From the NCBI GenBank assembly GCA_019217005.1, contig JAHBNG010000051.1:1-64000 (forward strand): DNA of 64,000 nucleotides, given 5' to 3'. Numbering within the stretch: the first letter of the stretch is position 1; each line of letters begins with the position of its first letter. Source of the stretch: Chloroflexi bacterium TSY (GTDB taxonomy: Bacteria > Chloroflexota > Anaerolineae > Caldilineales > Caldilineaceae). The notes beneath the pieces are model-generated. The model was not told the origin of the DNA. It did no database searches and saw only the letters and a list, made by a program, of their open reading frames with translations. Of the stretch, positions 1-64,000 are shown piece by piece. The position numbers and the translations under genes are program-made.

Positions 1-513
1 CTAAGATAACGTTAACCCAGATGGTAATGCTTCCCCAAACATCCAATCCTGCTCTTCTTGCTCCATTTCACTTTCAGAATCAGCTAGTAAATTTTGGTAA
101 CGTGATCCACCTTCGAATGTTGACAACCAATCAGACACGTGTGCGCGTATCTGCTCCGGTATATCACGCGCACGATCACCAGTATAGCGTGCTAATAGAA
201 CGAATGCGTGCGCAACGCTAGAAGTAGGTTCTAACTTTAAGGAAAGCACCGATTCAACCCACATTGCCGCTTCCTGGGATGGAATCAGTCGATCCAAAGG
301 ACCATAAATCGCCACACGTGAACCGAATCTACTCAGAGCCCATAGCTCTTGTGCCTTCGGCCTATGTTTCTGAAACTGCTCAATGAGTCGCCGTCCCAAC
401 TCAACTTTGAACTCCGTCGTTAACCACTCGAGGTTGGCCATCGTCATCCAGATTTCCAATTCCTCGCCAGCGCTTAAGCGAGAGGGAAACATCGGATTTG
501 ATTTTTTACTACG
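1..513 (-). pseudogene. Hsp70-like protein 2, C-terminal (DUF3731-like) fragment
   Basis: This is the last part of a degraded Hsp70-family gene whose N-terminus is at 3179 and whose middle lies at 641-1739. It ends at a TAG at 1-3. Removing the MITE-B copy at 522-640 plus one 8-bp target repeat joins it in frame to the fragment upstream, so the element, not a natural gene end, separates them. The region is helical and rich in W, R and E, consistent with the DUF3731 extension that follows the ATPase fold in this type of bacterial Hsp70 relative. The family assignment of the extension is from recall. No independent start codon or ribosome site supports separate expression. Confidence 0.7.
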
Positions 514-521
514 CTTTTGTT

Positions 522-640
522 GGGGTGGTTCATTTTAGGCGGACAATTAGGTTTACATTTTGTTTTATATCTACTTTGAGCCATGCTCAGGCCCTCATAT
601 AGATTTTTGTCTAGTAGTGTAAACCTAATTCTGAACCACC
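522..640 (+). mobile_element. MITE-B copy 1 (internally shortened)
   Basis: The element begins GGGGTGGTTC and ends GAACCACC and is flanked by the 8-bp direct repeat CTTTTGTT at 514-521 and 641-648. It is 119 bp against 155 bp for full copies, so it has lost internal sequence. It carries no gene. It interrupts the Hsp70-2 pseudogene, which reads through in frame once it is removed. Confidence 0.85.
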
Positions 641-1739
641 CTTTTGTTTCCTTTTTTCCCTGACTGTAGATAGGGCTGAACACGATAATAGATCTCCATC
701 TGTTGACCCGACTTTAATCCACCAGCAACACGCCTCCAAAAAATCCACCATTCAGAGCGACACTGCGCCTGACGCGGAAAACGCAATCCGTCAAAATAGA
801 GCTTCCACACCCGTTTCATGCGCCACTCGTCAACGGGGTCGCCAAAACCAGGACGCAAACAAAATCCCAATAAATTGAGCCAGCGCGCCTCATGTTCATG
901 CGAAAGACCGCGGCCTTCTTCTGTTGCTATCAATGTATCGGCCAAACGGCGTATCAGCGAAACAGGCCATTTCTCTTTGACCAATCCTAGCGTCTCTTCT
1001 AATGATTTGCGCAATTGCTCAGGACGAGGCCGCTGCGAAAGATCCTGCCCGGCTTCTGCTTCCTTTTGGAATGTATGCTGAATCAGGTTGATGGCGGCTT
1101 CGATCTGTGCCTCATCGATAATGACTTGTACATCCGACAGTGCCCGTTCCGTTCGACCAGAAGCAGCATTTTCTTTCGCATCAGCTTGAGCAGACGGGAT
1201 TGGGACCGATAATGACTCCGCGATTTGGCGTACATCAAACTGCAGTTGCCAACGGTGTTCACTTTGTTGTGCCTGACACCATAACTCTAATGTCCCGATC
1301 TCTGTTAAACGTACTGCGATTTGAACGGTAATTGGGTCGCAAGTCCCTTGCGCCCATAGCGAAGCACAGTCTGAATCGGCGGCAATTCACTAACTTCATC
1401 TGGCACCAAGCGCACAATATCGCCCAAGCGATCCCCCAGCCGTGTGCTAGAAGTAAAGAGTTGAAAGGAGACCGGTTGGTTTGTCCGTGCTTCAAATTGT
1501 GGTGTATCCAGCCGCACATTGAAACCTTCTTCCGTACCCCGCGGTACGATACAAACTGCGGGCCGCAACCCTTGGGTGGCAGAGGCTTCTTCTGATGCGA
1601 TCCCAATGTAATAAGCTCTTGGGCTGCCGCTCCCTACACGTACACCCATTCCCAATCGAACAAGACCATAATAAGCAGCCCTGTTGCGACCGCTAAGGCA
1701 GGCTGCGGATTGCGCATTCAATCGGCGTCCAATCATCAC
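641..1739 (-). pseudogene. Hsp70-like protein 2, middle fragment
   Basis: Pieces in two or more frames match the second half of the intact Hsp70 at 3361-5223 (for example the YYIGIASE and GTEEGFN segments correspond to YYIGVESS and GMEEGSE) and then run on into the C-terminal extension absent from that paralogue. A frameshift near 1335 separates the Hsp70 part from the TEIGTLELW segment. Between 1740 and 2006 further remnants are readable only by changing frame and crossing stops. The gene is therefore a pseudogene before the MITE-B insertion is even considered. Confidence 0.75.
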
Positions 1740-2006
1740 CTGCTATCGGTTGAAACCAGTTGGTCACAACCATCTGGATGCGTTGACGAATGGAGCGTGA
1801 AATCAACGTGCCGCCATTAAACAGAAGAAAATCTGGAAAGACCTCAGTGCGTCCTGTCTCCTTCTCTAAAATGAATGGAAGCGTTGCCAGAATGCAGCAA
1901 GATGTCGCGTAATGGCGGGATCCTGAACATACGGTAACCCTAACTCAGTTAATCTGCCGGGGCTTTGTGAGGCTCTTCATCCAGCGAAATCAAGGGGAAA
2001 AACCGT

Positions 2007-3179
2007 CTAACAGCAATTGGTCTGCTTTCTCTTTGACAGGATGCTTTTAAGTGTATCGGCAATCAAACGGCCGGAGGTTCCAACAACAGAAATCGCAACG
2101 GTATCCTGTTTTTGGCTTGTATCGAGCAGGATCTCTTTTGCCCGCCGGCATTGATAGACCAATTGATGCCAGCGTTGGGGATCAAGTTTACCCGGCCGCC
2201 CCATGAGTTGGGTTTCGATATAGCGCCCCAATGCCAGATCCATATTGTCACCACCGAGCAGTAGGTGCTCTCCAACAGCAAGCCGATCAAAGCGTAGCCC
2301 TGTCGCGCTTTCGCGAATACCAACAATTGAAAAATCAGTGGTTCCGCCACCAACATCGCAGACCAAGATGATCTGTCCATTCTGCATCTGCTGTTGCCAA
2401 TGCGCCTCATTGTCAGCAAGCCAAGCGTAAAATGCTGCCAATGGCTCTTCAAGCAGGATCACACGCGGGATTCCTGCCTCGTGCGCAGCAGCAAGGGTCA
2501 GCTCTCGTGCGGTTTCGTCAAACGATGCAGGAACCGTCAACACAATCAACTGATCCTCAAAATAATCGCTACTCTCTACTAAGCTTTCTCTATCTTTTGC
2601 CCTCTCCTCAATTTCACCCTTAGCCTCAACGCCACCCTCAACAATCTCCGCATTCCAAGCTTCACGAATATGTTGAAGATAACGCATACTCGCTTCAACT
2701 GGTGATACTCGATTCACGTTTTCCGTTTCGTCTTCGCTTATCGTCCGAGGCAAGATCGCCGCGGTCCGGTCAACACGAGTATGACTCAGCCACGATTTGG
2801 CAGAAGCCACAAGGCGCGTGGGCACTTGCGATCCCTGCTCACGTGCAAATTCACCCACAATAAAATCCCGCTCAGAATCCCAAGGCAGCGCCATGCTGCC
2901 TGCAGGCAAATCATACTCCCCTGGCAAGTAGAGAAAAGAAGGCAAAACAGAGCGCTCTCCTATCTCACCTTGCGCAATAAACTGAGGGACGCTAAAGAAT
3001 TGAATGGAACGTCGAGCCGATTTGACTTCTGATTGAGCAGATGTCCCTTCAGTATCTGCACATTGCGTTTCAGCATTGGGCCTCAAGTCAACATAGGCAA
3101 CAGCTGAATTCGTCGTTCCAAGATCAATCCCAATAATATAATGATAATCGTGCTGAGTCAGGTCAAAAAGCGATTCCAC
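2007..3179 (-). pseudogene. Hsp70-like protein 2, N-terminal fragment
   Basis: The 390-residue reading frame opens with the Hsp70 phosphate-1 loop IIGIDLGTTNSAVAYVD and contains the phosphate-2 loop CDVGGGTTDFSIVG, both diagnostic of the actin/Hsp70 ATPase fold. It ends prematurely after a frameshift near 2010, before the adenosine-binding motif. It lies downstream of the intact Hsp70 in the same direction, 181 bp after its stop. In other bacteria such DUF2760, Hsp70 and Hsp70-DUF3731 genes form one operon, so this would be the third gene of that set. The substrate of these Hsp70 relatives is not known to me. Confidence 0.8.
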
Positions 3180-3240
3180 TCTCTATCTTCTACCTCTTCA
3201 TAAGCATGATGATAAAGTGAAACACAGAAAGAAATTAGAG

Positions 3241-3306
3241 ATAGGATACGGATTTTCACGGATGAGCACGGATAAAAATCCTGAAAATCCAGTCAATCCG
3301 TGTCCA
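3241..3306. repeat. Imperfect inverted repeat with ATCCGTG/CACGGAT words
   Basis: The 3183-3360 gap between the two hsp70 genes holds an imperfect hairpin built from repeated CACGGAT and ATCCGTG words (ACGGATTTTCACGGATG against AATCCGTGTCC). The same words form a longer hairpin at 48033-48104, so this is a dispersed intergenic repeat. No gene is seen in the gap. Confidence 0.6.
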
Positions 3307-3360
3307 ATGACTTTCTTGGTTTTACTTAAGGCGATTCCAAAAAATTTAACTCCGAATCCT

Positions 3361-5223
3361 TCACGACTCTTCCTGCTCATGACGAATATTGAACTCTAAC
3401 TTCCACTGTCGCTCGTCGTCACGCGCAATACACCAAATTTCTAACGTTCCGATTTCAGTCACTCTACTCTGCAATAGAACTGGAATCACAGTGCCGCCCA
3501 CATCTTCTTCGGTTGACGGCAAAAATGTTTCAAGCGTGGCAACCTCCTGGATTTCTCCACTCCAATCCTCTAGCATTTGACCTGCCTCATCCGTCTTGCG
3601 TGTCGTCGAGGCCAGAAGTTGGAAGGCCGCTAGTTCACCGACGATAAGACCGAAGTCACGATTGAGAATGTCAAGCTCACTTCCTTCCTCCATGCCAAAG
3701 GGAGCCACACAAAGAGCGTTAACAGGTGTTGGAATGCCCGGAACAGCAGGCATGGAACTCTCGACACCAATATAGTATGTCTGTGCCGTGCCCGCGCGGA
3801 TGCGGATGCCGCGCCCGCGCCGAGCAAGACCGTAGTATGTAGCCCCCATTGCCACAGCAGTATCCAGGTCAGCAGACTCTAATTCGCGTAGCTCATGACC
3901 ACTCCATTTTTGCAGAGCCAGGATGACTTGGCCACGCATCGATGCAGCCTTCATCACACCACCATTGAAAAGAACAGCCGCTGGGTAGCGAGTTGAAACA
4001 TGGGTGGGAGCATCTTCTTCAGCTTGTTCTTGCGAGAGGGGCTGTTCATCTTGCTGGCCCATTTGTTTGCCCAAGAACTCGGCCAGATGACGCGTCACTG
4101 CTGGATCTTGCTCATATGGTAAACCCATCTCGCGTACACCCACCTGTGTTTTCTTTTCGGGAAAATCTGTCGCTTCACCAATCGGAAAGAAGCCCTGAAG
4201 AAGAATCGTCTCGATTTCATCGCGCGCCAGTTCAGTCCGAATCGTACCGCCAATCAAAGATGATCCACGCCCAAGAACCACAATCGGTTCGGCATCCAAA
4301 TCTGGGTCGCTCAGCAGACGTTCTTTGGCCTTGCGGCAGCTGTGCCAAAGCCCACGAAATTGCCAATTGTCCAGCTGGGTCCCTTCTTGCGCCAATTTAG
4401 CACGCACAGCATAAGCAAGCGTGAGATCCATATTGTCTCCGCCGAGCAAAATATGGTCGCCAACCGCGACGCGGCGTAATTCCAAATTACCCTCTTGCTC
4501 GGTCACCTCGATGAGGCTGAGATCTGTCGTACCGCCACCGACATCGCAGACAAGAATCGATTGACCGACCTCAATCTGGTCTCGCCAGCCACCATCTTGA
4601 CTCTCCAGCCAGGAATAAAACGCAGCCTGTGGCTCCTCGAGCAAAGTAAAGTTGGACAAACCAGCGTTCTGAGCGGCTTGTACCGTCAACTCGCGCGCCA
4701 CCGCATCAAACGACGCAGGGACAGTCAGATAGATTTCTTGCTGTTCTAGGCTTGCCTCCGGATCGTCGCTTGCCATCTTCTCATTCCACGTGTAGCGGAT
4801 GTGTTCCAAAAGCCGCGCCGCCGCGTCTACCGGTGATATCTGGCGAGCGTCTTCCGGGGCATCCCAAGGTAAGATTGCTTTGGTCCGGTCAACACCTCGA
4901 TGGCAAAGCCAGGACTTGGCTGATGAAACCAATCTTGTCGGCAATTCACTCCCTCGTTCACGCGCAAACTCACCGACAGCGTAATCAATTTCAGCATTCC
5001 AATGTAAAGCCAATCCCTCTTCGGGAACGTCATGTGGTCCAGGCAAAAGCAAAAAAGATGGCAGCAGTGGTCGAGGCTGTAATTCCCCCGGGGCAACAAT
5101 TTGAGGGATCTCAAACAGTTCGATCGCAGGCTCATCGTTTTCATCCAGGTCCGCCAGTGTGTAAGCCAAAACGCAGTGGGTTGTGCCAAGATCAATACCA
5201 ATAATGTAGCGAGGGTTATTCAT
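3361..5223 (-). CDS. Hsp70-family ATPase, intact
   Basis: A 620-residue Hsp70 relative. Visible motifs are phosphate-1 (IIGIDLGTTHCVLAY, near residue 6), phosphate-2 (CDVGGGTTDLSLIE) and the adenosine loop (LFNGGVMKA). After the ATPase part the protein ends in a short beta-rich segment instead of a standard DnaK peptide-binding domain and lid, so it should not be called dnaK. I place the start at ATG 5223; the reading frame continues upstream to 5304 but that part overlaps the preceding gene, whose stop is one base away (TGA at 5227-5225). This tight spacing indicates translational coupling with the DUF2760 gene. Cytosolic; partner and client unknown. Confidence 0.9.
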   Translation of the reverse strand: MNNPRYIIGIDLGTTHCVLAYTLADLDENDEPAIELFEIPQIVAPGELQPRPLLPSFLLLPGPHDVPEEGLALHWNAEIDYAVGEFARERGSELPTRLVSSAKSWLCHRGVDRTKAILPWDAPEDARQISPVDAAARLLEHIRYTWNEKMASDDPEASLEQQEIYLTVPASFDAVARELTVQAAQNAGLSNFTLLEEPQAAFYSWLESQDGGWRDQIEVGQSILVCDVGGGTTDLSLIEVTEQEGNLELRRVAVGDHILLGGDNMDLTLAYAVRAKLAQEGTQLDNWQFRGLWHSCRKAKERLLSDPDLDAEPIVVLGRGSSLIGGTIRTELARDEIETILLQGFFPIGEATDFPEKKTQVGVREMGLPYEQDPAVTRHLAEFLGKQMGQQDEQPLSQEQAEEDAPTHVSTRYPAAVLFNGGVMKAASMRGQVILALQKWSGHELRELESADLDTAVAMGATYYGLARRGRGIRIRAGTAQTYYIGVESSMPAVPGIPTPVNALCVAPFGMEEGSELDILNRDFGLIVGELAAFQLLASTTRKTDEAGQMLEDWSGEIQEVATLETFLPSTEEDVGGTVIPVLLQSRVTEIGTLEIWCIARDDERQWKLEFNIRHEQEES

Positions 5224-5224
5224 A

Positions 5225-5947
5225 TCAACCACCAATCTCCACTTCTGCTGGAGCCAACACTTTATCCTTACCTTTGTCAGCAACTTGTTTTGGCAGATTG
5301 ACATCAGTGACGCGCCAACCCCGGTGCTGCAATGCGCCCGTGAAAGGGGGGGCTCCAGTTACGTTTCCCGTCAACCGCACTGTGTTGGCGTCAAAACCAG
5401 ATTCGACCGTCACGCGGCTCCCTTCGGTCTCGGAATAAATTGGCTCAATGGTGAGTGATTCCGCCAATGCCTCTTTGCATCCCTCGTGAATGGTCCGTAC
5501 GGCTGCACCGATCTGAGCGTCTTCATATGCAGTAAGATCCTCTTGCAGAAAACCGATCAAGCGGCCCTTGCGCTGCAAGATCGACAATATTTGGATGGCT
5601 GATGCTTCTGGCGGAGCGACTGGCGGCGGTTTTGGCGGCTCAACAGGTTTTTGCGCTTTGGCTACCTCAGCGGCTGCTTGAGCCGCCTTTTCTATCTCAG
5701 CTTTTGCTTCAATGGTGGCGGCAGCATGTGCTTCCGTTGCTGCTTCCCCAATCAAGCGGCGACCAACAAACAGATTCAGCAACCATAGCCCCAGCGTGAT
5801 GACCCCACCAGCGCTCAAAATCGTTACCATTTGGGTCGAGTCTTGGAAAATCGTTGGGGCCAGAAAATAGATAACCCCAAGTAAAACCGTGTTGAAAATG
5901 AGGCTGATGATCAAACTTTGAATTGCAAATGAACGTTGTTCTTGCAT
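5225..5947 (-). CDS. DUF2760 membrane protein
   Basis: 240 residues. Two hydrophobic segments near residues 10-30 and 42-61 form a hairpin in the membrane, followed by an Ala/Glu/Lys-rich helical stretch, a proline-rich linker (PVEPPKPPPVAPPE) and a globular C-terminal domain. This matches DUF2760, a family repeatedly found directly upstream of unusual Hsp70 genes. It is the first gene of the operon and would place the Hsp70 partner at the membrane (inference). ATG at 5945-5947. Upstream lies a tandem duplication at 5969-6200 that probably contains the promoter. Confidence 0.8.
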   Translation of the reverse strand: MQEQRSFAIQSLIISLIFNTVLLGVIYFLAPTIFQDSTQMVTILSAGGVITLGLWLLNLFVGRRLIGEAATEAHAAATIEAKAEIEKAAQAAAEVAKAQKPVEPPKPPPVAPPEASAIQILSILQRKGRLIGFLQEDLTAYEDAQIGAAVRTIHEGCKEALAESLTIEPIYSETEGSRVTVESGFDANTVRLTGNVTGAPPFTGALQHRGWRVTDVNLPKQVADKGKDKVLAPAEVEIGG

Positions 5948-5968
5948 TGATTGTCTCTTTCTTTTTTA

Positions 5969-6200
5969 GGTCGTGGCTGCGGGTTAAGTGACGCGATTTG
6001 TATAGACTCTGGTCGTAGCCTGAAAATCTTGCATTCGTTGATTATCTATCACTTACCGGACAGCCACTATCATCTTTTGCTCATCTATTGGGTCGTGGCT
6101 GCTGTTTAAGCGACACGATTTGTATAGACTCTGGCCGCAGCCTGAGAATCTTGCATTCGTTGACTATCTATGACTTACCGGACAGCCACTATCATCTTTT
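5969..6200. repeat. Tandem duplication, two units of about 120 bp
   Basis: Unit 1 (5969-6090) and unit 2 (6091-6200) both begin GGTCGTGGCTGC and share long identical stretches such as GATTTGTATAGACTCTGG and CTTACCGGACAGCCACTATC, differing at roughly one base in ten. They sit immediately upstream of the DUF2760-Hsp70 operon and so duplicate its leader or promoter region. The stretch 5948-6340 holds no convincing gene. Confidence 0.8.
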
Positions 6201-6402
6201 GATAGATGAGTTCTATTATTGAGAATAAATCAACAGGAATTGACCTATGCTCCGTCGGCATCTTCTTTGCATCAAATTGTAGCATAGAGATGCAGGAAAG
6301 GAACATATATCTCACTACATTTCGTTTATGATTAGGACCCGTGAAAGTGGGGTGGTTCATTTTAGGCGGACAATTAGGTTTACATTTTTGCAAAGAGAAA
6401 AG

Positions 6403-6557
6403 GGGGTGGTTCATTTTAGGCGGACAATTAGGTTTACATTTTTGCAAAGAGAAAAGATGTTTATATTTTCTAATTTGAGCCATGCTCAGGCAGAAAATGA
6501 CCTCATATAGATTTTTGTCTATGTATCAAAAGTGTAAACCTAATTCTGAACCACCCC
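6403..6557 (+). mobile_element. MITE-B copy 3, inserted inside copy 2
   Basis: A complete 155-bp element with GGGGTGGTTC/GAACCACCCC ends and the 8-bp direct repeat GAGAAAAG at 6395-6402 and 6558-6565. The repeat is itself a piece of MITE-B sequence, showing that one copy jumped into another. The internal sequence (GAGCCATGCTCAGGC and CTCATATAGATTTTTGTC) matches the outer copy almost base for base. Confidence 0.93.
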
Positions 6558-6698
6558 GAGAAAAGATGTTTATATTTTCTACTTTGAGCCATGCTCAGGC
6601 AGAAAATGACCTCATATAGATTTTTATCTATGTATCAAAAGTGTAAACTTTACTTTCTGGTAAAGGCTTGAGTGACAAAGGGCAAACCGAAAGGGAGT

Positions 6699-8209
6699 TT
6701 AAGCAGCGGCATTGAGGCGGCGATGAGCGAGAACGCCTTTAGGGAAATGGTGTGAAACCGAGGCCTTTTTCCGAAAGTCAGGGTCGAGTTGGTCAGGAGT
6801 TGGAAAAAGAGCACTCGAGAGAACACGGCGCAGCCTGCCGGGAGTGGATTGAGGCTCTCGATCCCAGTAGCCAGTCGGTATGGGAGGAAGAGAAGCGGCT
6901 AAATGGGAAAGAAGATTGCCAGCAAGCAGCCCCAGTTCAGGTAAGCGGAAACAAGCCTCATCGGCATGAACAAATTGACGATGTAAGCCAATCATCTGCT
7001 TGGAAGCCAAGGGGGGATGTTCAACAGGCCAGCGTTCCAGGTAGACAAGATAAATGGTTTCAGGCTGCAAAGTCATAACGGTCGCCAAAACCAAAGGTGT
7101 GTTGTAGGCCGGATCCTGAATGACGTAAATCGAGTAGGTACGGTTGGCTGTATCCACCTTGGTTGTTCTGGGGACGAGATTGTGCCATGCTTGATAGCAA
7201 ATCAGGCGACCACTATAGAGAAAGCGACCAGACGAGTCCGGAGTTGTAGCCTCGAGTCGCTTTCCCTTATAGCTGCGAGAGAGCGGACGCACAATATCAC
7301 CATATTCAGGTGGTCTGCCTTTTTCTTTGCGTTTGGGGAACTCATTGCGGCGCACTGTGCAGTTAATGGCTTCCCGCAGGACAAATCGGTCTATGCCGCT
7401 TTCTAGCATTTCTCTGATTGTAAACCCGGCATCGACCACCGCCACTTCGTCTGACTCCAGTGATTTCTTCGTCTCTGTCAGCAGCTTTTTCCGAAACTCA
7501 CTTTCCTTTGTTCCAACCGTGCATCTCATGATTGCCTTGAGCAGTGGCACTCGCTTCCCGCCTATCTCCCCCGAGCTTATCATCACTCCAAAGATGAGCG
7601 CGGGCAATGCCCGACGAGCCGTTGAGTTATAGAGTCGGTTCACTTTCCCTTGCAGCTTCGGTCGCCAGAACCCTGTGATATCTATGCTTTTCACTCGGTA
7701 TCCTTCTAACTTTTTTGCCTCCCATTCCCCTTTCCACTTCTTCTTGCCACGACCCCAGCAGACTCAGTAGATCCAAATTTGGCGTTTTTGGCTATTTTCA
7801 GTCGAGATTGCAGGGATTTTGGAGTCATTTATTCAGATTTCGGTTACAGAAAACAACCTATTTCATATCTGAAAATCGCCCAAATCTAACGCAAAAACTA
7901 GATATCGACCGGCAAATTTGTATTTATGTCAACTGTTTAGCCAGAATTCTCTCTCAAAACCTGAAATTTGGATCTACTGAGACTTGTGATATCCCATGAT
8001 CCATATCGAAAGCTCCACCAGCTTCGCCGGAGCTCCTCATCTTCAAACCCGCTTTCTTTCAATGCGCTATGGATTGCTCCTCGACTTTTCAGAAACGACC
8101 CATTCAGCATTGCCTACATCAGACGCATTACATTTACGTTTGTTCCCATCGGCGTTACTTGCAATACATTCATCAGTACTGCTATAGTTATTTCTGGCGC
8201 GGTTAGCAT
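6699..8209 (-). pseudogene. Transposase of the unplaced IS, interrupted by MITE-A
   Basis: Start ATG at 8209 behind AGGAGGAAGGA. The N-terminal part runs to the MITE-A at 7981; the remainder reads from about 7700 to the stop at 6699 (the open frame 7694-6699 is 331 residues). It contains a VVDAGF segment, which could hold a DDE aspartate, and a later LERWPVEHPP segment typical of the third acidic motif in IS4-like enzymes. The MITE-A insertion and a frame change near 7725 make the gene non-functional as it stands. Homologous to the copy at 54542-55829. Confidence 0.8.
7763..7981 (+). mobile_element. MITE-A copy 1 (forward), inside the IS transposase
   Basis: 219 bp with perfect terminal repeats CTCAGTAGATCCAAATTT / AAATTTGGATCTACTGAG. 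The empty site is visible in the second IS copy near 54,770 (complement reads CCCCAGCAGACTTGTG), which shows that only the element plus at most a few bases (A, or AGACT depending on where ends are placed) was added. It encodes no transposase. Confidence 0.95.
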
Positions 8210-8515
8210 TCCTTCCTCCTTTTTGGGTTCTCTACCTTTAGGATGAACTGCTAACCGCTTTTTGTCACATTTCTCACCTCATCTCTTTTCTTTTACCAGA
8301 AAGTAAAGTAAACCTAATTCTGAACCACCCCGTGAAAGTATCTTCTTAATAATGTGAGGCAAGATCTTCCCGAAAAAGGGCACGAATTGTTGGGCATTCG
8401 AGACGATGGCTGCCCTCTTCGGGGAAGGTCAGTTTTGCCCCGCCAGATGTTATTAAGGAGAACGGATTGTGACTCATTTCGCAGTACAGAGACAACGAGA
8501 AAGCAGAACCAATAT

Positions 8516-9454
8516 ATGCATAACACTTTGATTCCTCCCGAATTCATGCCGGATCGGTTTCTATCCTCTATAGGTGAGCAAGGCGATGCTCTTGCCCGCA
8601 TCGGTTTGATCTCCGATACCCATATGCCCGAACGTTGGCCCCAACTACCGCAGGCGGTCTTCGATGTCCTCAATGGAGTTGATCTGATTCTTCACGCTGG
8701 CGATGTTGGCGAATTGTGGGTGCTCGACCAACTGAGTCAAATTGCACCCGTCGTTGCTGTACATGGCAATGATGAAACAGAGGAAGCCCAGGAAGAACTC
8801 CCTCTTCAACAGGTTCTCTCAATCGCTGGTCAACGAATCCTCCTTTGGCATAACCATTTCCCAGATCGAGTTGACGAATTCTGGTCACGTACCGACCCGC
8901 TTGAACCCAAGATGCAGCGGCTGGCAAACCGAAGCAAGCGCGCAGGCGCCAAGATCGTTGTCTTTGGGCACTGGCACATCCCGTTGGTCTATGAGCAAGA
9001 GGGGATAACAATGGTCAACCCTGGAGCAATCGCTTCGGGGAACGAGGTAATGCGCCAAACCCGGCAAACTGTGGCTCTACTCTTCCTAACCCAAAACGCA
9101 ACATGTGAGATCGTGCATGTGGATTTGGCCCAGCCAGAGCGACCATTCGCGCCGCAGATTGATTTGGCAGCTGGCTTTCAACGGGCAGCCGAACAGTTCA
9201 GTGAGATGCTCATTTCACCTGAGCTAGAAGCATATCTCCCAATGTTACGCAAACTCTTTTATGAAGAATTGCCGCGGAGCGTACGCGGCCCCATACGAGC
9301 GGCCATTATGCGTGCAGCCGAACCCTGTTGGGCAGGCGAAAAAGATCTGCTCACGCCAGACGATTGGTGGCGGGAGATCGAGCAGGCAATTGGTATTCCA
9401 CCCGAGGTGAAAGAGCGATTGAAGCGGGAATTTGCTCGTGTTGGGTTAACTTAG
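8516..9454 (+). CDS. Metallophosphoesterase (YfcE/calcineurin-like)
   Basis: About 312 residues from ATG 8516; the frame is open from 8354 but the first 54 codons have no family resemblance. Motifs of the calcineurin-like fold appear in order: LISDTHMP (DxH), LHAGDVGE (GDxx), VVAVHGNDE (GNxD/E), HNHFP, and FGHWHIPL (GHxH). These bind two metal ions that hydrolyse phosphoesters. The C-terminal 120 residues form an extra helical region not present in short YfcE-type proteins; its role is unknown. The gene stands alone, with the nested insertion cluster ending 177 bp upstream, so its original promoter may have been displaced. Confidence 0.85.
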   Translation: MHNTLIPPEFMPDRFLSSIGEQGDALARIGLISDTHMPERWPQLPQAVFDVLNGVDLILHAGDVGELWVLDQLSQIAPVVAVHGNDETEEAQEELPLQQVLSIAGQRILLWHNHFPDRVDEFWSRTDPLEPKMQRLANRSKRAGAKIVVFGHWHIPLVYEQEGITMVNPGAIASGNEVMRQTRQTVALLFLTQNATCEIVHVDLAQPERPFAPQIDLAAGFQRAAEQFSEMLISPELEAYLPMLRKLFYEELPRSVRGPIRAAIMRAAEPCWAGEKDLLTPDDWWREIEQAIGIPPEVKERLKREFARVGLT

Positions 9455-9510
9455 CGTCTATCCGAAAAGTAAAGAATCAGAATATTTTATCGATTGGGCT
9501 ATCTTTACGC

Positions 9511-9735
9511 TCATTGGTTTAACATCGGTAAAAAGACACGCTCTTGGGGGGTAGGCGTGGCTCTTGTCCGTCGTTGCCTCAGGCCGGTGGCAGAAGTTTG
9601 CTGATTCGAAATGTATGGCAAGAAGATTCCGTTTTCAGAACCCGCAGGTGGTGGTGTGATGGATGGATCGGGTACATCTGCCGTGTCAACGATTTCGGGA
9701 CTCACCAACAAATACATACCGGATAAATTTATCAC
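9511..9735 (-). pseudogene. C-terminal remnant of a secreted protein with FLPML ending
   Basis: A 74-codon frame rich in Pro, Thr and Ser, with two similar endings, IFLPYISN and a terminal RVFLPMLNQ after a TPTP linker. In my experience Pro/Thr linkers followed by a (V/I)xLPLv-like terminal motif are common at the C-termini of secreted Chloroflexota proteins. There is no signal peptide or folded domain, so it is best read as a leftover tail. The gap 9455-9911 otherwise holds a 20-bp direct repeat (CCTCTGTTGATCTGCTGAA, twice at about 9789-9829). Confidence 0.4.
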
Positions 9736-9911
9736 CGCTTACCTCAGAATATTTATTCAATTATTCTATTATAGATTTTCCTGAATATCCTCTGTTGATC
9801 TGCTGAACATCCTCTGTTGATCTGCTGAAGATCACTTTATTTTCTAAAAGAAGTGTACTAAAATTCACATAGAGCTTCCATAAACGATGCAAGTCCCCCG
9901 AGGTGATCGAT

Positions 9912-12374
9912 ATGTCTCCAAACATTGAGAATCCTTCTGGGCTAGAGCTGTCTGCATCGATGCTGCAGATTCTACTCCAGATGTTTTCCAGATACCGCCG
10001 CGTGATTGTGCGCCGGGAGTTTGCGCGCGGTTTGAGTGGTGGTCGCGTGATCGAAGTTAGACCCATCAAGGCTGATGGCACACCAGAACTGCCTGTTGTA
10101 GTCAAGTTGGCAACGATCAGCCAAATTCAAAAGGAATGGCAAGCCTATCGGGCACATATTCAACACCGCCTTCCGGATATCCCCGATGTACGTGAGCAGC
10201 CAATTTTGTTGCCGAAAATTGGCTGGGGTGGCATCTGCTACAGACTGATGGGCGGAGGCGAATTTGAGGTCTTGAGCCTTGAGGATTATTGCCGAATGGA
10301 GACAGTTTCAGCGGCCCAGATACGGCAGACGACGGAGCAATTGATTCGTATCATGCGTCCCATCTGGAGCTGGAACCGTGAACAACAAACCTACATTCTG
10401 CATAGCGGGTACGATCACCTGCTCCCTGTCAACTTGCTTATCGATCATCAGCCCACAGTAGCGAATGAAAACGACCAGATCATTACACCCTCTGCATTGC
10501 CAGCACACGAACTACAGCCCGGTGACCGTGTACAAATCCGCGATTTTGTGGTCCACAAGGTCAATCGTACCACATCGACGATAACGCTACATCGGCCAAA
10601 CATCGATCCGCTGTCTCCAGCTTATTTTGTTCGCTGTCGTTCGCCTCTTGCAGAAGGCATGGCTGCTTGTCACGCAAACGAGATTCGCTCCGTTCTCGCG
10701 GGGACCGTGCTCGATACCCGCCTCAATACGTTGCGACGTGAAGTCTGGCGTGCGTTTGATCAGACCATCGATCCAGATGCCAGGTCGGTACGGCTTCCAG
10801 AACCCTCCGGACTCGATTTACCCAATCCGCTTCGACTGTTCCCTGAGGTTTTGAATCACAGATCGAGCATCAAAAGGGCTTCTATTCACGGTGATTTTAA
10901 TCTGGACAATATCTTGATTGAGCCTGAAACGGGGTCAATCAACATCATCGATTTTTCCGAAGCTCGTGAAGATCATATATTACACGACCTCTTGCGCTTG
11001 GAAACCGAGATCACAACCAAGATATTGCCTGACCTACTTTACACCCATCAATTGCCACCAACGTCTACACTCACAGCTCTCTACTGGCATCTCCATCAGC
11101 CGTTGTCCAGTCGTTCACCTGCTGAATCACCTGTCTCTCATCCGATATTGCGAAAGCCTGCCGTCGTTTTGGACATTGTGCGCCGGACCGCTCGTGAATA
11201 CCTTTTCGACCCAGATGATGTGAGCGAATATTACCGAGGATTGTTCCTCTATCTATTGGGTGCTCTCAAGTTCAAGAACCTAAATGATCCCACAAAAAAT
11301 CAGCTTCCGAAGAAATTGGCGTTCTGGGGAGCTGCCATTTCGGGGTACTATCTCAAGACATTGGAAATGGGTAAAACGTGTCCCCCAGAATCGTTGATGC
11401 CAACAATAGACTGGCTGACCTCTGAGAATAGGGTGACAAGTCTGACGACCAAAGTTCACAACAATGGATATGCACAGAACGGGCATCTTGCTTCCGAAGA
11501 GAAGATACTCAACGCACTACCCTTGGATCAGGTGCCGCCGCGATCGCTCTTACTGCCCCGCTCACGCATGCCCATTGGTCGCAATCCCCTCTTTGTGGGA
11601 CGCAATGATGATTTGAGGCAACTGGCGCGCATCCTAAAAGGTGGTGCGACAGTTGCCATTGGTCAGATCGAGACGGCCGCGACAACTGGTACGGGTGGTA
11701 TGGGCAAGACACAACTAGCCAGCGAATTTGTTCACCGCTATGGCCAGTTTTTTGCCGGTGGCGTTTACTGGCTTAGTTTTGCCGATCCAAAGGCCGTGCC
11801 AGCAGAAATTGCGGCCTGTGGTGGAGCCGATATGCTCGGCTTACGTGCGGATTATAGCGAGCTGTCACTGGATGAACAGGTGCGGTTGGTACAAGCAGCA
11901 TGGCAAGAGGCGATTCCGCGCCTGTTAATCTTCGACAACTGCGAAGACCCAACGCTTGTGGAGCGTTGGCGTCCGACTGCGGGTGGCTGCCGAGTGCTGA
12001 TCACGGCGCGTCGCGCCAGCTGGGATCCACAATTGGGCATCAAAACGTTGGCGTTGGACGTTTTGGCGCGCAGTGAAAGTCTCGCCTTGCTGCGAAAACA
12101 TTATCCAGACGCAGCCGACAGCACGTTGGACGCAATCGCTGAAGAGCTAGGCGATCTACCCTTGGCATTACATCTCGCGGGTAGTTATTTGACCCGTTAC
12201 CGATATACAATTACGCCCGAAAAATATCTCGAACAGTTGCGTAACTCTGCCGTTGTCCAACACAAATCGTTGTGCATGAAGGGGGTCTCGCCAACGGAGC
12301 ATATGCAAAACGTTGCGCGCACAATTGCGCTGAGCTATGATCAGCTGGATGGGGCCGACTCCGTGGACGCTTGA
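9912..12374 (+). CDS. Kinase-like/NB-ARC STAND protein, N-terminal part (ends at in-frame TGA)
   Basis: Residues 1-400 form an aminoglycoside-phosphotransferase-like fold: HGDFNLDNIL near residue 326 and NIIDFSEA give the catalytic loop and metal-binding motif. I suspect this is the phosphotransferase-like domain described as ternary complex-associated domain 9 in predicted prokaryotic conflict proteins, but could not check. An NB-ARC NTPase follows: GTGGMGKTQLA (P-loop, ~595), LLIFDNCEDP (Walker B, ~670), CRVLITARR (~692) and LPLALHLAGSYL (GLPL-like, ~755). ATG 9912 has GAGGTGAT in front. TGA at 12372-12374 interrupts just before the winged-helix segment ALLARVACLAPGEP, which continues in the same frame. 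Intact protein would have 1263 codons including the stop. Confidence 0.85.
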   Translation: MSPNIENPSGLELSASMLQILLQMFSRYRRVIVRREFARGLSGGRVIEVRPIKADGTPELPVVVKLATISQIQKEWQAYRAHIQHRLPDIPDVREQPILLPKIGWGGICYRLMGGGEFEVLSLEDYCRMETVSAAQIRQTTEQLIRIMRPIWSWNREQQTYILHSGYDHLLPVNLLIDHQPTVANENDQIITPSALPAHELQPGDRVQIRDFVVHKVNRTTSTITLHRPNIDPLSPAYFVRCRSPLAEGMAACHANEIRSVLAGTVLDTRLNTLRREVWRAFDQTIDPDARSVRLPEPSGLDLPNPLRLFPEVLNHRSSIKRASIHGDFNLDNILIEPETGSINIIDFSEAREDHILHDLLRLETEITTKILPDLLYTHQLPPTSTLTALYWHLHQPLSSRSPAESPVSHPILRKPAVVLDIVRRTAREYLFDPDDVSEYYRGLFLYLLGALKFKNLNDPTKNQLPKKLAFWGAAISGYYLKTLEMGKTCPPESLMPTIDWLTSENRVTSLTTKVHNNGYAQNGHLASEEKILNALPLDQVPPRSLLLPRSRMPIGRNPLFVGRNDDLRQLARILKGGATVAIGQIETAATTGTGGMGKTQLASEFVHRYGQFFAGGVYWLSFADPKAVPAEIAACGGADMLGLRADYSELSLDEQVRLVQAAWQEAIPRLLIFDNCEDPTLVERWRPTAGGCRVLITARRASWDPQLGIKTLALDVLARSESLALLRKHYPDAADSTLDAIAEELGDLPLALHLAGSYLTRYRYTITPEKYLEQLRNSAVVQHKSLCMKGVSPTEHMQNVARTIALSYDQLDGADSVDA

Positions 12375-12377
12375 GCA

Positions 12378-13275
12378 TTGGCACTGCTGGCCCGTGTGGC
12401 CTGCCTGGCGCCTGGAGAACCGATACCCTACCATTTACTCGTCCTCACAGCGCACAGAACCGATGATGATATGGACGTTCGGTTGCGCATTGCAGACGCA
12501 GTTAATCGACTGATTGAGTTGGGGTTGATACGTGAGGAAGAGAATGCCACGTTTCGCATGCACCGATTGATTGTAGCTTACTTGCAAGACATAGCCGATA
12601 TAGACCTTGCAATCGCACAAGCAGCAGTAGAGAATGTACTGTTCACCGAGGCCAAGCGAATTAACGAGAGCAGAAACCCAGGTCCGTTGCAGGCATGGCA
12701 GGTGCATTTACGGATAGTTGTCGATAGAGCACAAGGGCGAGTGGATACGCACGTAGCCAATCTTTGTCATGTGTTAGGCAATCACCTGTTACAGGTCGGT
12801 GATTATGATCAAGCCAAAGTATATATAGATAAAGTGGTAGCAATCCGTCAGAAAATTCTGGGTCAAGAGCATCCTGATACGGCGTCTAGTCTAACCGATT
12901 TGGGTATAGTGGCAACAGGTCAAGGAGAATATGATGCTGCACAAATGTATTATGAACAAGCGTTGACAATCCAGAAGAAAATTCTTGGCTTCAATCATCT
13001 CGATATCGCAGCAACTATAAACAACTTAGGATACATATTACAACTCTTGGGAAATTTGACCGACTCACTTCGATGCCACGAGCAGGCGCTTGGGATCCGA
13101 CAGGTATTGTCCGGCCCAGATACAACCTTGACAGCCGAAAGCTTGGGCAATCTTGCCTATGTACATTTTGCCAGAAAACAATATAACATCGCTCGCTCTC
13201 TATTGGAACAGGCTCTGGAAATACGTGAACGCACTTTCGGTGATGAACACCCAGATACGATTCGTACGCTTAATA
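12378..13275 (+). pseudogene. NB-ARC/TPR protein, middle part (winged helix and TPRs)
   Basis: Same frame as the preceding part, after the TGA. It opens with ALLARVACLAPGEPIPYHLL, the usual helix after NB-ARC modules in TPR-STAND proteins, then kinesin-light-chain-type TPRs of 42 residues (AVAIRQKILGQEHPDT, ALTIQKKILGFNHLDI, ALEIRERTFGDEHPDT). The IS701-like element cuts it within a TPR at 13275. Whether any product is made depends on readthrough of the TGA or internal initiation; no good ribosome site is visible at 12378. Confidence 0.8.
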
Positions 13276-14827
13276 ACTCGATAGTTGTATTTTGAGCAGG
13301 TGCCAGATTTGACAAAGTCAAATTAAGCAGAGCAGACCTGCCGTTTGGCGAAAAGGGTAGCGAAGACCTCCGCAATCTCCTGTCCGTCATTCAAGGCATC
13401 ATGAGCCGTCAAGATGAGATCTTGAATCAGTGACTGAGTTTGCTGCCGGGTAGCCTCACCAAGGGATTTGCTGGGCGAGAATTGAGTTTTAGCCAATGAT
13501 GGTCCCAAACAATCAAGGTGCAAGAGAGAATAAGCCACGAAGACCAGAGACCAATGTTTTTGAAAGGCGTGGGCAGTTCGCATGCAATATTCATCAAGAC
13601 CAAGCAGTTGTTTACCATCCTGATAAACCGTCTCGATAGGCCAACGAAGCAGGTAAATCGAGAGAATGCGTTTGGCATTACAGTCGGTGCGATTGGTCAC
13701 TAAAACGGCATAATTGTCTTGCAATTCAGGATTATCAAAACTAATCACGATGCGTACCTTGCCGATAGAAGGGATACGCACAGTCATGGTAAAGGTGTAG
13801 TAAGTACGACCATCAATGGTGACAGGCTTGTAGGCATTCTGGGGATGTAGGGACCAACTCTTTGACTTTAATATGTGGCCCCTCGAAAGTTATCGGCTGA
13901 CCATCTTCATCCCGCAAACGAAAACTATTTGTCTCCAGATTGCGATTGCACTTCAAGATGCTGATCCAATCTTTATTCAGACGATCGAGTACAGCTAGAA
14001 AATCTGGAGCGAGATACCAACCATCGAAGAGAGCCCAACCAAAGATAAGGTTTCGTTCAACAGCTTTTTCAACCAGTTCCCTGGCAATGGTTATCTTGGT
14101 CTTAAACGCTTCGTCTCGCTCTCGAAAGGCGGGGTCAGTTAATAGGTGGCTATCCACTCGTTTATGAAAAGCGGTTCGTTCTTTCTTTTTCTTGGGAATC
14201 TCGGTCACTGGGAAATGTTTTTCCACAAATGCTTCCCAGTCGGTAAACTCTTCGTACCGTCGGTAGATACTTGCATCGACCGGAAAACGGATAGCGCCAC
14301 TGACATAGTGACTTGTGACTAAGTTATGAGCCAGTGGATGCTGACCATTGCTATGATTGTAGTGGGTGTCGATATACTCGAACAGACTTCCCACATGTTC
14401 ACATAGTGTATCATCAATCGCTAATACCGATTCTGACTCTGAACGTTGGTATTGTGCTGTCTCTGACTTCATGTAACCTATACGCTCATCATTGAGTTTT
14501 TCGGCTCGCCAAGGAGCTTCACTCAGATACCGTGATACATTCGTCTTATCTGCACTATCTAGAATGCAACGGGCAATATTTGCCATGCTTTTGTTGTCCA
14601 AGACCATCAGACCCGTCAGATAGTTTTCAAAGTGGCGAAACTGTTTACGATTGGCAAATACTGAACGAAAGGTTTCGCTATGCTCCTTGACCAGTGGCGC
14701 TACATTTACTATCGGCAATTGCATCTTGATGGCTCCTTTTCTGCACTTTTTTCTTGATGCAATCTATTGAGATGACTTTTGTCTCTTTTGTCAAAATTGG
14801 AAAACCTTCATTTCACAACTATCGAGT
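13276..14827 (-). mobile_element. IS701-like insertion sequence
   Basis: 1552 bp with 13-bp ends ACTCGATAGTTGT / ACAACTATCGAGT and TAATA duplicated at 13271-13275 and 14828-14832. Removing the element and one repeat joins the flanking TPR gene exactly in frame (RTLNNLGEL). The encoded protein resembles IS701-family transposases. Confidence 0.9.
13323..14724 (-). pseudogene. IS701-family transposase, frameshifted
   Basis: The first frame (14724-13813) has the IS701-type N-terminus (NYLTGLMVLDNKSMANIARC), the first catalytic Asp region SVLAIDDTLCEHVG and FGWALFDGWYLAPDFL. The second frame (from about 13840 to 13323) has LLRWPIETVYQDGKQLLG, which carries the last catalytic Glu. They are joined by a single +1 frame change near 13840, where the first frame runs into CLQACHH instead of NAYKPVTIDGRTYY. 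The element is therefore probably inactive unless frameshifting occurs. Confidence 0.85.
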
Positions 14828-14832
14828 TAATA

Positions 14833-15257
14833 ATTTGGGGGAGCTGTTATTGGCTGAAGGAGATCTATCCGTTGCACAAACAATACTTGAGCGTGTTTTA
14901 ACACTACGCCGTAAAGTATTGGGAAACGAACATCCGCATATCGCCTTCAGCCTGTACAATCTTGGTACGTTAAAACGAGCGCAAAATAAGCTTTCTGAAG
15001 CAGAAATGTATTGCCAAGAGGCGTTGTCAATTCAACGTGTGACATTAGGTGAGAAACACCCTGATACGGCAACAACGCTCAACCTGTTGGGCGAAATCTT
15101 TCAAGATCAGGGCAATATCACCGTGGCAAAATCACATTTTGAACACGCCTTGAGCGTATTCGAGAATCGCTACGGTGCAGAGCACGATGTAACACGCCGC
15201 ACGAGAATAAATTTAGGTTCTCTATGTGCTGCTATTCAATCTGATTCTCGGAAATAG
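14833..15257 (+). pseudogene. NB-ARC/TPR protein, C-terminal TPR part
   Basis: Three further 42-residue TPRs (VLTLRRKVLGNEHPHI, ALSIQRVTLGEKHPDT, ALSVFENRYGAEHDVT) continue the repeats upstream of the IS701-like element. The total of the two flanks, 3364 + 425 bases, is divisible by three, confirming the original frame. The stop is TAG at 15255-15257, three bases before the stop of the convergent gene at 15261. Confidence 0.85.
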
Positions 15258-15260
15258 CGT

Positions 15261-15728
15261 TTATCCACTCCCCCATTCTGTCTTTGGTGCCATGTTACAA
15301 TAAACATTCTCGTCTCCATTTTCAATCAGCGGAATGCGTATTATTTTGTACATCTTACCTAGCACACCACCATCATTATTGGGGTCACGATTGAGAAACT
15401 CGGCAAATTTGTCGGGATAGTCCACGACTGCTATCCAACCAAAACCTTCTCCCGTGGTGTCGTTGAAGTCTGGGTATGCGTGACAATATTGGAATCCAAC
15501 GTCGGATGATCGGGGTGATGAAGGTACGATTGGTGGTGCAGGTTCGTTTGGATCACATGATTGTCCATGCGAACCGAAGAGTTCGATCGCTGTGTTTCGC
15601 GCTGATACCAACTGTTTTTCATCTAAACCATGTCCGGAATCATAAGTGGCAATAAATAAAGTCTTCGTGGCTTGCTCGCCAACATTATTATCTTGTATGG
15701 CAGTAGATATCGATTGTTTGCTCTGCAT
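15261..15728 (-). CDS. Hypothetical protein, 155 residues
   Basis: I do not recognise this protein. It has no signal peptide or membrane segment. It starts with a polar stretch, then FIATYDSGHGLDEKQLVSA, a Pro/Ser loop with two Cys (QSCDPNEPAPP, YCHAYPDFND) and ends with WIAVVDYPDKFAEFLNRD and a further Cys near the C-terminus. AGGAGAAC lies just before the ATG, supporting translation. It is convergent with the NB-ARC/TPR gene with a 3-bp gap. Adjacency alone does not establish a shared role. Confidence 0.6.
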   Translation of the reverse strand: MQSKQSISTAIQDNNVGEQATKTLFIATYDSGHGLDEKQLVSARNTAIELFGSHGQSCDPNEPAPPIVPSSPRSSDVGFQYCHAYPDFNDTTGEGFGWIAVVDYPDKFAEFLNRDPNNDGGVLGKMYKIIRIPLIENGDENVYCNMAPKTEWGSG

Positions 15729-15824
15729 CTTGAGTTCTCCTTTAATCGATGATGTGGATTTGACAGGTCATTACTCTTGAAAGTATAGCATGAGCTAAAG
15801 TGGAGTTCCTGTAGCTGCGCTGAA

Positions 15825-16022
15825 GCGATACTGAGCACTGCCATAAATTTTGCCGTTTTCAATCGGGTAGAAGAGCCGAATTTGTTTTAAATTTACGAGC
15901 TAGTGCATCATCTAGCGTTATTTTTCGGGTTAAGTAGGCACGCCTCGTGCCGGTCGCCGCACGAGGCGTGCTCGCTGAACAATGGTCTAATAACCCCTAT
16001 TTTTAGCATGGATGATGCACTA
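15825..16022. repeat. Dispersed repeat plus inverted-repeat element with inner palindrome
   Basis: The gap 15729-16264 has no gene. 15830-15895 carries TACTGAGCACTGCCATAAA and GGGTAGAAG, shared (in either orientation) with 24200-24270, 31930-31962, 41325-41345 and 48140-48180. 15899-16022 is an inverted repeat (TAGTGCATCATC ... GATGATGCACTA) enclosing a second hairpin, GCACGCCTCGTGC / GCACGAGGCGTGC at 15938-15971. Confidence 0.65.
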
Positions 16023-16264
16023 GTGCGTCGTATCCCGTGAGTTCGCTATGGAAGGGGCCGCCAGTCGCCAGCAAGACAATCAGCTATTCCTGTTCGTTGT
16101 ACAATAGTGGGAGAGGTGCCGATACAGTGTCACCGAAGTTGTGATAGATTAGAGACAGTTCACCATAGGTCACTTCTCTGAAGTGACGAACACCAAGAAT
16201 CCTAAATCTTCACTTGAAAACAGTCGTTCTCTTGCCGTTAGTCCCGCCAGGGACGGGACCTACG

Positions 16265-17262
16265 CTATTCCACCCAATCACGTAGTGGATGCTCCCGGTC
16301 CTCCAGCGGCAGTTGAGTACGTCCATGACGATGTGCGGCATACACGCCCAAGATCATCTCCAAGGCCCAACGCGCATCGCGGCCGCTGGAGATAGGGTCA
16401 CGATCTTCCTCAACCGCTGCGATTAGGTCTCGAATCATCAGAGCATTCAGTGTATCAAAACCTGGACTATATGGCTCCAATACAACCTCCCAAGCGGGTT
16501 CCGTAGTGGCTGGGGTCCAACTGGGATGAGGATAATGGAGCAAGTAACCATCCCGATGAACCAGAATGCCCTCTGTCCCATAGATTTCCATACCGCCGGG
16601 TCTTGGACCCGGTCGTACATCGCGGCGTCTGGAAAGAAAATAGCCCATGATTCCTTGCTCGAATGCATACGTCGCTTGTAAGTGATCGCCTAGGATGGGT
16701 CCAATCTCCTCATCACCCTGGCGAGCATCATCGGGACCAGCATCGTGCCCATCCTGTAGAATGTAGGACTGCACCCAGCGTGGCCGGCCAAAGAGAAAGC
16801 AGAGAAGATCGAGCGTGTGGGTGCCCAGAACCATCAAATCCTGACCGCCGCCTCGATGATCCTGTTTGCCAGCGCTGTAGACCTCCTTGACTTCCCCGAT
16901 CACGCCATTGGCAATCAATTCCTTGATCTTGCGGGCAAAGGGCTGGACGCGGCTTTGATGCGAAACCGCTATTTTGGTTCCAGTTCGGTCACAAGCGGCG
17001 ATCATGGCATCCGCTTCCGCTAATGTCCGGGCAAAAGGCTTTTCACAGAAGATACCGCGCACACCAGCTTCTGCCGATAATCTTGATAACAGTTGTCGGA
17101 TACTACACCCAAACGTTCGCTTGCGGCAGCCAACCCCGCTGCATCAGCATCGGCAACTGCGACAAGCTCAATCTCCGGCATTTCTAGATAGACCGTGTCC
17201 AAGTGATGGCCATAGTTCCCGCGGCCTGTGTGACCGATAACGCCTGCTCGATATGTGGTCAT
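16265..17262 (-). pseudogene. Gfo/Idh/MocA oxidoreductase with internal deletion
   Basis: The N-terminus (ATG 17262) is a Rossmann fold beginning with AGVIGHTGRGNYGHHLDTVYL; the rest resumes in another frame with AGVRGIFCEKPFARTLAEAD, the EKP motif that holds the catalytic Lys. About 33 residues of the Rossmann domain between YQDYR and AGVRG are missing, and the frame changes at the junction near 17075, so this is a deletion, not just a frameshift. The remainder (to 16265) looks normal, with GTHTLDLLCFLFGRP in the substrate domain. These enzymes oxidise sugars, inositols or related alcohols with NAD(P). The second, intact family member is at 18487-19539. Confidence 0.85.
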
Positions 17263-17329
17263 GGGGATCTTCTCACTTTCTATTTGTTGCTCATCTTTCT
17301 GGCTCTATGTAATCGAGTTGCACACTATT

Positions 17330-18343
17330 TCATAGATGAGCCATATTTGTTATGATTTTCTGTAATTCAAGCAATGCTGGACCAGGTTTAAACCCCAACT
17401 TCATATTCAGCTGATACATAGGGCCGTTTTCTTCGTTATCTGTCTCGATGGTATGGGCGCCATATTCGATGGCGGATGCAATGACGCGCAGTTTCAAGGC
17501 TGTGGCAACCCCTTGGCGGCGGTGCGTACGTAGAACACCGGTCAAGCCCGTGTGCATCAGACCAGGAGCCGCCTCAACTGGTCGGAGCACGCTTAGTCCA
17601 ACCAATCGGTCTTGTTGAACTGCTACGAACGATGACTTTGAGCTCAATGGAAACGAATCGTCTAAACTTTGTTCAAACTGCGGAAACGGTTGTCGTACAA
17701 GCGGCGCAGAGCGAGGTAGATCCTGTTGGATTGACCACATCAGGTCCCAGAGTTTGCGCTTCCACGCGGGAATTCTTGTGTTCAACTTGGCATAGGACAC
17801 GATCTGAATACCAAGTGCCGCCATACGCGAATCTGTCTGCCCAAGAACGGCCGGTCGAAAGTCGCTGAGAGAAAGGTAGGACATTGTCGAGTGCAGCGTT
17901 TCTTTGAAGCCACATCGCTTGAGAAATTGCAGTCGTTCCAACTTGTCGCTGCGGGATTCCGTTACGATCTTGGCGGGTTCAAATTTGGCGAGTACGTCTA
18001 ACAAGTATTCGTACAAGACTGTCTCTAAGTTCTTGCTGTCGACCTCTACATGGGCAAAATCTGGATGCACATAGAACTCGATGAAGTATCGACCCACCTC
18101 ACGCGTGCGCAGCCAATATTCGTCATATCCACCAAAGGCCACGATCTGCTGATCTACCTGACTGTTGTCTGATTCATTCATCGTCACAACGTAGCGTTGG
18201 AACTGATAGTCGGGATTACGCCATGCGTCACCATTTTTTCGTCTCTCGACCGTTTGTGGACGATCTGGCCAGTACGCATTCCAAATCTCGACGATGGCTT
18301 CGTATGCGCTATCTGTTTCCGCAAACGGTTTGATTGTCAACAT
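17330..18343 (-). CDS. GNAT-family N-acetyltransferase, two tandem domains
   Basis: 337 residues. The C-terminal half has a clear acetyl-CoA loop, LRTHRRQGVATALKLRV, preceded by LMHTGLTGV and followed by ETDNEENGPMYQLNMKLGF, the standard GNAT ending. The N-terminal half has weaker GNAT features (YFIEFYVHPDF, then FLKRCGFKE). Double-GNAT proteins of this size acetylate small molecules or peptides; the substrate is unknown. It lies between two oxidoreductase genes in the same direction and could share their transcript. ATG at 18343. Confidence 0.8.
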   Translation of the reverse strand: MLTIKPFAETDSAYEAIVEIWNAYWPDRPQTVERRKNGDAWRNPDYQFQRYVVTMNESDNSQVDQQIVAFGGYDEYWLRTREVGRYFIEFYVHPDFAHVEVDSKNLETVLYEYLLDVLAKFEPAKIVTESRSDKLERLQFLKRCGFKETLHSTMSYLSLSDFRPAVLGQTDSRMAALGIQIVSYAKLNTRIPAWKRKLWDLMWSIQQDLPRSAPLVRQPFPQFEQSLDDSFPLSSKSSFVAVQQDRLVGLSVLRPVEAAPGLMHTGLTGVLRTHRRQGVATALKLRVIASAIEYGAHTIETDNEENGPMYQLNMKLGFKPGPALLELQKIITNMAHL

Positions 18344-18386
18344 GACATTCCCATCTTTATCATTCTCTCCATCCAGATTTCTCCAT

Positions 18387-18471
18387 TAGGACTTATGCAC
18401 AATGTGATTCGCCTTCTCTCGTACGGGCTTGATATATCAAGCCCGTACGAGAGGGTTCTGTGTAAGTCCTA
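18387..18471. repeat. Inverted repeat enclosing a perfect 38-bp palindrome
   Basis: Outer arms TAGGACTTATGCACA (18387-18401) and TGTGTAAGTCCTA (to 18471) surround a perfect palindrome at 18416-18453 whose centre is CTTGATATATCAAG. The outer arms recur at 56443-56476 without a palindrome between them, so the palindrome looks inserted. Located in the gap between the GNAT gene and the oxidoreductase; it could also act as a transcription hairpin, but no T-run follows. Confidence 0.85.
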
Positions 18472-18486
18472 TCTATGTGAAAATTC

Positions 18487-19539
18487 TTAGTGCCCCACTG
18501 GCAATGGCAGATCAACTCGCACATTCCCACGCGTATGCGATTGCAGAAAACCGATGAGGATCTCAACCGTCTTCTTGGCTTCCTGTGGTGGACTGAGCAC
18601 CTCACCGCCATTTTCCATCACCTGTATCAACTCTGCAATGCAGGCGGGGATCCCAGTTAGTTGGTGTCTGGGGAAGGGGAACCGCTCGGTTGTGTGCCGA
18701 TCTCTGCGGATGACCTGGCTATTGTGGACATCGAGCTGGCCTGTTTCACCCATTATCTGAAAACTGAAACTGGCTTCATACTGCTCTTTCGAGGCGTTGA
18801 CAAAGGCCCGCACGCCATTGCGGAAATGGATATAGCCAGAGCCAGCTGGATCGGTTGCCGGATCTCTCCCTCCATCACCTTGATAAGTGGAATAGTGGTC
18901 ATAGCCTGGCTCCAGTTCAGCAAAGACCCATTCGGGATCCGACTCGGCAAAGAAGCAGACGCCATCGATCAAGTGGGTGCCGTTGCGAAAGAGCATGGCG
19001 CGCGGACCACCCAGATGGCCCACAATCCGCTGGACCTTGCCAATGGTTCCGCTGCGAATGGCCTCTCTGGCAACATGATAATGGGGCAGCCAGCGATTGG
19101 TATGATCAACGGTCATGACGGTGCCGTTGGCCTGGCACGCTTCAATCATTTGGGTGCATTCGTCTACCGTGGTGGCCAACGGCTTTTCGCAAACGATCCC
19201 ACCGATTTTGGCATTGGCAGCCGCAATGACAATCTCAGTATGGAGGTTGTCTGAGGTACAGACACTGAGAAGATCCAGATTCTCCTGTTCGATCATCTTG
19301 CGATAATCGGTGTAGGTCTGCACATCTGCAACTGCCGGTCCCCACGTCTCTTTCATGCGGCCAAAAAGCTCTGACTTCAGCTCACACACGGCGACAAGCT
19401 CTGTTTGGGGCAGATAGGTATAGGCACCAATATGCGAACTCGGGCTGGGCGTATTCAAGATACCCATCGGATCGGTTGCAGGTCGGTTTGCCGCAATGCC
19501 AGTCAGACCGATGACCCCCGCACGGCAGGTTTTTTGCAT
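18487..19539 (-). CDS. Gfo/Idh/MocA-family NAD(P)-dependent oxidoreductase
   Basis: 350 residues, usual family length. The N-terminal Rossmann fold begins CRAGVIGLTGIAANRP; the EKP motif is GGIVCEKPLATTVDE near residue 115; the substrate-domain His motif is FRNGTHLIDGVCFF near residue 206. The N-terminal GxxG region is longer than usual (ANRPATDPMGILNTPSPSSHIGAY), suggesting a subgroup with a large loop. ATG 19539 has AGGATG upstream. Expected to oxidise a sugar or polyol. Its neighbours suggest a catabolic cluster. Confidence 0.88.
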   Translation of the reverse strand: MQKTCRAGVIGLTGIAANRPATDPMGILNTPSPSSHIGAYTYLPQTELVAVCELKSELFGRMKETWGPAVADVQTYTDYRKMIEQENLDLLSVCTSDNLHTEIVIAAANAKIGGIVCEKPLATTVDECTQMIEACQANGTVMTVDHTNRWLPHYHVAREAIRSGTIGKVQRIVGHLGGPRAMLFRNGTHLIDGVCFFAESDPEWVFAELEPGYDHYSTYQGDGGRDPATDPAGSGYIHFRNGVRAFVNASKEQYEASFSFQIMGETGQLDVHNSQVIRRDRHTTERFPFPRHQLTGIPACIAELIQVMENGGEVLSPPQEAKKTVEILIGFLQSHTRGNVRVDLPLPVGH

Positions 19540-19654
19540 GGTTCATCCTCTCCTATAGACAAAGGTTTCTCCTATGTTCAAAGGAATAGTCAATGTCTTC
19601 TCATCAAATATTGAGATTCTTCTCTGCTAGTTCAGGTGCACACAACCAACCAAC

Positions 19655-20704
19655 TCATAACCAACTAACCAACTCATCCAAATCAACATCCAGCTTATTG
19701 GCCCAGTCTTCAATCTTCTGATAAGTGGCTGTGGGTATCTCAATCCCTTCCGCTAAACGCTCGACCCGAGACTGATGTTCAAAATCACCGGGCACCAATA
19801 CTTCGTCAAAACCAGATGCGGGTGGCGTGGCTTTCATGACATCTAAAAAGGCGCGGACATTTTGCTGATACTTCGCCAACGGGGTAAGCGCTTCAATATT
19901 GATCACCTGCATAAAGGGACCGCCCATAGACCCCTGTTCTGGTTCAAAATGCCCAGAGAGCCCGCCGAGTAGACAGGTCAGTAGGGCCAAGGCATACCCC
20001 TTGTGTCCTCCCACGGGTAACAAATAACCATCATCATAAAAATCGGCCGTTTTGACGCTGGGCTGACCATGCTTGTCCACAATTGTGCCCGCTGGTAGAT
20101 CGGCGTTCTTGCTGCGGGCGACCATGATTTTGCCGCCAGCAATGACGCTCGTGGCAAAGTCGATGATGAATGGTGCATCATCACCAGTTGGTACGCCAAC
20201 CGCGATTGGGTTGGTGCTCAGCGTCCCGCGTGCGCCGCCAAACGGAACCACTTGTCCCGCATCTTTTGCGCCGCCTCCTGTAGTAATGATGCCAATACAT
20301 CCAGCTTGCGCGGCCTGTTCTGCGTATTCGCCCACACGGCCAATATGGGTGCCGTTCTGGAAACTCACGCAACAAACTGCAGCCTGTTTCGCTTTGTCGA
20401 TGGCCCACGACATGGCTTGGCGGCACATATAATGCCCAAAGCCTTGCTGACCATCAACAAACAAGGTATTGGCCGATTCTTGAACGATTTGAGGTTCGGC
20501 CGTGGGGTCAATCGCACCGTTCTCGATGCGATCCAAATAGAGGGGGAGGAACTGCACGCCGTGGGAGTCGTGTCCAGCTAGATTGGCCTTGACCAAGATT
20601 TCGGCGACAGTCTCAGCAATATGAGCCGGTGTTCCTGCGCCAACGAAGAGTTTCTGTGCAATCTGTTGCAGTTGCTCGGCTTGGAAGCGATGGGAGCTTT
20701 TCAT
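19655..20704 (-). CDS. Malate/L-lactate dehydrogenase family (Ldh_2) oxidoreductase
   Basis: 349 residues from ATG 20704, preceded by AGGAGGAAGC at a good distance; the frame is open upstream to 20923 but that part is not conserved-looking. The signature AGHDSHGVQFLPLY near residue 45, GTHIGRVGEYAEQAA and PFGGARGTLSTNPIAVGVP identify the Ldh_2 fold (malate, ureidoglycolate, sulfolactate and delta-piperideine-2-carboxylate dehydrogenases). The exact substrate cannot be read from sequence. NAD(P)-dependent, cytosolic. Divergent from the peptide-binding protein gene, with MITE-A copy 2 between them. Confidence 0.88.
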   Translation of the reverse strand: MKSSHRFQAEQLQQIAQKLFVGAGTPAHIAETVAEILVKANLAGHDSHGVQFLPLYLDRIENGAIDPTAEPQIVQESANTLFVDGQQGFGHYMCRQAMSWAIDKAKQAAVCCVSFQNGTHIGRVGEYAEQAAQAGCIGIITTGGGAKDAGQVVPFGGARGTLSTNPIAVGVPTGDDAPFIIDFATSVIAGGKIMVARSKNADLPAGTIVDKHGQPSVKTADFYDDGYLLPVGGHKGYALALLTCLLGGLSGHFEPEQGSMGGPFMQVINIEALTPLAKYQQNVRAFLDVMKATPPASGFDEVLVPGDFEHQSRVERLAEGIEIPTATYQKIEDWANKLDVDLDELVSWL

Positions 20705-20909
20705 GAATGCTTCCTCCTGATGATTGGTGAACGTAAGGGGCGTCCACTTTTCCACTTTTATAAGCCTTGACATCGGCTTTGAGATGTAATATGATAACAG
20801 TTGTCCGACATCATGACAACCGTTCATCATGACAATCGTTGTGACTGTCGGCAGACCTCCGCAATTTCCCACAGTGCTATAACTTACAAACTTCAAACCA
20901 ACCAAAAGA

Positions 20910-21129
20910 CTCAGTAGATCCAAATTTCAGATTTTGAGAGAGAATTCTGGCTAAACAGTTGACATAAATACAAATTTGCCGGTCGATATCTAGTTTTTGC
21001 GTTAGATTTGGGCGATTTTCAGATATGAAATAGGTTGTTTTCTGTAAACCGAAATCTGAATAAATGACTCCAAAATCCCTGCAATCTCGACTGAAAATAG
21101 CCAAAAACGCCAAATTTGGATCTACTGAG
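20910..21129 (-). mobile_element. MITE-A copy 2 (reverse)
   Basis: 220 bp, one base longer than the others (an extra A in TTTTCTGTAAACCG). Ends are CTCAGTAGATCC and GGATCTACTGAG with AGA before and ACT after. It lies 13 bp upstream of the ribosome-binding site of the binding-protein gene at 21158, so transcription of that operon must start within it or cross it. A conserved TTGACA is present inside in the reading direction of the operon. Confidence 0.95.
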
Positions 21130-21142
21130 ACTGAGAAACCCT

Positions 21143-21150
21143 AAGGAGGA
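21143..21150 (+). promoter_or_regulatory. Ribosome-binding site deciding the start of the binding protein
   Basis: AAGGAGGA, seven bases before ATG 21158. It settles the start against the earlier TTG at 21116, which lies inside MITE-A. Confidence 0.9.
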
Positions 21151-21157
21151 ATCAAAC

Positions 21158-22822
21158 ATGTCGAGAAATCGATGGCACGTAACGTTGGGTCTGTTGGTCG
21201 TGCTCAGCATGATCTTCACAGCTTGCGCTGCTCCTGCAGCCGATGCTGGCAGCGAAGATGCACCAGCCGCTGCTCGCCCAGCGGATGCAGCCGAAAATCA
21301 GGTCTTAAACGTCGTCCACGAAGGCGGCTGTGGAGCTGGCCCCTTCCCAGGCCAGGACTACGGCAGCCCCTGCAACTTCGGTCATCCATTCTATCCACCC
21401 TTCCTGGCCGATAATGACAACAATGTTCTGCCCGGCCTCTTCACGACCGATTACGAAGTCAGCGACGATCTGACTGTCTACACCTTTCATATTCAGCTGA
21501 ATGCGGTCTGGTCTGACGGCCAATCAATCACGGCTCAAGACGCTGTAGATTGGTGGCATTTCATCTTTGCACCGCCGTTTGCAAACCCCGGTGTCCGATC
21601 ACGCGTGATGGGTGCTGTGAAGGGCATCGATGAGTTTAGCGCAGGTGAGGCTGAGACCATCGAAGGTCTTAAGGTTCTGGATGATAAAACATTGGAGGTC
21701 ACTCTCTGGCGTCCCGAAGGCGCTTTACCCTTGCTCTGGACCTTCCGCGAGGCTTCTCCAGCCCGAGTTGATCAATACGCAGATTTGGCCGAAAACAAAG
21801 CGAATTTTGAGACGCGTCAGGACTGGTTGGGTGCAATGTCCGAGCGTTTCTTTGCAGGTGAGAATGCAGCCGATCTAATCGTGAGCGGGCCGTTCAAGCC
21901 TGTCTTTTTGAAGCCAGAGCCAGACGCCGTCTACCGCTTCGAGCGCAATCCCATGTGGTGGGGCGAGCCGACAATTCTGGACGGCATTGAGGCCACCACC
22001 ATCCGCGACTTCCAGACCATGTTGCTCATGTTCGAGAATCAGGAGATTGATCTCGCTGAAAATCTGGCCGGCCCGCCTGCTGTACTCCTGCGCCAAAATC
22101 AGCCCGAGGTCTTCCGAGAACGACCGGCCTTTGCCTACTGGGCAATGTATTTTGATACTGAAAAAGAACCCACCGACGATCTGAATCTGCGCCGGGCACT
22201 GATGTCTGCCATCGAATGGGAGACGGTAGCTGAGATCGCGTGGGAGGGCGAGCAGGGCGCCACCAATGCTGGTAGCCCCATGAACCCCGCGTTTCGATGT
22301 TACGATCCCAACTTCCAGCCCTATCCCTTCGATCCTGACTTGGCCAAAGATCTCCTTTCTCAATCCTCCTATGGACCGACCGGAGAAACCGTCCCCAAGA
22401 TCCGGATTTTGACTGCGGGGAGTGATCCGCCACGTATCCGCGCTGCTCAGATCGTGCAAGAGATGTGGCGGGTGAACTTAGGCATCGAAGATGTGGAGAT
22501 CAAGAACGTTGAATCCGAATTTGTTGATGGTGAAGGGTTGGTCAATATGCAAGTCACGAGTGGTGGCGCACCATTGCCTGTGCCGGGCATGCTGCTAGAA
22601 CATATGGCCCATACACGATCTGGTCCGTACAACAATTGGCACCATTATACCGAGGAAGGCTGGGACGATGAGATCGATGCCATTCTCTCCATGAGCCCAG
22701 ATGACTCGGACTATTGTGACCGTGCCCTTTCTATGCTCGAGCAGTTTACGGACGCTGCCCTGGTGATCCCAACGGCATACATCAAGGGTTGGTATCAAGT
22801 ACAGCCTTGGCTTCAGAATTAG
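21158..22822 (+). CDS. Peptide/nickel-type ABC transporter substrate-binding lipoprotein, C-terminus cut by IS
   Basis: 554 residues; SBP_bac_5 family. The N-terminus is a lipoprotein signal (hydrophobic VTLGLLVVLSMIF then lipobox FTAC). Family features include the WSDGQSITAQDAVDWW segment and WEGEQGATNAGSPM. The TAG stop uses the first G of the ISAzo13-like element at 22822. Skipping the element and one TTA repeat restores a further 20 residues (to 24187) ending in FWYNMSETYLVEK, a normal ending for this family, so the present protein is truncated. It would deliver a peptide or other solute to the permeases at 25280-27485. Confidence 0.88.
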   Translation: MSRNRWHVTLGLLVVLSMIFTACAAPAADAGSEDAPAAARPADAAENQVLNVVHEGGCGAGPFPGQDYGSPCNFGHPFYPPFLADNDNNVLPGLFTTDYEVSDDLTVYTFHIQLNAVWSDGQSITAQDAVDWWHFIFAPPFANPGVRSRVMGAVKGIDEFSAGEAETIEGLKVLDDKTLEVTLWRPEGALPLLWTFREASPARVDQYADLAENKANFETRQDWLGAMSERFFAGENAADLIVSGPFKPVFLKPEPDAVYRFERNPMWWGEPTILDGIEATTIRDFQTMLLMFENQEIDLAENLAGPPAVLLRQNQPEVFRERPAFAYWAMYFDTEKEPTDDLNLRRALMSAIEWETVAEIAWEGEQGATNAGSPMNPAFRCYDPNFQPYPFDPDLAKDLLSQSSYGPTGETVPKIRILTAGSDPPRIRAAQIVQEMWRVNLGIEDVEIKNVESEFVDGEGLVNMQVTSGGAPLPVPGMLLEHMAHTRSGPYNNWHHYTEEGWDDEIDAILSMSPDDSDYCDRALSMLEQFTDAALVIPTAYIKGWYQVQPWLQN

Positions 22823-24123
22823 GCTAAACCAAAAAAATAAATAATTATACGCGAACGAGAGAATGGAGAGGGGGAATAAGGACAAACCATTTTTCTAAAC
22901 CAGGTAAACGTTGGAAGCGTTGTGCCAAACGGTCCATCTCTTTCTGAGTGAGTTTGACGCCGGTCTCATAAAGAGTGGAATTCAGGTGAACGAAGGGTTG
23001 TAGTTGGTTAAAGCGAAAAGAACGGGCAAAATTGAGAACGGTCTCAAGAGAATCGAGAAGAGAACCGTTCCAGTGTTTTTCAAGATGGCCCCAAACCCGT
23101 TCGATGGGGTTGTATTTACTGTGATAAGGAGGGTAGCAGGCGAGCTGAATAGAGAGACGATAGTGCTCAACAAACTGAGTGAGACGATACATAAACTGAG
23201 TCCGACGGGTATGATTTTCGGGACCATTGTCCTGATTGATCACGAGGGTCTTGACGTGAGGAAAGTGTTCACGTACGCTTTCCCAAAAATCAATCAGGCA
23301 GTCGACAATACAGTCACTCGTCACTTTCGACTGAGTCAAGTAAAGAAAGAGTTCCTTGGTTGAAGGGAGGTAAATGCCAAAAGGAGTGACTTTCTCGGTC
23401 TTCTTATCTTGAAAGTCATGATCGAGCGCTTTGACAACCACTCGACTTATCCCTTCTCTCGAGAAACGGTCAAGTAAAATCGTCGCTTTGGCATCCCAAG
23501 AGAGGCGCAGAACCGTCTCGTCTGCATCCGCTTCTTGATTGATCTGATGAATTCTATCAAAGATCGCATCGGTCTCTGGGATCTTTTTCACTGGTTGACT
23601 TTTTTGACCCGGTTTGAGCCATAGCCTAACTCATTGAGCTTCAAGCGGATGGCCTCTTCGCCAGGCAATTCCTCATCTGTGTATCCTTTCTGCTCGATGA
23701 GCTGGGTACGCATTTCGGCGGCGGTTAGTCGAGTGTACAATTGGGGGGTTCGAAAGGTGGGATCGGTCTGGCTGAATTGATCGGCGATTTCAACCATATC
23801 GGCCAGTAAAGTGGGGATATGGTCTTCGGCTTTTGCGACCACGTCGGTGGCTTTGGTCGACATAACAGAAGCCGCCTTCTAGTTCTTCCAGGGCTTTGGC
23901 TATCGTCGCCCGATTCCAGCCCAACTCTCGTTCTGCTTTCGTCGGACTCCCTTCGCATATCGTTTTGACCGTTTGGGCCATGAAGTGCCTTCTTTCGTAT
24001 CCACTTAACATGGCCTTCGTCTCTTTCAAGACTTCAACCATTTCTGGCGAGATTGTCATTTTTGCTCCTTTTGGAGAGCTAGTTTAACACCTTCTCGCGT
24101 ATATTTTATTTTTTGGATTGGCC
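22822..24123 (-). mobile_element. ISAzo13-like insertion sequence copy 1
   Basis: 1302 bp. Ends GGCTAAACC...ATACGCG and (complement) GGCCAATCC...ATACGCG are imperfect inverted repeats of about 30 bp; TTA is duplicated at 22819-22821 and 24124-24126. Nearly identical to the copy at 43989-45289, differing by small indels. Confidence 0.92.
22845..24059 (-). pseudogene. ISAzo13-like transposase, three frames
   Basis: Frame 1 (24059-23790) carries the helix-turn-helix KAERELGWNRATIAKALEEL and reaches RRGRK; frame 2 (23863-23588) continues with AEDHIPTLLADMVE; frame 3 (23591-22845) carries the catalytic region TLVINQDNGPENHTRR and KYNPIERVWGHLEKHWNG. The +1 change from frame 1 to 2 at the run CGCAAAAGCC is present in both copies; the change from frame 2 to 3 at a T-run (six T) is specific to this copy. 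Family assigned from the order of these motifs. Confidence 0.8.
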
Positions 24124-24126
24124 TTA

Positions 24127-24187
24127 CGGACGCAGTTCGCCTAGCTTCTGGTACAATATGAGTGAGACATATCTAGTAGAGAAGTAG
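24127..24187 (+). pseudogene. Displaced C-terminus of the peptide-binding protein
   Basis: Sixty-one bases after the IS that, joined to 22821, complete the binding protein in frame (575 codons including TAG at 24185-24187). The encoded end FWYNMSETYLVEK resembles the usual end of SBP_bac_5 proteins. Confidence 0.8.
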
Positions 24188-25279
24188 CGACTCGCTATGC
24201 TGAGCACTGCCATAAACTTATCATAAATATGACCAATGCAGTCGGGTAGAAGTGACGAATTTATTTTAAGTTTATGAGCGAGTGCGGGATCGTTAGAACA
24301 TGGCAAACTGGGGGCGAGACATTCCATCCATCATCGTTTCTTGTCGATTCGAACCCGCGCTACAACATGGAGCGAATCGACAAGTTGGCTCAAGGAATGT
24401 CTCGCTTTTCTATATCTTACAGAATCTTACAGAGTATCCGTAGACCCCAACGCGCGGAGCAAGCATCCTCTAATGCGCAGCGTCGGCGTTAGAGATTACA
24501 CGCAGTAGGATTTCTCAGAGGTAGAGCGTTCAAATGGCGAAAAAAGACGCAGTAGAGAATCTCGGACCATTTGGCACGCTCGAGTCTGTTTTGACTGAGA
24601 AGTGCAGGATTATGTCTACTGCGTGTAATAGAGAACGCCTACTCCGCAGAAATTTGGATCTACTGAGCCTGTCTCCTTAACCGATGATTGAATATCGGCT
24701 ACGGAGCACCGGCTCATCTAGTGATTACTGCGTAAACAAAGTATTTTGGCATTTTGGTCCTCACCACTGGCTCCTCTCCCAGGCTGAGAGAGGAGAATAT
24801 GGCTCCCTTCCTCCACGAGTGGGGGAAGGGCTGGGGATGGGGGCGAATAGACCGCATAACTTACTTTACGGAGTAGTGATTACAGTGTCAACTAAGTAAT
24901 TGGGTATTCGTTAGCCCCCTCCCAGCCTCCCCAGCTTGGGGGAGGAGCAGAAATCTCGTCAGCGATGTGACAGTTCCCTTTCCAATTTGGGGAGGGTTAG
25001 GGTGGGGCCAGAATACCAGCAAACTTACTTTACGGAGTAGTGATGAATATTAAGAAAATAATCCGGTATAGGGAGAAACCAGGGTTTTGACAAAACCTGG
25101 TTTCTAAACACCGAGTTTAATTTTTAACCTCCATAACTAGATGAGCGTCTAGAGATAATTGCATATTTCGGTTCTCGGACGTCTCGTCCGCTCGGTTGTG
25201 GACGAGACGTCCGGGGGCTAGGTCAAACGGTAAGTTATTCTTGGCTGCTCGCCATCCACCTCGTTGAGCAGGAAAATCT
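24188..25279. repeat. Intergenic region packed with inverted repeats
   Basis: No gene seen in 1.1 kb. Contents: dispersed repeat at 24200-24290; nested inverted repeat GCGAGACATTCC/GGAATGTCTCGC (24314-24325, 24394-24405) with TTGTCGATTCG/CGAATCGACAA inside; TTACACGCAGTAG/CTACTGCGTGTAA (24497-24509, 24617-24629); a solo MITE-A end AAATTTGGATCTACTGAG at 24650-24667; direct repeat ACTTACTTTACGGAGTAGTG at about 24860 and 25023; hairpin AGAAACCAGG.../...CCTGGTTTCT at 25074-25105; hairpin GGACGTCTCGTCC/GGACGAGACGTCC at 25177-25212. Confidence 0.8.
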
Positions 25280-26272
25280 ATGGCTCTTTATATTGTACGG
25301 CGCATCATGTATATGATCGTACTGTTGTTCATACTCTCAATCGTATCCTTTGCCATTATCCAACTGCCGCCTGGTGACTATCTGAGCACCTATGTCTCCA
25401 ACCTGGAGTCGCGCAGGATACCTGTTACCGAGGAGATACTCGAATCACTACGCATCCGCTACGGCCTTGGCGATCCGTTCATCGTTCAGTATTTCAAGTG
25501 GATGGGGAATCTGGTGCAGGGTGATATGGGTGAGTCGTTCATGCTCAACCGACCAGTGAACGAGGTCATTGGCGAACGGCTAGCCCTATCTGTGACCTTA
25601 TCACTCACCACACTTGTGCTGGTCTATGTCATTGCGGTCCCCATTGGTATCTACTCGGCAACCCATCAGCACTCTCTCGGCGACTATGTGGCGACAGTTT
25701 TCGGATTCTTGGGATTGGCGACGCCCAACTTTCTTCTCGCTTTGATCCTGATGTATCTTGCTTTCACCTATTTGGGCTGGAGTCCTGGAGGGTTATTCTC
25801 ACGGGAGTATTTGGTAGAGCCGTGGAGCTTTGGTAGAGTGGTTGATCTCCTCAAACATTTACCTATTCCACTAATTGTGATCGGCACCGCTGGCACTGCC
25901 GAGATCATCAGGATTCTGCGCGGATCGTTGCTCGACGAGTTGAGCAAACAATATGTGGTCACTGCGCGAACCAAGGGAGTGGGCGAGCGCCGACTGTTGA
26001 TTAAGTATCCAGTCCGTATGGCGATCAATCCCATCGTCAGCACCATCGGTGGATTGCTCCCAGCCATCATCTCTGGGGCAACGCTGACCTCCATTGTGTT
26101 GAGTCTGCCCACCATCGGTCCGCTCTTGCTGCAGGCATTGCAGGCCCAAGACATGTATCTGGCTGGCAGTGTAATCATGCTCTTGAGCGCGTTGGGCATA
26201 TTGGGAACGCTCATTTCCGATCTACTCCTTGTGGCCATAGATCCTCGCATTCGCTTTGAAGCCCAATCATAA
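25280..26272 (+). CDS. Peptide/nickel-type ABC transporter permease (DppB-like)
   Basis: 330 residues with six predicted membrane segments, starting ALYIVRRIMYMIVLLFILSI as is usual for DppB-type permeases. The cytoplasmic coupling region EIIRILRGSLLDELSKQYV and TARTKGVGERR matches the EAA loop of the family. First permease of the operon with the second permease 52 bp downstream. It probably belonged to one transcript with the binding protein, now separated by the IS and 1.1 kb of repeats. AGGAAAATCT precedes ATG 25280. Confidence 0.92.
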   Translation: MALYIVRRIMYMIVLLFILSIVSFAIIQLPPGDYLSTYVSNLESRRIPVTEEILESLRIRYGLGDPFIVQYFKWMGNLVQGDMGESFMLNRPVNEVIGERLALSVTLSLTTLVLVYVIAVPIGIYSATHQHSLGDYVATVFGFLGLATPNFLLALILMYLAFTYLGWSPGGLFSREYLVEPWSFGRVVDLLKHLPIPLIVIGTAGTAEIIRILRGSLLDELSKQYVVTARTKGVGERRLLIKYPVRMAINPIVSTIGGLLPAIISGATLTSIVLSLPTIGPLLLQALQAQDMYLAGSVIMLLSALGILGTLISDLLLVAIDPRIRFEAQS

Positions 26273-26324
26273 GGCAGAGGAAATGGACCAGGGGATATGA
26301 AGTGAGGGGTATGAAGTGGAGCGC

Positions 26325-27485
26325 ATGAACACAAACCCAACCGATCAGGTTGCTGCGTCAGCTGCGGCAACAAATACGATGACAAATACTCGAGCAAGCG
26401 CTGCCGAAGAACGCTATTATATGGCATCCAGTTGGGTGCTTATGCGCCGCCGCTTTTTCAAGCACAAGCTGGCCGTGATTGGAGGCGTGCTGCTCCTTAT
26501 GATCTATCTGGTGGCGGCCTTTGCGGGGTTTTTCTCCGTGGCCGACTCCTTCGAGCGTTTCCCCGACTATCTCTTCACACCACCTACACGGATACGTCTA
26601 TTTCATGAGGGAACGTTCCAGAGACCCTTTGTCTACGGGTTGCGACCAGGGCGTGATCCCGTAACTCGTGCCCCAATCTTCGAGACCGATCCGGAACAGA
26701 TCTATCCAATCAGATTCTTTGTAACGGGCCACGAGTATCAGTTGCTCGGATTTATCCCCAGCCGTGTGCATTTTATGGGCGTGAACGAACCCGGGGTGTT
26801 GTTCCCATTTGGGACTGATAGCTTGGGCAGAGATATGTTCTCACGGATTCTCAACGGGGCGCGGGTGTCACTCTCAATTGGCCTTGTGGGTGTTGCGATC
26901 AGTTTTGTGCTTGGCTGTCTGCTTGGTGGTGTCTCTGGATATTTTGGCGGATGGGTGGACACGATCGTGCAACGCATGATCGAGTTTCTGCAATCGTTGC
27001 CGACCATTCCGCTGTGGATGGGATTGGCCGCGGCTGTTCCGATTGAGTGGCCTGCGTTGCGCGTCTACTTTATGATTACTGTCATCCTCCCTCTGTTGGG
27101 ATGGACCGGACTTGCCCGGGTGGTGCGTGGAAAGTTGCTTCAGCTTAGGGAAGAGGACTTTGTCATGGCAGCCAAGTTTGCTGGTTCTACCGAGATGAGC
27201 ATCATCACCCGCCACCTGCTCCCGGGCTTCATGAGCTATCTGATCGTGCATCTCACCCTGGCAATCCCCGGCATGATCCTGGGCGAGACCGCGTTAAGTT
27301 TTATTGGTGTCGGATTGCGCCCTCCAGTAGTGAGTTGGGGGGTGATGCTACAGCAGGCACAGAATGTACGGACCGTGTCACTGCATCCTTGGTTGCTTAT
27401 CCCAGGCTTGTGTGTTGTGGTTGTGGTGTTGTGTTTTAACTTTGTGGGTGATGGGCTGCGCGATGCGGCGGATCCTTATAAGTAG
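26325..27485 (+). CDS. Peptide/nickel-type ABC transporter permease (DppC-like)
   Basis: About 386 residues from ATG 26325 (GTG 26316 is also possible). The N-terminal hydrophobic segment LAVIGGVLLLMIYLVAAFAG and the phrase PFGTDSLGRDMFSRILNGARVS are typical of DppC-type proteins, as is the ending GDGLRDAADPYK. A long extracytoplasmic insert (residues about 75-150) between the first two membrane segments makes it larger than DppC of enterobacteria and recalls the transporter permeases of larger substrates. Forms the channel with the preceding permease. Confidence 0.92.
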   Translation: MNTNPTDQVAASAAATNTMTNTRASAAEERYYMASSWVLMRRRFFKHKLAVIGGVLLLMIYLVAAFAGFFSVADSFERFPDYLFTPPTRIRLFHEGTFQRPFVYGLRPGRDPVTRAPIFETDPEQIYPIRFFVTGHEYQLLGFIPSRVHFMGVNEPGVLFPFGTDSLGRDMFSRILNGARVSLSIGLVGVAISFVLGCLLGGVSGYFGGWVDTIVQRMIEFLQSLPTIPLWMGLAAAVPIEWPALRVYFMITVILPLLGWTGLARVVRGKLLQLREEDFVMAAKFAGSTEMSIITRHLLPGFMSYLIVHLTLAIPGMILGETALSFIGVGLRPPVVSWGVMLQQAQNVRTVSLHPWLLIPGLCVVVVVLCFNFVGDGLRDAADPYK

Positions 27486-27502
27486 TATCTAGAGGCATGT
27501 AA

Positions 27503-28522
27503 GTGAGTGAAAACGTTCTAGCAGTTGAAAATCTGAAGACTCATTTCTTTACGGATGAAGGTATTCTGCGGGCTTTAGATGGGGTGAGCTTCAGAATTGG
27601 AAAACAGGAAACGTTGGGAGTCATCGGCGAAAGTGGGTGCGGCAAGAGCGTCACGGCCCAATCTGTTCTCCGCATTGTGCCATCTCCGGGACGAATTGTG
27701 GACGGATCTGCTTGGCTCTATACAAATGGTGGCCAGCCACAAGATCTGCTGCAGATGAATCCCGCAGGCGAAGAGATTCGGGACATCCGGGGCAAGGAGA
27801 TCTCTATGATCTTCCAAGAACCGATGACGAGCCTGTCTCCTGTGCATACCGTTGGCAACCAGATAGAGGAAGCCATTCTGATGCACAAGACGCAGGAAAA
27901 AGCGGAGGCTCGCGAGATTGCGTTTGATATGCTTGATCGAGTGGGGATTCCCAATCCGGTGGAGCGTGCCAAGGCATATCCGTTTCAGCTTTCCGGCGGA
28001 ATGCGTCAGCGCGTGATGATTGCTATGGCGCTCTCGTGCAATCCAAAGCTTTTGTTTGCCGACGAACCAACGACGGCTCTTGACGTGACCGTCCAGGCAC
28101 AGATTTTGGAATTGATGAAGGCGCTGCAAGAGCAGTTCGGCATGTCGGTGATGTTCATCACGCATGATCTGGGTGTGATTGCGGAGATCGCTGACCGAGT
28201 AGTGGTTATGTACTTGGGACGCGTGGTAGAGTCGGCGCCAGTGAAGGAATTGTTTCGCAACCCTCTGCATCCCTATACAGCCAACCTGCTAAAATCAATC
28301 CCCCGTGTCGGCAAGCAGCGAGGAGAGCGACTACAAACGATTCGAGGCACAGTACCGATTCCGTTGGATCTACCACGCGAGTGCCCCTTTTTGCCGCGCT
28401 GCGATCAGGCTATACCAGGTGTCTGTGACAAGGAGATACCGGCGCTGGAGGCTGTTGCAGAGAAGCACGCGGTGCGATGCTATTTGCACCATCAGAAAGA
28501 CGAGGTGGTTCAGGGCGTATGA
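27503..28522 (+). CDS. ABC transporter ATPase (DppD/OppD-like)
   Basis: 339 residues. Walker [14 protein letters not shown]-loop [10 protein letters not shown], signature [15 protein letters not shown], Walker [14 protein letters not shown] and H-loop FITHDLGV are all intact. The C-terminal oligopeptide extension has Cys residues ([19 protein letters not shown]) in the pattern that binds an iron-sulfur cluster in some OppD relatives (family knowledge). Its TGA overlaps the ATG of the next ATPase (ATGA), showing coupled translation. Confidence 0.93.
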
Positions 28523-29562
28523 GTGAGCGAGAGACACTGCTTGACGTGAAGGATCTGAAGAAATACTTTCCAATCGAAAAGGGCTTTCTGCGTCGAGTTG
28601 TGGGGCATATTAAGGCTGTTGACGGGGTTGATTTCTACATTAAAGAAGGAGAGACATTGGGATTGGTAGGTGAGTCAGGCTGTGGTAAGTCCACGCTTGG
28701 CAAGTGTGTTCTGCGTGGCATTGAGCCAACCTCCGGCGAAATCAACATACGGCTCAATGGTGAAATGGTCGACGTCAATGCGCTCAATCGCCAGGAACTA
28801 CGGATGATTCGGCGCCATATGCAGATGATCTTCCAGGATCCTTTTTCTAGCTTGGATCCTCGAATGACGGTGCTTGACATCGTAGGGGAACCTTTGGTTG
28901 CAACCAATCTGATGCGGGGTCAAGAACTCAGAGACCGAGTCGCCTACTTGATGGAGATTGTTGGTCTGGAGGTGACCTATCTGAAGCGGTACCCCCATGC
29001 TTTTAGTGGTGGACAGCGACAGCGGCTTGGTATTGCCCGCGCCCTCGCCTCAAATCCAAAACTGGTTGTGGCAGATGAACCAGTCTCGGCTTTGGATGTT
29101 TCCGTACAGGCCCAGATTCTCAACTTGCTTCAGGATCTTCAGGCGCAGTTTAATCTCACGTACCTGTTTGTGTCGCACGATTTGAGTGTGGTGGAGCACA
29201 TCTGTGATCGCGTCTCTGTCATGTATGTTGGAAAGATGGTCGAACTCGCAGAGACGGAAGAGCTTTTTGCCAATCCCAAGCACCCTTATACCGAAGCGCT
29301 TCTGTCGGCCATTCCAACCCCGGATCCAGAGGTCTCAATGGAGCGAATCCTATTACCCGGTGAGGTGGCGAACCCAGCCGATCCACCGACTGGATGCTAC
29401 TTCCACCCGCGCTGCAGCTATGCTGATGAGATCTGCCGAACGACTGAGCCCGTCTGGGATGAGGTCGAACCAGGGCATTTTGCGCTCTGTCATTTCGCCA
29501 AAGAGCTTCAGTTACGTGGGGCTGAGACCCAACTTCAGAAAAAGGCAACGCTCGATCAGTGA
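28519..29562 (+). CDS. ABC transporter ATPase (DppF/OppF-like)
   Basis: 347 residues from ATG 28519, overlapping the previous stop. Walker [25 protein letters not shown], signature [15 protein letters not shown], Walker [17 protein letters not shown]-loop FVSHDLSV. The C-terminus has the [17 protein letters not shown] cysteine pattern of oligopeptide ATPases. Fifth gene of the transporter. The next gene overlaps its stop by four bases (GTGA). Confidence 0.93.
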
Positions 29563-29972
29563 ATCTATTCATCATTTTCCTTATCGTTATCACTTTTTTT
29601 CTGCTGCTGATTAAACTCATCGCATCTCTGATTGGCCGGGTCTCCGAACGCTTGTTGACAAATCATTTTCGCAATTTGGAAACGCTGCTAGAGCACGACC
29701 AACTCCCAGTTGATTGGGGTGAGAAGCTAGAGAAAATAGCACAAGGTGGTGGCGCTCACATACTGTTTGTCCGCCAATTGCTGTGGGACGAAGAGGCCAA
29801 ATCATTTCTGATGAAGAAGATCCTCGCCCTCTACAAGTTCTTTGAGAACTCTCCTTTCGTAGAGAGCCAAGAAGCGCGGGAACTTCTGCTAGAGCAGCTC
29901 GAAACAGTGATCAACCGATGGGAGGGGTCGGAAGTGCCTGAAATTCTTGCCTACTATGATCGTCCTACATAG
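29559..29972 (+). CDS. Small protein with N-terminal membrane anchor, unknown function
   Basis: 137 residues, GTG start overlapping the ATPase stop, so it is translated with the transporter operon. Residues 1-27 are one hydrophobic helix ([22 protein letters not shown]); the rest is helical and charged, ending [14 protein letters not shown] do not recognise a family. The position suggests an accessory to the transporter or to the downstream sialidase-like protein. Confidence 0.7.
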
Positions 29973-29990
29973 ACACAACAGGAAGTATCA

Positions 29991-31016
29991 ATGATCCAAG
30001 AATTCACCATCAGCCGCGACGATTCCGTCTACGAAGCCTGGCCCGACATCGTCCTAACCCCTTCCAGCAAGCTGATCTGCGTCTTTGCCGAATGTACGCA
30101 CCACCATGACCGTTCCTACACCCGTATTATGCTCACCGAATCAGATGATCGAGGACGAACCTGGACACCAAAACGCTCCCTGACCGACGGCACCCAGGGC
30201 CTACCTTACTATAACTGCGGACGGATCATGCGGTTAAGCGATGGCCGCTACGTGATTATTGTGGACAAAGTGTACGAGCGAGCTGAAGGTGGAGGACGGA
30301 TTCTGCTCTATTTTAGCGAAGATGAGGGCCAAAGCTGGAGCGAACCCGTCGAAACACCTGCTCGCGGCATTGTACCGGACAAATTACTGGAACTCGACAC
30401 CGGGCGCTGGATCCTATCCTGCCACGACAAGGAGACCGATTTTGGATATTTGGTTCAGCGCTTGTGGTACTCGAATGATCAAGGGGCAACCTGGTCAGAT
30501 CCGATAGTTGTGGGCCGCCAGGAAGGGTTAAATTTGTGTGAGGTGTCGATTTTGCCCATCGAGGGTCAAACACTCGTCGCTTTTATGCGCGAAAATTCTT
30601 TCCAAGGCTGGGATTGCTACAAAGCCATCTCTCATGATAATGGCGAATCCTGGAGCGACTTGATAAATTTTCCCCTACCTGGTTGTCACCGACCCGTAGC
30701 GGGCTGGCTCCAAAATGGTCAAATCATGATCACGCATCGCTTTATCCAAGGCGGCAGGCGCGGCTTCTTTGGTGGGCATCAGAATTTCTTTGCCGCTCTC
30801 ACGGACAGAGAATCGGTCCTTGCCCCGACTCGTGACGAGGCGTCGACGCGCATTCTGCCTATCGATTTTGACCGATCTACCGTCAGCGATACAGGCTATT
30901 CCGGCTGGGTACAATTCGAGGATGGCGAAATCTACATTGCCAACTATATCGTCGATGATGCGCCAAATGGACAGATACGGGGCTATTCGCTGCGGATGGA
31001 TGACTTCATATTATAG
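29991..31016 (+). CDS. BNR-repeat sialidase-like protein
   Basis: 341 residues forming a six-bladed propeller by appearance. Asp-box-like turns recur: SDDRGRTWTP, SEDEGQSWSEP, SNDQGATWSDP and SHDNGESWSDL. There is no signal peptide, so it acts in the cytosol unless exported otherwise. Proteins of this type include exo-sialidases and many relatives of unknown specificity; the catalytic Arg triad cannot be confirmed by eye. Located 18 bp after the small membrane-protein gene and 47 bp before the PhyH gene, clearly part of the cluster. Confidence 0.8.
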   Translation: MIQEFTISRDDSVYEAWPDIVLTPSSKLICVFAECTHHHDRSYTRIMLTESDDRGRTWTPKRSLTDGTQGLPYYNCGRIMRLSDGRYVIIVDKVYERAEGGGRILLYFSEDEGQSWSEPVETPARGIVPDKLLELDTGRWILSCHDKETDFGYLVQRLWYSNDQGATWSDPIVVGRQEGLNLCEVSILPIEGQTLVAFMRENSFQGWDCYKAISHDNGESWSDLINFPLPGCHRPVAGWLQNGQIMITHRFIQGGRRGFFGGHQNFFAALTDRESVLAPTRDEASTRILPIDFDRSTVSDTGYSGWVQFEDGEIYIANYIVDDAPNGQIRGYSLRMDDFIL

Positions 31017-31063
31017 GAACCGCAAAGTGGGCGTAAGACCGATGAAGGGGACAGGAGAGTAAC

Positions 31064-31858
31064 ATGTTCGATACACTCACCGACGAACAATGGCAGCAAT
31101 ACGAAACCCAAGGATATTTGCGCCTGGGTAAAGTACTGTCTGACGAGGAGTTGGCTACCTTACAGCAGCGAATGGACGATATTATGTTGGGCCGTGCGCC
31201 GCTGGACTATGACCGGATGCTCATGCAGCTAGATCGGGAGCCTGGCACAGGGAAAATGGGACCGCAGACCAAGGGGCACAAGGGCGCCACCCTCAGCTAC
31301 CGCAAGATTCAGGATCTGGAGTTCGACCCACTTTTCTTGGCCTATATGCGAAAACCGCTCTTTCGTCATATTTGCGATCGCGTCTACGGAGAGAATACCG
31401 ACATTGCGTGTTTTCGAGCGATGTTCATGAACAAACCGGCTAAAGAAGGTTCCCACCTTCGCTGGCACCAAGACCGCTGGAACTATCTGGATCGGGATCC
31501 GCTGATTACTATCTGGACCGCCTTGGATCCGGCAACGATTGAAAATGGCTGTGTACAGATCGCAGCGGGTACACACCATCGATTGTACAACCCATCCAGT
31601 CGCTCTGGTCACCTGGAAGACGAACAGGCAGAAGAGCTACTGAAAGAGGCTGAGGTCGTCCATCTGGAACTAGCTGCGGGAGAAGGTGTCTTGCTCCACA
31701 ACCACTTACCCCATTCTTCCGAAGTCAACACGACAGAGATTCCACGGCGAGCCTTCAGCGCCTGTTATATGGATGCCGCCACCCAGACAACCAGCGGTGA
31801 GACTTATTCAATTCTATTTGGCGATGACGCTTTAGAATTAGAAGCCGCTAACATCTGA
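31064..31858 (+). CDS. Phytanoyl-CoA dioxygenase (PhyH) family protein
   Basis: 264 residues. The jelly-roll iron site is visible as HLRWHQDRWNY (HxD) and the distal His in LLHNHLPHSSEVN, with the 2-oxoglutarate Arg in IPRRAFSACYMD. Fe(II)/2-oxoglutarate-dependent hydroxylases of this family act on small organic acids, amino acids and secondary metabolites as well as phytanoyl-CoA, so the substrate is open. AGGAGAGTAAC precedes ATG 31064. Last gene of the transporter cluster. Confidence 0.88.
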   Translation: MFDTLTDEQWQQYETQGYLRLGKVLSDEELATLQQRMDDIMLGRAPLDYDRMLMQLDREPGTGKMGPQTKGHKGATLSYRKIQDLEFDPLFLAYMRKPLFRHICDRVYGENTDIACFRAMFMNKPAKEGSHLRWHQDRWNYLDRDPLITIWTALDPATIENGCVQIAAGTHHRLYNPSSRSGHLEDEQAEELLKEAEVVHLELAAGEGVLLHNHLPHSSEVNTTEIPRRAFSACYMDAATQTTSGETYSILFGDDALELEAANI

Positions 31859-32162
31859 CTCCTCACATGACTTGTGGCACTGTTCACAGTGACTTATTCA
31901 TGGTTATCCTCTCTGAGGAGAACAACCGAATTTATTTTAAATTTATGGCAGTGCTCAGTATAAATACACTTTTTAGACGAATGGACCTATCCGAAAAGTG
32001 ATTGTGAGTTCGACCAGCTTCTCGCGTGAGATTGCATCGTTACAGAGCTTTTCGGATTAGCACACAGCGTGTCCCAAAGTGTGTAAATGGAAACTGCTCA
32101 GCCAGAGAGCCCGCGTCATTTACACGCTTTGTGGTACATGCCTGATAAGCACTAATGGCCTC
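31859..32162. repeat. Intergenic repeats including MITE-C copy 1
   Basis: No gene. The dispersed repeat TTTATGGCAGTGCTCAGTA lies at about 31944-31962. At 32069-32140 a hairpin with arms GTGTCCCAAAGTGTGTAAATG and CATTTACACGCTTTGTGGTAC is the first copy of MITE-C; related copies are at 39137-39210 and 45623-45698. Confidence 0.7.
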
Positions 32163-33714
32163 GTGAACCCAAAAGCTTCTTCTTCAACACTCCATCAGCC
32201 GCTCTTTCTCCGATCCTTGCCGTTCGGCTTATTGGGTTTTCTTCTGCCAATCTTGGGGTGGTTCAAAATTAGGTTTACACTTTTGATATATAGACAAAAA
32301 TCTATATGAGACCGTTTTCTCTCTGAGAACCGGCGAAATCAGAGAATATAAACGTTCTTTCTGTTTCTAAAAGTGTAAACCTATCTATCCAGCTAAAATG
32401 AACCACCCCCCCAATCTTTGGCAGAAACATGGGTGCGGATGCTTTTGTGATTGGTGGCCTTTTTTCGATCACACCTCTCATCCTACTCATCGTGCGCCCC
32501 ATTGTTGGCTGGGCATTAGATCATTACGGCCGACGCCTCTTTTTTATCATAGCTATTGCCGGTACCTCCGTTGCTATGTTGCTCTTCGCCTTTACTGAAA
32601 CTGTAGGGATGCTCTATGCAGCGCGTATCGCACAAGGCATTGCCGCAGCGTTTATTGGGATCACGGCCCAGACAATCGTGGCCGATCTTGCAACAGCTGA
32701 CCGACGCGGTACGGAGATGGGCCGTATCGATGAAGTTCAAGTGCGCGGTGAAATGGTTGGCATTCTCATGGGAATCGTCATCTTTTCAGTTCTTGGGGAT
32801 CGAGAATTGGGATGGCGTCTCTTGTTTGTAGCATATGCAATCATCTGTGGGTATGCATCGTGGCTCGCATGGCGTACCGTCCCAGAAACCAAACCAACAA
32901 ATGATTTAGAGAACGACGCGGCTTCCCTCAAAGAACATCCTGAAATCCAATCTGGCCCTGTATTCGCCTCATCATCTATTATCCCATCAAACAGTATCAT
33001 CCCTCATGCCTTCGAACAGAGTCAGGACAAAACTGTTCTGAGCCGATATACAGAGGTTTTTGCTGGATTAACGAAGCCATTGTTGCTGCTCATGTTGATT
33101 GTCGTGATGCGAGCCAGCGTTCTTTCGATGATCGATCCGATTTTCCTGATCTACCTCCAAGATCGCGTCACAACGGAGTTAATGCTTTTAGGTTGGGCCT
33201 TCTTTCCAGCCGGGATTGTGTACAGCTTCTTGCCTTCGCGATTGGGTAAATTAAGCGACCGTTTTGGACGCGCTCCGATGATGGCGATTGGAATGATCGT
33301 TGCTGGTCTCTTTTATGCGCTCGTGCCGCAACTCTCGAGCTTGGTTCTACTCTCTGTGGCAAACGTACTGGTTGCAGTTGGCTGGGCCTTCGCTGACCCG
33401 GCTGAAGCAGCTCTCGTTGCTGATTTAACCGATGCGCAAACGCAACGCCGCACGCAGGGCCAAATCCAGAGTCAGACGCGCGGCCGCGCCTATGCTTGGT
33501 ATGCGTCTGCGGGAAGTCTTGGTGCAATCATCGGCCCGTTGATAGGTGGTTGGCTCTACGATCAAATAGGGCAAGCAGTTCCGTTTTACTTAAACGGCAT
33601 TGTCCTCACCATTTGTGCAATAGGCACGATCATCTTGCTAGGACGATCAGATCTGAAAACTTTCTCAAGTTTAAATAGCCGTTTGATCAATTCACTAGAA
33701 AACGATAAGATAGA
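32163..33714 (+). pseudogene. MFS transporter, interrupted by MITE-B and abutted by MITE-A
   Basis: Probable GTG start at 32163. The first 28 residues end FGLLGFLLPI, then MITE-B; the frame resumes with FGRNMGADAFVIGGLF and runs through typical MFS loops (GWALDHYGRR, then LGKLSDRFGRAPM) to a soluble tail. Removing MITE-B plus one repeat (164 bases) restores one frame. MITE-A at 33715 splits the last codon: without it the gene would stop at TAA overlapping the ATG of the histidine kinase (TAATG), 464 codons in total. The present downstream part starts at 32429 at best and lacks the first membrane segment. The transported substrate is unknown. Confidence 0.82.
32255..32410 (-). mobile_element. 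MITE-B copy 4, in the MFS gene
   Basis: Begins GGGGTGGTTC and ends GAACCACCCC(C), with CCAATCTT at 32247-32254 and 32411-32418. The interior is close to the copy at 53071-53225 and differs near one end from the copies at 522 and 6403, defining two subfamilies. Confidence 0.92.
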
Positions 33715-33933
33715 CTCAGTAGATCCAAATTTGGCGTTTTTGGCGATTTTCAGTCGAGATTGCAGGGATTTTGGAGTCATTTATTCAGATTTCGGTTACA
33801 GAAAACAACCTATTTCATATCTGAAAATCGCCCAAATCTAACGCAAAAACTAGATATCGACCGGCAAATTTGTATTTATGTCAACTGTTTAGCCAGAATT
33901 CTCTCTCAAAACCTGAAATTTGGATCTACTGAG
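33715..33933 (+). mobile_element. MITE-A copy 3 (forward), between MFS and kinase genes
   Basis: 219 bp, flanked by AGA and ACT. It sits exactly in the overlap of the MFS stop and the kinase start, extends the MFS frame by 40 residues and supplies an alternative TTG start (33920) for the kinase. Confidence 0.95.
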
Positions 33934-33937
33934 ACTA

Positions 33938-34942
33938 ATGACCAAGTATATTCAGCCGATTTTATATCCGCTACGCTCATGGATGGATCACATTAGCCTC
34001 ATGGCATTGTCGATCATGGCTATACTTGCCGTCTATCAGTATTCGGCTGGTGACATTCGTCGTTGGGTGGCTCTCACCATTATGGTCACGTTTGCCTATG
34101 GAATATGGTGGTTGAAATGTGGCCCTGTTTTGTGGAAACAAAATGTCCGCATCGCAATTTTAGCACTGATGCCGTTGATGCTTGAGTGGTTAAATGTAGA
34201 CGGATTTACCGTTGTCATCATGTACTTTATTCTGAGTTCCGGTGTGATGGAGATGCTCCCACCGCGTTTGGGGTACCTTTGGATCTGTTTCTTTGGGCTT
34301 CTGACAGTGGGGCTCTATTTTCATTGGATTGGCTTGGATGGTCTCTTGAATGCCGTTGGCACGTTCGCTGGTTATCTATTCTTTGGCTCCACATCAGAAA
34401 CTGCGAAGAGGGCCGCAGAAGCGAGTAGGGAGAGCCGGCGGTTGTTGGGCGAGCTGCAAGAAGCACATCGTGAGCTGCAAGAACGCGCTTCACAAGCAGA
34501 AGAATTGGCTGCTTCCGAAGAGCGTAACCGTCTTGCGCGCGAGGTACATGATACACTTGGACATCGATTGACCGTGGCAGCCGTTCAGTTGGAAGGTGCC
34601 CAAAGGCTCGTCAAACGCAACCCCGGCAAAGCAGAGATGATGATTGACACGGTTCGTAAGCAAGTATTAGAAGGATTGAGCGAACTACGCCGCACAGTTG
34701 CGACACTGCGCGCCCCTCTCGAGGAAGATTTATCCTTGTCAAATGCGCTCACACGATTGGCCAGCAGTTTTGAAGAAGCAACCGGCGTAACAACCTATCT
34801 TTCTCTGGCGGACAATTTGCCACAAATACCCGACAGCAAACGGCACGCTGTTTATCGCGTGGCCCAGGAATCGCTTACAAACATACAACGCCATGCGCAA
34901 GCAGAACATGCCTGGTTACGACTGGATCGGCAAAATGGAAGT
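33938..34942 (+). pseudogene. Sensor histidine kinase (HisKA_3/NarL-type), N-terminal part
   Basis: ATG 33938. Residues 20-150 contain about four to five membrane segments. A coiled linker leads to the dimerisation motif AREVHDTLGHRLTVAAVQLEG with the phospho-acceptor His near residue 204, then the N-box ESLTNIQRHAQAEHAWLRL. The gene then runs into MITE-A copy 4 and loses its G-box. The missing piece lies at 48185-48376 on the opposite strand beside MITE-A copy 5. Joined, the two give 399 codons without a break. On its own this part cannot bind ATP properly. The natural partner is probably the response regulator at 45742-46422. Confidence 0.9.
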
Positions 34943-35161
34943 CTCAGTAGATCCAAATTTCAGGTTTTGAGAGAGAATTCTGGCTAAACAGTTGACATAA
35001 ATACAAATTTGCCGGTCGATATCTAGTTTTTGCGTTAGATTTGGGCGATTTTCAGATATGAAATAGGTTGTTTTCTGTAACCGAAATCTGAATAAATGAC
35101 TCCAAAATCCCTGCAATCTCGACTGAAAATAGCCAAAAACGCCAAATTTGGATCTACTGAG
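34943..35161 (-). mobile_element. MITE-A copy 4 (reverse), rearrangement junction
   Basis: 219 bp. The left flank reads AGT and the right flank ACT, unlike copies 1, 2, 3 and 6, whose flanks read AGA and ACT. The sequences on its two sides belong to unrelated genes (histidine kinase, permease), both cut off at the element. This is expected if recombination between copies has exchanged flanks. Confidence 0.95.
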
Positions 35162-35953
35162 ACTGGGATACCAAGTTGTGGTAACATAATCTCGTGCATC
35201 CGCGACCATTTTGCCCCAGGTTGGCACAAGAGAGGAGATACCAAGTCCCAGGAAGCTCAGGGCTGACTCGGTAAGGATCATCGATCCAAAGGAGAGGGTT
35301 GCGGCCACGATGACCGGGGCAACCGCATTGGGCAAGATGTGCCGAAACATGATGCGGATATCGCTAACGCCCAAGGCCCGCGCAGCCTCTACATAATCCC
35401 GTTCGCGGATACTCAGCACTTCGCCACGTACAAGCCGAGCAAAGCCAACCCAAGCTCCAATGCCCAGAAAGATAATAATGTTCAAGATCCCGCTACCGAC
35501 GAAAGCGACTGCTGCGATCAGGAGAACAAGAAAGGGGATGGCCGTCTGCGTGTCGGCAATCCGCATGATAATATCTCCCAATAGTCCGCCACGATATCCC
35601 GCAATCAACCCCAGAGAAATCCCCAATACCAACCCGATGATTACGGCAGCGGCTCCCACCAATAGCGAAATTCGCGAGCCAATCAGTACACGGCTGTAGA
35701 CATCACGGCCCAAGTTATCACGCCCCATCAGTCCTGCTCCATCCACTGGATCGAGCCAAATGGGTTTGGCAAAGGGCTTAGAAAAATCAACGGCAACAGG
35801 ATCATGGGGGGCCAGCCAAGTCCCAAAAAGAGCCATTAGGGTGAAAACCAGCACGAGTAGTCCGCCAATGATGCCTTGACGGTGTTTCCATAGGTTGATG
35901 CGTTGCTGTGTTTTTATTGCATCCGTTGTTAGATGCTTGCTTACGTTGCTCAT
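35162..35953 (-). pseudogene. Peptide-type ABC transporter permease (DppC-like), C-terminus lost
   Basis: From ATG 35953, 264 residues are native. LMGRDNLGRDVYSRVLIGSRISLL and the coupling loop RDYVEAARALGVSDIRI identify the DppC type. The last native residues TTTWYP are followed directly by MITE-A, so the final membrane segment and the GDGLRDALDP-type ending, about 33 residues, are gone. The open frame continues through the element's stop-free frame and ends at 34916 in sequence antisense to the kinase. Third gene of the second peptide transporter on the minus strand; its ATPase genes are not in this window. Confidence 0.88.
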
Positions 35954-35967
35954 TTAAGCTGTTCAGC

Positions 35968-36210
35968 TCATGCAGCCAAAGAGGGGATCGGCTGTTGGCT
36001 AACCACTAGATTCGCCAAAGGGAGAGCCGCAATCTCAAGTATCGATAAGTCTAACCGTTGACTTGCATCTTCTATTTCGATACCGATTACACTATTCCCA
36101 GCATCGTAATCTAGCGCAATATTGGGAGCCACTTCTTCCGATTCTGTGCTCACTCCATCTTTGAGTTGGATATAGAGCATATCGGTTTCTGGAAAATATT
36201 GAAAGACCAT
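35968..36210 (-). CDS. DUF2283 protein
   Basis: 80 residues from ATG 36210. The sequence has YFPETDMLYIQLKDG and IALDYDAGNSVIGIEIEDAS, which match DUF2283, small beta-rich proteins often encoded next to DUF4258 proteins as suspected toxin-antitoxin-like pairs. It lies 14 bp after a short frame that looks like such a partner. Its insertion between two permease genes of one transporter is unusual. Confidence 0.8.
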   Translation of the reverse strand: MVFQYFPETDMLYIQLKDGVSTESEEVAPNIALDYDAGNSVIGIEIEDASQRLDLSILEIAALPLANLVVSQQPIPSLAA

Positions 36211-36224
36211 TTTATCTCTATTAC

Positions 36225-36374
36225 TCACTCATCAAATCCACGATCTGGGAAAGCATTATGCACAGTTTCACCATCAGGTTCCACAATTACACGTAAATAT
36301 TGCCCCAACGATTCGATGTGTCCCCAGAAACGAATTAGCCTTTTAGAAAAAGATTTTCTTGTCGTTGATGGCAT
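36225..36374 (-). pseudogene. Short DUF4258-like fragment upstream of DUF2283
   Basis: Forty-nine codons from ATG 36374 to TGA 36225. The part LGQYLRVIVEPDGETVHNAF resembles the last strands of DUF4258-type proteins. The expected N-terminal half is missing; in its place is a palindromic repeat (GCATTTCAGC.../...GCTGAAATGC, 36371-36420) that supplies the ATG. Most likely a truncated partner gene. Confidence 0.5.
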
Positions 36375-36420
36375 TTCAGCTGGTCAGCTCGTCAGCTCTC
36401 TGGCTGACCGGCTGAAATGC
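36371..36420. repeat. Hairpin repeat
   Basis: Arms GCATTTCAGCTGGTCAG and CTGACCGGCTGAAATGC with one mismatch, loop of 16 bases. It lies at the point where the DUF4258-like gene is truncated. Confidence 0.75.
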
Positions 36421-36502
36421 TGACAAGCTACTGTTTCGTGTGGAAAAGCATTATCTGAACATCTATAGGCACATAACTCTGTCAATACATCAATCTCACT
36501 TT

Positions 36503-37438
36503 TTAGCTATGCCGAATCCGCGGATCGACGATCACATAGACCAAATCCAATAACAAAAAAGTGAGAACCGTCAGCACCGAAAAAAGAATCACGTCAAGGA
36601 AAACAACCGGATAATCCCGCGCCATCACGGCCTGTGCGAGCAGGTTGCCAACGCCGGGCCAGGCAAAGACAACCTCAACGATGACGACTGTGCCAATTAG
36701 ATGGGGCAATGCAGAGAGGGTGACTGTAATGATCGACATGCTGCCGTTGCGTAGGGCGTGACCGAAGATCACGCTGCGTTCGGCCAATCCTTTGGCTCGC
36801 GCCGTGCGGACGTAATCCTGATTCATCGCCTCCAACATGCCGGAGCGCCCAATGCGGGCCACTGTTGCCATCAACCCAGTGGAGAGCGTCACAGCGGGAA
36901 GAATCAAGTGTTTCCAGGTTCCTGTGCCAGAGGTAGGGAGCAAACGCAGCGTCACGGAGAAGATCACAATTAAGATAATGGCCATAAAGAATTGGGGCAT
37001 CACAATCCCCAATACCGCGCCTGTTGTCGCTGCAGTGTCGATGAAAGATCCCCGCTTGAGAGCTGCAATGATGCCCAGCGGTAAACCGACCAAAATCCCG
37101 ATCACAGCTGCGGCAGCACCAAGCAGCAAGCTGTTGGGCAATCGTTCAAAGACAACGCGTGTGGCGGGTACCCCATAGCGAAAAGAATAGCCAAAGTCCA
37201 TTTGAAGCGTACGCTGCCAGAAGACGAAGTACTGAACATAGAGCGGCTTGTCCAGCCCCATTTTGCGCCGGATCTCTTGATACTCAGCCTCGATCTCCTC
37301 CCGGTCCCGATTTGGATCCAGATTCACGCCCAAACTGGCTGGATCACCTGACACCCGGATCAGGAAGAAGACCAACGTCACAACCAAAAATATGACGAGA
37401 ACTGCCTGTAGCAGTCGGCGGACGATAAAGGCTTGCAT
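36503..37438 (-). CDS. Peptide-type ABC transporter permease (DppB-like)
   Basis: 311 residues from ATG 37438, preceded by GGAG; the longer frame to 37486 reads into intergenic hairpin sequence. It starts QAFIVRRLLQAVLVIFLVV and has the coupling loop GMLEAMNQDYVRTARAKGL and the ending YVIVDPRIRHS, all standard. Six membrane segments. It lies between the binding protein (upstream) and DUF2283/DppC (downstream). Confidence 0.92.
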   Translation of the reverse strand: MQAFIVRRLLQAVLVIFLVVTLVFFLIRVSGDPASLGVNLDPNRDREEIEAEYQEIRRKMGLDKPLYVQYFVFWQRTLQMDFGYSFRYGVPATRVVFERLPNSLLLGAAAAVIGILVGLPLGIIAALKRGSFIDTAATTGAVLGIVMPQFFMAIILIVIFSVTLRLLPTSGTGTWKHLILPAVTLSTGLMATVARIGRSGMLEAMNQDYVRTARAKGLAERSVIFGHALRNGSMSIITVTLSALPHLIGTVVIVEVVFAWPGVGNLLAQAVMARDYPVVFLDVILFSVLTVLTFLLLDLVYVIVDPRIRHS

Positions 37439-37475
37439 GGTTCTCCAGAAAATGTATGACAAGATGAGGGGATGA

Positions 37476-37521
37476 CAAGATGACAAGATGACTGTCCTGC
37501 AGCCCTCATCTTGTCATCTTG
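37476..37521. promoter_or_regulatory. Stable hairpin between binding protein and permease genes
   Basis: Perfect 16-base arms CAAGATGACAAGATGA and TCATCTTGTCATCTTG with a 14-base loop. In the transcript of the minus-strand operon it falls between the binding-protein stop and the permease start, a place where hairpins commonly protect the upstream message so that more binding protein than permease is made (inference). Confidence 0.7.
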
Positions 37522-37527
37522 ACAAAT

Positions 37528-39102
37528 TTATTCGGATGGAACGTGCATCTCAAAGGACTTATTAAAGCTTAGTTCGGGTAGATTCGGGGCCAATGCATAG
37601 AGTGCTGGAATAGTGTAGGCGTAGATAGCCTGGGCGTTTTCACAGGAATAGGCTGCAATTTCTTTGACCACTTCCTCACGTTCGGCCGCATCCACAATTC
37701 CTCGCTTTGTAGTAACCCGCTCAACAAAGTCCGCATCGGTCGGTGTCCCATCCTTGACGGAGGTCCACATGGAAGAGTTATTGTCGAGCAGATACCAGTT
37801 CAGGCCAATGTTCATGATGGGTGGCAGGGTTTGGTCAATGAGTTGTTGTAGCCAGACTGAGGATTCCATAAACTCCATGTTGACCTCGATGCCAACCGCA
37901 GCCCACTGGGCAATCACAGCCTCCATGAAGGGTTGGTCGCGGAAATAGCGTCCAGCCGTTGAGGAGCCATCAACGGTAAAGCCGTCGGGATATCCCGCTT
38001 CAACGAGCAACGCCTTGGCCTTTTCTGGATCATAGGGATAGCGCATGACGTCTGGATTGTAACCAAAACCACCTGGGGCCACGATTTGACAGTCCAGCAA
38101 GGTGCCGTAGCCGCCGGCGATCGTCTTCCACATGCCTTCCAGATCGATGGCATAGAGCATGGCTTGCCGCACGCGCACATCCTGCATTGGTTCTGATTCG
38201 CCCCAAATGTCAAGACCCACATACATGCTCTGCATACTGTCACCAGCGAACAGCTCAAAGCCTTCCGCCAACAAACTATCAACTTGATCTGGCGCTACGT
38301 GAGCGGCAACGTGAATTTCGCCGCTTTGTAGAGCAGCCACACGCACTGCGGATTCAGGCATGTGGCGGAAGGTCACTTTGTCGATGACTGGCTTGTCGCC
38401 CGGATAATCTTCCCAACGCTCCAGGCTGATGAAGTTGTCTCGCTCCCAAGAAGCAAATTTGTAGGGTCCAGTTCCCACAGGTTCTTCAATGTACCCGTCA
38501 AGACCAACGGCTTCTAAGTGGTCCGGTGCGAGAGGCATGTGATTGGCAAAGAGATTGGCCCAGACATCGACTGGCTTGATGAGCTTGAACTCTATGGTAT
38601 AGTCATCGATCACTTCATAGGATTCATAGTCGTTCAGCTGCCGGAAAGACCAGGTGAACTTCTGCGGTTCAGCATTTTTGAGGAACTCAAACGATCGGGC
38701 AAGACCAGGTGCAGTGAGCTGTTCCCCGTTATGAAACTGGATACCCTCCTTGATGACGATACGCACGGATGTATCATCAAGCAATTCCATCGATTCCAGC
38801 AAATTTGGTTCGATGGCCCCCGTCTCTTCATTCAAGACAGCCAGGGTTTCGTACATCAGTGTGGAAAAGATACGCGATTGGAGAGAAGGAATTGTATTGC
38901 CCACCAGCGTCACGGGTAGGGCCCCCATTCCCACGACCATCTCGTCGGGATAGCCCTCTTCGGCCATGGCTGTGGATTCCTCGCTGGATGTGGACTCTCC
39001 GGTTGCTGGTGTCGTGGCAGGAACACAACCTGCCAAAATCATCATCAGCAATATGCTAATGATGCCCAAAGTTCTGACTGTTCGATATGGCTTTTTGACC
39101 AT
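37528..39102 (-). CDS. Peptide-type ABC transporter substrate-binding lipoprotein
   Basis: 524 residues from ATG 39102, with AAAGGAGG just upstream. Signal LGIISILLMMILAGC ends in a lipobox, then a Thr/Ser/Glu-rich linker and the SBP_bac_5 fold (EEPVGTGPYKFASWERDNF, AMLYAIDLEGMWKTI, YPYDPEKAKALLVEAGYPDG). First gene of the second peptide transporter. It is not closely similar to the binding protein at 21158, so the two systems are not recent duplicates. Confidence 0.92.
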   Translation of the reverse strand: MVKKPYRTVRTLGIISILLMMILAGCVPATTPATGESTSSEESTAMAEEGYPDEMVVGMGALPVTLVGNTIPSLQSRIFSTLMYETLAVLNEETGAIEPNLLESMELLDDTSVRIVIKEGIQFHNGEQLTAPGLARSFEFLKNAEPQKFTWSFRQLNDYESYEVIDDYTIEFKLIKPVDVWANLFANHMPLAPDHLEAVGLDGYIEEPVGTGPYKFASWERDNFISLERWEDYPGDKPVIDKVTFRHMPESAVRVAALQSGEIHVAAHVAPDQVDSLLAEGFELFAGDSMQSMYVGLDIWGESEPMQDVRVRQAMLYAIDLEGMWKTIAGGYGTLLDCQIVAPGGFGYNPDVMRYPYDPEKAKALLVEAGYPDGFTVDGSSTAGRYFRDQPFMEAVIAQWAAVGIEVNMEFMESSVWLQQLIDQTLPPIMNIGLNWYLLDNNSSMWTSVKDGTPTDADFVERVTTKRGIVDAAEREEVVKEIAAYSCENAQAIYAYTIPALYALAPNLPELSFNKSFEMHVPSE

Positions 39103-39136
39103 TATGGCCTCCTTTGTCGGAAAAATATTTATGGGA

Positions 39137-39210
39137 GTGTGTACCAAAGTGTGTAAATGCAACCGATTCTCTGACTGAGCGGTCTCCATTTACATACTTT
39201 GGTACACACT
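39137..39210. repeat. MITE-C copy 2
   Basis: Inverted repeat GTGTGTACCAAAGTGTGTAA / TTACATACTTTGGTACACAC, about 74 bp in all, with CTCTGACTGAGCGG in the centre. It lies just upstream of the binding-protein gene. Related copies at 32069-32140 and 45623-45698. Confidence 0.8.
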
Positions 39211-39232
39211 CAATTACATTGATGTAGAATTG

Positions 39233-39319
39233 TTAGGCTTTCAATTTTTCGAGGATCGAGTCTTCTATAAAATCCCACGCTTCTTTCAGAAACCACTTTC
39301 TGTGAAGTTTCGTCGACAT
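39233..39319 (-). CDS. Possible 28-residue peptide
   Basis: ATG 39319 to TAA 39233 with a strong AAAGGAGAAAG five bases before the start. The peptide is basic at its N-terminus (STKLHRKWFLKEAW) and amphipathic in the second half. Unknown; it could be a leader peptide or the start of a deleted gene. The strong ribosome site is the main evidence. Confidence 0.4.
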   Translation of the reverse strand: MSTKLHRKWFLKEAWDFIEDSILEKLKA

Positions 39320-39477
39320 ACTTTCTCCTTTTTAGAACAGGGTGATCATTTAATGGAAACATAAGATGCAGACCAATCACTCTTTGTAGCCGACTACGTG
39401 TTTATCCAAAAAGTTCTGCCACAAACCATTCCTGTTCGAGAAGACAACCATACTCACAACCCTTTTTCAGGTAAGTT

Positions 39478-39738
39478 CTAACTCGCAATCACCTGCAACT
39501 CTTCCCGAATGACCTTGCGTAGTGTGTTTTCGAGTGTTTGTTCTTGATTCCGAATGTACTCTCGGAGTGCTTCGTTGATCAGGGTTTGGTAGTTCCCACC
39601 GCCTGCTTCATGTACTTCATGGCGAAACCAGTTTAGAATATCAGTGTCGATCCGGATCGTAATGCGTGTTTTGCCAGGCGGTGACGCCACGACCGCCCCT
39701 TGCACTGAATTGTCAAAGTCATGCTCTTTTTCGCTCAT
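39478..39738 (-). CDS. brnA: BrnA-type antitoxin
   Basis: 86 residues from ATG 39738 (AAGGAGAAC upstream). TRITIRIDTDILNWFRHEV and YQTLINEALREYI form a ribbon-helix-helix DNA-binding domain as in BrnA. Antitoxin that binds BrnT and represses the shared promoter. Its start lies inside the end of the toxin gene, the usual BrnT-BrnA arrangement. Confidence 0.87.
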   Translation of the reverse strand: MSEKEHDFDNSVQGAVVASPPGKTRITIRIDTDILNWFRHEVHEAGGGNYQTLINEALREYIRNQEQTLENTLRKVIREELQVIAS

Positions 39739-39994
39739 AAGTTCTCCTTTGCCGTTTTGTCGCACGGCGGGCCGAAATCAAACGAATGTCGTCATCTCGA
39801 TGGGTGTAGACCACGACCAATACTCGTCCCAGGAAATCCATACCGAGAGAAATGAATCGCTGCTCACCATCAATATCTTGCTCCTCGAGAGTTAATGCCC
39901 ATTCATCCTCTAACGCGCCAACAGCATCCGCGAAATCTATGTCGTGTTTCTCGAGATTAAATTGAGCTTTATCGGGATTCCATTGGTAGCTCAT
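39719..39994 (-). CDS. brnT: BrnT-type ribonuclease toxin
   Basis: 91 residues from ATG 39994. QWNPDKAQFNLEKHDIDFADA and RISLGM/DDDIRLISARRATKRQRRTYE features match BrnT, a RelE-fold RNase that slows translation. The AT-rich stretch just before the ATG, TGCACAATTTGTGCATACAA on the complementary strand, contains a palindrome TGCACAATTTGTGCA at about 40007-40021 that is a good candidate operator for the BrnT-BrnA complex. Confidence 0.87.
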   Translation of the reverse strand: MSYQWNPDKAQFNLEKHDIDFADAVGALEDEWALTLEEQDIDGEQRFISLGMDFLGRVLVVVYTHRDDDIRLISARRATKRQRRTYERKRA

Positions 39995-40006
39995 GAGCAA
40001 ATTGTA

Positions 40007-40021
40007 TGCACAAATTGTGCA
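40007..40021. promoter_or_regulatory. Palindrome upstream of brnT, possible operator
   Basis: TGCACAAATTGTGCA-type palindrome in the promoter region of the toxin-antitoxin operon, about 13 bp before the toxin ATG. The assignment as operator is by position only. Confidence 0.5.
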
Positions 40022-40139
40022 CGAGTCAAGTGTGAGCAGATCTGTGACCTGACATGAAACAAGGGAGGAGCTAACTCAGCTTTCTGCTCTTAGTTCGTAG
40101 ATTTCTTTGCAAAGAAGAGCTGGAAGATGCCATAGCTAC

Positions 40140-41228
40140 TCAAAGTTCCCCCAGTTTTTCCAATACCGGCCACAAATCCAACTGCTCAACGGCATGGCTG
40201 CGATAAATGCCCAATCCATCCGCTCCGTTATTCATCACAATTTTCCCGGCAGCCAACATAAGTTCGGGATCCTGAAAACTGCCTGGATGATAGGCCGACA
40301 ACTCGGCAATGACAGGCACGCGGCCATTGGCAACCCCCACTGCATGGCGAATCTGTTGTTCGAGTTTGGTCAGGTCCGAATCGGTACGAAACCAGATATA
40401 GAACTCATCCAGAATTCCTTGCTCGATCCAAGCCGGCCAGTCATGGAGTAGCTTGAGATAGTCGTCCGGCTCACCCGTAATCATGGTTGTGGAGAAGACA
40501 GCGTTTGGAGACAGTCGCTTGACCTTGGTCCTCAGTTCGGAGAGGAAAAGGGTGACGTAGTCAGCGCGAAATTGCATCCACTCTGGATCGTCATTCGGGA
40601 GTGCAAAGGCATCCTTTCCCGTCTTTTCTCGAAACTCAGCGACCACACGATCTTCATAACCATAGGGTACCACACCATTTTCATCTTCATTGCCCAGCAC
40701 AAACTCGACCTGGATACCGTCTCCTTTGGTTGCTGTTAGGGTGTCTAGAAAGATTTGGGACTGATTCTCCCGTACTTCTGGGAAGGCCGGGCTGAGGTAG
40801 ACGTCTTCCCCTGGATTGAGGGTATAAGCACAGCTGCGAGTCAGGCTGCGGTATTCGGGGTGTTTGCTGGCAAAGTCGGCCACCGTCGTGGTGACCTTGG
40901 GTGCATCGTAGATGGGAATGTGGTCTTTCAAGATTGCGTTGGCTTGCGGATCGTCCACCGGAACACGTATAAAGTCTACGGACCAGCCATAGGTAACCCT
41001 AGCGCTGCCGTAGCGGGGAAAGGAGTTGTAGTTGATGTAGGGATCTACCTTAATTCCGACTTCATGAGCGGCTTCAGTCAGGGCAAGCGTACGATCTCCA
41101 CCAATGATCTTCGAAATGCCAACATCGGCACATTTCTTCACCCAATCTGGCAAGTGTTCAGCGTAATCGGGGCTGTCGGGGGTACTATTCACAGCGGGTG
41201 GTCCCCAGAGTATCAATCGTTCAGGCAT
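40140..41228 (-). CDS. Glycoside-hydrolase-like TIM-barrel protein
   Basis: 362 residues. It looks like a (beta/alpha)8 barrel related to the GH10-like/DUF4015 group: WVKKCADVGISKIIGGDR, VDPYINYNSFPRYG, GDGIQVEFVLGNEDENG, ILDEFYIWFRTDSDL and NNGADGLGIYRS follow strand-helix order, and GVVPYGYEDRVVAEFREKTG is a typical segment. No signal peptide. It may act on a sugar in the cytosol or be a non-catalytic relative. Same direction as, and 187 bp after, the aminotransferase-fold gene. Confidence 0.65.
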   Translation of the reverse strand: MPERLILWGPPAVNSTPDSPDYAEHLPDWVKKCADVGISKIIGGDRTLALTEAAHEVGIKVDPYINYNSFPRYGSARVTYGWSVDFIRVPVDDPQANAILKDHIPIYDAPKVTTTVADFASKHPEYRSLTRSCAYTLNPGEDVYLSPAFPEVRENQSQIFLDTLTATKGDGIQVEFVLGNEDENGVVPYGYEDRVVAEFREKTGKDAFALPNDDPEWMQFRADYVTLFLSELRTKVKRLSPNAVFSTTMITGEPDDYLKLLHDWPAWIEQGILDEFYIWFRTDSDLTKLEQQIRHAVGVANGRVPVIAELSAYHPGSFQDPELMLAAGKIVMNNGADGLGIYRSHAVEQLDLWPVLEKLGEL

Positions 41229-41415
41229 ATCTGCTATGCTACCTTTCTTGGCTTGTTTTGAACACTATGTATACTCCGCAGCAGCACATTATAACATTAT
41301 CTCTCGACTAAAAAGTGTTATTTTATGGCGCTGCTCAGTATAACGTTTCCTCTCCACCTTTTCTTGATGCGGGTTTACCGACCAAATAGTCTCGAATGGC
41401 TATCGTTTCATTGTA

Positions 41416-42609
41416 TTAATTTCTTAGGCCCTCCTCGATGCCTTCCAAAAGCCGTCCCACCTCATCTTGCGTATTATAGGCAGCCACCGAAATACGCATG
41501 GCAACCTTCACAGGATCAGGGGGTGCGGTCAACCATTGGGCTTTGACGACCACTTTCTGCCTCTCGTACAAATGCTCAACAAGCGCATCCATGTCGGTTT
41601 TGGTAAACCCATCAAACATAAGTGAGGAAATCCCTGCATATTTCCCCTCTTCCAATGATGTAATAATCCGGGCCCGATCTATCTGGAAAACGCCTTCACG
41701 GAGCGTTTGAGTTAGGCCTGCCGCTGTGGCTTGAATGGTATCCAAGCCGATGCTTTCTGCAATCTCAACGGCCTTGCCTAAGCCAACCACAAGAGCATGG
41801 TTATAAGTACCAATCTCGCTACGAGAACTGGCTGTTGCGACAGGAGTTGGTGCGTCTTCGAGCGTCCACGGATTACGGTCGGGAATGAAGTTGGGGCGAT
41901 AGTTGGGCAGTCGCTTATTGGAGACCACCACGAATCCTGTTCCCATGGGACCCAGAAGCCACTTGTGACCGGAGCCAACCACATAGTCGCAATTGAGTGC
42001 CGCGAGGTCCACAGGCATCTGGCCGACGGTTTGGGCCACATCCAGCACAACAGGAGCCCCCCACTCGTGAGAGATATCAGCTGTCTCTCGCACTGGCAAC
42101 AGGCAGCCGTCCGGGGAAGAGATGTGGCTGATGCAGACCAACTTGGTGCGCTCGGTTAGAGCAGAAGACAGGTTCTCCAAGAGTACATCATCGCCCTGAT
42201 CCGCCGGAATCACTTTCACATGAACGCCATACTCGTTCCGCAGTTCATGGGAAACACCATATGTACTGACATGCTCTGACGAAGTCATTATCAATTCATC
42301 GCCGGGTTGCCATTTGATGCCGTGAATGACCAGTTGCATCGCGCGGGAAGTATTGATCATAATGGCCAGTTCCTCATTGGGAACGTTGAGCAGCCGCGCC
42401 AACTGGCTTCGCGCCACAGCTTCCCGCTCGACATGAGACGCACGACCAGCCGGTGTGGCTGGTCCGTGGTGTGCCTCCGCCTCCATCACCTCTCTTACCG
42501 TTTTTAACACAGGGTTGGTGGCTGGACCATAAGTGCCTGTTTGGAAATAGGCTACCTCCCGCGTCATGGGGAGCTCTTGCCGCAGCTCTTCCACCGTCAT
42601 TTTTGGCAT
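41416..42609 (-). CDS. Aminotransferase class V-fold PLP enzyme
   Basis: 397 residues. VGSGHKWLLGPMGTGFVVV contains the Schiff-base Lys; VVLDVAQTVGQMPVDL supplies the PLP-ring Asp; MINTSRAMQLVIHGIKW is the phosphate-binding region. Similar to isopenicillin-N epimerase/cysteine-desulfurase-like proteins; the reaction is not determined. GAGAGGAAT precedes ATG 42609. Confidence 0.85.
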   Translation of the reverse strand: MPKMTVEELRQELPMTREVAYFQTGTYGPATNPVLKTVREVMEAEAHHGPATPAGRASHVEREAVARSQLARLLNVPNEELAIMINTSRAMQLVIHGIKWQPGDELIMTSSEHVSTYGVSHELRNEYGVHVKVIPADQGDDVLLENLSSALTERTKLVCISHISSPDGCLLPVRETADISHEWGAPVVLDVAQTVGQMPVDLAALNCDYVVGSGHKWLLGPMGTGFVVVSNKRLPNYRPNFIPDRNPWTLEDAPTPVATASSRSEIGTYNHALVVGLGKAVEIAESIGLDTIQATAAGLTQTLREGVFQIDRARIITSLEEGKYAGISSLMFDGFTKTDMDALVEHLYERQKVVVKAQWLTAPPDPVKVAMRISVAAYNTQDEVGRLLEGIEEGLRN

Positions 42610-42851
42610 ACTCGATTCCTCTCAACGCCATTTGTAATCGATTTCTATTCCAATCAATAATAGGAGGGTATATTGGGTTTTACTTTGAATGTGAGGTCAG
42701 TTGATATCTTGTTCGCTCTGTCGGAGGGATGAATTCTATTGTAACAGTTTGTGTCTTATTGTCAAAGCCCAGCGCACATTTGGGTATGTGTCAGATTTCT
42801 GGGAAACAGAGTTGTTGTGCTGCTGCGGCGTATATAGTCAAGCTAGCGTCT

Positions 42852-43985
42852 TTATGAAGAGACAATCTTATATACCCGAAACCCCACTTCTTCAGCATCC
42901 TCCATCTCCTGCAAGACATGCCGAATCCGCTCCTTCCCAATTTCAGCAATTGTCTCGAAACCAGCCAGCCAAGCACGCGAATTTTCGGGCGTTGGCTCAG
43001 GTTGCTGCACCATGATAAATCGACGCTTGCCGCCATCTGCTTGATTCTGGGTCAACACGGCATGAGCCATGCTGCATGAGCCAGCGAAAAAGTCGAGGAC
43101 AAGATCACCTTGATCAGAATTGGTGTCTGTTCCAATGGTCAGGAAATAGCGTAGGTAGTCAGTTGGTTTGGGATTGTTGAAGAGAGAGACGCCAAAGAGC
43201 CGCTTAATCTCTTGTGTGCCTTTGTTGTAAAGCCCCACCAAGCTCTTGGGCACCAAAGATGCAGGTGCCCCCATGGCATTGCCCAAGTGCTTCTTGATGT
43301 AAATATTCCAGCTTGCTTGATGGCCTTCTTCATTAATTAGTGGGCTGGTTTTGGTTGCTTTAAAGACCACTAGATCGTCTTGTAGCGCCCGTTCGAAGCG
43401 TTCACGGACAAAGCGAAAGAGATAACCTGGTCGTGGTTGGACAAGCGTTCCATCGGGGCACTCGATTAAATAACGTTGCTTTTCATTGGTCGAAGCCGTT
43501 ATCCAAGCGAAATCCTTTTCTCGATAGGGACCACGTCCATCTTTCCGTTTATACTGCCTAACTGCCTCCTGTGAAAGTGGTGCAAAGAGTTTGGGAAGCA
43601 TCTCAATGTCTCGAGCATAGCAAAGGGCATACTCATGATTGCGATTCACATATTTTGCCCGTATCCCCCCTGCCGTGGACGAATGCCAAACAAACTGAGC
43701 AACGAAGTTTTCTTCTCCGAAAATTTCATTCATGACCATCTTAAGATGGTGCACTTCGTTGTCATCAATACTGATAAAAATGAGACCATCAGGACGCATC
43801 AATTGACGTGCGAGGATCAGACGCGGCGTTATCATCGATAACCACAACGCATGCTGCATTGTCCGCTGATTCAATCCAGATGCTGGAACGTCTGGGAGTT
43901 GGTCATCTATCGAGTCTGATTGTGATGAACTATGTAGAGCCTGTTTTCCATTTTCCTGAACTTTCTCTCGATAGAATCGATCCTT
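42852..43985 (-). pseudogene. Mod-type DNA methyltransferase, C-terminal part
   Basis: Begins right after the ISAzo13-like element with KDRFYREKVQENG. It contains RPDGLIFISIDDNEVHHLK (methylase motif V region) and, near its end, LVLDFFAGSCSMAHAV, the AdoMet motif I in the position found in beta-class/type III Mod enzymes. Motif I has Cys-Ser where Gly-Thr is usual, which may impair cofactor binding. Joined to the N-terminal part, 459 codons are continuous. No res helicase gene is adjacent. Confidence 0.85.
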
Positions 43986-43988
43986 ATA

Positions 43989-45289
43989 GGCTAAACCAAA
44001 AAAATAAATAATTATACGCGAACGAGAGAATGGAGAGGGGGAATAAGGACAAACCATTTTTCTAAACCAGGTAAACGTTGGAAGCGTTGTTCCAAACGGT
44101 CCATCTCTTTCTGAGTGAGTTTGACGCCGGTCTCATAAAGAGTGGAATTCAGGTGAACGAAGGGTTGTAGTTGGTTAAAGCGAAAAGAACGGGCAAAATT
44201 GAGAACGGTCTCAAGAGAATCGAGAAGAGAACCGTTCCAGTGTTTTTCAAGATGGCCCCAAACCCGTTCGATGGGGTTGTATTTACTGTGATAAGGAGGG
44301 TAGCAGGCGAGCTGAATAGAGAGACGATAGTGCTCAACAAACTGAGTGAGACGATACATAAACTGAGTCCGACGGGTATGATTTTCGGGACCATTGTCCT
44401 GATTGATCACGAGGGTCTTGACGTGAGGAAAGTGTTCACGTACGCTTTCCCAAAAAATCAATCAGGCAGTCGACAATACAGTCACTCGTCACTTTCGACT
44501 GAGTCAAGTAAAGAAAGAGTTCCTTGGTTGAAGGGAGGTAAATGCCAAAAGGAGTGACTTTCTCGGTCTTCTTATCTTGAAAGTCATGATCGAGCGCTTT
44601 GACAACCACTCGACTTATCCCTTCTCTCGAGAAACGGTCAAGTAAAATCGTCGCTTTGGCATCCCAAGAGAGGCGCAGAACCGTCTCGTCTGCATCCGCT
44701 TCTTGATTGATCTGATGAATTCTATCAAAGATCGCATCGGTCTCTGGGATCTTTTTCACTGGTTGACTTTTTTTGACCCGGTTTGAGCCATAGCCTAACT
44801 CATTGAGCTTCAAGCGGATGGCCTCTTCGCCAGGCAATTCCTCATCTGTGTATCCTTTCTGCTCGATGAGCTGGGTACGCATTTCGGCGGCGGTTAGTCG
44901 AGTGTACAATTGGGGTCGAAAGGTGGGATCGGTCTGGCTGAATTGATCGGCGATTTCAACCATATCGGCCAGTAAAGTGGGGATATGGTCTTCGGCTTTT
45001 GCGACCACGTCGGTGGCTTTGGTCGACATAACAGAAGCCGCCTTCTAGTTCTTCCAGGGCTTTGGCTATCGTCGCCCGATTCCAGCCCAACTCTCGTTCT
45101 GCTTTCGTCGGACTCCCTTCGCATATCGTTTTGACCGTTTGGGCCATGAAGTGCCTTCTTTCGTATCCACTTAACATGGCCTTCGTCTCTTTCAAGACTT
45201 CAACCATTTCTGGCGAGATTGTCATTTTTGCTCCTTTTGGAGAGCTAGTTTAACACCTTCTCGCGTATATTTTATTTTTTGGATTGGCC
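43989..45289 (-). mobile_element. ISAzo13-like insertion sequence copy 2
   Basis: 1301 bp, same ends as copy 1, with ATA duplicated at 43986-43988 and 45290-45292. Inserted a few codons after the methylase motif DPPYNTG. Differs from copy 1 by one extra base in an A-run and a T-run and lacks three bases near 44,914. Confidence 0.92.
44012..45225 (-). pseudogene. ISAzo13-like transposase copy 2, frameshifted
   Basis: Frame 1 (45225-44956) and frame 2 (45029-44436) are related by the same +1 change as in copy 1. Here frame 2 runs on through PVKKIPETDAIFDRI because the T-run has seven bases, but a six-A run near 44,455 breaks the frame within LIDFWESV; frame 3 (44461-44012) has the catalytic DNGPENHT and NPIERVWG parts. 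Neither copy encodes a single intact enzyme. Confidence 0.8.
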
Positions 45290-45532
45290 ATAAACAAAAT
45301 CTTTTCCCGTGTTATAGGGTGGATCGATATAGATCATCTTCACTTGACCCAAATACTGCTCTTGTAGCAGCTTGAGGGCTTCGAGATTATCGCCTTCAAT
45401 GAAGAGATTTTCTGTTTGATTCCAGAAGAGAGACTCCTCTGGCATAGGAATCAATCTCCCCAACGTTGGCGTCTGCGCGAGACGAAGGGCCTCTCGCTTG
45501 CCAGGCCAAGTAAATGAAAAGGATTCATACAC
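45290..45532 (-). pseudogene. Mod-type DNA methyltransferase, N-terminal part
   Basis: The frame reads YESFSFTWPGKREALRLAQ, ENLFIEGDNLEALKLLQEQY and MIYIDPPYNTGKDFVY; the last carries methylase motif IV (DPPY). An in-frame TGA lies about 24 bases before the GTG at 45532 and the usual first 40-50 residues of such proteins are absent, so the gene appears truncated at its N-terminus as well as split by the IS. Confidence 0.85.
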
Positions 45533-45622
45533 GAGATTTTCCTTGCCTCAGCCTTGATGAAATTTAGTGAATACAGTTACCCAATTGTTCTGTGCTACCT
45601 TTATACAGCAGAACAAGAGACA

Positions 45623-45698
45623 GTGTGTCCCAATGTGTATAAATGAAGACCACTCAGTCAGGGAACATGCTCCATTGACACCCTTTGTGGCATACACC
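45623..45698. repeat. MITE-C copy 3 (degenerate)
   Basis: GTGTGTCCCAATGTGTATAA ... CACCCTTTGTGGCATACACC, clearly related to the copies at 32069 and 39137 but with more mismatches between arms. Confidence 0.7.
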
Positions 45699-45741
45699 CA
45701 GACAAGATGAGCCAGAATAAGCCGTTTGTTCTACAATATTT

Positions 45742-46422
45742 CTACAAGAATCCCAATTCACGACCGCGTAATGCAGCTTGTGTTCTATCACGCACACCGA
45801 TTTTTTGTAAGAGGGATGTTACATAGTTCTTGACGGTTCCTTCGGCGAGGAAGAGGCGTTGGGCAATCTCGCGATTGGTTAAACCCTGAGCGAGCAAGCG
45901 CAAGATCTCCAGCTCACGTTCTGCCAATGGCTCTGCTAGACCAGCATCAGGTGTGCGCGCTGGCTTGGCAAGACGTGCAAACTCAGCCACTACTTTGCGC
46001 GTAACAGAGGGATCAATCAGTGCGTTGCCTGCAGCCACAGTGCGGATGGCGTGGGCCAATTCATCACCTGATACTGCTTTGAGCAGATACCCTTGAGCAC
46101 CGGCCCGCAATCCTTCGAAGACAAATTCATCCTCATCAAACGTCGTGAGGATGATGACTTTGGCGTCGGGCCAGCGTTCGCAGATCCGACGCGTCGCTTC
46201 GACACCATCCATACCCGGCATACGGATATCCATCAGAACGACTTGGGGGTGAAGCAACGCATACTGATCAAGAGCGACCTGACCATTCTCAGCCTCACCC
46301 GCGACATTGAGATCTGGCTCAAGTTCCAGCAGCGTTCGCAACCCATCGCGCATTAAGCGCTGATCATCGACGAGCAATATGCTAATTTCTTCAGTTGAAC
46401 CAGCCTTGAATGAATGGGTCAC
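45742..46422 (-). CDS. NarL/FixJ-family response regulator
   Basis: 226 residues. Receiver domain with acidic pair VDDQRLMRDG, phospho-acceptor Asp65 in VVLMDIRMPGMDG, Thr/Ser switch ILTTFDEDEFVFEG and Lys in YLLKAVSGDE. LuxR-type helix-turn-helix at the end (LAERELEILRLLAQGLTNREIA, split as seen over residues 163-184). ATG 46422 overlaps the TGA of the ThDP enzyme gene (ATGA). The matching kinase type is the HisKA_3 protein now divided between 33938 and 48376. Confidence 0.93.
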   Translation of the reverse strand: MTHSFKAGSTEEISILLVDDQRLMRDGLRTLLELEPDLNVAGEAENGQVALDQYALLHPQVVLMDIRMPGMDGVEATRRICERWPDAKVIILTTFDEDEFVFEGLRAGAQGYLLKAVSGDELAHAIRTVAAGNALIDPSVTRKVVAEFARLAKPARTPDAGLAEPLAERELEILRLLAQGLTNREIAQRLFLAEGTVKNYVTSLLQKIGVRDRTQAALRGRELGFL

Positions 46423-47963
46423 AAGATAACCTCGATCAGGCGCGGTCCTCGATTCTTTACGGCAGACTCAAACTGGCTGGCGAATTCTTCGGCTGTTGTG
46501 GCCTGCGATGCCTCAACACCCATCCCATTGGCAATTTGACACCAGTCGAGATCGGGATTTCCCAAATCTAACATCTGTTGCGCTTTGGGACCACTGCCGT
46601 CTGCACCAACCTTTTGCAATTCCACTTGCAAGATAGCGTAAGCTCTATTTGAAAAGAGCACAGTTACAATGTCCAGATTTTCGCGGGCCATGGTCCAGAG
46701 CGATTGAACTGTGTACATAGCCGAACCATCGGCCTGCATGTTGAGAATTTTGCGATCAGGGCAGGCAACAGCCGCGCCAACTGCCATGGGCAATCCATTT
46801 CCGATCGCGCCACCCGTGACGCGGATCTCATCGTAGGGTGGAGCTCCGGCCATCCACTTTTGCGCACCACGGCCAGAAGTCACCGCCTCCTCGGCAATCA
46901 CAGAGTGCTCTGGCATAAACGCGGAAACAGTGGCCCAAACTTTCGGTGGATCAATGGGACCGGTCGGCAATGGTGGGCGGTTTCGCTCGTGAATCCGGCC
47001 TGGTTCATCGGGTACGTGTAGCTCTTCAATCAGTGCTCCTAGGGCTGCAATTGGGTCATCTTGAGGCGTTGCAAGGGTATGAATCTGGCAATCGGGTGGC
47101 ACAGGCGTACTTGGTGTATCGGGGAATGCAAAGAAATTTACGGGCTGTCCTGTACCAACCAGGATGATGTGGGCAGTGCCTTTAAAAGCCTTTAGTGCCT
47201 GTTCAACAGGGTAAGGTTGGGTTTCAATCATCGCGCGTCCGGCACCACGCTGGATCCGCCCATTGGCCATCTTGCACATCAGTCGACTGTTTGTTGCGTG
47301 CCCGATCCGGCTAGCAAGATGCAATCCATGCTCCATCAGCACTGTTCCTGACATAAAAAACATCGTTGGTTCGTCATTACGCAGGATGCTGGCAATTTCG
47401 GAAATCCGTTGGCTATCGACACTGGTTGGCTGAGGAAGCCGTGGCGCAGGTGCAGGATCTACGCTTTTTTCCCAGGTGCAGTCACCGGGTAAGATCAGCG
47501 TCGCGATCTGTCCTGGCGGCTGCATGGCCGCAGCGATCGCTGCAGCACCATCAGCCGGGACGCTCACAGCGTCTTTGGATGAATGTACCCAGGCAGAAAC
47601 AGGGCGCGCCACAGATTCGATGTCAGATGTCAAAGGCGCGTCGTATCGTAGATGATAAGTTGCATGGTCACCCACAATGTTGACAATTGGGCTTCCAGCA
47701 CGTTTGGCGTTGTGTAGGTTCGCAAAGCCATTGCCTAGACCTGGGCCGAGGTGAAGCAAAGTTGCGGCCAGCTTGCCCGCCATCCGTCCATAGCCATCCG
47801 CTGCGCCGGTGCAAACACCTTCGAACAGGCCAAGAACTGTACACATGCCAGGGACTTTGTCGACGGCAGCCACAAAATGCATTTCGGACGTGCCAGGATT
47901 GGTAAAACAGACGTCAACCCCACCATTAACCAGGGTTTGGATTAAGCTTTGGGCACCATTCAT
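46419..47963 (-). CDS. ThDP-dependent enzyme, acetolactate synthase/benzoylformate decarboxylase-like
   Basis: 514 residues. The N-terminal domain has CFTNPGTSEMHFVAAVD with GLFEGVCTGAADGYGRM, which holds the conserved Glu that activates thiamine diphosphate. The C-terminal domain has the ThDP/Mg motif region ILNMQADGSAMYTVQSLWTMARENLDIVTV with GDG replaced by ADG. The length is shorter than IlvB (about 560-600), and the catalytic pocket suggests a decarboxylase or carboligase of unknown 2-oxo acid, not a certain acetolactate synthase. Co-translated with the response regulator. Confidence 0.87.
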   Translation of the reverse strand: MNGAQSLIQTLVNGGVDVCFTNPGTSEMHFVAAVDKVPGMCTVLGLFEGVCTGAADGYGRMAGKLAATLLHLGPGLGNGFANLHNAKRAGSPIVNIVGDHATYHLRYDAPLTSDIESVARPVSAWVHSSKDAVSVPADGAAAIAAAMQPPGQIATLILPGDCTWEKSVDPAPAPRLPQPTSVDSQRISEIASILRNDEPTMFFMSGTVLMEHGLHLASRIGHATNSRLMCKMANGRIQRGAGRAMIETQPYPVEQALKAFKGTAHIILVGTGQPVNFFAFPDTPSTPVPPDCQIHTLATPQDDPIAALGALIEELHVPDEPGRIHERNRPPLPTGPIDPPKVWATVSAFMPEHSVIAEEAVTSGRGAQKWMAGAPPYDEIRVTGGAIGNGLPMAVGAAVACPDRKILNMQADGSAMYTVQSLWTMARENLDIVTVLFSNRAYAILQVELQKVGADGSGPKAQQMLDLGNPDLDWCQIANGMGVEASQATTAEEFASQFESAVKNRGPRLIEVIL

Positions 47964-48032
47964 AAAATTCTCGCTGTGTTGGTTTTTTGATTCAGGACTT
48001 GTAAAAGAATAGACATGATAGGGATTGAAATT

Positions 48033-48104
48033 AGGACACGGATGAACACAGATTTCACGGATTGATTCTGAGATGATCCGTGTTCATCCTGAAAATCCGT
48101 GTCC
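48033..48104. repeat. Hairpin of ATCCGTG words
   Basis: Arms of about 29 bases, GGACACGGATGAACACAGAT... and ...ATCCTGAAAATCCGTGTCC, with few mismatches. Same word family as 3241-3306. Lies in the gap between the ThDP gene and the kinase fragment. Confidence 0.75.
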
Positions 48105-48184
48105 CATATTCTTAATCTTTATAATCTCTAATAACTGCACTTCTACCCGACGGAAAACGGTCAAGTTTATGGCAATGTTCAGTA

Positions 48185-48376
48185 TTATTCAGTTTTTGAC
48201 GATTTTTCCTGGATCGGCACAGAAAATGATAGCCGAACACCCTGACCTGGTTGGGATTCTAAATGTAAGGAGCCGCCTACCTGAATTGAACGTTCTTCAA
48301 GACCACGCAAGCCAAAGCCTTTTCCGTTCTTTGATTGTTCAATGCCGATACCATCATCGCGGACCGAAAGAACGAT
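48185..48376 (-). pseudogene. Sensor histidine kinase, C-terminal part
   Basis: Sixty-three residues starting at the MITE-A end: SVRDDGIGIEQSKNGKGFGL is the G1/G2 ATP-binding region, then GGSLHLESQPGQGVRLSFSV, the last strands of HATPase_c. No start codon of its own. It is the exact continuation of the kinase N-terminus that stops at 34942: ...RLDRQNGS + IVLSVRDDG... The sum 1005 + 192 bases is divisible by three. Confidence 0.92.
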
Positions 48377-48377
48377 A

Positions 48378-48596
48378 CTCAGTAGATCCAAATTTGGCGT
48401 TTTTGGCTATTTTCAGTCGAGATTGCAGGGATTTTGGAGTCATTTATTCAGATTTCGGTTACAGAAAACAACCTATTTCATATCTGAAAATCGCCCAAAT
48501 CTAACGCAAAAACTAGATATCGACCAGCAAATTTGTATTTATGTCAACTGTTTAGCCAGAATTCTCTCTCAAAACCTGAAATTTGGATCTACTGAG
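48378..48596 (+). mobile_element. MITE-A copy 5 (forward), rearrangement junction
   Basis: 219 bp, in the opposite orientation to copy 4 at 34943. Left flank ATA, right flank ACT. The left side is the histidine kinase C-terminus and the right side an ABC ATPase fragment, so it bridges two unrelated broken genes. Confidence 0.95.
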
Positions 48597-48929
48597 ACTA
48601 GTGAACGCTTAATCCACACACTCATGCAACTGAAAGCAGCTTCAACCATTGTCCTCGTGAGCCATCGACCTCAAGTAATCCGTGCAGCTGACCATATCTT
48701 GGTTTTGGACGACGCACAGATCGCAGGTGAAGGGACTCATAACGAGTTGCTGGCCCAAAACGCAACATATCAGGAGCTATTCAGCGCGGGTTTTGGGGAA
48801 ACATTGTCACCGTCTTTGATCACAGACCGCGACGTAGCACCTGGCCTACCAGAGAGCAATGAAAACCCACTACAAGTAACTAATGCGCCAGAGCCTAGTA
48901 CAATTGGGCGTAAATACCACGACAGAAAT
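48597..48929 (+). pseudogene. ABC exporter ATPase, C-terminal remnant
   Basis: Starts at the MITE-A end. ERLIHTLMQLKAASTIVLVSHRPQVIRAADHILVLDD and AGEGTHNELLAQNATYQELF are the D-loop-distal part, H-loop (SHR) and C-terminus of an MsbA-type exporter. Walker A, signature and Walker B are missing. No stop codon separates it from the carboxypeptidase-like sequence that follows. Confidence 0.82.
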
Positions 48930-50513
48930 ATGGCAGCTTTTTCTTTGGTAGAATCTGCCCAATTATTTCTGTCGGGATTTACTAGTGAACCTCATGATAG
49001 GACAAATGTTCGGCGAATTGGGTTTTCTGAGGAGGGACGTCCACTCTTGGCGGAATTCGTCGGATCCCGTCATGCACGGCTGCGCGTCCTTTTGATGGGC
49101 GGACAGCATGGTGATGAACCTCTGAGCTCAGCGGCAATTGAACAATTTGCCCGGGAATGGAAGAATGATGAAGAGAGGAAATTCGATGTGCAGTTGGCCA
49201 TAATACCCTGTCTAAACCCAGACGGCGCGGTTTCCAATCAACGCCACAATGCTCGAGGTGTGGATCTCAACCGAGATCATCAACGTTTGCAGAGCGCAGA
49301 AGTATTGGCACTTCATCGCTTTGTGCGTTCTTGGCGACCCCATCTCGTCATTGATACCCACACCTATCCAGCACGCCGAAAACATCTCTTACAGCATGGG
49401 TTGCTCTATTATCATGATGTCTTTCTGGATGTTGCGACTCATCCCGCAATTGTGGGTGTAGGTGCTGACCAGCTAACGAATAACGCATTTATTGATCAGT
49501 TTCTGCGGCCAGTCCTAGCAAAGCTGAGTACCTATGGCATATCGGCTGAACGTTACACAATCATAAATCGTAGAAAGAAGATACAGGACGAGATGAAGAA
49601 AACTCTGCAAAAACAGCCGAATATTTCGGAGCCACAGTTTCAAAGTATGGGCCGAGTGCGCCATAGTACCCCAGACATCATTGACGCTCGAAATGGTCTT
49701 GCATTGCGCTACGGCTGTATGACTGTCCTCATTGAAGGACGTCAGCCATATGAAAAAAATGCACCGTCTAGCCAGGAGCAAGCCTTACACAGCATGGTGA
49801 CAGCGCTTCGTGAGACTGTTTTATGGGCTCTTGAAAATCGGGAACAACTTCAAAACGAAGACCTGGTCGGGGCAACAAGCTCGTTCCCATCGAGCTATCA
49901 ATATGTATCTGAAGGCTCATACACAATGATCTTCTTAGATTACCATAAACGCAGCCCGAAAAAAGTAACGATCCCCAGTAAATACACACCACGAATCAAG
50001 CCCACCACTTGGGTTGATCTACCTAGCGCATACGCAATCCCCATCGAAAATCAAGAGTTATTGTATTTGCTGATACGGCATGGATTTGAGTTCAAGATAC
50101 CGGGTCGCGAAACCGTGTGGGTGGAGTCCTATACAACGGAGTCCTACGTCCCGTCCCATCGAACGAACCGCGTCGTACGCAAAAGCCAGTTCAAAAAAGA
50201 TGTTGTACTGCAACAGCTCAGTGGGCACTGGCTCTTTCCCACCAATCAACCGGGTGCAAGAGCACTGGCTGCGCTGCTGGAGCCTGGGTCAAAAACAGGT
50301 CTAAGCCGCTATCCAGAATTTGGACTAACCCTCGCCATCGGTCAACCATATCCAATCCTACGCGTCATTCACGTACCCACACCTGACGTTGCAGATGCTC
50401 ACAGGGCAAAAGACCTAAATCAGATTGGCATTGTTACCTCATCAACAGTAAGTGCCGCCTCAGGCAGCTCCCAACGGACTTGTTCAGCTTGTGTGTCCAG
50501 CCAATCGTCTTGA
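48930..50513 (+). CDS. M14-type zinc carboxypeptidase-like protein
   Basis: About 528 residues if counted from ATG 48930, a start with no good ribosome site; the frame is continuous with the ABC remnant and may represent a genuine fusion. Zinc site GGQHGDEPLSSAAIEQ (HxxE) and VIDTHTYPAR (His), substrate Arg/Asn in NARGVDLNRDHQ, and catalytic Glu perhaps in TVLIEGRQPYE. The middle has an insertion. The last 15 residues (SAASGSSQRTCS...) look out of frame; from 50452 another frame reads QAAPNGLVQLVCPANRLELR and stops at 50613, overlapping the hsdR end by 32 bases, so a frameshift near 50445 is likely. Confidence 0.78.
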   Translation: MAAFSLVESAQLFLSGFTSEPHDRTNVRRIGFSEEGRPLLAEFVGSRHARLRVLLMGGQHGDEPLSSAAIEQFAREWKNDEERKFDVQLAIIPCLNPDGAVSNQRHNARGVDLNRDHQRLQSAEVLALHRFVRSWRPHLVIDTHTYPARRKHLLQHGLLYYHDVFLDVATHPAIVGVGADQLTNNAFIDQFLRPVLAKLSTYGISAERYTIINRRKKIQDEMKKTLQKQPNISEPQFQSMGRVRHSTPDIIDARNGLALRYGCMTVLIEGRQPYEKNAPSSQEQALHSMVTALRETVLWALENREQLQNEDLVGATSSFPSSYQYVSEGSYTMIFLDYHKRSPKKVTIPSKYTPRIKPTTWVDLPSAYAIPIENQELLYLLIRHGFEFKIPGRETVWVESYTTESYVPSHRTNRVVRKSQFKKDVVLQQLSGHWLFPTNQPGARALAALLEPGSKTGLSRYPEFGLTLAIGQPYPILRVIHVPTPDVADAHRAKDLNQIGIVTSSTVSAASGSSQRTCSACVSSQSS

Positions 50514-50581
50514 ATTGCGACAGACATTTGCAGAAGATGAGGTTTTCGCTTCAAAAAGTGGTCAAGTGATTAGAGCGATCC

Positions 50582-53062
50582 TCATGCGGCCAGTGCAACA
50601 GCACTATCATTGATCTCTTCGAGAATACAAACTATCTGGTTAGCCTGCTCATCGTCAAATACCCCGTCCAGGCCATTGTCACTGAAATCGGTGAAGGGTC
50701 TATCATAGAGTAGATTGGGGTCCATCACGCCATTTCTGGTGAGATAGTTGATGATATAGTTGACGAGGTGTATCTGGTCAGCGGTGCAAGTCTTGTCGTC
50801 CAGATAGCGATTGAATAGTTCTTTGGCTGCTCGTCGATCCAGTCCGACCAAGCGACGAATGAAATCCCCAAGATTTTCTTGTGGACCATAGGCTTGTTCA
50901 AATTCCTCACGGGAGCCGGTCTCGTCGGCTTCAAAAAAGAATCGTTCCAACTCACTGAGATCTAGAGGGGTTAGTTGGCGCGCACGACGAATCTTCTGAA
51001 TGACAATGTGGTTGTTATGGCTACGCAAGAACTGTTCAACCTTCTTGCGATATTGGGCCACGTTCACGCCACCAGTCACGTAAGGGATATCTGTTTCTTG
51101 AATAACGCCCAATTCATCGACGAAGTCCGTGACAATTATCCTCTGGCTCTCACGTTCAATGAAGCGGGTTATTTCGCGTAGGCTGATGCGCAGCTCTTCG
51201 AGCCTGGGCAGGGTAACGGCCTGCCAGTAGATGTCCGTTTGAACTTCATGGATGAGGTCCATCCGCTCTCGCACAGCAGGGATGGTATGCTTGTCTTGAA
51301 GGCGATTCGCTGTCTCGATAACCTTGTTGCGCCAGGTTTCAACAAGACGTTCTTGATTTTCATGATGCGCACGCTGTAGCTGAAGAATAAGCAAGTCGAA
51401 GCGCTTGGCTGTTTCTGGATCGCCAGATAACTGGCTGGGTAGACCTGAAACGTGATTTGTGAGGTCCGAAACGTCTGCTTGACTCAGGTTATTCCAACGT
51501 TCTCGATCCAAGAAGGGATCCAGATATTTGCGCTGGGGACGCACCAGGAAATTGTCCAACGGCATGGCTACAACATATGCGTGCAGTGCATCGACCATGT
51601 TTTTGATGAGTTCGTTCTGCTCTGGATTATCGACCTGATACTTTGTTAGCGCGGCAACCAGGTCGAGACGTGTGTTAAAGATTCGCTGACTGAGTGGCTG
51701 TTGCGCACGAGTCACGATCCCTCTGGGATTGTAGTTGAAAAATTCAAAATTCTGGCATACGTCAAAGATATTGAAACTTTCTTTGTCCTGACCGACACCA
51801 AAGAGATCAGGGCAAAGTCGAGTTCCTCGCCCCAACATCTGAAAGAACTTGGTTTTGGAGCGCACCAGCTTGAAGAAGACCAAATTGACTACTTCGGGTA
51901 CATCTACACCAGTATCAAGCATGTCTACAGAAATGGCAATGTAAGGGTCTGCGTCCTTTTTGCTGAAGTCGTCAATGAGTGACTCGGCATAGGTCTGATA
52001 GTTGTCGATCACCCTGGCAAAGTGGCCAGCAAGATGGGGATAGTTGGCGTCGAAGCGCTCTTGGATAAACTCCGCGTGACGGTGATTCTTGGCAAAGATG
52101 ATGGTCTTGCCCAACCTGTCGCCGCCAGCTACTTTTTGCCCATGCTCCATCAGCGTTGCAAGAACTTTGTCGACCGTGTCCTCATTGAAGAGCCAGCGGT
52201 TGATGGCCGCAGAATCCACAGAGTCAGGGACGTTGCCCGACTCATCCCACTCGATTAGATCCCACTCTTCCTGCTCTTCATCGCTCAGATCGTCATAATG
52301 AATGCCGCGCTCAATAAACTTGAGAGGCACGGTGACAGGGTTGGGCGGCACCAGGTATTCATCGGCTACGGCAACATCCAGATCATAATTGTAGGTCGGC
52401 ACGCCATCTTCCAAGCCGAAAAGATGATATGTATTGTGATCGACATCATCTTTCGGGGTGGCGGTCAGCCCAAAAAGATAGCCGTCGAAATAGTCAAAGA
52501 TCGCCTTGAATTTGCGGTAGACTGAGCGGTGGGCCTCATCAATGACAATCAGATCGAAGTGGCCGACGCCGAAACGTCTCGTAGGGGTTTGATATATCAA
52601 ACCCCTACTATCGACATCGTCAATCTGGTTCATGATGGTGTGGTAAGTAGAGACCACGACCCGATTCTCCTGAACCTCTTTCTCTTCCAGTAAATTGACA
52701 GCATTGGCATCAGGCAGGTGAGCCTTGAAGGCTTTGACAGCCTGACGCACGAGAGTCGTGCGGTCGGCCAGGAACAAGACCCGCTTGACCCAGTTGGCCC
52801 GCATCAGCAGGTCGATGAGGGCAACCACGGTACGCGTCTTGCCAGTGCCAGTGGCCATGACCATGAGCGCGCGCCGATAGGACAAATTTAGTCGTTCAGT
52901 GACGCGGCGAATGGACTCCTCCTGATAGTAGCGGTCCACAATCTCTTTCTTGATGGGTACCGTTGAAAGATCAAGCTGAGTGGTGCGGCGCTGCACCAGT
53001 AACTGGAGTTCGTCTTTGGTATAGAAGCCCTGAACATCGCGCGGTGGGTAATTTAGATCGTC
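50582..53062 (-). pseudogene. hsdR: Type I restriction enzyme R subunit, C-terminal part
   Basis: Resumes after MITE-B with WDDLNYPPRDVQGFYTKDEL. Helicase motif I MATGTGKTRTVVALID, motif II LIVIDEAHRS and motif VI MLGRGTRLCPDLFG are intact, followed by the EcoEI_R_C-type C-terminal domain. Translocates DNA and cleaves far from the recognition site when combined with HsdM and HsdS. A perfect 28-bp palindrome at 52581-52608 lies inside the coding region and encodes about nine extra residues (RGLIYQTPT) without breaking the frame. The stop is at 50582. Joined to the N-terminal part: 1135 codons. Confidence 0.88.
52581..52608. repeat. Perfect palindrome within hsdR
   Basis: GTAGGGGTTTGA/TATATCAAACCCCTAC reads the same on both strands. 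Its core GGGGTTTGATATATCAAACC is shared with the palindrome at 54189-54226. It is in frame in the hsdR gene, between helicase motifs Ia and II. Confidence 0.92.
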
Positions 53063-53070
53063 CCAAATCG

Positions 53071-53225
53071 GGGGTGGTTCAAAATTAGGTTTACACTTTT
53101 GATATATAGACAAAAATCTATATGAGACCGTTTTCTCTCTGAGAACCGGCGAAATCAGAGAATATAAACGTTCTTTCTGTTTCTAAAAGTGTAAACCTAT
53201 CTATCCAGCTAAAATGAACCACCCC
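53071..53225 (-). mobile_element. MITE-B copy 5, in hsdR
   Basis: 155 bp with GGGGTGGTTC/GAACCACCCC ends and CCAAATCG at 53063-53070 and 53226-53233. Removing element and one repeat (163 bases) rejoins the two hsdR parts through YDIAIWDDLNYPP. Confidence 0.95.
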
Positions 53226-54155
53226 CCAAATCGCTATGTCATACCCATTGGTGTAGAAGATGACGGGGCGTTGGCCCGTCATCTTCTCAAGGGCATCAGC
53301 ATAGAGCTTGGCCTGCTGTTTGCCCTGTTCTTTGTCCTTGCTGGCTCGTTTGGCTTCTACTACCGCCAAAGGCAGCCCATCATCTCCCCAGAGCACATAA
53401 TCAGCATAGCCGAAGCCCCGATTGTTGGGCATCGGTCGAACTTCGTACTCAGCTACGTTCTCTCCAGTGGGATCCCAACCTGCCTCTCGTAGGTAAACAT
53501 CAATAAGCAGGTCTCGTGTCTCTGATTCTGAGTAGTCGTGGGTATCGGGTACCTGTTGGTTAACAGCCTTTTGCCGGCCTACTTGAGCCTGAAGTTGAGC
53601 AAGTCGGGCCTGGAGTTGTGCGTTCTGCTCTTGCTGCTGACGTAGTTCTTCATCTGTCGTTTTGAGTTGAGAGTCTAGCGCTTTGAGTTGTTTAATTGTG
53701 TGACGCGCAATCTGGCGGTCTGACGGAGGAACTTGCTTTTCATCAAACTTGTTGGGGATGTCGCTGGTGCTGCCCTTCGTGTAGGTGCGGGCAAACCAGT
53801 AGGCGATGTGAAACAGTTCTCGAACCGTCCTCATTGCTTCTTCTGGCTTAACTACCTGCTTGCTGTGAACCGCCATGTTCCCCTGTTTACGAATGAGATG
53901 CATCTTGTCTCGCACACCTTGGGGAACTTGTCGGATAAATGAGATATCTGATAGGAGTGCGCTGAGTCTGTTATCGTAGGGACGTATAAAGGCAGTGTCG
54001 TAGTCATAGAGCCAGTGGACGACGACCTCCACAGCACGGCGGCTATAGAATAGCGCCGTGCGTGGATCGCCACGGGTGTATCGTTCCGCCAGACGAATCG
54101 TTTCATGTACGTCTGGCCATTCGGTTTGGAGGAAAGAAAAGTTGCTCATGGTCAT
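53226..54155 (-). pseudogene. hsdR: Type I restriction enzyme R subunit, N-terminal part
   Basis: ATG 54155 or 54149. Residues 1-120 form a DUF4145-like helical domain (DPRTALFYSRRAVEVVVHWL), then a coiled coil of Gln/Leu repeats (LRQQQEQNAQLQARLAQLQA) and the endonuclease region with GFGYADYVLWGDDGLPLAVVEAKR, whose D...ExK residues are the nuclease site. It ends at MITE-B after QRPVIFYTNGYDIAIW. DUF4145-HsdR_N-helicase order is common for this type of HsdR. Confidence 0.88.
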
Positions 54156-54188
54156 ACATTCGAGGGTCAAAATTTCATGCAAAAGCGC

Positions 54189-54226
54189 CGTTCGTAGGGG
54201 TTTGATATATCAAACCCCTACGAACG
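54189..54226. repeat. Perfect 38-bp palindrome between hsdS remnant and hsdR
   Basis: Arms CGTTCGTAGGGGTTTGATA / TATCAAACCCCTACGAACG. Shares its central 26 bases with the palindrome inside hsdR at 52581-52608. It lies between the HsdS stop (54238) and the HsdR start (54155). Confidence 0.92.
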
Positions 54227-54237
54227 TGTGTTGGCGA

Positions 54238-54442
54238 TCATAGTTCTCCTCTGAAGGCGCGTTGTTGGAGAGAATGGAAGAGGTTGTCTAGATGTTGCCG
54301 TCCTGTGTAGAAATGTTGTTTATACTTTTTTAGTTGGGCGACACGGCCAGTGAACTCATGTTGGATATCCAACGGCGGGACAATAACCAGTGTGTTTCGC
54401 ACCTGCTTCGAACTAATTGTGTTTAGCCCTGATGTTGTTTTA
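54238..54442 (-). pseudogene. hsdS: Type I restriction specificity subunit, C-terminal remnant
   Basis: Sixty-seven codons ending at TGA 54238: SGLNTISSKQVRNTLVIVPP, LDIQHEFTGRVAQLKKYKQH and LFHSLQQRAFRGEL are the typical end of HsdS, where a PPLxxQ motif is followed by the conserved helix and an AFxGEL tail. It is cut by the IS at 54443. Beyond the IS the same frame stays open for about 38 codons (to about 56035) but I cannot recognise HsdS there. HsdM is not in the window. Confidence 0.82.
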
Positions 54443-55938
54443 CTTTACTTTCTGGTAAAAGAAAAGAGATGAGGTGAGAAATGTGACAAAAAGCGGTTAG
54501 CAGTTCATCCTAAAGGTAGAGAACCCAAAAAGGAGGAAGGAATGCTAACCGCGCCAGAAATAACTATAGCAGTACTGATGAATGTATTGCAAGTAACGCC
54601 GATGGGAACAAACGTAAATGTAATGCGTCTGATGTGGGCAATGCTGAATGGGTCGTTTCTGAAAAGTCGAGGAGCAATCCATAGCGCATTGAAAGAAAGC
54701 GGGTTTGAAGATGAGGAGCTCCGGCGAAGCTGGTGGAGCTTTCGATATGGATCATGGGATATCACAAGTCTGCTGGGGTCGTGGCAAGAAGAAGTGGAGT
54801 GGAAAGGGAATGGGAGGCAAAAAAGTTAGAAGGGTACCGAGTGAAAAGCATAGATATCACAGGGTTCTGGCGACCGAAGCTGCAAGGGAAAGTGAACCGA
54901 CTCTATAACTCAACGGCTCGTCGGGCATTGCCCGCCTCATCTTTGGAGTGATGATAAGCTCGGGGAGATAGGCGGGAAGCGAGTGCCACTGCTCAAGGCA
55001 ATCATGAGATGCACGGTTGGAACAAAGGAAAGTGAGTTTCGGAAAAGCTGCTGACAGAGACGAAGAAATCACTGGAGTCAGACGAAGTGGCGGTGGTCGA
55101 TGCCGGGTTTACAATCAGAGAAATGCTAGAAAGCGGCATAGACCGATTTGTCCTGCGGGAAGCCATTAACTGCACAGTGCGCCGCAATGAGTTCCCCAAA
55201 CGCAAAGAAAAGGCAGACCACCTGAATATGGTGATATTGTGCGTCCGCTCTCGCAGCTATAAGGGAAAGCGACTCGAGGCTACAACTCCGGACTCGTCTG
55301 GTCGCTTTTCTATAGTGGTCGCCTGATTTGCTATCAAGCATGGCACAATCTCGTCCCCAGAACAACCAAGGTGGATACAGCCAACCGTACCTACTCGATT
55401 TACGTCATTCAGGATCCGGCCTACAACACACCTTTGGTTTTGGCGACCGTTATGACTTTGCAGCCTGAAACCATTTATCTTGTCTACCTGGAACGCTGGC
55501 CTGTTGAACATCCCCCCTTGGCTTCCAAGCAGATGATTGGCTTACATCGTCAATTTGTTCATGCCGATGAGGCTTGTTTCCGCTTACCTGAACTGGGGCT
55601 GCTGGCTGGCAATCTTCTTTCCCATTTAGCCGCTTCTCTTCCTCCCATACCGACTGGCTACTGGGATCGAGAGCCTCAATCCACTCCCGGCAGGCTGCGC
55701 CGTGTTCTCTCGAGTGCTCTTTTTCCAACTCCTGACCAACTCGACCCTGACTTTCGGAAAAAGGCCTCGGTTTCACACCATTTCCCTAAAGGCGTTCTCG
55801 CTCATCGCCGCCTCAATGCCGCTGCTTAAACTAGCCGAGCACTATTTTTACATTTTATCCCGTTTTTTCAGGGTGGATTCTTTTTTCCGCCCCTTTCGGT
55901 TTGCCCTTTGTCACTCAAGCCTTTACCAGAAAGTAAAG
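54443..55938 (+). mobile_element. Insertion sequence copy 2, unplaced family, in hsdS
   Basis: 1496 bp with the ends CTTTACTTTCTGGTAAA and TTTACCAGAAAGTAAAG, TTA on both sides. It retains about 65 bp near its right end that copy 1 lacks and has no MITE-A, giving the empty site for MITE-A copy 1. Confidence 0.88.
54542..55829 (+). pseudogene. Transposase of the unplaced IS, copy 2
   Basis: ATG 54542 after AGGAGGAAGGA. The first frame reaches CAAAAAAGTTAG and stops; the continuation is one base back (GCAAAAAAGTTAGAAG: KKLEGYRVKSIDITGFW). Further small indels near 54,945, 55,045 and 55,220 break it again; the last part (55371-55829) matches copy 1. Clearly inactive now. Confidence 0.8.
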
Positions 55939-56049
55939 TTACTATGAAATGGAATAATGACGCGAAACAAAAACCCCGGCAAGGCTCTATGTGAGCAGCT
56001 TACCAAGCCGAAAGAAAATAAGTTGATTCAATCGGAACTCAGGGGATCC

Positions 56050-56091
56050 GGTGTTCATAGGGGCAAGATATATCTTGCCCCTATGAACACC
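56050..56091. repeat. Perfect 42-bp palindrome
   Basis: Arms GGTGTTCATAGGGGCAAGATA / TATCTTGCCCCTATGAACACC. Same architecture (GGGG arm, GATATATC centre) as the palindromes at 18416-18453, 52581-52608 and 54189-54226. Confidence 0.92.
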
Positions 56092-56180
56092 TCCCGAGAC
56101 CCTAAAGAGCCAATAAGTTATGGTATAATTAAGGTCAAGCACCTGCTGCTGAACTGGTAAGCATCCTCGGCGGTAGGTTG

Positions 56181-56210
56181 GAGAGCGGCTGCAACCGCTC
56201 TCATTTCTTT
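56181..56210 (+). terminator. Terminator-like hairpin
   Basis: GAGAGCGG, loop CTGCAA, CCGCTCTC followed by ATTTCTTT. The upstream sequence has no clear gene, so what it terminates is uncertain. Confidence 0.45.
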
Positions 56211-56442
56211 GAGATGAAATTCAAAAGATTGTGGTGAGTGTAAGCCACTCGTTATGTTTTGTCAACAGGTTTACTATTCCCACGGTTTTCTTGATAACTT
56301 CAGCGATTCACCATAAATTATGACGCAATACTCTCAATAAGTATAACGCAAAGGGACGATAGAGAGTTGCATTTGATGAGGTAAGAGTGAGGAATTAGTG
56401 AGTGCATGGTGAAGATGAAGGCAAAACGTTTATATTATTCTT

Positions 56443-56476
56443 AGGACTTACGCACAATATGGTGTGCGTAAGTCCT
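56443..56476. repeat. AGGACTTACGCACA inverted repeat
   Basis: Arms AGGACTTACGCACA and TGTGCGTAAGTCCT with a 6-base loop. The same arms, slightly diverged, flank the palindrome at 18387-18471. The word AGGACTTACGCA also occurs in intergenic repeats of some other bacteria, notably cyanobacteria (recall). Confidence 0.8.
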
Positions 56477-56812
56477 GATACTAACATCCACCACAATCAT
56501 ATCTGAGCACCTGTTGAGTGGCGAAGCTATATTGAAACCAGATCGGGTCTACCCCCTGTGATCCGGTTGAACCAGAAAATCTAACAGGGAGTCAAACTGT
56601 TTTCGCTATATCCTCGGTTGACGTTGTGTCCAATTATCAGTAAACTTGGTTTAATCGAATAATCATAAGAGGGACGGTGCTGGCGGGACCATCTCTCTTC
56701 CCCATCTACTGATCCACCCAGCAGTGAGCGTGCATTCAATTTTACACAACTCTCACAACTTTGCACACCCCCAGCAGGTATCTGTTGAGGGTGTTTTAGT
56801 TTAGACAGTGTG

Positions 56813-59800
56813 ATGATCAAAATCTTATTTCTAGCTGCGAATCCACTAGATACGAACAGGCTGCGTCTCGATGAAGAGATGCGTGCCATTGATGCTGCTG
56901 TGAGACAAGAAGAGCAATGTGACCAGATTGACATTCGCTCACATTGGGCCGTGCATATCGAAGACTTACAGAAACTACTCCTACGTCACCAGCCTGACAT
57001 CGTTCATTTCAGTGGGCTTGGCAAAGCAGCGGATCGTTCAATTATCTTGCAGAGCGATACAAATATTGGCCAGAGTGTCTCCGCAAGTGCTCTAAGCGAC
57101 CTGTTCAGTATCCTACACAATAACTTACGCTGTGTGGTGCTCAACGCTTGCTATTCAGAATCCCAGGCTCAGGTCATCTCTCAGCATGTGGATTGTGTCG
57201 TTGGCATGAATGATACCATCAGCGATGAAGCAGCACGCAACTTTGGTGCTGCCCTCTATGGTGCACTAGCCTACGGACGCAGTATGTTCACTGCTTTCGC
57301 CCTGGCTTGCAACCGTATCGACCTAGTCAACCTTCCCGAACAGGATGTCCCCCGTCTGTTGGCTCCCAATATGGATCCAAAAGAAATATATCTACTGGAT
57401 GAACTAGAGACAAAAATGGGCCAACCATCTGTGTTTAGGGATGTCATAAAGGGCGACAAAGTCGGAGGCGACAAAGTTGGCAAGGATAAAATAGCGGTCG
57501 GTAAGATAGAAGGACTGGCCGCAATAGGGAATGGTGTAGTAGAAATTGGTGGCAACGTCTACATTGGTGTACCCGTGCCTATGCTAGAAGCCACCGTCGA
57601 AGAGGAACCAACAGATGGTGTACAGCCTTATAAAGGGCTGCACTTCTTTGATGTTGACGACTCAGTACTCTTCTTTGGTCGTGAACAGTTGACAGCCAAA
57701 CTCATTGCCCGCCTGTGGGACAAGCGCTTCCTGGCTGTAATTGGCGCGTCGGGCAGCGGAAAATCGTCCGTTGTGCGAGCAGGCGTTGTACCTGCGCTGA
57801 AGCGTGGTCTCAAACTGGCCAACGGCAGGCATCCGCCCAAAAGCAGCCCAGACTGGCAATACCATATTATTAAACCCACCGCCCGCCCACTGAAGGCAGT
57901 GTCGGCCAGCTTGACCCGAGGGAGTGAATCGGTTACGGCCCAAGCGACGCTGATGGACGACATGATGCAAGACGCCCGCAGTCTGGATCTCTTTGCCTCC
58001 CGTCTGTTGGCTGACTTGGCTGCCGATCACCTGTTGCTGGTAGTAGATCAGTTCGAGGAACTGTTCACGCTCTGCAAGACACCCACTGAACGCAAGGCTT
58101 TCGTTGACAACCTGCTGATGGCAGCACAACCCGATGGCGTAATGACGGTTATCATTGCCCTACGCGCCGACTTCTATCATCGCTGTGCTGAGTTCGACGA
58201 TCTGCGCACAGCCTTGACGAATTCTCAAGAATATATGGGTGCTATGATAGAGCAGGAATTGCGCACCGCTATCGAAAAGCCAGCTAACGCCAACAATTGG
58301 GTCTTCGAGGCAGGACTGGTAGACGTAATGCTCGACGATGTAGGCGATGAACCAGGCGCACTTCCGCTGCTCTCCCTTGCGCTGTTAGAGACATGGAAGA
58401 ACCGCCACGGGCGTACGCTGACGTTTAGCGGGTACTATAAAGCGGGAGGCGTCAAGGGAGCCATCGCCACGCAAGCCGATATGGTATTCAACGCACTGTC
58501 ACCGAACGAGCAAGCTGTGGCGCGTAACATTTTCGTGCGCTTAACAGAATTGGGTGAAGGCAGCGAAGACACCCGACGTCGCGTGGCGCGGGAAGAACTG
58601 CTGAGCAAGAATCAAGATGCCGAAACCGTCAACAAGGTACTAACGACGCTGAGCGATGCACGTCTAATCACCGTGGATCAGGGCGAAGTAGAAGTGGCCC
58701 ATGAAGCGTTGATTCGTGAATGGCCCACCTTGCGTCTTTGGCTGGAAGATGATCGAGAAGGGCTGCGCATCCATCGTCGGTTGACAGAGGCCGCTACGGA
58801 GTGGCACCGATCTGGCCGCAAACAGGGCGACCTCTCACGAGGCACTCGATTGAACCAGGCATTGGATTGGGCAAGAACGCACGGCAATGATATGAATTCC
58901 TTGGAGCAAGCGTTTCTGGATGCCAGTAGGGAACAGATCGAGGCGGAGCAGCGGGAGTTTGAACAAGCCCGTCAGCGAGAGATCGACGATGCGCGCAAAT
59001 TGGCAGAAGAATCTGAAGCAAGGCGTAAGGTGGAAGCGGCGCGTGCACAGGAAGCAGAGCGCAATACACAGGAGCAAATGCTCTTAACGCGACGTTTAGG
59101 TCGCTATGCGTCTTATTTGGCGGTTGCTTTGGTGCTCGCAATTGCAGCCGTAATCACGACCGGCATTTTCTTTGTTGACGCTAATGAGCAGCGAAAACTA
59201 GCGGTACAAAATGCAAACTCCGCAAGAGCGAATGAAAAAAGAGCGAATGATCAAGGAGCTCTTGCTAAAAAGATGGCCGATGAGGCGGAAGACCAACGAA
59301 ATCTTGCGGAAGGTCGCATTAACCAGCTTGGTTTATCGCTAGGAATATTTGGAATCGAACGATTATTGCAGACTGCTAGTGAACTAGATGCAGCAGGAGA
59401 TTCTGACGGCGCTACCACAATGCTTGCAATTGCAATTGAATCGAATATTTCTCTATTAGACGAATCCTATATGGATGAACTAAATGTTACAGAGCAGAAA
59501 ATACTCGGATCTGCGTTGATTGAAGCTGGACTGCAGCTTTGGGGTATTGGTAACAAGTCGGCAGCAGAGATCATTCTGGCAAAGACCATGGAAATTAATC
59601 TATACGCGCCGAGTTATGTCTTGATTCCACCTGGCGAGTTTACTATGGGGTCTTCTCACGAAGATGGGTTAGCCAGCAGAGACGAAATGCCTTCGCGTTC
59701 TGTATTTCTAGATGAATTTGAGATAATGCGCACCGAAGTGACCAATGCACAATTTGCATATTGCGTCGTTGCTGGAGTATGCACTGCACCAAAGAACGAA

Positions 59801-60292
59801 ACATGGAATCAACCTAGATTCGCAAATCATCCGGTTAAAAACGTTTCATGGATTCAGGCGACGGCGTATGCCGAGTGGGTAGGCGGACGATTGCCCACGG
59901 AAGCAGAGTGGGAAAAAGCGTGTCGGGGGCAAGATGGACAGATATATCCTTGGGGAGACGAGCCGCCAACTGATCAACTGGCAAATTTCAACCTTAGCGT
60001 AGGGAATACCACGGACGTAGGCCAATATCCAGAAGGGATGAGTCCCTATGGATTGTCTGATATGTCCGGCAACGTGTGGGAGTGGACTTCAGATTGGTAC
60101 GTTGAATTCTCCTCAAGAGAGCAAAATCTTGACGGTCTAGAATCAGGAACATATCGAACATTGCGTGGGGGATCTTGGTTTGATGATGCTCGGTATGTGC
60201 GTTGTGCACGGCGAGACATGAACTCCCCGTTAATTGGGACCGAGTTCGATGGCTTTCGGGTCGTTCGCCGTGCAACAGACGAGGACAATTGA
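56813..60292 (+). CDS. CHAT protease - STAND NTPase - transmembrane - FGE-sulfatase domain protein
   Basis: 1159 residues from ATG 56813. Residues 1-190: caspase-like CHAT domain with catalytic His in DIVHFSGLG (~65) and Cys in VVLNACYSES (~113). Residues 210-250: GDKVGGDKVGKDK-type short repeats, as in effector-associated regions of STAND proteins. Residues 272-690: STAND NTPase with Walker A VIGASGSGKSSVVRAG (~310) and Walker B LLVVDQFEELF (~410). Residues 690-760: charged coiled coil; one membrane helix about 768-790 (YLAVALVLAIAAVITTGIFF). Residues 935-1155: FGE/SUMF1-like domain (GEFTMGSS, VSWIQATAYAEWVGGRLPTE, MSGNVWEWTSDWY, LRGGSWFDD). Predicted membrane-bound sensor-protease, probably immune or regulated cell death; the target is unknown. 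Confidence 0.92.
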   Translation: MIKILFLAANPLDTNRLRLDEEMRAIDAAVRQEEQCDQIDIRSHWAVHIEDLQKLLLRHQPDIVHFSGLGKAADRSIILQSDTNIGQSVSASALSDLFSILHNNLRCVVLNACYSESQAQVISQHVDCVVGMNDTISDEAARNFGAALYGALAYGRSMFTAFALACNRIDLVNLPEQDVPRLLAPNMDPKEIYLLDELETKMGQPSVFRDVIKGDKVGGDKVGKDKIAVGKIEGLAAIGNGVVEIGGNVYIGVPVPMLEATVEEEPTDGVQPYKGLHFFDVDDSVLFFGREQLTAKLIARLWDKRFLAVIGASGSGKSSVVRAGVVPALKRGLKLANGRHPPKSSPDWQYHIIKPTARPLKAVSASLTRGSESVTAQATLMDDMMQDARSLDLFASRLLADLAADHLLLVVDQFEELFTLCKTPTERKAFVDNLLMAAQPDGVMTVIIALRADFYHRCAEFDDLRTALTNSQEYMGAMIEQELRTAIEKPANANNWVFEAGLVDVMLDDVGDEPGALPLLSLALLETWKNRHGRTLTFSGYYKAGGVKGAIATQADMVFNALSPNEQAVARNIFVRLTELGEGSEDTRRRVAREELLSKNQDAETVNKVLTTLSDARLITVDQGEVEVAHEALIREWPTLRLWLEDDREGLRIHRRLTEAATEWHRSGRKQGDLSRGTRLNQALDWARTHGNDMNSLEQAFLDASREQIEAEQREFEQARQREIDDARKLAEESEARRKVEAARAQEAERNTQEQMLLTRRLGRYASYLAVALVLAIAAVITTGIFFVDANEQRKLAVQNANSARANEKRANDQGALAKKMADEAEDQRNLAEGRINQLGLSLGIFGIERLLQTASELDAAGDSDGATTMLAIAIESNISLLDESYMDELNVTEQKILGSALIEAGLQLWGIGNKSAAEIILAKTMEINLYAPSYVLIPPGEFTMGSSHEDGLASRDEMPSRSVFLDEFEIMRTEVTNAQFAYCVVAGVCTAPKNETWNQPRFANHPVKNVSWIQATAYAEWVGGRLPTEAEWEKACRGQDGQIYPWGDEPPTDQLANFNLSVGNTTDVGQYPEGMSPYGLSDMSGNVWEWTSDWYVEFSSREQNLDGLESGTYRTLRGGSWFDDARYVRCARRDMNSPLIGTEFDGFRVVRRATDEDN

Positions 60293-60456
60293 CTACTTCA
60301 GAATTTCACACAGGAAATCTCAGGAGTATGCCGAAGAATGTGTGAACGCTTAGTGAGGGTCCAAAAACTACTTTCCGTTTTGCCCGATCCCGAGAATATG
60401 CAAGTTATTTCTAGACGCTTACTTGGCTAGCACAGCAAGAGGAGAAAATAGGCCGA

Positions 60457-61442
60457 ATGCAAGACCAACGACGTCCCCAGGTACGAGATCATGAGACAAA
60501 GGCTGAGTCAACTTTACGAGACACACTGACCGCCCAAAATGAAGAATTAAATGGTAAAGACGAGATTGGGCACGGATCAGATTCCGAGATCAAGGGCGAA
60601 TGCAATGAGGAAGCCAATGATGTGAAGCACAATAATCGCCTGACAAGCTTCGCTCGTAGCACCATCTTCAAATTTGCAGTTCCGTTCGCTTGGAAGACCT
60701 TTTTCTACAATTTTCGGCGGGCCCTAGTTGCCACCTTGTTATTCGAAATTGTCCTGGGCTTGCTCTTCTACCGATTTGAGCATCGCTATTTGCTGCCTCG
60801 ATTTGTGTATTACTTGCTTGCGGTACTTCTTCCAGTCACTGTGATCGGTTGGCACAGTGCATTGAGCGGTCGAGAGGCCAGTTTGGCAATTAAGTGGAAA
60901 GTCGTGCTAGCCAGCACAGCAACGTGTGTCTGGATAGGTGTATTGGGCTGGCAGGTATGGACGGTGCTAAACCCAGTAAATTGCAGTCCAGGCGCGTATT
61001 GCATCGCTATTGCTCTACTAGGGCAAGAAGACTTGAACTACCGTTCGAGCGAATCTGGACGGAACGTCTCGAATTTGTTGCTGCGAGCGCTAGAAAGACA
61101 ATATGCAAATGAAGATGGCTCGAGTGATACGATAGAAATACGCTTATTCGGCGTAATCAGCAGTAGTACACAAGCAGAGTATATGAGGAAACACATAGGT
61201 GCACATTTGGTTATTTGGGGACGGTTGCAAAGAGAACAACTAGACATTTGCATCAACACATCCCCACAGTTAAATCAGATCGACAATCCAGACATTCCAC
61301 AACCAGTTCCGATTATGGGGCGCACGTTAGTGTCTGTCGTGTCAATGAGGTATGATGATGTTGACACAATAGAAAGAATCCTAGAGCAGATTCAGGGCAT
61401 CAGTCAATTCGAGTTGGGATTAGCCTACTTTTTTTCCCAAGA
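60457..61442 (+). pseudogene. Membrane TPR protein, N-terminal part
   Basis: Starts ATG 60457, 165 bp after the CHAT-STAND gene, same strand. Residues 1-75 are polar; hydrophobic segments lie about at residues 90-110, 113-135 and 148-170 (ALVATLLFEIVLGLLFY, YYLLAVLLPVTVIGW, VVLASTATCVWIGVLGW). A periplasmic or cytoplasmic alpha/beta region follows (IEIRLFGVISSSTQAEYM, GAHLVIWGRLQREQ). It reaches FELGLAYFFSQD and is then cut by MITE-A copy 6. The frame continues after the element as a TPR domain. The gene may act with the CHAT-STAND protein. Confidence 0.78.
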
Positions 61443-61661
61443 CTCAGTAGATCCAAATTTCAGGTTTTGAGAGAGAATTCTGGCTAAACAGTTGACATAA
61501 ATACAAATTTGCCGGTCGATATCTAGTTTTTGCGTTAGATTTGGGCGATTTTCAGATATGAAATAGGTTGTTTTCTGTAACCGAAATCTGAATAAATGAC
61601 TCCAAAATCCCTGCAATCTCGACTGAAAATCGCCAAAAACGCCAAATTTGGATCTACTGAG
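61443..61661 (-). mobile_element. MITE-A copy 6 (reverse), in the membrane TPR gene
   Basis: 219 bp flanked by AGA and ACT. Removing the element and one A gives TCCCAAGACTATATTC and restores SQD-YIRAVSQFEK. In this orientation the host frame meets a stop ten codons into the element. Confidence 0.95.
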
Positions 61662-61662
61662 A

Positions 61663-62458
61663 CTATATTCGAGCCGTCTCGCAATTCGAGAAAGCAGTGC
61701 AGAGGCTGGATAACAATTCGAATGCACTCCAACAAACCGTTGCTGTAGGCGAGAACGACCTTGGCTTGATCTATTACTATCTGGGCCGGAGTTTGCAGAT
61801 GCGTGGAGAATATATAGAATCACAACACATGCTTAAAAATGTAGGAAAAGTCAATCCTGATGATCCGGCCACTCTCATCGCGCAAATGCACAATTATCGC
61901 GTGATAGGTGAAGAGGAACTTTATAGGGAGACATATCAAAGAGTTATCAGTATAAGCTATGCTCCGCCCACGTCGGTCGAAAACCATGCCGCTTACAATC
62001 GGGCTTTGGCCCATCAGATGAGTGGAAATTATGAAAGCGCCTTAGTCGATTATCAAGCCATTCTCCAGGATTATCCCACCTATTTCGTTGCTTACCTAGG
62101 TGCAGCAAATGCACTGATTCAGCTAAAACGTTATGGTGAAGCCGGGGAAGTCTATCAAGAAGCTGCACCCCTGGCCGCCGAAAATCCCATTCGTGAGACC
62201 TGGCTCCACATTGATTGGGGCCGGCTCTACGAGCAGCGCGGCGAATGGGATGCCGCTCTGAATTCCTACAAACAGGCCCTAGAACTCGACACAGGAGGTC
62301 ACTCTTCGATGCTGGTATTGTTTCGTTTGGCCAAATTTCATGCGGCACGTGGCGATCAGGAACAGGCCATCGCCTATTACCACGAACTTACTGAAGCTCG
62401 TAGACATGAAGACTGGGCACATGGTCTATATAGTGATTTTTCGTTTGAATTTCGGTAG
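61663..62458 (+). pseudogene. Membrane TPR protein, C-terminal TPR domain
   Basis: In-frame continuation after the element: FEKAVQRLDNNSNALQ, then TPRs such as GLIYYYLGRSLQMRGEYIES, AYNRALAHQMSGNYESALVD, AYLGAANALIQLKRYGEAGE, HIDWGRLYEQRGEWDAALNS and FRLAKFHAARGDQEQAIAYY, i.e. about five to six 34-residue repeats for protein binding. 986 + 796 bases make 594 codons. An internal ATG at 61697 could give a soluble TPR fragment. Confidence 0.82.
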
Positions 62459-62721
62459 AAACTGATCGAAAGGATTTAGATAATTCGTGTCAATTGCCGA
62501 CGAGTGATATAGTCATTGACTGAATGTAAATCGCAAAATCAAGGTGTTTTCTAGCTCCAATTCTTTGTCTAGCCAATAACTATCAAAGGCTGATGTAAGT
62601 TTCAAGGTTATGCGGTTTTTGACTGCTTCTGAGAGGATTATGGAGGAACAAAAAAAGCCCCTACAGGCAATTCACCAGTAAGAGCTTTCCAGAACAAAAA
62701 CAACTTCCGTTGCCTAATCCA

Positions 62722-62797
<76 letters not shown>

Positions 62798-62955
62798 ACA
62801 AAGTACATTCGGAAGTATACCACACTCCCGTTCGAGCTTCAAATCAATGCACCCTTCGGTCATCCTCATTCGCAATAGTCAATCGATCGCGAAGTGGGTC
62901 GTGGGTCATTGATGACAATTGGCAATGATCTAATTGTTTCTTTACCAATCGTCAG

Positions 62956-63921
62956 TCATCCCTTTTTTCCTAATTGACCCCCAACAAACCTGGGTGCTCC
63001 ATTGAGAAAACTCTGAATGTCCATGGCGCGTTTGCCGGCTGGCTGGACGGTTTTGAGGATGAGTAACCCATTCCCCGTTCCAATCGCGATTTGTCCACCA
63101 ATCTCCACAACCATCGATGGCTCCGCTTCCCCCTCTATGACAGTTGCCTGAATGATTTTGAATGGTTGATTGTTCCAGGTCGTAAAGGCACTCGGCCAAG
63201 GTGTATACGCACGCGTCATGCGTTCAATTTGGCTGGCTGCATGGGTCCAGTCGATCTGACCAGCGCTTTTTTTAATGATGCGGCAGAGTGAAGGCGCGCC
63301 AGGGAGTTCGCTTTGAGGAATTGGCGGAAGCGTTCCAGCCAGCCACTTTGGCAACGTTTCAACCAGTAAATTGGCACCCTGTGTTGCCAATCGTTCGCTC
63401 AAAACAGGCGTTGTGTCGTCGGGTAAGATGGGCTGTTGGATCTTTGCCAATACAGGACCTGTATCAAGCCCTTCATCCATCAACATGATCGAAACACCAG
63501 TCTCGGCGACGCCGCTTAGAATGGCCGCATGGATGGGCGAAGCACCTCGGTAGATCGGCAATAAGCTGGCGTGGACATTGATACAACCAAAGGCGGGAAT
63601 GTCAAGCACAGATGTGGGCAGGATCAGACCATAGGCAGCAACAACAATGAGATCGGGTTGTAAATCCTGTAATGTTTCAACAACAGCCGGCTCTTTTCGG
63701 AGGCTGGTGGGCTGCAAAAGCGATAGACCAAATGACTCTGCTTGCTGTTTGACAGGGCTCGCGATCATTTTCTTGCCCCGTCCCGCCCGCCGATCTGGTT
63801 GCGTCATCACAGAGACTATCTCCCAGTGATGAATGGTCGACTGTTCATACAATGCTGTCAATGAAGGGACAGCGAATTCGGGTGTCCCCATAAAGACGAT
63901 GCGTGTTGGAGCAATTGTCAT
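62956..63921 (-). CDS. fmt: Methionyl-tRNA formyltransferase
   Basis: 321 residues, normal length. It formylates the initiator Met-tRNA using 10-formyl-tetrahydrofolate. Signature features are RIVFMGTPEFAVPSL at the N-terminus, NVHASLLPIYRGASPI with the catalytic Asn-His pair, the Asp motif MDEGLDTGPVL, and the C-terminal tRNA-binding beta-barrel (ARAYTPWP-like segment TRAYTPWPSAFTTW). Starts ATG 63921. No def or priA neighbour is visible inside the window; tRNA-Pro follows 158 bp downstream. Confidence 0.95.
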   Translation of the reverse strand: MTIAPTRIVFMGTPEFAVPSLTALYEQSTIHHWEIVSVMTQPDRRAGRGKKMIASPVKQQAESFGLSLLQPTSLRKEPAVVETLQDLQPDLIVVAAYGLILPTSVLDIPAFGCINVHASLLPIYRGASPIHAAILSGVAETGVSIMLMDEGLDTGPVLAKIQQPILPDDTTPVLSERLATQGANLLVETLPKWLAGTLPPIPQSELPGAPSLCRIIKKSAGQIDWTHAASQIERMTRAYTPWPSAFTTWNNQPFKIIQATVIEGEAEPSMVVEIGGQIAIGTGNGLLILKTVQPAGKRAMDIQSFLNGAPRFVGGQLGKKG

Positions 63922-64000
63922 TTTGATCCGGTCACTCTTTAGATAGTCATATCATTTTAACTTTGGACGATGGTCCCTCGACAGAAAAGGGATCTATTCT

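Follow-up and report, generated by a model that had tools for sequence, protein, structure and literature searches.

The window, by which we mean the whole stretch of 64,000 nucleotides from Chloroflexi bacterium TSY analysed here, carries a histidine kinase gene in two pieces on opposite strands, with one of two inverted copies (4 and 5) of a 219-bp repeat at the end of each piece. The genes and repeat copies needed below are as follows.

7763-7981, plus strand: repeat copy 1, lying within an IS701-like repeat; target duplications match
20910-21129, minus strand: repeat copy 2, 220 bp; duplications match
32429-33714, plus strand: MFS transporter, the gene before the kinase, whose stop overlaps the kinase start once copy 3 is left out
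33715-33933, plus strand: repeat copy 3, in the overlap of MFS stop and kinase start; duplications match (AGACT/AGACT)
33938-34942, plus strand: histidine kinase, N-terminal 335 codons, with a putative membrane region, HisKA_3 (Pfam, 3.1e-19) and what we take to be the N-box; placed by alignment with 17 homologues
34943-35161, minus strand: repeat copy 4, element proper 34945-35159; flanks AGTCT and AGACT, unmatched
35162-48377, no strand: block that would have been inverted, 13.2 kb; its 11 hand-picked main frames are all minus, and plus frames adjoin both sides
35162-35953, minus strand: OppC/DppC-type permease, C-terminus lost at copy 4; aligned to DppC 23-267 of 300, about 33 residues short
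45742-46422, minus strand: NarL-type response regulator (Pfam Response_reg and GerE), partner of the kinase by the order conserved in relatives
46419-47963, minus strand: thiamine-diphosphate enzyme (acetolactate-synthase-like, NF005760), separating the kinase C-part from the response regulator
48376-48185, minus strand: histidine kinase, last 63 codons and stop, with what is presumably the G-box, and the C-terminus; joins in frame, HATPase_c being matched only on joining
48378-48596, plus strand: repeat copy 5, element proper 48380-48594; flanks ATACT and AGACT, unmatched
48597-48893, plus strand: tail of an ABCB-type exporter ATPase, about 65 residues, N-part absent; adjoins copy 5
61443-61661, minus strand: repeat copy 6; duplications match

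The two kinase pieces are 1005 nt and 192 nt long, the latter including the stop, and neither contains an internal stop. When they are joined, a single frame of 399 codons (398 amino acids plus stop) is obtained, reading NGS-IVLSVRDDGIGIEQ at the join. The N-half alone gives only HisKA_3 and no HATPase_c match at E 0.001 in Pfam, while the joined protein has, beside HisKA_3, a HATPase_c match of 7.3e-13 covering positions 4-110 of the 111 in the profile. When the joined kinase was compared with 5.8 billion proteins, the window's own fragment (P0001) was recovered at 100% as the sole copy of this kinase among the matches, and the best full-length match (P0002) shows about 55% identity over 98% of the query. 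At the join, 12 of the 17 aligned homologues have no length difference and the other five are longer by 1 to about 10 residues; identity to these homologues is 44-56% in the N-half and 29-51% in the C-half. Since the join is in frame at 399 codons, regains HATPase_c and agrees with the homologue alignment, 33938-34942 (plus) and 48376-48185 (minus) are one HisKA_3/HATPase_c kinase gene in two pieces on opposite strands. A chance joining was considered and rejected, as the 63-codon tail has the right domain, frame, length and neighbour. The first-pass annotation, which was made from the sequence alone, had described a kinase split about 13.4 kb apart on opposite strands with both halves at inverted repeat copies, and its coordinates, its frame and the 399-codon join all hold. 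It had also placed the end of the kinase frame at copy 4; the kinase codons do end at 34942, but the frame itself enters the repeat and reaches a stop only after 349 codons.

The same annotation had suggested looking for an intact kinase in close relatives that lack the element. A kinase profile was searched in 298 genomes of the class to which an Anaerolineae MAG (G001) belongs, drawn evenly from a larger group, where 285 genomes gave a match. At the best 20 loci of this search, in 20 genomes (L052-L071), the gene order was read, and the N- and C-parts of the kinase are contiguous (within 20 nt) in all 20; one in-frame TGA lies inside the match in two of them (L061 and L071) and none in the other 18. 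Moreover, 19 of the 20 relatives have an orthologue of the response regulator 3' of the kinase and in the same orientation, 64-77% identical to the regulator of the window (in L052 it is partial, at a contig end). It mostly lies within 0.2 kb of the kinase; in L053 and L055 the distance reaches about 0.75 kb. For the remaining relative, L071, the contig stops 335 bp past the kinase. In the window the regulator lies inside the block between copies 4 and 5, on the side of the kinase C-part and separated from it by the thiamine-diphosphate enzyme. The reconstructed gene has the HisKA_3 and HATPase_c domains of a two-component kinase of the HisKA_3/NarL type, and its partner regulator is adjacent in 19 of the 20 relatives but not in the window. 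The MFS, thiamine-enzyme and Opp proteins of the window had no match at E 1e-8 in the kinase flanks of the relatives (up to 1.5 kb, 20 loci), which suggests that the remaining gene order around the kinase is either lineage-specific or too distant to be seen; likewise, the order that the whole block would have had before an inversion was seen in none of the 20 within these flanks.

The repeat at which both halves end has six full copies in the window, with 98.6-100% identity to copy 5. The first-pass annotation had taken it for a miniature element of 219 bp; the repeat and its six copies are real, but the element proper is 215 bp (CAGTAG...CTACTG) and is accompanied by a 5-bp target duplication with the consensus AGWCT, the whole insert being 220 bp. 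A single mismatch in 219 positions distinguishes copies 4 and 5, which are separated by 13,216 nt and are the only two of the six with unmatched 5-mers at their flanks. The six copies have four variable columns, none of which is informative for a trace of exchange. An empty-site control is found in the window itself, where the second copy of the IS701-like repeat (54439-55832, minus) has a single AGACT near 54770 and is without the element. For a wider view 51 loci were examined, and 45 element rows could be paired, 6 of them from the window and 39 from 38 of the loci; L003 and L051 represent one location, which leaves 44 distinct elements, and of the 13 loci without a pair five are at a contig end. 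Identical 5-mers stand on both sides in 32 of the 45 rows (28 of 39 outside the window) against 18.5% of cross-pairings, with A first in 84 and T last in 86 of the 90 half-sites. As unusual 5-mers (AACCT, AGGCT, ATCCT, CGACT and ATTCT) also match on both sides, the 5-bp duplication is a true one and the element starts with CAGTAG; a start at CTCAG, with a duplication of 1 bp or none at all, was rejected, given that such unusual matched 5-mers occur in other genomes. Unmatched 5-mers are found in 11 of the 39 rows from other genomes, so a mismatch is not a strict sign of recombination. At 24649-24667 an exact 19-bp end of the element stands alone; no partner end was found for it, and it is perhaps a relic.

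A pattern scan of genome contigs revealed similar elements in three stretches, one from an acidobacterial MAG (L001) and the other two from two contigs of one Anaerolineae MAG (L002 and L003). The element end CTCAGTAGATCCAAA occurs in 22 of the 298 class genomes, and a reversed control pattern was matched once, in 1 of the 298, so that single end matches may be chance. At two loci, L004 and L005, paired ends with terminal CAGT lie about 1.29 kb apart (1292 and 1287 bp) and enclose a 407-residue transposase; 13-18 terminal bases are common to these loci and the window copies. In a 2008 survey (PMC2266710), the ISH3 family is defined by a transposase with the motif Y-2-R-3-E-3-R, a length of 1225-1500 bp and CRGT ends, its 5-bp duplications are of the form A...T, and it is described as so far restricted to archaea. 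L004 and L005 share the length and the ends, and the motif Y-(2)-R-(3)-E-(3)-R is present in them as YRRRFGIESSYR and YRRRFGVETSYR. The 5-bp duplication, mostly A...T, belongs to our element family taken as a whole; the flanking 5-mers of L004 and L005 are themselves A...T, but with 1 and 2 mismatches between the sides. The transposases match the ISH3 model NF033541 at 3.4e-48 and 1e-51, with scores of 164.3 and 175.9 bits against a cut-off of 225, and because of these scores we call the two loci ISH3-like, a divergent branch and not curated members of the family. They further differ from the archaeal family of that survey text in lying in genomes of the class of the Anaerolineae MAG, and such an ISH3-like branch outside archaea seems to be worth curating.

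No ISH3-like transposase was found in the window, the best E being 1.5. The window copies differ from the ISH3 elements described in that survey, being miniature and without a transposase; they are short, share inverted ends with the full-length L004 and L005, and carry target duplications, which match in four of the six. Judged from these features, the window repeat would be a 215-bp non-autonomous ISH3-like miniature element, and a type of miniature element seen in one Anaerolineae and one acidobacterial assembly is now linked to ISH3-like transposases. A literature search over titles and abstract openings, in which few subscription journals were covered, gave nothing on ISH3-type miniature elements in bacteria or Anaerolineae.

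Copies 4 and 5 abut not one but three broken genes, namely the kinase, the permease and the exporter. The matches of the exporter tail in the class genomes fall within open frames, many of about 600-700 residues. Neither the C-terminus of the permease nor the N-part of the exporter was found in the window, the probes being the tail of the window's other OppC together with OppD and OppF proteins; as the probe for the permease C-part is the tail of a paralogue, a divergent piece could have been missed. When the block is re-inverted in silico, the kinase side mends in frame with the 5-mers AGTCT/AGTAT (one mismatch), and on the other side the permease N-part is joined to the exporter tail with AGTCT/AGACT, and these two are not halves of one gene. 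One mismatch is thus present at the re-inverted kinase flanks and one at each copy as it stands today, so the 5-mers by themselves do not favour an inversion. As a separate observation, the exporter tail continues in one open frame (48597-50513) into an M14 peptidase domain, and none of the class-genome matches listed covered both the tail and the greater part of the M14 domain; this fusion may be unusual or accidental.

The orientation of the genes can be read along the same region. Among 21 main frames picked by hand between 25.3 and 50.5 kb, nine on the plus strand are followed by 11 on the minus strand (35165-48376) and then by one on the plus strand, the switches falling at copies 4 and 5. 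The switch at copy 5 is thin evidence, because only a single plus frame (48597-50513) stands there before minus-strand genes resume from 50582. GC skew has no clean break at either copy. When copy 3 is removed by script with one AGACT kept, the sequence GACTAATGACC is obtained, in which the stop TAA of the MFS gene overlaps the ATG of the kinase; this overlap argues that the N-half of the kinase is in its native place and that the C-half has moved.

Taken together, we consider it likely that the element inserted into the kinase gene and that homologous recombination between element copies then rearranged the region, with 35162-48377 flipped. The first-pass annotation had proposed a single inversion between the two copies, and its insertion and inversion are well supported by the contiguity of the kinase in relatives, the conserved gene order, the strand switch and the overlap of MFS and kinase; a single inversion is nevertheless insufficient, as the outer flanks are a permease N-part and an exporter tail and the flanking 5-mers differ. 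The idea that copies 4 and 5 alone explain everything was rejected on the same mismatch of the flanks, and with two different broken genes on the outer flanks at least three insertions and at least two recombinations are needed. The element would have inserted into the kinase, the OppC/DppC permease gene and the ABC exporter gene, making a 5-bp duplication each time, and general homologous recombination of the RecA type between the nearly identical copies would then have reshaped the region. Most simply, a deletion between direct copies in permease and exporter would have left a hybrid copy joining the permease N-part to the exporter tail, and this hybrid copy would have recombined with the inverted copy in the kinase to invert 35162-48377; such a deletion followed by a single inversion takes the fewest steps. 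With the block turned back, the kinase, permease and exporter genes would all be on the plus strand, as a deletion between direct copies requires. Alternatively, two successive inversions could have occurred, in which case the permease C-part and the exporter N-part would be joined at another copy elsewhere.

Three other explanations of the arrangement merit attention. Wrong flanks might have been joined by the assembler at the 219-bp repeats, so that the real block is inverted relative to the contig and the element is merely inserted in the kinase. Copies 4 and 5 are one base apart and longer than many short reads, and assemblers do stumble at such places, since 8 of the 29 element ends in G001 lie within 200 bp of a contig start. 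The contig, however, crosses two pairs of large repeats. The ISAzo13 pair shows 1 substitution and 3 gap openings over 1306 aligned bp. The inverted IS701-like pair shows 3 substitutions and 7 gap openings over 1073 aligned bp, and a further 333-bp piece of it has 1 substitution without any gap. A misassembly is less likely for a contig that passes through near-identical repeats of 1.1-1.3 kb. Exact identity within these large repeats extends for at most 374 and 295 bp, lengths that paired short reads might bridge; yet their differences amount to 4 substitutions against 10 gap openings, about six of the ten gaps lying by eye in homopolymer runs, and we infer from this excess of gaps a long-read assembly, whose reads would span 219 bp. 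There is no N anywhere in the window. A flip would mend the kinase and leave permease and exporter still broken, so a simple flip error is not the whole explanation, and we regard such an artefact as unlikely. An inversion made by transposition itself, in which the element in the kinase attacks a distant target on the same molecule, would also leave the inverted block between two inverted copies. Each new junction would carry the duplicated target once, and the outer 5-mers would be related, here AGACT and AGACT on the window strand. The duplicated target should then appear as a sequence and its reverse complement, a relation that AGACT/AGACT fail at the central base, and the permease N-part and exporter tail would have to be already joined; moreover, IS4-like DDE enzymes mostly cut and paste. 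This route is therefore highly improbable.

The third explanation, raised in the first-pass annotation, is a reversible phase switch of the kinase by inversion. Inverted near-identical repeat copies can recombine repeatedly, and both halves of the kinase are free of internal stops. But after homologous exchange the N-half still adjoins the same repeat end, whichever way the block lies, so the frame ends inside the element as the same 349-residue truncated product either way, and the 220-bp insert is not a multiple of three; re-inversion cannot switch the kinase on, and neither orientation gives a working product. No Pfam match to a site-specific recombinase was found in the 40 frames scanned out of the 112 listed in the window. 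The annotation itself had remarked that the element would still interrupt the gene after re-inversion, and of all the explanations we give the switch the least credence. As predicted from the reading frames, the kinase would be dead in either orientation. A possible consequence of the preferred insertion and recombination is that the kinase is lost and the regulator operon is no longer coupled to the MFS-kinase transcript. Most likely, then, the locus represents ordinary repeat-mediated gene disruption, a well-known kind of genome damage which is unusually legible here, and not a genetic switch. It is rather improbable that the genome is in continual rearrangement among many young ISH3-like miniature copies, with cells of differing gene orders and split operons; if this were true, the kinase-regulator pair coupled to or uncoupled from the MFS operon would be one outcome.

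Inversions bounded by IS copies are already well known. Cases in Dehalobacter (PMC4751268) and in Xanthomonas oryzae PXO99A (PMC2432079) resemble the window in that two mobile-element copies facing opposite ways bound an inverted block, and homologous recombination of inverted repeats is proposed for Dehalobacter. The window differs from what these texts describe in that its copies are 215-bp non-autonomous elements and in that one breakpoint lies in a recognisable gene with matchable halves. In Staphylococcus aureus agrC, according to PMC6686034, duplication/inversion variants revert; there too a sensor kinase gene is inactivated by an event including an inversion, but the agrC revertant is wild type, whereas the kinase of the window keeps the element either way and flipping back brings no restoration. 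A search limited to titles and abstract openings, with few subscription journals covered, gave nothing on inversions by miniature elements that split a kinase gene. The window can serve as a clean, legible example of how a miniature element breaks genes and scatters them in an uncultured bacterium, where the minimum number of events is countable because frame, target duplication and the gene order of relatives allow both kinase halves to be assigned. It is also a caution that one pair of inverted repeats need not mean a switch.

Besides these, several other features of the window deserve mention. A further family of short repeats, about 160 bp long and 81-99% alike, is found at 32255-32416, 53071-53232, 6402-6557 (inverted) and 6562-6648 (inverted), with complementary ends GGGGTGGTTCA...TGAACCACCCC and shorter partial matches near 0.5, 6.35 and 8.3 kb, and it is perhaps another miniature element. 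A type I restriction R-subunit (50582-54182) is present as two minus-strand frames, one with HSDR_N and DUF4145 and the other with ResIII and EcoEI_R_C; the break at about 53115 falls within the repeat copy 53071-53232, and this repeat may have split the restriction gene too. The two ISAzo13-family elements (22820-24123 and 43987-45289) are 99.5% identical, and their transposase frames are broken differently by small gaps, which looks like sequencing error or decay. A 1160-residue protein at 56810-60292 matches CHAT weakly but nSTAND1 and FGE-sulfatase strongly, and at 9903-12374 a TCAD9/NB-ARC protein adjoins a TPR protein; both are possible defence or signalling NTPases. Finally, a tRNA on the minus strand (62724-62797) is the sole Rfam match at the gathering threshold in the window.
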